A stretch of DNA of 31,241 bases, taken from the IMG/VR virus record IMGVR_UViG_3300010150_000087, positions 1-31,241 of that record; one strand, 5' to 3'. Source of the stretch: a virus. Positions 1 to 31,241 of the stretch are shown here, in pieces; the stretch's first letter is position 1, and each line of letters begins with the position of its first letter. The translations under genes were made by a program, and so were the position numbers. Below the pieces are notes generated by a model. The model had not been told where the DNA came from, searched no databases, and was given only the letters and a program-made list of their open reading frames with translations.

Positions 1-2
1 CA

Positions 3-473
3 GAAATACGTGAAACAGAAATTGAATTCTATGTAAATGGAGTAATGACATTGTATAGTGGTTTCGAAGAACTATACTCAAAATTGTATGGTAAAAATGC
101 ATTCGATAAATTATGCAAAAGCGTAGAACACATTGCACAAGAAAAGTTCATACAAGAACTCAAGCACCCAAAGATAATGCAACAACTTGACGATGTGACT
201 GCCAAAAAATACATCAACAAACTAATAAGAGTAAATGAAAAATACGCTATCAGCAAAACTAAAATGCGTGATAAAGATATGGAATACGAGGTATGGTATA
301 GTAGTAATTACATAATAAAACAATTGACTAAAAGAATTGATAAAAACCTTTTAGTAAGACATAATTGCAAACCCACTACACATAAAGGTGACGGTACAAG
401 CACTCATGAAATTGCAGTACTTCAAACTATCATTAACAAAAAAACTATAGAAAATAGTACAATCAATCCTTAA
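3..473 (+). CDS. Unknown protein, 5' end cut by the window
   Basis: The frame is open from the very first bases. Although an ATG lies at 45, the codons before it (reading EIRETEIEFYVNGV) continue without a stop to the window edge, so the true start is probably upstream and this is a C-terminal part of at least 157 residues. The visible part is mainly charged and helical, Lys/Glu-rich, with no signal peptide or membrane segment. No catalytic motif is recognisable. It is followed after 7 bp by the next + gene, so it belongs to the same operon. I do not recognise the family. The call as a real gene is firm because of its length, tight packing and uninterrupted frame; the function is unknown. Confidence 0.75.
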   Translation, partial: EIRETEIEFYVNGVMTLYSGFEELYSKLYGKNAFDKLCKSVEHIAQEKFIQELKHPKIMQQLDDVTAKKYINKLIRVNEKYAISKTKMRDKDMEYEVWYSSNYIIKQLTKRIDKNLLVRHNCKPTTHKGDGTSTHEIAVLQTIINKKTIENSTINP

Positions 474-480
474 TAATAAT

Positions 481-849
481 ATGATACAAATCAAACAATT
501 TACTCAACAAAGAGTTGCCGACTTGAAAAAAAGTATTGTCGGTACTCCAAGCGCTACATATCTTGATAAATTTATGCAAGCAAACCACGGTAGCAATGAC
601 GTGCTACTAGTACAAATGGCTAAACAGTATGGTTACGAATTAGCCCTTGACGATGTCAATAAAGAAATAGATAAAGTTCTAAATGACAAAAAACGTAACC
701 TCTTTAGTTATGAAACTAAGCAACCACTACTTAGTACAGACACTATTGAAGACGTATTCACAATCATTGCAAAGAATCCTAAAAACTTAACACGCAAAGA
801 ATGTGCAATACTCATGTATAACACAATTAAAAATCAGTTTAACAATTAA
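481..849 (+). CDS. Unknown 122-residue protein
   Basis: A soluble, helix-rich protein of 122 residues with no signal peptide, membrane span, cysteine cluster or nuclease motif. It starts at an ATG after an A/T-only leader (taataataat), as is usual in this phage, and lies 7 bp after the preceding gene and 11 bp before the peptidase gene, so all three are probably co-transcribed. One copy of the strand-polar 10-mer (757-766) falls inside it and is read as Phe-Thr-Ile. I do not recognise the family. A role in early takeover of the host would fit the position but is only a guess. Confidence 0.7.
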   Translation: MIQIKQFTQQRVADLKKSIVGTPSATYLDKFMQANHGSNDVLLVQMAKQYGYELALDDVNKEIDKVLNDKKRNLFSYETKQPLLSTDTIEDVFTIIAKNPKNLTRKECAILMYNTIKNQFNN

Positions 850-860
850 ATTCAATCCAC

Positions 861-1994
861 ATGAAAAAAAACGATTTCTTAGCATCAATTATGAGAGTAC
901 AGTCAGCCTCATACAAAACACACAGAATGGCTAAATTCATAACCAAGACACTACAAAAAGACGGACTTGGTTACACCAGAGATAAATATGGTAACATCTA
1001 TGTGACTAAGGGTGATGCAAACTTATACCCAACTATGGTATGCCATATAGATACTGTACATGACATCAATGACAATGTACGTATTGTACGAACAGGCGAT
1101 AAAATGTTTGCTATTGACTCAACAAATTGCCATAGAATTGGTATTGGAGGTGATGATAAAGTTGGTATTTATATTACACTATGTTGCCTACGTAAATTTG
1201 ATAACTTCAAAGCAGTCTTCTTCCTAGACGAAGAGGTTGGATGTGTTGGTTCTTCAAATGCAGACTTCAGCTTCTTTGATGACAGCACTTTAGTATTAGA
1301 ATGTGATAGACGTGGTTATGGTGACTTCGTCACAAATATATCAGGAACTAAACTAAGTGACGATACACTTATAAATGATATACAAAAAATTCTTGACGAT
1401 TATAAATTCGTTACTTGTAATGGAGGTATCACAGATGTAGGTGAAATAGCAGAAAACCATGATATACAAGTTGCGAATATGTCATGCGGTTACTATGAAC
1501 CACATAGCAACAATGAATACATTGTCATATCAGAGGTAGAAAAAGTCAAAAGTATGTGTATGAAGATACTATCAGCAACTCAGCTGAAACAATACACTAT
1601 GGATAAAGACTCACGTGTTACATATAATGCTTATCATGACTATGACTCAGGATATGGGTTTAACTATGGTGTAGGTAACTACAACAGACATGTATATGGA
1701 GCTTGGACTCAACCTAGTGACCATAACGGACAAGGTACAGCATATTACGATGAAGGATATGTTGGTGAAGAAGGATACGTAAAAGTACACCAGAAATGTA
1801 ACGAATGCAGTAACAACAGTATGCTATATGACGAGTATGAAGATGCGTTTTGGTGTCAGAATTGCGGACATTACATATCAGCATACGAGTTGGATGTACT
1901 GACAGAAATTCACGACGACGTACGTGATGAAATAGAAGAAAAACTTGGATATGATCCACTATTTACTAACCCTGAAAATTCACAATCATGCTAG
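861..1994 (+). CDS. M20/M28-like zinc peptidase with C-terminal zinc ribbon
   Basis: This looks like a co-catalytic zinc aminopeptidase or carboxypeptidase. The metal-site pattern can be followed in order: H62-x-D64 (CHIDTVHD), GGDDK with D98/D99, DEE at 123-125 with E124 as the likely general base, D149 (ECDRRG) and H215 (PHSNNEY). In M20 enzymes such as PepT a lid or dimerisation domain of about 110 residues or more lies between the fourth and last ligands. Here only about 65 residues separate D149 and H215, so the catalytic domain is the compact M28-like form. After a Tyr/Gly-rich linker (about 245-305) comes a CxxC-x15-CxxC zinc ribbon at C313, C316, C332 and C335, which is not part of the peptidase fold. 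The stop overlaps the next start by 7 bp. The substrate is unknown; degradation of a host protein or processing of a phage protein are both possible. Confidence 0.8.
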   Translation: MKKNDFLASIMRVQSASYKTHRMAKFITKTLQKDGLGYTRDKYGNIYVTKGDANLYPTMVCHIDTVHDINDNVRIVRTGDKMFAIDSTNCHRIGIGGDDKVGIYITLCCLRKFDNFKAVFFLDEEVGCVGSSNADFSFFDDSTLVLECDRRGYGDFVTNISGTKLSDDTLINDIQKILDDYKFVTCNGGITDVGEIAENHDIQVANMSCGYYEPHSNNEYIVISEVEKVKSMCMKILSATQLKQYTMDKDSRVTYNAYHDYDSGYGFNYGVGNYNRHVYGAWTQPSDHNGQGTAYYDEGYVGEEGYVKVHQKCNECSNNSMLYDEYEDAFWCQNCGHYISAYELDVLTEIHDDVRDEIEEKLGYDPLFTNPENSQSC

Positions 1995-3760
1995 ATATAA
2001 TAATAAAAGACGCAGTACGCAATGTTATCAATGATGATTACATCAAAACATTCAAAACACCAGACGGTACAAGTAATCATCTATTACATATGAAAATACT
2101 AGACGTTTGTGACACTATAGCACAAGGAGTTCATGCTGACAGAATATTAGATATGTATAACTTAACATATAAAATTCAAGAAAGCGATTGTAGTACACAA
2201 TTCGCTAGACGTACAGCACTAAAAATTGTAGGTAAATTACGAACATCCATTTACTTTAAATATTTGACAGCTCATAATACATTTCAAGATAGTACAGGCA
2301 TAATGTACTCAGTTGACTTCAAAATTGATGAGTATAAAGATGTGCTTGACCTAGGAGGTTACAAATTAAAAATATATGACATTGTCAAACTGCAATATAA
2401 TATGTACAATTCCAAACGCAGTAAAAAATATTCAATGATGTCTGAAACACTCAAAAGACGTATTGGTAGAATTGTTGACAGAATGAGACCAAGCAATGAT
2501 AATATATTTGCAAATGACCACGATAAACAGCGTATAAATAAACTTGGACGTACAATAAACTTAATTGATAACACTAACTATCATATAGATACTGTTAGAA
2601 ACTTCACAATCAACAAAGAAGGTAAAATGACTTGCTTGCCAAAAGGTAAACAATGTAGAACAATTGAAAGTGAACAAGGTACTGTATGGGCTAGAGACAG
2701 GCGACAAGAAATTAAATATGGTAAAGGTATACGAGCTATACTTAATCAACCTAATCTACCACCAACTACTATGACTGATATACAAAATATATCACAATTA
2801 CTAAAAGCTGAATATACATTTACAGGCGAAATTAAAATAGTAAAAGGTGAAGATATAAGAACATATTATCACTGCGACGCATATGCAAGAGGTAATACAG
2901 AATCACTTGGCAACTCTTGTATGAGACATGACTCTTGTCAAGACTTCTTTGATATATATGTCGACAACCCCGACAAAGTCAAAATGGTTATAGCTGATAC
3001 AAGTGAGGGTATTATAGGAAGAGCATTACTATGGTATACAGACTGTAAAACATTGATAATGGATAGAATATATGGTAATGAAATCACAATCAACGCATTA
3101 AAACAATGGGCACACAACAATGGATATATGCACAAAAAAGTTCAAAGCTATTCAAACGACACAGAATTTGTGACTAGTGTAGGTGAAATTATTGAAGGTA
3201 ATTATACTATCACACTTGATAGAAATAATGACTATATGCCATATATGGACACATTCAAATATACAGAAGACTTGTACTCTAGAAAACTAGAATTAACTAA
3301 TGACAGTAATTACGACAACTATACACTTGACGCTACAGACGGCGGTGAGGCAGGAGGGACATTATGTGTAAATGGAGATAGGTATCATGAAGATGATGTA
3401 TGTTATATTGAATGCGGCACAGTTGAAGAAGGTTACTATCACAATGACGACACATTTTATTGCGAATGGAGTAATTACGATTATCACAGAGATGATATGG
3501 TTAGAACTATAGACGGAGATTGCGTATTCTATGAGGCTGACGACCTTGTACATATGGAACATTGCGATGAATATGCACATGCAGATGATGTTGTATTCTC
3601 AGACTATATTAGCTCTTGGATATTGTGCAAAGACTCTGTAATGTGTGTAGTCAAAGGAGATATACTTAAATCAGAATCAACAACTATTACTGTAAACGAT
3701 ACTGAATATACAGTACACCAAGACGTAACACTTGACGAACTTGAAGAATTCTTATCATAA
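1988..3760 (+). CDS. 590-residue phage protein with acidic Tyr/His/Cys repeats
   Basis: The start ATG overlaps the end of the peptidase gene by 7 bp and is itself the last base of a TTCACAATCA copy (1979-1988). Residues 1-280 are basic and helical. A central segment (about 290-395) carries GNSCMR near 310, GRALLW and MDRIY near 358; I recall similar segments in unnamed proteins of large phages but know no function. Residues 461-550 hold a degenerate repeat with Y-x-x-D-D steps (YHEDD, YYHNDD, YDYHRDD, FYEADD, YAHADD) interspersed with cysteines (YCEW, MEHCDEY). These look like short metal-binding or treble-clef-like units, which is inference. The Leu codon choice leans more to CTN than in the primase gene. 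Its co-operonic position with a zinc-ribbon peptidase suggests a shared early function. Gene call firm, function unknown. Confidence 0.75.
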   Translation: MLDIIIKDAVRNVINDDYIKTFKTPDGTSNHLLHMKILDVCDTIAQGVHADRILDMYNLTYKIQESDCSTQFARRTALKIVGKLRTSIYFKYLTAHNTFQDSTGIMYSVDFKIDEYKDVLDLGGYKLKIYDIVKLQYNMYNSKRSKKYSMMSETLKRRIGRIVDRMRPSNDNIFANDHDKQRINKLGRTINLIDNTNYHIDTVRNFTINKEGKMTCLPKGKQCRTIESEQGTVWARDRRQEIKYGKGIRAILNQPNLPPTTMTDIQNISQLLKAEYTFTGEIKIVKGEDIRTYYHCDAYARGNTESLGNSCMRHDSCQDFFDIYVDNPDKVKMVIADTSEGIIGRALLWYTDCKTLIMDRIYGNEITINALKQWAHNNGYMHKKVQSYSNDTEFVTSVGEIIEGNYTITLDRNNDYMPYMDTFKYTEDLYSRKLELTNDSNYDNYTLDATDGGEAGGTLCVNGDRYHEDDVCYIECGTVEEGYYHNDDTFYCEWSNYDYHRDDMVRTIDGDCVFYEADDLVHMEHCDEYAHADDVVFSDYISSWILCKDSVMCVVKGDILKSESTTITVNDTEYTVHQDVTLDELEEFLS

Positions 3761-3761
3761 T

Positions 3762-3890
3762 ATGAAAAACATAAAATATTACTTTCGACTGATAAGAGCA
3801 TTCATAATAACACTATTACATTATATCGTTTGGATTATACTTATGATTGGTATATTCCTTTCGTGTGGAGGAAGAGGCGGCGATACATAG
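3762..3890 (+). CDS. Tiny lipoprotein-like membrane peptide (42 residues)
   Basis: The ATG lies one base after the stop of the 590-residue gene, and the frame runs 42 codons to a TAG. The N-terminus is basic (MKNIKYYFRLIRA), followed by about 20 hydrophobic residues ending in IFLSC and then GGRGGDT. This is a bacterial lipoprotein signal: basic n-region, hydrophobic h-region and a lipobox-like F-L-S-C. Bacteroidetes lipoproteins often continue Cys-Gly/Ser. If processed, the mature lipopeptide would have only eight residues. The stop codon lies in the loop and descending stem of the terminator hairpin, so translation and termination are physically linked. A role in lysis or envelope change, as in small lysis lipoproteins, is possible but unproven. 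It could also be a plain one-span membrane peptide. Confidence 0.55.
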   Translation: MKNIKYYFRLIRAFIITLLHYIVWIILMIGIFLSCGGRGGDT

Positions 3891-3902
3891 TCGCCTTTTT
3901 TA
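3871..3902 (+). terminator. Rho-independent terminator of the first gene block
   Basis: AGGCGGC (3875-3881) pairs with GTCGCCT (3890-3896) around an eight-base loop, with one G-U pair, and the stem extends by weaker A-T and G-T pairs. It is followed at once by a T run (3896-3901). The stop of the small lipoprotein-like gene falls at 3888-3890, at the loop/stem junction. Confidence 0.8.
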
Positions 3903-3937
3903 ATTAACATTAAAAAATTAAATTAAAAATAGAAATT

Positions 3938-4084
3938 ATGACACAATCACAAAAAAGAGCACAACACGAACTAACTCAGTTAGATTTATGGTTCAAGACA
4001 AATAAAAAATCTCAAGGTTCAGACAAATGGAATAAAAATTTAAATAGAGCTATTGATTTATCAGAAATAATCCTAGACTTATAA
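3938..4084 (+). CDS. Unknown 48-residue protein
   Basis: A 48-codon frame starts after a long A/T leader (aaatagaaattATG) just downstream of the terminator and ends three bases before the next ATG. The product is hydrophilic, Gln/Lys/Asn-rich, with one likely helix in the first third (around ELTQLDLWF) and a second near the end (RAIDLSEIILDL). There is no signal peptide or cysteine. The packing against the next gene and the typical A-rich leader support a real gene; I do not recognise the family. Confidence 0.5.
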   Translation: MTQSQKRAQHELTQLDLWFKTNKKSQGSDKWNKNLNRAIDLSEIILDL

Positions 4085-4087
4085 AAC

Positions 4088-4309
4088 ATGAAAACTATGT
4101 ATAAAATAATGAACGAGACTAATTGGCCTGAAGAACACACAACTCAGTTGTCTTTAGAACAAGCAAACGAATTGTTAAAAGATTTAGAGGAAACATTTCC
4201 AAATGAGCAATACTCAATATGGATTGATGAATATAAACCAAAAAAAGAAAAGCATTATAATGATAATGCAATAGACGGTTGGGAAGATATGTTCCCTTCT
4301 TATGATTAA
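4088..4309 (+). CDS. Unknown small acidic protein (73 residues)
   Basis: A 73-residue acidic protein beginning MKTMYKIMNETNW, with a helix rich in Leu/Glu (SLEQANELLKDLEE) and an acidic aromatic C-terminus. Small proteins of this general make-up, starting with a short strand and then an alpha helix, are common as accessory genes in flavobacterial phages, but no function is known to me. It sits three bases after the 48-residue gene and 17 bp before the next one, on the same transcript. No membrane segment or metal motif is visible. Confidence 0.6.
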   Translation: MKTMYKIMNETNWPEEHTTQLSLEQANELLKDLEETFPNEQYSIWIDEYKPKKEKHYNDNAIDGWEDMFPSYD

Positions 4310-4326
4310 TAATTAAACTTAAACAA

Positions 4327-4533
4327 ATGGAAAAATTAGTAAACGATGCAATTAAATTTTGGAAAAGAATTGGAAAAGAAAACGGTTGGGTTCTTGGCAA
4401 ACGTGGTGTAACAGTATGGATTGACGATGACGGTAATAGTATTGATAGTTGTTACAATCCTGACAACACAAACAACAGATCATATATAGTACACCACATA
4501 AGTGGCAAAATAGTAGAAACAATACAAAAATAA
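4327..4533 (+). CDS. Unknown 68-residue protein
   Basis: A 68-residue soluble protein with a basic, amphipathic N-terminal helix (KLVNDAIKFWKRIGKE) followed by what looks like short beta strands (GVTVWIDDDGN, RSYIVHHISGKIV). It is the last gene before the noncoding region and a GC-rich hairpin begins seven bases after its stop. I recognise no family. A small nucleic-acid-binding or host-interaction protein would fit the charge distribution, which is only inference. Confidence 0.6.
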   Translation: MEKLVNDAIKFWKRIGKENGWVLGKRGVTVWIDDDGNSIDSCYNPDNTNNRSYIVHHISGKIVETIQK

Positions 4534-4539
4534 CAAACA

Positions 4540-4565
4540 AAGGCGGCTAAAAAAAAAGTCGCCTT
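4540..4565 (+). terminator. Hairpin after the small-gene block, possible terminator
   Basis: AAGGCGGCT (4540-4548) pairs with AGTCGCCTT (4557-4565) around a loop of eight A residues, with one G-U pair. The core GGCGGC...GTCGCC is the same as in the terminator at 3871-3902, but here no T run follows on the + strand, so it may be a weak terminator, an RNA 3'-end stabiliser or a protein-binding hairpin. Read on the - strand it is followed by a T-rich stretch. Confidence 0.5.
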
Positions 4566-4611
4566 ACTTAAATTAATACATACATACATAAGCACAAACA
4601 TACTTGAACAA

Positions 4612-4621
4612 TTCACAATCA
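4612..4621 (+). repeat. Strand-polar dispersed 10-mer TTCACAATCA (intergenic copy)
   Basis: This is the only intergenic copy of a dispersed motif and it lies five bases before the iteron array. Exact copies on the + strand start at 757, 1979, 2603, 4612, 8085, 10171, 13832, 16157, 21143 and 31213. The 9-base core TCACAATCA with another first base occurs in the 10-mers starting at 3083, 5988, 7265, 12756 and 25119. I found no reverse-complement copy on the + strand. Copies fall in all three sense frames of the + genes and antisense within the - genes, so coding does not explain them. Confidence 0.85.
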
Positions 4622-4626
4622 CCGAG

Positions 4627-4677
4627 GATGCGACTGAGATGCGACTGAGATGCGACTGAAAAACAGGATGCGACTGA
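4627..4677 (+). repeat. 11-bp iteron array (GATGCGACTGA, four perfect copies)
   Basis: Three perfect tandem copies of GATGCGACTGA (4627-4637, 4638-4648, 4649-4659) are followed by a seven-base spacer and a fourth perfect copy (4667-4677), then a fragment ATGCG (4679-4683). The period of 11 bp is about one helical turn, so a protein bound to each copy would sit on one face of the DNA. The array is the GC-richest part of a 243-bp noncoding stretch at the head of the recombination and replication genes. Both an origin and an operator are possible. A short ACAT microsatellite lies at about 4577-4590. Confidence 0.85.
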
Positions 4678-4727
4678 AATGCGTTAAAAACCCTCATGTA
4701 GTGCAGTTTTGTGCTCAAAACACTAGG

Positions 4728-4754
4728 TTATGAACAAAAAAAGAACTATATTTG
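4728..4754 (+). promoter_or_regulatory. Possible Bacteroidetes-type promoter for the recombination block
   Basis: TATATTTG at 4747-4754 matches the flavobacterial/Bacteroidetes -7 element TAnnTTTG and lies 22 bases before the ATG at 4777. A TTA at 4728-4730 stands roughly where the -33 TTG is expected, which is a weak match. The octamer also occurs by chance inside genes (2503-2510 and 21165-21172), so only its position after the iterons and before a gene block makes this call. Confidence 0.35.
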
Positions 4755-4776
4755 TTAATATAAATCCAATTTAATT

Positions 4777-5028
4777 ATGAAAACAAAAGACTATTTACAC
4801 TCAGATTTACTAAGCTGCAAAAAAAACGATTTAGTGTTTGAAAAAACCTATTCCTTAATCGATAAGCTTGCAAAAAAACAAACTGAAATGATGTGTGCTG
4901 CATTTAATTTAGATCAAGACAACCATATAAAGGAGCTTGAGAAAATGAACGCGACACACTACTCAGATGACATTATTGAGCTAGTAAACTACACAATTGC
5001 AAACTTTAATAAATCTAAAAAATTATAA
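4777..5028 (+). CDS. Unknown 83-residue protein
   Basis: First gene after the iteron region, with a typical taattATG start. It is a soluble, helical, Lys/Asp/Asn-rich protein of 83 residues with a likely long amphipathic helix in the middle (YSLIDKLAKKQTEMMCAAF). There is no signal peptide or recognisable catalytic motif. The next gene follows after two bases, so they are co-transcribed and probably translationally coupled. Its position as first gene of the recombination/replication transcript would fit an early regulator or iteron-binding protein, but nothing in the sequence proves it. Confidence 0.65.
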   Translation: MKTKDYLHSDLLSCKKNDLVFEKTYSLIDKLAKKQTEMMCAAFNLDQDNHIKELEKMNATHYSDDIIELVNYTIANFNKSKKL

Positions 5029-5030
5029 TT

Positions 5031-5453
5031 ATGAGTTATAGATCTAGAAACATCTTTGAGAGGTTTGTAAAAATTTATCAAAACAAAAAAAACAACAAAA
5101 TAAGCAGGTTGCAGAACAAAAAAGACGGCGACACGTACATTTACAGACGCTTGACGATAATGAATATTGATAATGATCACTTTATATTCGATAACTCTAC
5201 AGACATCTACAGGCCCTTAAATGAAGAAGAAATAAAAGAACTGGATGAAGGAGATATTGATGATTTTTGCGACAAGTTATTCCTGCTAAATTCAATGCAA
5301 CGCATTAAAAACAATAAAAAGAAAATGCAAATTGCAATTATAAAAAATAACGACAAAGAAAAGCAATATCACTACAGAATTGCTTCTGAAACTATAAAAA
5401 CACTAAAGAATTTCTTGGATATTAACAAGAAAAAGACTAAATTTGTTAATTAA
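5031..5453 (+). CDS. Unknown 140-residue basic protein
   Basis: Basic N-terminus (about residues 1-40, many Arg/Lys/Asn), an acidic centre (PLNEEEIKELDEGDIDDF, about 62-80) and a basic C-terminus. The opposite charges could allow nucleic-acid binding with an acidic protein-contact loop, but no fold is recognisable. It begins two bases after the preceding stop and is 17 bp ahead of the candidate annealing-protein gene. I do not recognise the family; the gene call rests on length, packing and leader sequence. Confidence 0.65.
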   Translation: MSYRSRNIFERFVKIYQNKKNNKISRLQNKKDGDTYIYRRLTIMNIDNDHFIFDNSTDIYRPLNEEEIKELDEGDIDDFCDKLFLLNSMQRIKNNKKKMQIAIIKNNDKEKQYHYRIASETIKTLKNFLDINKKKTKFVN

Positions 5454-5470
5454 TATTTAAATCTATTCAA

Positions 5471-5875
5471 ATGAAAACAGAAAGATTAAAAGAACTGTAC
5501 TTAAAGTACGGTTTATCGAAAGACGATGTCTTTAAACATCAACACTACATTATTATCACAAGGTCTGGGATTGATAAAATCCAAGCAAGTGAAAAAATCA
5601 AAATTACTTATGATGTAATCAACTGCGAAACAAATTTTTGCGTTGTAAAAGCTAACGCACTTGTTGGCGAAAACAGTATTCAAACATTTGGCTCGGCTTT
5701 AAAAGGATCCAATCACAGAGACGGGAATTGTAATACCTGGTATGTTATGGAAATGGCAGAGAAGAGAGCTATGAGCAGAGCTGTGCTAAAATTAACAGGG
5801 TTCTACGAGCTAGGGGTCTTCGGTGAAGATGAAAGTGAGGACTTTAAAAGAAAGGATGCGTCATGGAAAAAGTAA
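5471..5875 (+). CDS. Candidate single-strand annealing/recombination protein
   Basis: Residues 25-120 show a pattern I associate with phage recombination-type proteins: TRSGIDKI and alternating strands, a conserved-looking FGSA turn (73-76), and then a helix MEMAEKRAMSRAVLKLTG (93-110). The latter is reminiscent of the 'MAEKRA..RA.LKL' helix of ERF/Rad52-like annealing proteins. It ends GEDESEDF plus a basic tail, and at 134 residues it is short for such a protein. The downstream gene, overlapping by 13 bp, is an exonuclease, and an SSB-like protein follows; annealing protein + exonuclease + SSB is a common phage recombination set. Family assignment is from context and pattern memory, not certain; a small replication accessory protein is the alternative. 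Confidence 0.45.
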   Translation: MKTERLKELYLKYGLSKDDVFKHQHYIIITRSGIDKIQASEKIKITYDVINCETNFCVVKANALVGENSIQTFGSALKGSNHRDGNCNTWYVMEMAEKRAMSRAVLKLTGFYELGVFGEDESEDFKRKDASWKK

Positions 5876-6594
5876 TCAAAAAACTACAAGACGATAAGCA
5901 TTACTATGGTGAGTTTGGTCAGAAGTATTTATCAAACTCAGACATAGATGCTCTTATCAACAATCCGTATAGTTTTCACCAACCTAAATCACAATCATTG
6001 CCGTTTCTCTACGGGTCGGCATTTCATGAAATGGTTATGTTTGGTAAAAGCGACAACATGGAATCTATTGAGTCATCAACTCGCACAACTAAAATCTATA
6101 AACAAGCAATTTTAGATAGTGGTAAAGAAATAATTTTACTACAAAAAGAGGCTGACGAAATACTAAATATGGTTGATATTTTTAAGTCAAATGACAACAT
6201 CAAGGAGGTGCTAAACACTAAAAATATACAGTTTGAAGTACCCTCTGTAGGTTTTATGACAGAAAACGATATCCCATGGAAAGGTAAGGCTGATATCATT
6301 ACAGATGATTTTGTTTATGATATTAAGACATGTTCAAAGCTTAAAAGTTTTCGCAACAGCTCTAGATCCTATAATTACGATAGTCAAGCGTTTATATACT
6401 CTAAACTATTTCAGAAACCTATGAAGTTTTTAGTAATAGAAAAAGGTACTGGACTTATTGGAATATTTGAAACATCAGACGAAGCGTATGATAACGGATA
6501 TTACAAAGTTGAAGCAGCGGAAACTCAATTTCTAAAGTATTTTGTAAACAAAGAGGCAGACCTCAAAAACTTTACTAAGTATGGCGAAATATAA
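5863..6594 (+). CDS. PD-(D/E)XK exonuclease (RecE/DUF3799-like)
   Basis: A 243-residue nuclease of the RecB/RecE-like PD-(D/E)XK superfamily. Visible motifs: the N-terminal YLSNSDIDALINNPY, typical of DUF3799-type phage exonucleases; GSAFHEM with H55; E125; WKGKAD with D144; YDIKT with D153-x-K155; and DSQAFIY with Q175. The set H...D...DxK...Q is the complete active site of a processive 5'-3' dsDNA exonuclease. The start is supported by an AAGGA just upstream and overlaps the preceding gene by 13 bp, so the two products are made together. It would resect DNA ends for annealing or repair, or degrade host DNA. The family call is firm, the exact role inferred. Confidence 0.85.
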   Translation: MEKVIKKLQDDKHYYGEFGQKYLSNSDIDALINNPYSFHQPKSQSLPFLYGSAFHEMVMFGKSDNMESIESSTRTTKIYKQAILDSGKEIILLQKEADEILNMVDIFKSNDNIKEVLNTKNIQFEVPSVGFMTENDIPWKGKADIITDDFVYDIKTCSKLKSFRNSSRSYNYDSQAFIYSKLFQKPMKFLVIEKGTGLIGIFETSDEAYDNGYYKVEAAETQFLKYFVNKEADLKNFTKYGEI

Positions 6595-6670
6595 TACTGA
6601 AGAAAAAGTAGAGCGTTTAGCTATAAAAACATTTTTAATAATAATTTTAATTTTAATTTTTAATTCATAA
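6581..6670 (+). CDS. Possible 29-residue one-span membrane peptide
   Basis: A 29-codon frame overlaps the end of the exonuclease gene and ends two bases before the next ATG. The product has a charged N-terminus (MAKYNTEEKVERLAIK) and then TFLIIILILIF, long enough for one short membrane span, ending NS. The exact fit between the two flanking genes speaks for translation, but the AT-rich stretch could also produce such a frame by chance, and there is no Shine-Dalgarno. Confidence 0.3.
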   Translation: MAKYNTEEKVERLAIKTFLIIILILIFNS

Positions 6671-6672
6671 CT

Positions 6673-7005
6673 ATGTCAACACTTATCAATGCGTCAATTA
6701 AAGCTTCAGAGTTGAAGAAAATCGACAAAAACAAAATCATTAAAGGAGAAAAAGATAGCTACATACCTATCACTATCTCTGTAAATGATGAATCAAGATT
6801 CGGTAAAAACGTATCAATCACAATTGCTCAAGATCAAGACGAGAGAGCAAGTAAAGCAGAAAAACATTACTTAGGTAATGGGTCTGTAATTTGGACTGAT
6901 GGAAAGGTCGTAAAAGGCGTTAAAGAAGATGATAACTCTGGTGGTTCAAGCCAGTCGAATTCAAATTCTAACGACTCCAATGATCTAAATGATTTACCAT
7001 TTTAA
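6673..7005 (+). CDS. SSB-like single-strand DNA-binding protein
   Basis: The 110-residue protein has an N-terminal part with alternating strands (about 5-80), a Gly/Ser/Asn-rich flexible linker (about 88-102) and an acidic tip ending NDLNDLPF. A disordered Ser/Asn linker plus a final D-(L/I)-P-F is the hallmark of bacterial and phage SSB proteins, which use this tail to recruit exonucleases, primases and other partners. The N-terminal part is shorter than a full OB fold in cellular SSB (about 110 residues) and I cannot align it with confidence, so it may be a divergent or reduced OB fold. It lies next to the exonuclease and annealing-protein genes, is the last gene before a strong terminator, and should be highly expressed. 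Confidence 0.7.
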   Translation: MSTLINASIKASELKKIDKNKIIKGEKDSYIPITISVNDESRFGKNVSITIAQDQDERASKAEKHYLGNGSVIWTDGKVVKGVKEDDNSGGSSQSNSNSNDSNDLNDLPF

Positions 7006-7017
7006 TTAAATCTTAAT

Positions 7018-7039
7018 CCCACCCTTCGGGGTGGGTTTT
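7018..7039 (+). terminator. Strong rho-independent terminator with UUCG loop
   Basis: CCCACCC (7018-7024) and GGGTGGG (7029-7035) form a perfect seven-pair stem around a TTCG tetraloop, followed by TTTT. It closes the recombination block after the SSB-like gene. Confidence 0.9.
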
Positions 7040-7050
7040 AATTACAAACT

Positions 7051-7641
7051 ATGAAAACAAAAACAGACAAATATCAAGTGCTTGATATAATCTCAGAGGT
7101 TATAGAAAAAAAACACAAAGTAAATAATCAATATATATTTCAAGACACAAGAAAAAGAGAGGTGTGTGATTTAAGAAAAGTGTTTTTTTATTTAGCAACT
7201 AGATTCACAAGGCTTCCTTTACAGGATATAGGAAACTACTCTAAGTATAGGGGTCGTGGCAACGCTCACAATCATGCGACTATAATCTACAGCTCAAAAT
7301 TAGTTAAAGATTGGATTTCAATCGACAAGGAATATAGAGAGTATATAGGTGAAATAGAAAACGAAGTAAAATACTTTGTCGATTATGAGCAATACAGATA
7401 CGATGAATCAAACAAGTACAAAAAAAAGATTGCAAAGAAAATTTACCATGAAGAAGATATTGTGTTTTTAACTAAATACAATGAAATTACAGAAAAACTA
7501 TACGAAAATAGAGAGTTTATTGATAACTTGGCAGTTACTATCAATGAGCTTATAACAAATAAAAAAGAAAACAATGAAAGGGTATATCAAGCTTCACAGG
7601 AGGATTCTCGATTGGGAATGGTACAAGGACTCCAATACTAA
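7051..7641 (+). CDS. DnaA domain-IV-like DNA-binding protein without ATPase
   Basis: Residues 33-90 follow the DnaA DNA-binding domain (Bac_DnaA_C): TRKREVCDLRKVFFYLA, then LPLQDIGNYS, and NAHNHATIIYS, which stands where DnaA has the 'RDHSTVLHA' signature that reads the DnaA box. DnaA's AAA+ domain is absent, as only 33 residues precede this region. The C-terminal half (about 95-180) is charged and helical, possibly for self-association or loader contact. Its last 68 bp overlap the next gene in another frame, and the next two genes are an organiser-like protein and the primase-helicase. The likely role is origin recognition at phage DNA, perhaps at the iterons; a transcription regulator is the alternative. 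The domain call is good, the role inferred. Confidence 0.7.
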   Translation: MKTKTDKYQVLDIISEVIEKKHKVNNQYIFQDTRKREVCDLRKVFFYLATRFTRLPLQDIGNYSKYRGRGNAHNHATIIYSSKLVKDWISIDKEYREYIGEIENEVKYFVDYEQYRYDESNKYKKKIAKKIYHEEDIVFLTKYNEITEKLYENREFIDNLAVTINELITNKKENNERVYQASQEDSRLGMVQGLQY

Positions 7642-8320
7642 AATTATATTCATACACTTACTATTAAATGCCTGCTACGACGATTGTAGGTTTATGGGCA
7701 GAGCTGTGGCTAAAGGAGAATACATTACGTCTCTTAATAGAATATCTGTAGATCTAAACATACCAATCAGAAAGGTAAGAACGGCTATAAAAAGGCTTAA
7801 ACAAACAGGAGAAATAGACACGCAAACGACAAATAAATATACTAAGGTAACTATCTGTAACTATGATAGTTATCAAGTTGAGGAGCGTAAAACTAAAAAG
7901 AAAACGACACGCAAACGACAAACAAGTGTCAAGCAAGTGACAGAGTTAAATAAGAATATAATAAAACAAGAAAATAAAAATAACATATTTTTAAGTGATT
8001 GTCTTAATTCTGCAACTTGGGCTGAAGTTGTTTGTATGCAAAATTCAATAAGCAAAGAATCTTTAGGTAAAGCATTAGATACATTTCACAATCATCTAAT
8101 CATGACTGACGAAATAAAAAATTCAATAAAAGACTATAAATCTCATTTTGTAAATTGGCTTAAATACAACAAAGTTGATGCTATAAAAAACTCTGGAAGC
8201 TACAAATGGAAATGGAAAGGTCAAAGCACCAAGAGTGGAACTAAAACTGAATTAGAGAAAGATAAGAAATTTTACGATCAACCAGGATTTGACTTTAAAA
8301 TAATACAAAATGGACATTAA
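7574..8320 (+). CDS. Replisome-organiser / DnaD-like replication initiation protein
   Basis: The start MKGYIKLHRRILDWEW is the typical beginning of phage replication initiation proteins of this class, so this ATG is preferred even though it overlaps the DnaA-like gene by 68 bp. Residues 1-105 read as a winged-helix domain (NACYDDCRFMG, TSLNRISVDLNIPIRKVRTA, then TKVTICNYDSY). A basic linker (KKKTTRKRQT, about 112-121) follows, then a C-terminal region (about 150-215) with DFxNWL-like features seen in DnaD-like proteins (KSHFVNWLKYNKV). It would bind origin DNA and recruit the helicase. The stop overlaps the helicase start by 11 bp, consistent with a stoichiometric complex. Family call good; no biochemical evidence. 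Confidence 0.75.
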   Translation: MKGYIKLHRRILDWEWYKDSNTKIIFIHLLLNACYDDCRFMGRAVAKGEYITSLNRISVDLNIPIRKVRTAIKRLKQTGEIDTQTTNKYTKVTICNYDSYQVEERKTKKKTTRKRQTSVKQVTELNKNIIKQENKNNIFLSDCLNSATWAEVVCMQNSISKESLGKALDTFHNHLIMTDEIKNSIKDYKSHFVNWLKYNKVDAIKNSGSYKWKWKGQSTKSGTKTELEKDKKFYDQPGFDFKIIQNGH

Positions 8321-10067
8321 CGGATTTAAAATAAAAGACTACAACGTTTATAAGCTAGATACAAAATCTAAAAAATCAACATGTCCTGTGTGTTCTTCAA
8401 GTAGAAAGAAAAAGACTCAAAAATGTTTGATGTTAGATTGGAATAGAGGTCTTGGAACTTGTCAGCATTGTGGAGAGGTTTTACAGCTACATACTTACGA
8501 AAAAGAAGCTGAATACACTTATGAAGCACCTGTGCTGCGAAAAGTAAATAAGCCTGGAGACAATATGATTGAATGGTTTAAAAGCAGAGGAATTACAAGC
8601 CAAACTTTAGATAAGTTAGATGTGACCGCAGGACTAGAATATATGCCTCAAGTTAGTAAAGAGGTGAATGTAATCATGTTTAAATATAACTATAAGGGAA
8701 AGTTAGTGAATGTAAAATACAGAGATGCACAGAAAAACTTTAAGTTGTATAAAGGAGCAAAGAAGATTTGCTATAACATGGATTCAATTATAGGTAAAGA
8801 CGAATGTGTTATTGTTGAAGGTGAAATAGATTGCCTTTCATTTGTAGAAGCTGGTGTTGAAAATGTTGTGAGTGTTCCAAATGGATTTACAGCAACAGGA
8901 CAAATAAACTTAGACTACCTCAACGATTTGTATTATCACTTTGAAGATAAGAAAAAAATATACGTTTGTGTTGATGCTGACGAAGCTGGTGAGAACGGGA
9001 AGAAAGAACTTATAAGAAGGTTTGGTTCAGAAAAGGTTTATTTATGCGATTTAAAGGATTGTAAAGACGCAAATGAGTACTTAATCAAGTACGGCTCTGA
9101 AAGTCTAAGAAATGTGATAAAAACAGCAATACCATGCCCAATAGAAAATGTATTAAGAGTTTCTGATATGGAAGCTGACTTAGATGATTTTTATAAAGGT
9201 GGTGTTAAAAATGGGTTTAAAATTGGTTTAGATGGATTTGATTCTATATTCTCTACATACACAAAACAATTTGTTGTAGTAACTGGATTTCCAAGTAGTG
9301 GTAAGTCTGACTTCGTGGACCAAATGACTATAGGATACAATATGATGTACGGATGGAAAACAGCTTATGCTTCAACAGAAAACTACCCGCAATACCTACA
9401 CGTTGACAAATTAATAAGAAAGCTGTATGGAAATACTCCAGAGTATAAAGACACTAAAACACAATCATGGAGAAGATGCGTGAACCATATTAATAAAAAC
9501 TTTTGCTTTATTAACTATGAAGACGGATTTGATTTAGATAAGGTGTTAAAAAAAGGAGAAGAGCTTGTAAGAAGAGTTGGTATAAGGTGCCTTGTTATTG
9601 ACCCATACAATAAGATAAGAGACAAATCTAATATGAATCTAAGTATTACTGATTATACAAATGCTTATTTGAATAAAATAGATAATTTTTGTAAAAAAAA
9701 TGACGTTGTATGTATTCTTGTAGCTCACCCAACAAAACCTCAAAACGATAAAGGTAAATTGATTGAGCCAACATTTTACGACGTGAAAGGTGGAGGTGAA
9801 TTTTACGATATGAGTCCTCATGGAATATTAGTACATCGTGATTTTGAGGCAGGTACAGTAAAGATTAAGGTGTTAAAAGTAAAGTTTGCAAATCTTGGAG
9901 AGAATCAAGCTCACGTAGATTACTGTTGGAATGTGAACAACGGAAGATACACAGATTTAAGGGGTGGTTCACCTGTTTGGGACAATACAAATTGGTTGGC
10001 AGAAAAAAGCAACCCTTATGAATTAACAAAAAGTTTAGATGTTGAATTTAAAAAACTAGAATTATGA
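8310..10067 (+). CDS. Primase-helicase (T7 gp4-like)
   Basis: This is a two-part replication enzyme. A zinc-binding domain has CPVC (C25, C28) and CQHC (C51, C54). A TOPRIM primase core has VEGEID (E170) and VDADEAG (D222, D224). A DnaB/RecA-type helicase begins near 300 with Walker A GFPSSGKS (326-333), a Walker B-like LVIDPY about 100 residues on and a sensor-like LVAHPTKP. At 585 residues it is about the length of T7 gp4 (566). It unwinds DNA and makes RNA primers at the fork. The stop overlaps the next ATG by four bases (ATGA). The enzyme depends on a DNA polymerase that is not in the window. Confidence 0.95.
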   Translation: MDINGFKIKDYNVYKLDTKSKKSTCPVCSSSRKKKTQKCLMLDWNRGLGTCQHCGEVLQLHTYEKEAEYTYEAPVLRKVNKPGDNMIEWFKSRGITSQTLDKLDVTAGLEYMPQVSKEVNVIMFKYNYKGKLVNVKYRDAQKNFKLYKGAKKICYNMDSIIGKDECVIVEGEIDCLSFVEAGVENVVSVPNGFTATGQINLDYLNDLYYHFEDKKKIYVCVDADEAGENGKKELIRRFGSEKVYLCDLKDCKDANEYLIKYGSESLRNVIKTAIPCPIENVLRVSDMEADLDDFYKGGVKNGFKIGLDGFDSIFSTYTKQFVVVTGFPSSGKSDFVDQMTIGYNMMYGWKTAYASTENYPQYLHVDKLIRKLYGNTPEYKDTKTQSWRRCVNHINKNFCFINYEDGFDLDKVLKKGEELVRRVGIRCLVIDPYNKIRDKSNMNLSITDYTNAYLNKIDNFCKKNDVVCILVAHPTKPQNDKGKLIEPTFYDVKGGGEFYDMSPHGILVHRDFEAGTVKIKVLKVKFANLGENQAHVDYCWNVNNGRYTDLRGGSPVWDNTNWLAEKSNPYELTKSLDVEFKKLEL

Positions 10068-10411
10068 AAACAATAGTATTAGCAATTATGGTTACGGCAA
10101 CAATTTACCATGCCGATCCAAAACAATGTAATGCAGATTACTTAACAACTGCATCATTAAAAAAAATCGATTCACAATCACCTGGATCTCACAGATGGAT
10201 AGCTGTCAGTAGGGATTTAGAAAAACATGGTTTTATCTTTGGAGCAAAAGTGTGTGTGGAAAATGCAGGAGATATGAATGGTATATGGACTGTAGAAGAT
10301 AGAATGAATAAAAGATGGAAGAAAAGAATTGATTTTCTTGTTGACTACGACTTAAAAGGTGGTAAATGGGACAACGTAAAAATATCTTTGATACAAGATG
10401 AAGGATATTAA
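10064..10411 (+). CDS. Small 3D/RlpA-like double-psi beta-barrel protein
   Basis: A 115-residue protein with the layout of a 3D-domain/RlpA-like barrel: TATIYHADPKQCNADYLTTAS at the start, IAVSRDL, FGAKVCVE, GDMNGIWTVEDRM and then KRIDFLVD. The aspartates D79 and D90 lie where 3D domains keep theirs. Barrels of this kind occur in lytic transglycosylases (MltA) and in cell-wall-binding phage proteins. The N-terminus MKTIVLAIMVTA could act as a short export signal, but it also reads as the first strand, so export is uncertain. It is sandwiched between replication and nucleotide genes with overlaps on both sides, an unusual place for a lysis gene. A peptidoglycan role is inferred only. Confidence 0.65.
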   Translation: MKTIVLAIMVTATIYHADPKQCNADYLTTASLKKIDSQSPGSHRWIAVSRDLEKHGFIFGAKVCVENAGDMNGIWTVEDRMNKRWKKRIDFLVDYDLKGGKWDNVKISLIQDEGY

Positions 10412-10619
10412 TAAAATACTTTCTATTTGCATAAAAAACGACATAAAAGTTTATCCTGTTGTTTATGACAAATACCACTTAAAAGTTGAAGTGGATTATG
10501 CAGGTAGAAAGAAAAAAGGTAAAGAGAAATATAACTGGAGAACTGAACAAAAACAGCTACAAGCTAAAATAATAGAATTATATGAAACAATTGCAAAAAG
10601 AATACAAGATCGGGAATAG
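10398..10619 (+). CDS. Unknown basic 73-residue protein
   Basis: A short basic protein: a helix (MKDINKILSICIKND), two strands (VYPVVYDKYHLKVEVDY) and a Lys-rich loop and C-terminal helix (QLQAKIIELYETIAKRI). It overlaps the preceding gene by 14 bp and the following by 38 bp, so all three are translated from one message. The charge suggests nucleic-acid contact, but there is no recognisable family. Confidence 0.6.
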   Translation: MKDINKILSICIKNDIKVYPVVYDKYHLKVEVDYAGRKKKGKEKYNWRTEQKQLQAKIIELYETIAKRIQDRE

Positions 10620-10881
10620 AAAATATATTTACAACGAAGATATTTTAGAGACATCTTACCTAAAGTATAAAAATTACTCTGATGAAGAGTTTATAAAAGA
10701 CATTATAAACATACTTCACTATGCAGTTTACATGTGTTGGATAAAAGAAATAAGTTCTGATGATTGTTTGTCTGATGACGGAATAATACACGAAATCGTT
10801 CATTTAGCACAAGAAAATACTAGAAAGTACTCAAATATTAAGAAAATACGAAGAAAATTTAACAAAACTTTGGCTTTTTAA
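10582..10881 (+). CDS. Unknown 99-residue protein with an HExxH string
   Basis: The start has the usual aattatATG leader despite a 38-bp overlap with the preceding gene, and no other start fits. The middle is helical and aromatic (FIKDIINILHYAVYMCWI), followed by LSDDGIIHEIVHLAQE with H70-E71-I72-V73-H74, formally an HExxH zincin motif. At 99 residues, with no clear third metal ligand downstream, it is too small for a known metalloprotease. I recall similar small phage proteins with this 'SDDGIIHE.VHL' stretch, function unknown. The basic C-terminus (KKIRRKFNK) could bind nucleic acid. Confidence 0.6.
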   Translation: MKQLQKEYKIGNRKYIYNEDILETSYLKYKNYSDEEFIKDIINILHYAVYMCWIKEISSDDCLSDDGIIHEIVHLAQENTRKYSNIKKIRRKFNKTLAF

Positions 10882-10919
10882 GAAAATTGATTTAAATTAC
10901 CAAAAATTAACTCATTAAA

Positions 10920-11465
10920 ATGTTTGATTCAATAGTAGAAAGTGTAAAAAACAAATATACAGACAGAAGTATCCGTGGTATTGAAAAATATAAAACGACA
11001 CTTGATAACAATGTGACTGATAATTTTTTACAACATCTTCAAGAAGAGTTAATGGATGCAACATTATACATAGAAAAAGAATTATCTGTTAAAGATTCAA
11101 AACTTGAAATGGTTAGGAAATTTAACAAGGTATTTAATATATCTACTTTAAAAACTCCTTCATTAATTAGCGAAGAAGATCATAAACTGAAGTTTAAGTT
11201 AATGTTGGAGGAGCTTAATGAGTATAAAGAGGCCTGTAAATCTAAAGATGTTGTAGAGATTGCAGATGCTGTTGTAGATATGATGTATATATTATATGGA
11301 ATTATACTATCTCATGGTTTGTCTGATGTTATCTTTGACATGTTCGAAGAGGTTCATAAATCTAACATGAGTAAGTTAGAGAACGGAAAAGTTTTAAGAA
11401 GAAACGATGGTAAAATTATGAAAGGATCTGAATACTTTAGACCTAATCTAAAACAATACCTTTAA
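10920..11465 (+). CDS. MazG-like NTP pyrophosphohydrolase with extra N-terminal helical region
   Basis: Residues 85-181 carry the all-alpha NTP pyrophosphohydrolase pattern: EELNE (E97, E98, E101) for the EExxE helix and EIADAVVD (E113, D116, D120) for the ExxD helix, followed by a loop and DGKIMKGSEYF. These are the Mg2+ ligands of MazG/HisE-like enzymes, which convert (d)NTPs to (d)NMPs. The N-terminal part (1-60) also contains HLQEELMDATLYIEKE, resembling the EEL.DA..Y helix of small phage dNTP diphosphohydrolases. The gene may therefore be a fusion of two related units, or the first may be regulatory. Likely roles are nucleotide-pool control or lowering host (p)ppGpp. Family confident, substrate unknown. 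Confidence 0.75.
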   Translation: MFDSIVESVKNKYTDRSIRGIEKYKTTLDNNVTDNFLQHLQEELMDATLYIEKELSVKDSKLEMVRKFNKVFNISTLKTPSLISEEDHKLKFKLMLEELNEYKEACKSKDVVEIADAVVDMMYILYGIILSHGLSDVIFDMFEEVHKSNMSKLENGKVLRRNDGKIMKGSEYFRPNLKQYL

Positions 11466-11702
11466 ATGGAAAAATTAATTAAATTTATTGATAAAATCTT
11501 AGGCTACAAAACATGGTCTGATAGAAAAAAAATAGACGCTCTACTCGAATACGACTGCGGTTTGTATACCAATCTAGGTTTAGAGTCTACTAAAAAAGAA
11601 AGAACGGAAACAAAAAGAAAATCAAGATGTATTTATAGGGCAATCAAGACTATAAATAAAGAGGAAGGAGATAGATTTTTGTATCATTTAGACAAAGAAT
11701 AA
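11466..11702 (+). CDS. Unknown basic 78-residue protein
   Basis: The ATG follows the stop of the MazG-like gene without a gap, and the TAA shares a base with the next ATG (TAATG). It is a Lys/Arg-rich helical protein; TWSDRKKIDALLEYDCGLYTN is the most distinctive stretch and I recall similar text in flavobacterial phage proteins of unknown role. No membrane span. It is probably a small nucleic-acid-associated or structural accessory protein; nothing allows a firmer call. Confidence 0.65.
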   Translation: MEKLIKFIDKILGYKTWSDRKKIDALLEYDCGLYTNLGLESTKKERTETKRKSRCIYRAIKTINKEEGDRFLYHLDKE

Positions 11703-11872
11703 TGGCTTCATCTTCTCGTCAAGTATATTTAAACAATGTTTTTAATCGTATGCACGAGAAGTTAAACGACGCTTATGAACATGTTTTTGATGGAGATTTT
11801 GAAGAGTCTAAAAACACAGTAAATTCTTTAATTTACGATTTAAGACAACTTAAAAAATCCATGGATCCATGA
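11702..11872 (+). CDS. Unknown 56-residue protein
   Basis: A 56-codon gene that fits exactly between its neighbours: TAATG with the preceding gene and ATGA with the phosphoesterase gene. The product (MASSSRQVYLNNVFNRMHEK...) is a likely two-helix protein (residues about 6-28 and 33-52), Asp/Glu/Lys-rich, with no cysteine or membrane segment. The exact overlaps at both ends make a real gene likely. I recognise no family; a small partner or chaperone of a neighbouring product is conceivable. Confidence 0.65.
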   Translation: MASSSRQVYLNNVFNRMHEKLNDAYEHVFDGDFEESKNTVNSLIYDLRQLKKSMDP

Positions 11873-12969
11873 GTAAAAAAAGAGTTAGACTAAACAAAGA
11901 AGAAGCAATAGCTTTAGGTTTAGAAGTAAAAGAAACAGAACAAGGTAGAAATACATTTAGAGCCTACATAGACATTGAGTCTCAACAAAAACTAAATCAA
12001 GTAAGACATCAAGGTGTTTACGAATACTGCAAGGAAAGAGGAATAGACTTCAATAGTGTTAGCCAGTACTGGGATAAAACTAAAGAATATTCCGTACAGG
12101 TTAGACCAACAATAGTTTCATACAACGATATATCTAGACAGATAATAGATGAAATGAAACTATACTCCCCTAGTTATCCTAAAGTTAAAAGATCTAAACT
12201 GAAAGAACCTCATCTTTTAGTGATTGACCCAGCTGATGTTCACATTGGAAAATTATCAACCTCTTTTGAGACAGGAGAAGATTATGATTCAGAGATAGCA
12301 ATACAAAGAGTTAGGGATGGTGTTCAAGGGATATTAGACAAGTCATCTGGATTTCAAATAGACAAATTCTTATTAATAATAGGTAACGACATTCTTCACA
12401 TAGACACTCCAAAAAGACAAACAACCTCTGGAACACCTCAAGATACTGATGGTATGTGGTATGAAAGTTTTTTAAAAGCAAAAGCTATCTATGTAGAGAT
12501 AATAGAAAAACTTGTAGCAATCGCTGATGTTCATGTAACATACAACCCAAGTAATCATGACTACACAAATGGATTCTTTTTAGCCGATGTGATCACTACC
12601 TGGTTTAGAAATTGTAAGCATGTAACATTTGATTCAAGTATAAGCCATAGAAAATATTTCCAATATGGTAAGAACTTAATAGGAACAACACATGGTGATG
12701 GAGCTAAAAACAATGATCTTCCTTTACTTATGGCTGTAGAGGCCAAAGAGAGCTGGTCACAATCACGTCACCGATACGTTTATACACATCATGTACATCA
12801 TAAAAATGCAAAAGATTATGCAGGTGTAACTGTAGAAAGTTTAAGAAGTCCTTCAGGAACAGATAGTTGGCACCACAGAAATGGATACCAACACAACCCA
12901 AAAGCAATAGAAGGGTTTTTACATCACCCAGAGTTTGGGCAGATAGCAAGATTAACACATATATTTTAA
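11869..12969 (+). CDS. Calcineurin-like metallophosphoesterase
   Basis: After a 115-residue N-terminal region (a basic, helix-turn-helix-like stretch around 40-70: KLNQVRHQGVYEYCKERGI) the metallophosphatase signature appears in order: D123-x-H125 (ADVHIG), G172-N-D174 (IGNDILH), N229-H230-D231 (PSNHD), H275 (THGD) and H307-H308-V-H310. These are the ligands for two metals in the Mre11/calcineurin/phosphodiesterase fold. The substrate could be DNA, RNA or a cyclic nucleotide. The DNA-binding-looking N-terminus and the place among replication genes favour a nucleic-acid role, but phages also use such enzymes against nucleotide second messengers. Complete active site, so probably active. Confidence 0.85.
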   Translation: MSKKRVRLNKEEAIALGLEVKETEQGRNTFRAYIDIESQQKLNQVRHQGVYEYCKERGIDFNSVSQYWDKTKEYSVQVRPTIVSYNDISRQIIDEMKLYSPSYPKVKRSKLKEPHLLVIDPADVHIGKLSTSFETGEDYDSEIAIQRVRDGVQGILDKSSGFQIDKFLLIIGNDILHIDTPKRQTTSGTPQDTDGMWYESFLKAKAIYVEIIEKLVAIADVHVTYNPSNHDYTNGFFLADVITTWFRNCKHVTFDSSISHRKYFQYGKNLIGTTHGDGAKNNDLPLLMAVEAKESWSQSRHRYVYTHHVHHKNAKDYAGVTVESLRSPSGTDSWHHRNGYQHNPKAIEGFLHHPEFGQIARLTHIF

Positions 12970-12970
12970 T

Positions 12971-13147
12971 ATGGAAGAAGGATGGTATTTATTATCGTTA
13001 AGTTTCAGATGGCCTCACGAAGGAATTATCTTAGGATTTGAGATTTGGGAGCCTAATGAACATGAGCAATTTTGGTCTTTAAAGCTTCATTTATTGTTAG
13101 TAACTATTAACTATGATTTTGGGGAAGACGGCACACAAAGAGAATAA
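12971..13147 (+). CDS. Unknown 58-residue protein
   Basis: A 58-codon frame begins one base after the phosphoesterase stop (taatATG). The sequence MEEGWYLLSLSFRWPHEGIILGFEIWEP... is rich in Trp and hydrophobic strand-like segments, with LKLHLLLVTINYDFG near the end and an acidic/basic tip. It reads as a small beta-sheet protein rather than a membrane span. Proteins with WYLL.L....P..GI.LG...W are frequent small phage genes of unknown function. It is the last gene before a terminator. Confidence 0.65.
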   Translation: MEEGWYLLSLSFRWPHEGIILGFEIWEPNEHEQFWSLKLHLLLVTINYDFGEDGTQRE

Positions 13148-13194
13148 TTAAGTATCTTTATCATATTAAAGATTACCCAATCTGTTTTCATAAT

Positions 13195-13235
13195 AAACCC
13201 TAGACTTCGGCCAAGAAATAGTCTAGGGTTTTTTT
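13195..13235 (+). terminator. Rho-independent terminator after the phosphoesterase block
   Basis: AAACCCTAGACT (13195-13206) and AGTCTAGGGTTT (13220-13231) form a perfect 12-pair stem around a 13-base loop, followed by T residues to 13235. The following gene starts only 14 bases downstream, so either read-through or a separate promoter must express the last two genes of the arm. Confidence 0.9.
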
Positions 13236-13248
13236 ATTAAATTTGTTT

Positions 13249-13701
13249 ATGGACTATAAGAAGAAGCTTTTTATAAATAAGGAATTAAGTGACGAAGATC
13301 TTGATTATGCAAGAGAAGCTTTAAGTAAAATGGATTTAATTGACTACTTAAAAGATTCTTTTGTATACGTTACTGTAGATGAAGAAGGTGGAGTTCAAAT
13401 TGTGAGCGCTAAAGATGAGTATGTTTATTTAGTTTCTAAAGAATATTATATTGATAATAAAATGTCAATGGAGTATTTAAAAAGAAGATATGAAATAAAC
13501 AACAAACTAAAAGAAACTCTTTACTGGATGGGATTAAACAATCTAAAAAAATTTATTCCTGTTATTTCAGATAATGGTATAGAAAAAAAATATTCAGAAA
13601 AAGCTGTTTATGCAGAAAACGCTCCAGAAGCAGTTAATATAATGGATAATATGGACGAACATGATTACATGTATTTAGAGGACGTAGATGAAGAGATATA
13701 A
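13249..13701 (+). CDS. Unknown acidic 150-residue protein
   Basis: I prefer the ATG at 13249 (MDYKKKLFINKEL...) to the TTG two codons upstream. The protein is acidic and soluble, with strands around FVYVTVDEEGGVQIV (about 38-52) and EYVYLVSKEYYI, a helix-rich middle, and a very acidic, Met-rich end (NIMDNMDEHDYMYLEDVDEE). It sits between a terminator and a nuclease gene, overlapping the latter by 14 bp. No family is recognised. The acidic character could suit a DNA mimic or an inhibitor of a host DNA-binding protein, but that is speculation. Confidence 0.65.
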   Translation: MDYKKKLFINKELSDEDLDYAREALSKMDLIDYLKDSFVYVTVDEEGGVQIVSAKDEYVYLVSKEYYIDNKMSMEYLKRRYEINNKLKETLYWMGLNNLKKFIPVISDNGIEKKYSEKAVYAENAPEAVNIMDNMDEHDYMYLEDVDEEI

Positions 13702-14140
13702 AAAAAACAAGCAAATAACTAGAGCAACTAAAACAGTTATTGATGGAATACAATTTCAATCAAGACTAGAGTCTCACATGTATTTATTATTAAAAGCAAA
13801 TGAAATAAGTAACGGATACGAAACACATCAATTCACAATCATTGACGGATTTCTCAGCGAACATTCTTCTTACGAAAAAACACCTAAAAAGAAATTTTTA
13901 CACGATAGAGGTTATAAGAAAATATTACCCATAAGATATACTCCTGATTTTATTGATACTCAAGTACCTCCAAGATATATTATAGAGTGTAAAGGAAACC
14001 CAAATGAAAGATTTCCTATGGTTTGGAAGTTATTTAAAAGACACCTTAACTTAAAAGGCTGGTCTCCAGATTTATTTGTACCTAGAAACCAGAAAGATTG
14101 TCAAGAGGTAATAAATATAATAAAAGAAAAATATTATTAA
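13688..14140 (+). CDS. PD-(D/E)XK nuclease, DUF1064-like
   Basis: A 150-residue phage nuclease. TKTVIDGIQFQSRLESHMY (E29), RYTPDF (D87) and IIECKG (E100-x-K102) are the pattern of DUF1064 and related Holliday-junction/endonuclease proteins: helix glutamate, then D and ExK of a PD-(D/E)XK site. Length is normal for the family and the active site is complete. A basic N-terminus (KRYKKNKQ) should help bind DNA. It could resolve replication or recombination branches before packaging. It is the last gene of the + arm, and its stop overlaps the stop of the giant - strand gene. Confidence 0.8.
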   Translation: MKRYKKNKQITRATKTVIDGIQFQSRLESHMYLLLKANEISNGYETHQFTIIDGFLSEHSSYEKTPKKKFLHDRGYKKILPIRYTPDFIDTQVPPRYIIECKGNPNERFPMVWKLFKRHLNLKGWSPDLFVPRNQKDCQEVINIIKEKYY

Positions 14141-17100
14141 TCTTTAGGCGTCGCTGCGTTTTTCCTTATATTCTCAACTACATCTAAAGCGTGTTTTTTT
14201 GCAGAACGATCCATGTTTTTCTGTTCTTTTTCCCACCATTCACCTATATTATTCATATCAACAGGTAGATTCTGTTCTTTTGTCCTGTAGTCTAAATAAG
14301 CTTTAAAGAAGGCATTATTAACACCTTTTATCGAAGGCGAAGACCTTGTAAAATTCTCTTCTATCTGTCTTTCTAATTTATTAAGAAGATTATTTATGTC
14401 TCCTTTTGGTACAGGAAGAAGTAAGTTTGCAGTCCTCGCATATAAAAGGTAATCAACAATATTGTCTAATTTTTCTTGCATAGCAGGAGTATCTGCCGCA
14501 AGATATTCTATTATCCCTGTGCTTGAAACTCCACTACCTGGTTTTTTAAATACACGATCTTGGTACAGAGTATAAGCTTTTGCGAATTTATCATACTGCT
14601 CAAAACCAACACTATACATACCTAAATTTTCTTTTAAAAGAAGAATTTTTTCGTCAGTACTTGTTCCCATTTTATCTAAATCTGAAGATATGTACTCTGG
14701 GATAACCTCTTCTCCTAGTAACTCATTCATTACAGCAAACCCTACATCATACAATGGATCTGGAGCAGCAAAAGGTAAGGTTGTTTTAAACATATCTGTT
14801 GCCATTTGCAATAAAACACTATAGTTTGGAGATACTTTATATTTATTCTCATATTCCATAGTTGTTTTATACAGCTCTAAAAGAGTGTAGTCTAAACCAG
14901 TTGCTGTTTCATCAAAAGAAGCTTTAAAACCCTCTAAGGTTTCTCTTTGACCTCTAGGTATTTTAGATAATTGTTCCTCGTATTCACGATCTTCTATCGG
15001 TAATAAAGCATCACCAATAAGTTTTGTGATTCCACCATATCTATCAATATCATCTTCATCTACTCCAAATTGCATCATTGCAGCTCCAACAAAACCTATA
15101 GTTGTAACCCTTCCTGTGGATAGTTTTATTCCGTTGAATACAGCAACTTCATTCATTATACCCCTCATTCTTTTGTTAGCTTCTTGTCTTTGCAACTCTG
15201 GTAGACTCTTGTCTTGAGACCTGGCGTATTGATTAGCAAAATTTGCTTTAGCATTTAACATAAATTTACCCCAAGGAAATACTGTTCTTTGAGCAAATTT
15301 AGTTCCTATTTTAGCGTTTATGGCATAAAATTCAGCTTCAGAAGTTGGTTCTGTTTGCCTCATAGTTTCAGCTATTCTCCTATCTGCATATTCAATAGCT
15401 TCCGTGTTTGGGTTTTCGTTTTCTCTCTTCCACCAAGCTGATATGTCTTTAGGAATAATAGCGCCTTGATCTATTCTGTTTTGTAAGTAATGAGCTTCAA
15501 AAGCAGAATTTGCTGCAGCTCTATCCGCATTGGCTAAGAAAAACTCAAGAGAAAGCTCTGAGCTTTTAGTTATCACATCTAAAACCCCGTCTACTGTATA
15601 TTGAAGACCTCTCATTTCATCAGAAAAAAGGTCAGCATTCATATTGAATTTGCTAACATAATAATCAAGCGGAAGCTTTGTGTTTTCTCCTATAGCAAAT
15701 TCAGCTTTTAAAGCATTACGCAATCCAGTTCTTGATTGACTGTAAATATTAGAAAGTTGACCTCCTTTTATAAGGTTGTTTGCCCATTGAGCATATTTAG
15801 CTGTTTTTTGACCATTTCCAACGCCTGCCATAGAATACAAAAACCTTGCGTTAGATAATTGCAAATGATTTCTGGCTCTTGAATCATTTAACATAGGCAT
15901 AGTACCAGTAGTTGCACTATAAAACTGCGAAGCTGGTTGATTAAATCTTGAAAGACCTATTGCAGATAAAGTAGAATAAAAAGCTTGCCCTACTTTTTTA
16001 CTCGTGCTTAGTAGGTCTGGACTACCAAAATCCATTTGTACATTTTGACCTTGAGAAATCATATAATTAAAAATCTCCATTCTAGATCCAAAATATTTTT
16101 TTACGCTCTCGTAATCTTTACCTTCCTTTGTAAATAAATCTTTAAAGCCATCAGAATTCACAATCATATCTATGGTCTCAAAGTCTTGTCTAGAATTCAT
16201 GTCAATAAAAGAACCTTGCATTTGCTGGTAAGCTCTTTCAAAATAATTACCAAAAGATAGTCTAGAATTTTCTAGTGTATCATCTTCTGTAACATCTTGA
16301 AGAATTCCTGCAAAAGTTCCAAAATCACTTCCTTTTTTGTTTCTTATTCTATTAGCGTCACTTGACTCTTGACCGTTATCAGCTGTTCTAAAACTAGGGA
16401 CATAGGTTCCGTCTACAAAAAAAGTATCTTTTCCTTCATAGTCTTGTTTTCTTTGTTTAGCTTCTTGATGAGGAAATCTTTCTGAAAGCCTGTTAAGAGC
16501 ATTTACTATAGGTTGTTTGGCGTTCCTAGACACGTCTTTATAAGACAAAGCACTATCCAAACCTAAACTTTCTAGTGTAGCTTTTAATTGCTTGTATTTC
16601 ACCTCAGTTATATTGTCAGGATTGTCTTCGTATTCTTGTTTTCTAAGTTCTAACTCTTTAAATAAACTATTTTTTTGTCTTTGAAATTCTGTATCTAATC
16701 CTGTAGACTCATCTATTTCACCAGATTTTCTTCTTAAATGAGCTAAAACCTGCATCTCATAAGAAAGTTCTAAATTTCTTAAATCAGTAGAAATTTTATT
16801 TTTAGGATTAGCTTTGTTATATGCTTTAATTTCGTTTTTAAATAGAGAAGCATCTTGATTGACAAACTCTGCAGAAGTGTTCATTGCGCTTGCTACATTT
16901 CTGTTTGCAGCAGAAACTAAATCAATAAATGGCTTTCCTTTAGAGGTGTCTCTAAAAATAGCACCCAAAAATATATCTGAAGTCATTAAGTTTTTAGGCA
17001 TTACTTTCGTTCTACCCATCATCATTTTTCTTCCAAAATTATTTACATAAGGAAATATGTCTTGAATAAGACTAAAAGGATTTATGTTTTTCTTGCTAAG

Positions 17101-20100
17101 TAACTTTGGGTTCTCAAGAATATCTATTTTTGTAGTATTAAGAACTTTTAAATCATTAATTGTTTCCTGAGCGTCTAAAAGAGTTTCAACTCTTGCAAAC
17201 TTAGGTCTAAATCCATTTTTAATATCTGTAAAGAATTTTTTAATTATAGTTTTACCATTCGCATCTAAACCTTCATAAAAATTTTGAGATAAGTTTAATT
17301 GTTTAATTCTATAAATATTAGCATTCTGTCTAAATGAATCCTCTTCTTCTTGACGTATTTGTTCATCGCTTTTCTTTTCTTGGCTTTCTGCTATTAACTT
17401 ATCGTATTTTTCGTTTATTTTTTCTGCTTGCAATTCAGCCATATTATTAGGAAGTCCAGAAGATCCTTCTGATTCTGCCAACAAAGCGCCTTTGTGCTCT
17501 AAAAAAATTCTTTCATTAACAGAGCCTAAGATATCAGTAAGTTGTTTTTTTGTTAAATTTGGAAAATTATATTTAATTGCTTCTATTAACTTATTGTTTT
17601 TTAAGTTTAATTCTGATATTTCAGAATCACTCCATTCTTTTATGTCTACATAGGGATTACTTCCTGGATTTACATCGTAAAGATTATTAATCATAAAAGC
17701 AATAACATCACTTTCTTCTTTAGAGATGACACCAGGGTTATCTTTATATTCTTCTAATAGTTTTGATTTAGACTCCTCTAATGATCCAAATTTTTCAGAA
17801 GCTTTAGTTTTTAAATCCTGTATTTTTAAATCATTAAGAGATTGCAATTCTTTCTCCCTTGCTTTCTCTAGATCCTGAACCCCAGGAGAATCACCTTCTA
17901 ATAAAGTTTCTACAGCATCAGGTTTGTTTAATAATATTATTTCTTGAGCTAAGTTAAAATCAGTAGGATCATAATTTTCATCCACATCAATTTCTAAATC
18001 ATCATAATAAATATGTTCGTTAAAATATCCAGAAACACCTATGTCATCAGGTGTATCACGCATATTTTCTAAAACCTCTTTTTTGTATATCTCAGCAGCT
18101 CTTTTAATTACTTCAGAATCTTCACTTGTAAGGCTAAAAGTTTCACCTTCTTTTTCTTTAGATAATTGTTCAAGAGCCTTTTCAGTTAAAGCTGATTGTT
18201 GGTTTTTAGTTAAGAAATAATAACTCAACTCACTAGGATATGAAGCTAAAATTCTTTTCAATTTAAACTTCATGTCTTCTATTTTAGCTTGAGCTGAATT
18301 AATAAGCTCTGGCTCTGTTTCAGAGTCGTTTATTTGCCCTTGCAAAGCTTCTAAGTCAGCAATACCTTGTAAAAAAGTTGCCTTATGGGAAGGTGTCATT
18401 TGACTAACAAGTTCTTTTTTTCTTTTCTCAAATGATAAAATAGCGTCATCTGCTTTTCTCTGCATCTCTATTGCAATTTTAAACTTAGGGCTGTCAGAAA
18501 GCTCACCACTATCTTCAAGATTACCCACTCTTGCATCCGACTCAATCTTATTTACAACAGCTTGCATTTCTCCATCAAGAGTTATTTTTCTGTTTATAAC
18601 TTCATCAGCTATATTGTTAACGTTTTTAGACATAGCTTTACTAGCCATACTCATACCAGAAGAACTAAACAAAGAGTTTAATCCAGCATCTGCAGCAAGT
18701 TTCATTGCGGTTTTATTATCGTATTCTTTAAAACCAAAAAGAACGTCTGTAAGATATCCTGTGTAAGCAATAAATTGCTCTTCTGGAACTTCGTTTGCAA
18801 TAACTTTAGGGCTTAACCCTGTGTATCTAGAAAAAGCAGCTATTAATCCTTTTCTGTTTTGATCTGCAAATGCAGAAGCAAGTTGTTGAGATGATTCTTG
18901 TGTTTTTGAAACGTTTTTCATTCCGTTTGCAAGCCTCAACTGTTTAAAGTATTTAGCAGTAAATGCCGCAGTTATTAGAGTTTCTCCACCTGCTTTAGCA
19001 AGGGCATATCCCCTTGCTCTAGCACTAGACATCTCTAATAAATCTTTTTGCTTTTCTGTTAAAACAATTCCAGCCGACTCAGCTTCTCTTGCAGATTTTC
19101 TAGCTTCTCTTGCCTCTTCTATACTTGCTCCATAAGTGCTACCAAAAGTAACACCTAAGCCAAGTCCAGGATTAGCCATAAATGAAGCTATATAAGGAAC
19201 AGAAGATGTAAAACCTTGCATACCATATGATAAAAACTCTCCAACACCTCTTGAATCGGATATAGATCCGTTGTATTCAGGAAGTAAACTCATTGCTTCT
19301 TCAACCTCTTTTTTTGTAGGCATTGAAGCGCGAGGAGTACTCATTCCTGGAGATCCTTTTGCTCCAGGCAAATAAACACCCGTTTGATTAAAAATAACAT
19401 ACTCAGCAACTTCTGGAGAAACTCCAAACATTTCAAGTGTATCTTGTAATGCTACACCAAAGTTACTTAGTATATCCAACGTGTGAGCGTAAATACCTTG
19501 TGGAACATCAGCAAGACCTCTAAAAAATGAATTTAACCTAGGGTTTCCTTCATCTAAAAAAGCAGTATTTCTTTCTTGAGTTACTTTAAGTTTTTTTACT
19601 AAATCATTAAACACACCAACATCTACGCTGTCATCAATAGAAACTCTTATTTCACCTCTTTGTATGTAACCAAGCTCTTTTGGTCTTGATATTAAATCAT
19701 ATACGTCTTGAAAAGAAGCTTGTTTATCGTTTATTAATAACGATGGTAGAGGCATGTCAAGCATGTCCAATCCACTAGATATTAAATCACTTATTTGTTC
19801 TTCGTTACTAAGATCTATTTGAGCCAACTTATCACTTCTTTTTAAAGATTTACCTAATATCTTAGAGGTGTTTCTTTTGCTTTGCTCATATTTTTTTAAG
19901 ATATCATCTATCCTACCTAGAGTTGACTTTATCTTTATATTACTTTTAAGTTCTTCTTCTGTTAAAGAATCGTCTGGATTTTCTGGTAACCTAAGATTGC
20001 CTGTTTTAGTAGAGGCTAAAGTAGAAGATATAACAGAATCCTTATAATCTTTTTCTTTCTTTATAATATCATTATAAGCTGGAGTTAAGTTACGCTTTAA

Positions 20101-21153
20101 CTGCTTAATTGAATTTATAAAAAGGGTTGAATTAAAACCTTTAGAAGTTTTAAATATGTTGGAGTTTTCTTCACCAGTTAAAGCTTTTGATAAGAATCTC
20201 AAATCCTCTTCTTCTGGTTGATTCATTTGAAAAGAATATCGCTTCATAGCATCGTTAACACCAAAAGGATTTTCATCTATGTAATTAGATATAACTCCAA
20301 CTAAGTTTGATTTACCTAGAGCTAAATCCATTACAAATTTATTGTGCTTTACATTGACTCTTTGGTTTACTTTTTCTTCTCCTTTAAAAGTTTTATTTAT
20401 AAGAGCTCCTAGTTGACCCACACCAATTCCTTGTTCAGACATTAGTTTTATTTCAAACTGAGTTCCGTCTGGTCTCGTTATATTAAGAGCGTTAGAGCCT
20501 ATATTGCTCTCTGATGCAGAATATCCGAAATCTCCTAGAATCTCATTAAACTTCACCTCAGCATCCGCTTCTTCCATTTTTAAAAAATCCCTAGGGAGCT
20601 GCTTTAGAATTGGAATTACGCTAGTTCTTTCGTCTAATTTTTCAGTGTAATATTCGTCTACCTTTGGTTGAGGTACTTGAGTTATATTATTTGGGTCTTG
20701 AGGCACCAATGTGGTAGGTGAACTTTCCAATATGGATGGAGAACCCGTACCTGTAGGTGTTGTCGCAACTGCATTTTGTGGAATTGATTGCTGTAAAGTG
20801 TGGTTTTGATTTTTTTTTTCAACCTCTTTGACATCAGTCCATGATAAACTTAGTTTTTTATAACCATTATCATCTAGTTTTTTTTGCCCAGTTTTCTTGT
20901 GTGCAAAGTCAATCCAATATCTTAGATTTGTAGCAGAAGATATGCTTTTTAATTTGTTTTTATTATATCTCTTACCAGCATTGTCGTATAAAGAAACTAA
21001 ATATGAATAAACTTTATCTTTATTTACAGCAGGTTTTGGATCCTTTGGGTCTTGTGGATCTTTAACCTGAACATTGTTTTCTGGAACCATAGCATTACCT
21101 TCAATGGTTTGCTTTGGGTCTTCTGATATTGGTGTATCGTTTTTCACAATCAT
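14137..21153 (-). CDS. Giant internal/ejection protein (T7 gp16 position)
   Basis: A 2338-residue protein, the last gene of the late operon, and the third of three genes standing where T7 has gp14, gp15 and gp16, the proteins ejected into the host to form a channel. The N-terminus is Pro/Asp-rich and probably disordered (about 1-170). The bulk is helical and coiled-coil-like with long Glu/Lys runs (about 870-1320). Hydrophobic Gly/Ala-rich stretches occur near 640-690 (VPYIASFMANPGLGLGVTFG) and near 2018 (GFVGAAMMQFG), suitable for membrane insertion. I see no lytic transglycosylase signature and no catalytic RNA-polymerase motif (DxDxD in context), so I do not call it a virion RNA polymerase. 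It overlaps the preceding gene by one base (TAATG). Virion role by context; mechanism inferred. Confidence 0.65.
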   Translation of the reverse strand: MIVKNDTPISEDPKQTIEGNAMVPENNVQVKDPQDPKDPKPAVNKDKVYSYLVSLYDNAGKRYNKNKLKSISSATNLRYWIDFAHKKTGQKKLDDNGYKKLSLSWTDVKEVEKKNQNHTLQQSIPQNAVATTPTGTGSPSILESSPTTLVPQDPNNITQVPQPKVDEYYTEKLDERTSVIPILKQLPRDFLKMEEADAEVKFNEILGDFGYSASESNIGSNALNITRPDGTQFEIKLMSEQGIGVGQLGALINKTFKGEEKVNQRVNVKHNKFVMDLALGKSNLVGVISNYIDENPFGVNDAMKRYSFQMNQPEEEDLRFLSKALTGEENSNIFKTSKGFNSTLFINSIKQLKRNLTPAYNDIIKKEKDYKDSVISSTLASTKTGNLRLPENPDDSLTEEELKSNIKIKSTLGRIDDILKKYEQSKRNTSKILGKSLKRSDKLAQIDLSNEEQISDLISSGLDMLDMPLPSLLINDKQASFQDVYDLISRPKELGYIQRGEIRVSIDDSVDVGVFNDLVKKLKVTQERNTAFLDEGNPRLNSFFRGLADVPQGIYAHTLDILSNFGVALQDTLEMFGVSPEVAEYVIFNQTGVYLPGAKGSPGMSTPRASMPTKKEVEEAMSLLPEYNGSISDSRGVGEFLSYGMQGFTSSVPYIASFMANPGLGLGVTFGSTYGASIEEAREARKSAREAESAGIVLTEKQKDLLEMSSARARGYALAKAGGETLITAAFTAKYFKQLRLANGMKNVSKTQESSQQLASAFADQNRKGLIAAFSRYTGLSPKVIANEVPEEQFIAYTGYLTDVLFGFKEYDNKTAMKLAADAGLNSLFSSSGMSMASKAMSKNVNNIADEVINRKITLDGEMQAVVNKIESDARVGNLEDSGELSDSPKFKIAIEMQRKADDAILSFEKRKKELVSQMTPSHKATFLQGIADLEALQGQINDSETEPELINSAQAKIEDMKFKLKRILASYPSELSYYFLTKNQQSALTEKALEQLSKEKEGETFSLTSEDSEVIKRAAEIYKKEVLENMRDTPDDIGVSGYFNEHIYYDDLEIDVDENYDPTDFNLAQEIILLNKPDAVETLLEGDSPGVQDLEKAREKELQSLNDLKIQDLKTKASEKFGSLEESKSKLLEEYKDNPGVISKEESDVIAFMINNLYDVNPGSNPYVDIKEWSDSEISELNLKNNKLIEAIKYNFPNLTKKQLTDILGSVNERIFLEHKGALLAESEGSSGLPNNMAELQAEKINEKYDKLIAESQEKKSDEQIRQEEEDSFRQNANIYRIKQLNLSQNFYEGLDANGKTIIKKFFTDIKNGFRPKFARVETLLDAQETINDLKVLNTTKIDILENPKLLSKKNINPFSLIQDIFPYVNNFGRKMMMGRTKVMPKNLMTSDIFLGAIFRDTSKGKPFIDLVSAANRNVASAMNTSAEFVNQDASLFKNEIKAYNKANPKNKISTDLRNLELSYEMQVLAHLRRKSGEIDESTGLDTEFQRQKNSLFKELELRKQEYEDNPDNITEVKYKQLKATLESLGLDSALSYKDVSRNAKQPIVNALNRLSERFPHQEAKQRKQDYEGKDTFFVDGTYVPSFRTADNGQESSDANRIRNKKGSDFGTFAGILQDVTEDDTLENSRLSFGNYFERAYQQMQGSFIDMNSRQDFETIDMIVNSDGFKDLFTKEGKDYESVKKYFGSRMEIFNYMISQGQNVQMDFGSPDLLSTSKKVGQAFYSTLSAIGLSRFNQPASQFYSATTGTMPMLNDSRARNHLQLSNARFLYSMAGVGNGQKTAKYAQWANNLIKGGQLSNIYSQSRTGLRNALKAEFAIGENTKLPLDYYVSKFNMNADLFSDEMRGLQYTVDGVLDVITKSSELSLEFFLANADRAAANSAFEAHYLQNRIDQGAIIPKDISAWWKRENENPNTEAIEYADRRIAETMRQTEPTSEAEFYAINAKIGTKFAQRTVFPWGKFMLNAKANFANQYARSQDKSLPELQRQEANKRMRGIMNEVAVFNGIKLSTGRVTTIGFVGAAMMQFGVDEDDIDRYGGITKLIGDALLPIEDREYEEQLSKIPRGQRETLEGFKASFDETATGLDYTLLELYKTTMEYENKYKVSPNYSVLLQMATDMFKTTLPFAAPDPLYDVGFAVMNELLGEEVIPEYISSDLDKMGTSTDEKILLLKENLGMYSVGFEQYDKFAKAYTLYQDRVFKKPGSGVSSTGIIEYLAADTPAMQEKLDNIVDYLLYARTANLLLPVPKGDINNLLNKLERQIEENFTRSSPSIKGVNNAFFKAYLDYRTKEQNLPVDMNNIGEWWEKEQKNMDRSAKKHALDVVENIRKNAATPKD

Positions 21154-23246
21154 TAGTTATTTATTATATTTGTGTATGCTTCAAACGCTCCTAACAAATC
21201 AGGTTTAGTCCCGCCTTTCATTATACCTTTTATATTATATCCTTCATTTTCTAAAACTTTTCGGAAAGAACCGTCTTCATTCCCTTGTTCCCAAAGCTTT
21301 GTATATAAACTACGTAATTCTCCTGAATCAACAATATAAAAATCATCTACAGCTATTGCTTGTTTTGTAGACATAGCGGTTGAACCACCTTGTTTTGATA
21401 GTAGTGAATCACTTAACGTTGTTGAAGCTAAGTCTATTTTTCCTTGTATAACAACCATTGGAGCAAGCAGATCTCCTGCGACCTCTTCATTATTTTCATT
21501 TAGTACCTTTTCAACTCCTCGTTCAAAGAAAAGAACATTACTAACTGATGTTAATTTTCCTCCACTAACAGTAGTCCCTTTTAGATCTTGAGTTATTTTA
21601 CTTATAACATCTCCACCTGGTTTATTGCCTTTTCCTTGCGATACAATACTAAAACCTCCTATTACATCTTCAGATCTATCGTTCAACATCTCCATTGAGC
21701 CTGCTAATCCTTTTGCTGATCCTAACGCAATACCTTGATTAAACTTCCCTATAAGACCTCTTGTAGCGTTTGCACTTACATTTTTTCCAGTAGAAAACTC
21801 GTTTCTACCTGTTGCTACAATATTTATTTTGCTCTGTATATAAGATTGATCAATCGGAGTATTATTGTTTATTGAAAGTACTTTCCCAGTTGGAATTCCA
21901 TCAGCGCCAATCTCAGGAACCTGACTAGCATAAGTTGCAGCTGCATAAGAAATACCAGTAGGAGGTGTTTTAGAGCCTGAAGTTTCATTAATGTGATCTC
22001 TATAGTCTTTATAAGTAACATTGAAGGAAGTTAACATTTTACCACGCTTAAAAGCTTTTGCTAAGTCTCTTTGCTCTTCTGTTACTTGTATTTTACCTCT
22101 TGAATCTGTCTGTAAATCTAAAGGATCAGATGTAAATTTTAAAACATTTCCATTCTTGTCAAAATATCTTGGTAATGTAGTTGTTTCTCCACCCACAACG
22201 ATGTCCATCATCATGCTTTCATTAGTTTTTTTTGCGGTTCTTGGCGGCTCATAATCAGGTTGAAAATCTGCTTTACCTCCCATGTAAGAATGAATTATAG
22301 AAATAACATCATCATCTGATGTGCCTTCAATACTACTTTCTATACTACTAATCATGTCTGGAAAAGTCTGTGGCGCTATTGTGTATCCACTAATTAAATC
22401 TCCACCAGCAGTTTTACCTGAATAAGAAATAGGAGGGTCAACTGCATTTCCGCTTTTATCTACAAAATTAACTCTAGTTCCAGTAATAGACTGAAAGTCT
22501 TTAACGTCTTTTGTTAAGTCGTATTTTTTTACATATTTTTTACTTGGGTCTAAAGCCTCTGTTAAGGGTTGATAAAAGGTTTTGTTTATTGTTTGTACAA
22601 CTCCATCTACTATTACAGGATCACCATTTTTATCTCTTTTAGGAACTTCTTTTATTTTAACAACATTTAAAACTCCATTAATATCTTGAACTTGCAAGCC
22701 TTCAATAGAAGGTCTCCGAACGTACTGTTGTTTTCCGCCTATAATTTTAGGAGATCCATCTGGGTTAACAGCTGGTGATAAGTAAACGTCTTTCTTGTCA
22801 CCTAGATTGTTATACCAAAAAGTATTTGCTTGGTCTCCTGAAATACTATCAAATTTACCATCCTCAATACCTTTATAGACGTTTTTTAAATTTTCGTCTT
22901 GTAATTTAGACATGTTAGCTAACATAGCCATTTCTGTTTGATATTGACCTTTTTGAGCAGCATTTTGACTTAAAGTCATCTCACCTCTTTTCGTGGCTTC
23001 AAAACCAGCAGCTAGTCTATTAACCCTATCCCTAGCTGCATGTTGTATAATTTTGTCGTGCTGAGTAATACTTGTAGCTGTAATCTTACTGATTTGCTCA
23101 GTTAGATCTGACATTTGTTCATTTCTTTTTTTATCTACCTGTAAGTTTATTTGTGCAATCTCTGAGCTACCTTGAAGTAGCATTTTAGTTAGGTCGTCAA
23201 ACCCACCTAATATTGGTTGTGTTACAGTACCTCCTCCGTATGACAT
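21153..23246 (-). CDS. Internal virion protein (T7 gp15 position)
   Basis: A 697-residue protein starting MSYGGGTVTQPILGGFDD, followed by a long helical region (about 25-140, Gln/Lys/Ala-rich) and then a more beta-like, Gly/Asp/Thr-rich body. Its length is close to T7 gp15 (747), and it lies between the gp14-like and gp16-like genes, so an internal core or ejection protein is the best reading; no sequence motif proves it. Its stop shares a base with the start of the giant gene, suggesting translational coupling of the ejection proteins. Confidence 0.6.
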   Translation of the reverse strand: MSYGGGTVTQPILGGFDDLTKMLLQGSSEIAQINLQVDKKRNEQMSDLTEQISKITATSITQHDKIIQHAARDRVNRLAAGFEATKRGEMTLSQNAAQKGQYQTEMAMLANMSKLQDENLKNVYKGIEDGKFDSISGDQANTFWYNNLGDKKDVYLSPAVNPDGSPKIIGGKQQYVRRPSIEGLQVQDINGVLNVVKIKEVPKRDKNGDPVIVDGVVQTINKTFYQPLTEALDPSKKYVKKYDLTKDVKDFQSITGTRVNFVDKSGNAVDPPISYSGKTAGGDLISGYTIAPQTFPDMISSIESSIEGTSDDDVISIIHSYMGGKADFQPDYEPPRTAKKTNESMMMDIVVGGETTTLPRYFDKNGNVLKFTSDPLDLQTDSRGKIQVTEEQRDLAKAFKRGKMLTSFNVTYKDYRDHINETSGSKTPPTGISYAAATYASQVPEIGADGIPTGKVLSINNNTPIDQSYIQSKINIVATGRNEFSTGKNVSANATRGLIGKFNQGIALGSAKGLAGSMEMLNDRSEDVIGGFSIVSQGKGNKPGGDVISKITQDLKGTTVSGGKLTSVSNVLFFERGVEKVLNENNEEVAGDLLAPMVVIQGKIDLASTTLSDSLLSKQGGSTAMSTKQAIAVDDFYIVDSGELRSLYTKLWEQGNEDGSFRKVLENEGYNIKGIMKGGTKPDLLGAFEAYTNIINN

Positions 23247-23259
23247 ATTTTATTTTTTA

Positions 23260-23856
23260 TTAATATGGTTTTCCAGTAATAGGATTAATTCCTGTTCCTG
23301 TTGCTCCTGCTTTTCCAAATAAACTTGTAGCTTTACCTTGTGAGGCAGCTAATTTATCTGAAGCCAAACCAGCCCCAAGAGCCATTCCTCCTAAGTCTTT
23401 CATTGCACTAGTTTGCATCTGCATACCAGCCATTTTTTGAGCCCTTAAAGAAGACAACTCTTCCATTTTTCTTTTCTCAACCATACTCCTCATAGTTTGT
23501 TCTTCTTGAACACGAGATACATCGGCTTGATATTCTTTATCTAATATACTAGAAAAAGCTTTCATTTCTAAGTCACCTGTAGCTCCTAGACCAGCAGAAG
23601 TCATAGCCATAGCCTGTGCAGCATCCATTCCTCCAGCTACATCTACAACAGCAGCCCTTTGCTTTGAAGCAGCGGTTTGCATTTGTCGTTCAGCCTCAAG
23701 AGATGGTTTTAAGTTCTCTGCTAGGTTGGTAAGTTCTTGATGTTGAAATTTAGCTAAACCATGATTAGCTTGGCTTTTTATTTTACTACCTTCTAGAAAC
23801 TGTAATCCAGAGTTAACTACTCCTAAACCCATTCCAATTGCACTAAGTATTGCCAT
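23260..23856 (-). CDS. Small internal virion protein (T7 gp14 position)
   Basis: 198 residues, rich in Ala, Gln, Met and Gly. The N-terminus (AILSAIGMGLGVVNSGLQFL) is hydrophobic, followed by a helical coiled-coil-like body (about 30-150), a second Ala/Gly hydrophobic stretch (GGMALGAGLASDKLAA) and the Gly/Pro tail NPITGKPY. This composition and length are typical of gp14-like proteins of T7-group phages (196 residues in T7), which insert into the outer membrane during ejection. Position upstream of two larger internal proteins agrees. Confidence 0.65.
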   Translation of the reverse strand: MAILSAIGMGLGVVNSGLQFLEGSKIKSQANHGLAKFQHQELTNLAENLKPSLEAERQMQTAASKQRAAVVDVAGGMDAAQAMAMTSAGLGATGDLEMKAFSSILDKEYQADVSRVQEEQTMRSMVEKRKMEELSSLRAQKMAGMQMQTSAMKDLGGMALGAGLASDKLAASQGKATSLFGKAGATGTGINPITGKPY

Positions 23857-23872
23857 ATTACTTTAATTTTTA

Positions 23873-23880
23873 CAAATATA
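23873..23880 (-). promoter_or_regulatory. Possible promoter element for the internal virion genes
   Basis: On the - strand TATATTTG (TAnnTTTG type) stands 16 bases before the ATG at 23856, in the only 30-bp gap in this part of the late operon. No clear -33 TTG is visible at the usual distance. The octamer is not rare in this AT-rich DNA, so the call rests on position only. Confidence 0.3.
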
Positions 23881-23886
23881 CAAAAT

Positions 23887-24660
23887 TTACATATAGCTCT
23901 TGAAGACCTCTGTGTTCGCAGCAAACAATTCTACAAATGAAGTAGAGTCATTTATTAATTTTATAGTGCTACTATACCCTCTTACACCAAAAGATTCAGA
24001 TTCTGCATTTTTAACAACAAAACAAAAATCATCTGCTTGTGGTAAATTAGTAGTAGAAACTGTAGTTATAACATTATCTTGAAAGCTATTAATAACCCCA
24101 ACTAATTTAGTTGTACCGTCATTAAAAAATAATTCATCTCCACCAACTCCATCAGCACCATTAAAAGAAACTTGATTAGGTATGTTTTTAGTGAATTCAT
24201 ATTGATTGGTTCCTGGCACGGATTGTAAGTTTCCAATACCAACTATAGATAGTTTGTTAAAGTCTAATTTATTAGTTACATATCTTCTAATGTATCCATA
24301 TTTGAAACCTTCTTTATCTTTAAATTTAAGATTAGATGTAGTCCCTATGTTTCCAGACTCAAGATCTGAGATTACTGTAGCATACCAATTACTTGAATTT
24401 GACTCTAAAGAAATAGATTTAAATGCTTTTACGTCAGAAGGGTTTTTGTTTGATGAGTAAGTAACGCTACAACCATTAGAGCTCCCGTAAAAGTTCGTTC
24501 TAGTTTCATTTTCATCATGAATATAAAGCTCCCCGTTTTTAAAAGTATAAAAATTAGTCCCTAGTCTTTCCATCCACTCAGGTTCGTATGAGTGAAAAGA
24601 AGTCCATGCGTTATAAACCTCATCAAATGTTATTGTTCTTTCTCCAGATTGTAATCCCAT
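23887..24660 (-). CDS. Tail nozzle-associated structural protein
   Basis: 257 residues, beta-rich, Asn/Ser/Thr/Gly-rich. The opening GERTITFDEVYNAWTSFHSY, with PEWMERLGTNFYTFKNGELY and then a FYG turn, resembles from memory a domain of stabilisation/nozzle proteins in crAss-like and Cellulophaga podoviruses, where it is usually part of, or next to, the gp12-like tail protein. Here it is a separate gene one base after the 1771-residue nozzle gene. It would sit on the tail tube exterior. No receptor-binding or enzymatic motif is seen. Structural role by context and resemblance. Confidence 0.6.
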   Translation of the reverse strand: MGLQSGERTITFDEVYNAWTSFHSYEPEWMERLGTNFYTFKNGELYIHDENETRTNFYGSSNGCSVTYSSNKNPSDVKAFKSISLESNSSNWYATVISDLESGNIGTTSNLKFKDKEGFKYGYIRRYVTNKLDFNKLSIVGIGNLQSVPGTNQYEFTKNIPNQVSFNGADGVGGDELFFNDGTTKLVGVINSFQDNVITTVSTTNLPQADDFCFVVKNAESESFGVRGYSSTIKLINDSTSFVELFAANTEVFKSYM

Positions 24661-24661
24661 A

Positions 24662-27600
24662 TTAATCGTCTATTACTATAGGCCATGCTCCTGGCGATGG
24701 AGAGAATCCTAGTGTGTTAAGTGAATCAGTTATTAAATACAAGTAATAATATTGCCATTGATCAAAATTACCTGTGTATGGTGATGGTTTAAGAGGAGCA
24801 TTTGCGTCATTATTATCACTTTCCTCTACGTTTTGAACGAAATTAAATGTAGGTGATGAACCAGAAACTAAATCTGACAATCCGTTTGTTCCAGAATAAT
24901 TTCCTGTGCCTCCTATTACAGCATCAATAAACGCGTTAAACTGCGTATAACCTTGTACTTCCATTAATATACCTCTATAAAATCCACTGTTAGATGAATT
25001 TAAAGAAGTAACTCTTGATCTCAAGTCAGCTATGTCTGTATCGTATGTTGCTGTTCTTGATGGTGCTGTATTTCCGCTTCCACTCGCATTATAGGGAGAT
25101 GACTCGTCTTGAAAAACAATCACAATCACATTACTAGCGTCTGACGGAAAATCGTTATGCGTTGATGTAGATATAAAATCATTTACATCATTATCTCCTA
25201 AAGCAGCAAAAGTTCTTTCGTTTTGCCAGCTACCTGAAGAACCTGCTCCATAAACAATAGTAACCTTATCATCGTATTCGTCACTACCATTTGTTGCGTT
25301 GTTTGTGTTCCCACTAGATTCTGTTCCTCCAGTTGCATACAAGTCCTGTAAAGTTCCTTTTAAAGCTCCAGTCCTAAGTGTTTGAAGCTCTGTTTCAGTT
25401 GTTGCCATAGAACCTGAGTCATCAAAGTATATGTATATGTAAGTATCTACAGATATTGCTAATGCCTGAGTTGTGACCGTTGCAGTTGCTTCACATCCTC
25501 CACCTCTACTAACTACATAAGTAAAACTATCATTTAAGTTGTTTCCTTCTGTGTGATTGTATGTTATAGTATTGTTTGAGTTAACTACAGCTGTTCCGTA
25601 AGAAGGCTGCGTTCCAATACTTAAAGTATATGGCGAAGGTATAGAGTCGTTTGCTACAACATTTATAACACTGCTTCCACCGTTTGTAATTCCAGTAACG
25701 CTATCATCTGTTAATACAGGTAAAGAATCTATATAGTTCCATACTAAATATAGTTTTTGACTTGTATTTGTTCTATTAAATTGAAAATTAACAGTACTTT
25801 CTTCAATACTAGAAGTAGTTGAAGTAGTCACAGTTGGATATGTTGCCTGGTCTATAATATTTTGAACACTCAATCCAGAAGCTGCAGAAACTAAATAACC
25901 TAAGCTATTACAAACGTTAAAAGATCCTGAATGTGTGCCTATTTGCTTTAGTGAAGATATTGTTACAGTATCCCCATTATCTGGTATTACATCCGTGCCC
26001 TCATATCCTGTTATAACTTCATATCTAGTAAGTTCATCTTCCTCAAAAATATCTAAGTTTGAATTATAAATATCTCCTTGAGCTCCATTATGCTTATATC
26101 TGTTTATAATTGTTTGAGATGCCTCTGTTGAGTCATTTACAACAACTAAAACAACTTCTAAAGTGTCTGGAACAGGACAAGTGTGCGCAATACTAACTGT
26201 TGCACTAGAGCTAGAAGTTATTGAAACTGAAGCGATATTTGTCACATCTAAGTCAGAAGAAGTTACATTAAAAGTAACTTGACCCGTTCCTGTTAGGTTG
26301 TTGTTTGTGTATGTGACTCCATTATAAACAATTACAATATTTATACTAGATGATGTTGTGTATGCTATAGTTGTAACGCCTGAAAAAGAACCCACGTTCA
26401 AGTTATATGAAAATGCACTTCCTGTTATTACTCTTGTGAAAGAAGAAGCACAGTCAAGTTCTAACGTATCTTGTGGAACTTGATCGTTACCCATAGATAA
26501 AACATACTGATGATATTTTGGGTCATATCCTCCTATATTGTAATAAGATTTATTGTTATAAAGTTTGTCTTTGAAAAAAGCCTTCATTCCTAAATAAGAT
26601 ATAGGTGTAATTCCATCATTGCCTAATCTTAAAACAGCTCCTCTGTTTGGATCAGCAAAATACAACCTACCTTCGTAGTTTGAAAAAGACTCTGGATTCA
26701 ATGATATTCCATATTCTCCTGAAAAAGGAACGTCTTGACCTAATACTTTTTCTATTTGCGATAAACTTCCGCTTCCGTCAGGACTAGATAATATATTCTT
26801 CCCATATAAAACTTTAGAAACTCTATCTTCTTGAAATATTACAAGGTCAGACTCTCTAGCAAATATTTTTTGTATAGACCCGTATTTTGAATCCATATAT
26901 TTAGTAATTCCTCTACTAGAATTAAACTCGTTTAAAGTATTATATCCTGTGTTCTCGTTAAATGAGCCACTATAAATTAACTTTGTTTTATCTTCCTTTC
27001 TTTCATACCCTTCTATAATGGCAATATTTGGTCTCGACTTTACATCTATTTTAGCTTTAAATCTATCATCTAAAACTCTCATTGATTCGACGCCATTACC
27101 AAAACTAAAACAATTACCAAAACCTAAGTTACTTACAGCAGGTTGTGTTGAGGTTTGGTCTTGATGATTACCTTTGTGTAAGCCGTTAGATATTTCAAAA
27201 GTCTCCTCTGTTTCATAATAAATATCATCATCTAAATCTACAGGCTCTGTTTCAAATATAGCTAAAGTTGTTACTAAAACTATATCTATATTCGCCTCTA
27301 GTGTTGAATTTTCAAAAGTTGCAGTGCCTTCACTAGGCTGAACTCTGATCATCCATCTGCCAAGAGCTCCATATCCTTGACTTGTTTTATATATGTCTAG
27401 TTTAAAGTTTTCATCTTGATCATTAAGAGAAGGTATAGTAAACCTTGTTCCGTTAACACCTCCGCTTACAGTTACACTTTCATAGGTAAAATCTGTTTCA
27501 TTTTTTAAAAACAACCCAAACGCATTATCTGTTGCTGTTGTTACATAATCTCCATTTGAAGTCCATTCTTTAAAATAATTAAAATTAGGATCTCCGTCAC

Positions 27601-29977
27601 TTTCACTATAAACCAACTCTAGTTTTATTGAACTACCTGTTGTTAAATCTTGATTTACCCATGTGTTATCTGCTGGATTTAATCTTTGTAAGATTCCTTC
27701 ATTAAGAAGTCCGTTTGCAAGCAAAAGCGCTCCACTTATGCCTTCATGAGGCCCTTTTGGTAAATAAACCGTATTTGTTCCAGACCAGGTGTTTAAAAAA
27801 CCTCCTCCAGCTCTTCTTTTAGTTCTGTACTCTATAAAATTATTTGGATTAAAATCCATTTGAAAACCATTAGGTCTTATTTTCATATATGTACCAGCTC
27901 TTTCTACAAGTGGCTCTCCAATACCGTCTTGATTTCCTGGAATCCAACCTTCTCCGTCTATCTCCTCATCTGCACCATTTTTTGTTGTTACATCTAAAAC
28001 CTTGCATTTAACCTCTTTACTTAGAGGCCCTGTGTCATCAGATTTTACTATAAGTGTTTGTCCAGCTTCAACTTTACCTAAATTATTTCCCTGTAGTAAA
28101 ACCCAACGATATAATCCGTCTTCATAAAAAATAGTTGCATATATGTTATAGTGAGAGTCTTTGTTTACTTTAATAAAGTATTTATATCTGTCAGCCCAAT
28201 AAGGAGGATTGTTTGATATAGATAACCTCAACTTATTTAACTTTACACTATTACTTATAGGCACAAAAACCTCATTTGAAGTGGTTCCGATTGACTCTTT
28301 AGGAAGTAAAATGCTTGAATATCTACCATACTCGTCTAAATAAACCAATCCAACTTCATAACTCCTTAATGATTTTAAAGAGATGTTACTAACTGATTCT
28401 CTTATTCTTACATGAGATCCATCCTCAAACTTAAAGTTTTCTATTTCATTTGTAAAAACATTATCTGTTGTATCTAATGGAGTTGTATCTACTTGATGAG
28501 TTATTGATGGAGCCAAAATAGTAAACGATGTAGAGGTAGATGTATCCAAAGAAAAAGAACCGTATGTTACTAAAGTTGTGTGTTGCGGACTCGTAGTGTT
28601 TACTACACTTGAAAATACAGATGAAAGAGATCCTAAAAAACTAATAAACTCTGCTGATTGCACCATGTCTGACACAGTTGCATAATCCTGAGATAACACA
28701 AAAGCGGACTGACAAACAGCTCTTCCGTTAAAATAGAGATCAGGAGAAGTTCCTTCTGCATCTGATTTCATAGAAAAGTTTGCTGTAATAGTATACCCCT
28801 GTAATAAATTTTCTCCAGTAAAATCAAAAATTATTTTTGTATCACTTGTTGATAATTCACCAGGCTTCTTGTCACCATCTTGATCTTTAGAAATTAAATC
28901 AACAGTATAGTCTATTTTAATTTTATCATTAGAACCTATTTCCTCTACAACATCATATTGAGAAGTTGTGTTTCCAAAAACAACCCTGTCATTTATGAAA
29001 TCTTGTGATTTTGCGGTTAAAGGCACATCATCAAATACTCTAAAAACCTCATCTTGAGGTAAGGTTTTGTATATTTTTTTATTTACAAACTCATAAGTTT
29101 GAGCGCTATTGTGTGGTATGCTACTTTCTTTTTTATTAATACTGTCAATAACATAAATAGTTGGCTCTGTTGGATATTTAAAAAGAAGCTGAACATCTGT
29201 AACCCTATGGTCTCCACTTTCGTAACTTATTCTATATCCATTGAAAATATTTAACATTCCTTTATTCTCCATAGACGCAAAGTCTAAAGAGAAGTCTTCT
29301 GGAGTGAATTGAAAGTAACTAAAAGATGAAGATGCAGAATATCCTCCGTCTAGATATCTATATCTATATCCAAAAGCAAAAAAGTTTTCTCTTACTGCGT
29401 TCTCAGATGTTACTAAACTATTAAAAGGAGTTACAGTAGGAGATTTTTTTGGAGGTTTTTTATATAAAGAAATATCATCTTCATAAAAATTATTTAATCC
29501 ATAAGACTTTGCTCTCTTAATATCAATCATTCTTGGCTGATTCAATCCATCTGTCCAAAGTATTAAGTTGCTTTTCTTTGAGTTATTGAATATAACATTG
29601 ACGCCTGTAATTTTGTAATCTTTACTAAATTTTAAAACTTGATTATCTCCAGATCTTTCGTCTGTAAGAATATTTGAAGTTATATCATTAATTCTATCAT
29701 ATTCATAAATATATGAATAGCCTAGATCATTAACAATAAACCAGTATATTTTTTCTTTAGACTCATTTGCTACAGAACCAATGCATTCAGGTGAATTGCT
29801 AAGATTTATATTGGTAAGCTTAACATTACCTTTTTCATTTTCTATTGCCCCACTATCACCGCCTGCAGTGTTTAAAACACGAATATTTAGAGCGTCTACA
29901 TACTCTCCATTTTGAATAAGACGTTCATCAACATCCTTATTCATTTTTCCTGTAGAAAATAAATTTTGTATCTTCAT
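24662..29977 (-). CDS. Giant tail nozzle/tubular protein B with cadherin-like and vWA domains
   Basis: A 1771-residue structural protein. The N-terminus KMNKDVDERLIQNGEYVDA (11-29) and GDSGAIENEKGN (40-51) resemble the start of gp12-like tail tubular B/muzzle proteins of crAss-like phages. Residues up to about 1170 are beta-rich, as in a nozzle propeller. Two or more added beta domains follow (about 1175-1400), then a cadherin/Ig-like domain (about 1419-1504: VVANDSIPSPYTLSIGTQP, DSFTYVV), then a von Willebrand factor A domain (about 1505-1750). The vWA has a canonical MIDAS start FDDSGSM (D1519, S1521, S1523) and a second strand IVIVFQDES. T7 gp12 is 794 residues, so the C-terminal third is an addition, probably for binding the host surface in a metal-dependent way. 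It lies between the gp11-like gene and the small nozzle gene, one base from each. Confidence 0.75.
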   Translation of the reverse strand: MKIQNLFSTGKMNKDVDERLIQNGEYVDALNIRVLNTAGGDSGAIENEKGNVKLTNINLSNSPECIGSVANESKEKIYWFIVNDLGYSYIYEYDRINDITSNILTDERSGDNQVLKFSKDYKITGVNVIFNNSKKSNLILWTDGLNQPRMIDIKRAKSYGLNNFYEDDISLYKKPPKKSPTVTPFNSLVTSENAVRENFFAFGYRYRYLDGGYSASSSFSYFQFTPEDFSLDFASMENKGMLNIFNGYRISYESGDHRVTDVQLLFKYPTEPTIYVIDSINKKESSIPHNSAQTYEFVNKKIYKTLPQDEVFRVFDDVPLTAKSQDFINDRVVFGNTTSQYDVVEEIGSNDKIKIDYTVDLISKDQDGDKKPGELSTSDTKIIFDFTGENLLQGYTITANFSMKSDAEGTSPDLYFNGRAVCQSAFVLSQDYATVSDMVQSAEFISFLGSLSSVFSSVVNTTSPQHTTLVTYGSFSLDTSTSTSFTILAPSITHQVDTTPLDTTDNVFTNEIENFKFEDGSHVRIRESVSNISLKSLRSYEVGLVYLDEYGRYSSILLPKESIGTTSNEVFVPISNSVKLNKLRLSISNNPPYWADRYKYFIKVNKDSHYNIYATIFYEDGLYRWVLLQGNNLGKVEAGQTLIVKSDDTGPLSKEVKCKVLDVTTKNGADEEIDGEGWIPGNQDGIGEPLVERAGTYMKIRPNGFQMDFNPNNFIEYRTKRRAGGGFLNTWSGTNTVYLPKGPHEGISGALLLANGLLNEGILQRLNPADNTWVNQDLTTGSSIKLELVYSESDGDPNFNYFKEWTSNGDYVTTATDNAFGLFLKNETDFTYESVTVSGGVNGTRFTIPSLNDQDENFKLDIYKTSQGYGALGRWMIRVQPSEGTATFENSTLEANIDIVLVTTLAIFETEPVDLDDDIYYETEETFEISNGLHKGNHQDQTSTQPAVSNLGFGNCFSFGNGVESMRVLDDRFKAKIDVKSRPNIAIIEGYERKEDKTKLIYSGSFNENTGYNTLNEFNSSRGITKYMDSKYGSIQKIFARESDLVIFQEDRVSKVLYGKNILSSPDGSGSLSQIEKVLGQDVPFSGEYGISLNPESFSNYEGRLYFADPNRGAVLRLGNDGITPISYLGMKAFFKDKLYNNKSYYNIGGYDPKYHQYVLSMGNDQVPQDTLELDCASSFTRVITGSAFSYNLNVGSFSGVTTIAYTTSSSINIVIVYNGVTYTNNNLTGTGQVTFNVTSSDLDVTNIASVSITSSSSATVSIAHTCPVPDTLEVVLVVVNDSTEASQTIINRYKHNGAQGDIYNSNLDIFEEDELTRYEVITGYEGTDVIPDNGDTVTISSLKQIGTHSGSFNVCNSLGYLVSAASGLSVQNIIDQATYPTVTTSTTSSIEESTVNFQFNRTNTSQKLYLVWNYIDSLPVLTDDSVTGITNGGSSVINVVANDSIPSPYTLSIGTQPSYGTAVVNSNNTITYNHTEGNNLNDSFTYVVSRGGGCEATATVTTQALAISVDTYIYIYFDDSGSMATTETELQTLRTGALKGTLQDLYATGGTESSGNTNNATNGSDEYDDKVTIVYGAGSSGSWQNERTFAALGDNDVNDFISTSTHNDFPSDASNVIVIVFQDESSPYNASGSGNTAPSRTATYDTDIADLRSRVTSLNSSNSGFYRGILMEVQGYTQFNAFIDAVIGGTGNYSGTNGLSDLVSGSSPTFNFVQNVEESDNNDANAPLKPSPYTGNFDQWQYYYLYLITDSLNTLGFSPSPGAWPIVIDD

Positions 29978-29978
29978 A

Positions 29979-30866
29979 TTACTTTATCCACTTATCTCTC
30001 CCTCTTAAAGTTTGAGTTAGTTCATTTAATTTAATAGAATTTAACCTTATTTTTGCATTTCTTAATGAAGCTGAAGATTGTTTTGTTGCTCTTCTAACAA
30101 TAAACTCTTGTATTCCAAATTTCTGCTTACATACATTTGAAAAAATGTAATCATACATAAATGTTTCTGCTAATTTGTGAACTTTTATCTCATTATCTGC
30201 AGAAGAATACAATCCATCTGAAACATACTCTATAATAACATTCTGTCCATGTAAATCTGTACTGAACATTATAGTTCCAGAATTTTTATCAATAAGGTAA
30301 CTTCCGTTTCCATTTGAGGTAGAAGTGTCTAAACCGTATCTTTGTCCCTTAGAGCCTCTGTGTGTGCCTCCTAGTCCTTGTTGAGGTTGGTTTTTCCAGT
30401 TAGTTTCTATTACAGGAGTACCTGTTAAAGCGTTTCCATCAGAATCAGTCAATATGTTTCTTTGAGCAGAATTATCTTGCAGATACGACTTTGTTATTTT
30501 CGAGTTGAAATTTTGATTTATAGGGTGAGTTAATCCATCACTACCTACATAAGATATTTTAACCAGGCTAACGAAATCATGAGGTAAATGCATTTTTAAA
30601 GTGTCTGGAATTTGTGCTTCAAAACCAACTACTTCTCTAAGTACGTCATAATGTAATTCTTGTAACCCTCTTTTTGCGTGAAATATTATTTCATTTCTAT
30701 CAATCTTATTTATCACCTTATCGTCTCCAACATAAGTAACTAAAAAGTTATTTATAATATCCGACAACAAAAGATATTGATAAGTTCCCCAGTTTTCATT
30801 AGTGGGATTGTTACCGTCATTTTGATAATATTGCTGTTGTGTAATGTTTGTTCCTATAATTGGCAT
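29979..30866 (-). CDS. Head-tail adaptor / tail ring protein (tubular protein A-like)
   Basis: A 295-residue protein in the place of T7 gp11. The stretch IFHAKRGLQELHYDVLREV (about 61-79) and the following PHDFVSLVKISYV resemble, from memory, ring/adaptor proteins of crAss-like phages and gp11/gp4-type adaptors: a helical bundle that contacts the portal plus a small beta part. A Gly/Ser/Asn-rich loop (about 165-195) may be a surface insertion. The basic helical C-terminus (ASLRNAKIRLNSIKLNEL) also fits the helical-bundle end of such adaptors. It is one base upstream of the nozzle gene and three bases downstream of the connector gene. Confidence 0.7.
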   Translation of the reverse strand: MPIIGTNITQQQYYQNDGNNPTNENWGTYQYLLLSDIINNFLVTYVGDDKVINKIDRNEIIFHAKRGLQELHYDVLREVVGFEAQIPDTLKMHLPHDFVSLVKISYVGSDGLTHPINQNFNSKITKSYLQDNSAQRNILTDSDGNALTGTPVIETNWKNQPQQGLGGTHRGSKGQRYGLDTSTSNGNGSYLIDKNSGTIMFSTDLHGQNVIIEYVSDGLYSSADNEIKVHKLAETFMYDYIFSNVCKQKFGIQEFIVRRATKQSSASLRNAKIRLNSIKLNELTQTLRGRDKWIK

Positions 30867-30869
30867 GTG

Positions 30870-31241
30870 TTATGAATTTTGTTTTTGATATTCTAACTGC
30901 TCTTGTTGGCTAGTTACTTGTACAACATCGGCCTCTCGTATACTCAATCCAGAATACTTGCATATTTTTATAACTAAATCAGTTTCATCTTCTTCGGATA
31001 TTTCAAAATCCACAGAACTGTCTGAATTATATACAGGGTCGGAGTTAATAGTATTATATCCCCAGTGAGGATCTAAAGGTTTTCTTATGTAGTTAGCAAT
31101 AACATTTACTGAATCGTACCCTGTTATATGTATACTTACAGGTCTTACTATCATCTTATCTCCCTCTCTTTTAAATATAGGATAAGTAACGCTAGGTGCA
31201 GACAGATTACTATTCACAATCATGTCAAATCTATGCGTCGG
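30870..31241 (-). CDS. Connector/neck structural protein, 5' end cut by the window
   Basis: The - strand frame stays open from the ATG at 31223 through the right edge (PTHRFD before the Met), so this is the C-terminal part of a longer protein. The segment NYIRKPLDPHWGYNT (about 44-58 counted from that Met), followed by a short strand and then ISEEDETDLVIKICKYSGLSI, resembles the end of structural proteins encoded just before the ring protein in crAss-like phages. It ends with a Gln-rich coiled tail (QQEQLEYQKQNS). The ATG at 31223 is inside the reverse of a TTCACAATCA copy and should not be taken as the start. Confidence 0.65.
   Translation of the reverse strand, partial: PTHRFDMIVNSNLSAPSVTYPIFKREGDKMIVRPVSIHITGYDSVNVIANYIRKPLDPHWGYNTINSDPVYNSDSSVDFEISEEDETDLVIKICKYSGLSIREADVVQVTSQQEQLEYQKQNS

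Follow-up and report, generated by a model that had tools for sequence, protein, structure and literature searches.

Nicks at specific sites have been recognised in phage DNA since the 1960s and have no known function. Iteron origins, of which the lambda O type is an example, typically possess helically phased repeats, although phasing is not strictly required.

In the literature searched, reports of site-specific nicks are confined to T5-like, phiKMV-like and LUZ24-like phages. Pseudomonas putida phage tf, for example, contains 14 nicks, all in one strand and within TACT/RTGMC, which are sealed by ligase and, at the sites quantified, affected over 90% of molecules (PMC3517423). In Rembedalsseter, 13 one-strand coverage drops fall at WACTRTGAC, for which 60 related phages are enriched; the available part of that report assigns the nicks no function and mentions packaging, expression, recombination and defence as proposals (PMC11780129).

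The DNA analysed here, a stretch of 31,241 nt termed the window, covers 31 kb of a viral genome that is longer, and the 41.5-kb contig of a near relative runs past its right end. Early genes are located on the + strand and structural genes on the - strand. Like tf and its LUZ24-like relatives such as Rembedalsseter (TACT^RTGMC or WACTRTGAC), this phage has a motif of 9-10 bp in about 13-14 copies on one strand, with the interruption, here predicted, at a fixed position; the copies are mostly within coding sequence and are concentrated in one part of the genome (PMC3517423, PMC11780129). It differs from tf and Rembedalsseter in that the motif is TTCACA^ATCA, the lineage is unrelated, and the nick is predicted from assembly ends rather than mapped directly. 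Furthermore, one of its sites is tied to a conserved iteron array, a tie that the available parts of both reports do not mention (PMC3517423, PMC11780129). The site-specific nicks of one strand, here predicted, also recall the localized single-strand interruptions of T5 and phiKMV-like phages, although the consensus sequences of T5 (R^GCGCRGG) and phiKMV (CGACxxxxxCCTA^CTCCGG), as quoted in the available part of PMC3517423, differ from TTCACA^ATCA, and the T5 genes sciA and sciB have no recognised counterpart in this phage.

With iteron origins of the lambda O type and of the RepA_N type, such as that of V. cholerae PLE (PMC7145576), the locus shares direct repeats that all point the same way, next to AT-rich DNA, and nearby genes for a DnaD-like organiser or loader and a helicase. 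It is unlike them in having a repeat core of only about 5-6 bp, a variable and unphased spacing, and a nick motif at its border; RepA_N iterons, moreover, are mostly semi-palindromic around a poly-A tract, unlike the repeats found here (PMC7145576).

Strand-polar motif and predicted nick sites

The 10-mer TTCACAATCA occurs 10 times on the + strand of the window and not once on the - strand. Its 9-mer core TCACAATCA (15 copies on +, 0 on -) and the 8-mer CACAATCA (17 and 0) are the commonest words of their lengths in the window. When one mismatch is allowed, TTCACAATCA has 16 sites, against a mean of 4.8 and a maximum of at most 10 in 100 shuffles. In 140 related contigs, oriented alike and amounting to 1.5 Mb, all 398 copies of TCACAATCA lie on the + strand, whereas 96 control contigs from unrelated hits (1.2 Mb) contain 12 and 4 copies on their two strands. 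In the related contigs, variants of the 10-mer with a single mismatch are, for most positions, likewise strongly biased to one strand or missing. The density of the motif is about 1 per 3.8 kb, and 15 further records of 13-67 kb possess 3-19 copies of TCACAATCA each. The sites are distributed unevenly in the window, 11 in the first 14 kb, which hold the early genes, and 4 in the next 17 kb (Table 1). When the literature was searched for the motif sequence, the matches listed were all chance occurrences in unrelated papers.

Some members of the same phage group (L030-L032, L181-L186, L187-L192, L195, L056 and L073) have 0 or 1 copies of the motif. These relatives may use another nick motif or none, and a search for strand-polar k-mers in them found no clear replacement motif.

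The ends of assembled contigs were compared with the positions of the motif; for partially fetched contigs, the end flags were assigned manually according to the ranges of the contigs. Among 117 true left ends, 21 begin exactly at the ATCA of TTCACA^ATCA (0.8 expected, P about 1e-23). Apart from one or two, these 21 starts are homologues of an intact motif in other contigs; they are spread over about ten sites of the genome, inside unrelated genes, and starts elsewhere within the motif were not observed. An ATCA start was found at 0 of 192 locus ends of the 96 unrelated contigs, some of these ends not being true contig ends. At the right, 11 of 104 ends stop 4-30 nt beyond the cut (0.75 expected for the last 40 nt, P 3e-10) and none stops exactly at it; when the sequence is extended from homologues, the right ends are spread over 7-49 nt beyond the cut. 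After end repair of sheared DNA, a nick of the + strand would give exact 5' ends, however the opposite strand breaks, and 3' ends that are filled in or trimmed as far as the break in that strand. Since the left ends are exact while the right ends overshoot, a site-specific nick of the + strand at TTCACA^ATCA is very probable, as judged from assembly ends, and the presence of about 10-15 predicted nick sites per genome, all on one strand, is well supported.

Among the genes covered by family searches, neither an HNH protein nor any other clear nickase was identified. A gene at 13688-14140 for a DUF1064 or Holliday-junction-resolvase-like protein is common to phi38:1, Panino and elemoA, and its product is a possible candidate for the nickase or a resolvase. 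Tracing the nickase through the gene content common to phi38:1 and Panino was abandoned, as it yields only DUF1064, portal, terminase and other structural genes, most of which are also present in the motif-less elemoA.

Table 1. Features of the window and predicted nick sites
Feature	Position	Strand	Evidence or remark
TTCACAATCA, predicted nick site	757..766	+	
TTCACAATCA, predicted nick site	1979..1988	+	
TTCACAATCA, predicted nick site	2603..2612	+	
ATCACAATCA, predicted nick site	3083..3092	+	
Terminator-like hairpin AAGGCGGCT / AGTCGCCTT, 8-nt loop, after 68-aa gene	4540..4565	+	Inverted repeat; weak T tail
TTCACAATCA, predicted single-strand nick site, cut 4617/4618	4612..4621	+	L009 and L012 start at homologue of 4618; motif invariant in 11 aligned relatives
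Putative iteron array, GATGCGACTGA x4 at 4627, 4638, 4649, 4667 and truncated fifth unit	4627..4683	+	
Conserved promoter block: GGTTATGAACA at 4726-4736, -7 element TATATTTG at 4747-4754	4726..4754	+	TTATnAACA and TAnnTT columns invariant in alignment; directly upstream of 83-aa gene
83-aa gene, first of recombination/replication operon	4777..5028	+	
Exonuclease VIII-like PD-(D/E)XK protein	5863..6594	+	PF12684 E 2e-9, PHROG 412 E 7e-23
ATCACAATCA, predicted nick site inside exonuclease gene	5988..5997	+	Relative L070 starts here
DnaA C-terminal helix-turn-helix protein, 196 aa, candidate array binder	7051..7641	+	PF08299 E 1e-8
CTCACAATCA, predicted nick site inside DnaA-like gene	7265..7274	+	Relatives L014 and L066 start here
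DnaD-like helicase loader / replisome organiser, favoured candidate for array binding	7574..8320	+	PHROG 2514 E 5e-23, PF09681 E 4e-5
TTCACAATCA, predicted nick site inside DnaD-like gene	8085..8094	+	Relatives L027, L028 and L050 start here
Primase/helicase	8310..10067	+	PHROG 239 E 4e-81
TTCACAATCA, predicted nick site	10171..10180	+	
GTCACAATCA, predicted nick site	12756..12765	+	
TTCACAATCA, predicted nick site	13832..13841	+	46-kb contig behind L155 starts here
TTCACAATCA, predicted nick site	16157..16166	+	
TTCACAATCA, predicted nick site	21143..21152	+	
ATCACAATCA, predicted nick site	25119..25128	+	Relatives L148 and L149 start here
TTCACAATCA, predicted nick site	31213..31222	+	Window ends 23 nt past motif, as other right ends do

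The repeat array and its conservation

The preliminary description of this DNA had pointed to four perfect 11-bp repeats, GC-rich in an AT-rich gap, that follow five bases after a copy of a polar motif and precede a possible TAnnTTTG promoter. This picture is largely borne out. GATGCGACTGA is matched exactly on the + strand at its four positions, TTCACAATCA lies five bases ahead of the first of them and shows the polarity counted above, and the promoter is present as TATATTTG; the array contains about 48% GC, against 31% in the left flank and 28% in the right. The spacing of one helical turn claimed for the repeats holds for two of the three start-to-start steps (11 and 11 bp) and fails for the third, the fourth copy being located 18 bp after the third. 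Tandem Repeats Finder reports the first three copies as a perfect array. The core common to the repeats is GCGAC, and the truncated fifth unit consists of ATGCG at 4679-4683.

The array is situated after the hairpin and is followed by the AT-rich promoter and the recombination/replication operon. The hairpin was not called in a terminator scan; in several relatives, hairpins with clear T runs were found by eye at its place. By its sequence the predicted promoter at TATATTTG is of the Bacteroidota type, and a sigma-70 scan of the array region gave no signal above chance. Between array and promoter, at 4698-4724, a stretch TGTAGTGCA...CACTAG is kept in close relatives. DnaA boxes (TTWTNCACA) number 3 in the window versus 6 expected by chance, with none near the array, and an oriC-like origin with DnaA boxes was rejected because consensus boxes are not clustered at the array.

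Relatives were gathered via the primase/helicase (about 80) and, in addition, via three other genes, and the conservation of the array was counted in the 28 loci whose sequence ahead of the 83-aa gene was usable. Of these, 27 contain GCGAC repeats, in 2-9 copies on the same strand and with an unphased spacing of 5-28 bp. The array proposed earlier is therefore retained in relatives that keep its neighbours, while its copy number and spacing, also expected to be conserved, vary. The one exception, L044, has only 229 bp upstream. Independent cases are fewer than 28, because near duplicates are included (L037/L038, L061/L063, L024/L033 and L052/L080). In 21 of the 27 array loci the TCACAATCA motif is located 10-25 bp upstream of the first repeat, and in the remaining six (L009, L012, L018, L046, L052 and L207) the contig begins exactly at the array-side cut; one predicted nick site borders the array in essentially every relative.

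The pairing of motif and array persists even in relatives with genes inserted downstream of it. Motif, array and promoter also stay together in L037, L038, L061 and L063, which have extra sequence before the 83-aa gene, and motif and array do so in L047 and L060, at some 330-380 bp from the promoter block or the gene start. In the latter two the array region is found 370-420 bp upstream of the 83-aa gene, and may sit inside a small ORF whose codons keep the GCGAC repeats. A scan for dense clusters, defined as at least 4 GCGAC in 130 bp, identified a single cluster at the array's place in every clustered contig except L060, and none on the - strand of the contigs scanned.

In an alignment of eleven relatives, TCACAATCA, the GCGAC cores, TTATnAACA and the TAnnTT element are invariant, and variation among relatives affects the repeat sequence around the core, the copy number and the spacing. 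As the spacing varies, helical phasing is not a conserved feature. The distance from the end of the array to the promoter block is likewise variable, about 30-60 bp. A scan of viral contigs for the motif followed by two repeats at fixed spacing returned the known close relative only, because the spacing of the array varies.

Candidate binding proteins and the role of the array

The DnaA-like and organiser-like proteins that the preliminary description had placed downstream of the array are both recognised by family matches (Table 1). Pfam and PHROG matches name protein families only, not DNA binding, and a search of solved structures gave no usable match for either candidate. The DnaA-like protein is too short for an AAA+ domain and is poorly conserved, with a mean majority-residue frequency of about 0.55 and an identity down to about 26% in relatives. 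In the organiser, the N-terminal 85 residues are the most conserved, and the mean majority-residue frequency is 0.90 over residues 1-40. Since GCGAC is invariant and the N-terminus of the organiser nearly so, while the DnaA-like protein drifts, the DnaD-like organiser appears more likely than the DnaA-like protein to bind the array.

The repeats are in all likelihood protein-binding iterons, to judge from their conservation; for their being a replication origin, our estimate is evenly balanced. The wider statement, that nick site and iteron array form a composite site serving as origin and/or in the control of the early operon, is one to which we incline slightly. Phage DNA would be nicked site-specifically in one strand at TTCACAATCA, in the form of localized single-strand interruptions, and the left edge of the array, as conservation shows, is always one of these predicted sites. 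A replication protein may then bind the GCGAC repeats, open the AT-rich stretch to the right and load the primase/helicase; the array would be an origin because binding of an initiator there would open the DNA and load that enzyme. More speculatively, the adjoining nick might assist initiation or recombination-dependent replication. An origin would be the most economical explanation of iterons, AT-rich flank and adjacent loader and helicase genes. Of the features of iteron origins, same-orientation direct repeats by AT-rich DNA and nearby organiser and helicase genes are present, and regular helically phased spacing is absent (11, 11 and 18 bp here, 5-28 bp in relatives).

A change of GC skew at the array, which had been suggested as a sign of an origin, is not seen in the window: the only switch is near 14 kb, where the gene strand changes. 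At fourfold-degenerate sites the pooled GC skew is 0.02 to the left and 0.125 to the right of the array, and is inconsistent between relatives. The placement of the array still fits the origin or control region that was first proposed, with no clear support from skew. The alternative of a master operator has become less likely, because repeat number, spacing and promoter distance are variable and there is no overlap between repeats and promoter. TTCACAATCA, treated then as a minor point, is probably the key part of the element.

The array is not needed for nicking, as most predicted nick sites have none. A bolder proposal makes the nick by the array the initiation event itself: the organiser on GCGAC would direct the nick, its 3' end would prime or the break would start replication, and the other nicks would be copies of the origin signal used in recombination-dependent replication. 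We consider this improbable; if true, the enigmatic nicks of phages would gain a function.

The main rival to an origin is a transcriptional role, and the two may coexist. In its pure form, the array would be an operator of the early or recombination operon, bound by a phage or host regulator and without a role in replication, and the nick would be found there owing to the frequency of the motif in the early region. Direct repeats ahead of promoters are common operators, and this array is directly upstream of a conserved promoter of Bacteroidota type and after a terminator-like hairpin. However, the number of copies (2-9), their spacing (5-28 bp) and their distance from the promoter all vary, the repeats are off the promoter core, and sites that overlap a promoter or keep a fixed distance from it, a feature of repressor operators, are absent. 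In L047 and L060, other sequence lies between the array and the promoter of the 83-aa gene, and nearly all relatives have the nick motif at the border of the array, much more often than its density of about 1 per 3.8 kb would give. An operator without a replication role is thus rather unlikely in our judgement.

The remaining explanations concern the contig ends. That six contigs begin exactly at the array-side cut would suit a pac site, at which a terminase subunit binds the repeats and cuts beside them, but contigs also start at about ten other motif sites and right ends overshoot, neither of which would follow from one double-strand cut at pac; the genes searched included no recognisable small terminase gene, and we hold a pac site to be very unlikely. 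The polarity, genome-wide occurrence and frequency of TTCACAATCA recall a Chi-like or other polar recombination or segregation signal, with contig ends as an artefact of assembly. A 10-bp repeat is too short to break de Bruijn assembly, though, and a break of the graph would be expected at the repeat edge and not at one fixed internal position, while the effect observed is one-sided, occurs in many independent metagenomes and is absent from control contigs, which makes this account highly improbable. A double-strand cut at the motif by an enzyme of the phage or its host, whether made in the infected cell or in the sample, would likewise give ATCA starts; it predicts fixed right ends, whereas these are spread 4-50 nt beyond the cut, so that neighbouring contigs overlap the site, and we give it hardly any credence. 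The pac, Chi-like and double-strand-cut explanations were rejected on the pattern of contig ends and on the evidence specific to each, and a one-strand nick beside an iteron array is the reading retained.

Hosts, distant relatives and implications

The structural proteins match virion families and those of cultured Cellulophaga, Flavobacterium and Maribacter phages with 30-38% identity, a resemblance that makes marine Bacteroidota the likely hosts. A primase/helicase with >60% identity was found in no cultured phage. A scan of a genome collection for the host gave one hit, the MAG contig L283 labelled Maricaulis, in which the motif is counted 11:0; the label is probably a binning error rather than an indication of the host.

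CACTATCA, a one-base variant of CACAATCA, is counted 24:2 in Maribacter phage Panino (L262/L274) and 15:1 in Cellulophaga phage phi38:1 (L265/L273), and many or most of the copies in phi38:1 are located just upstream of early genes. Callevirus phi38:1 and Panino are cultured distant relatives; as they carry a polar variant, the motif system may be old and widespread in the group. Another polar word, AACGACACAA (8:0), was observed in ctfjg026 (L264/L286), which has related structural proteins.

These results add a large group of phages, probably of Bacteroidota and with a motif of its own, to those predicted to be nicked, and indicate that contig ends alone offer a way of finding such phages. 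The predicted nick that, in each genome, adjoins a conserved array where the replication genes begin would provide a genetic handle, and with phi38:1 and Panino, cultured phages in which the motif differs by one base, the idea can already be tested. The question of why phage genomes are nicked, half a century old, would thereby be linked to a likely site of replication control.
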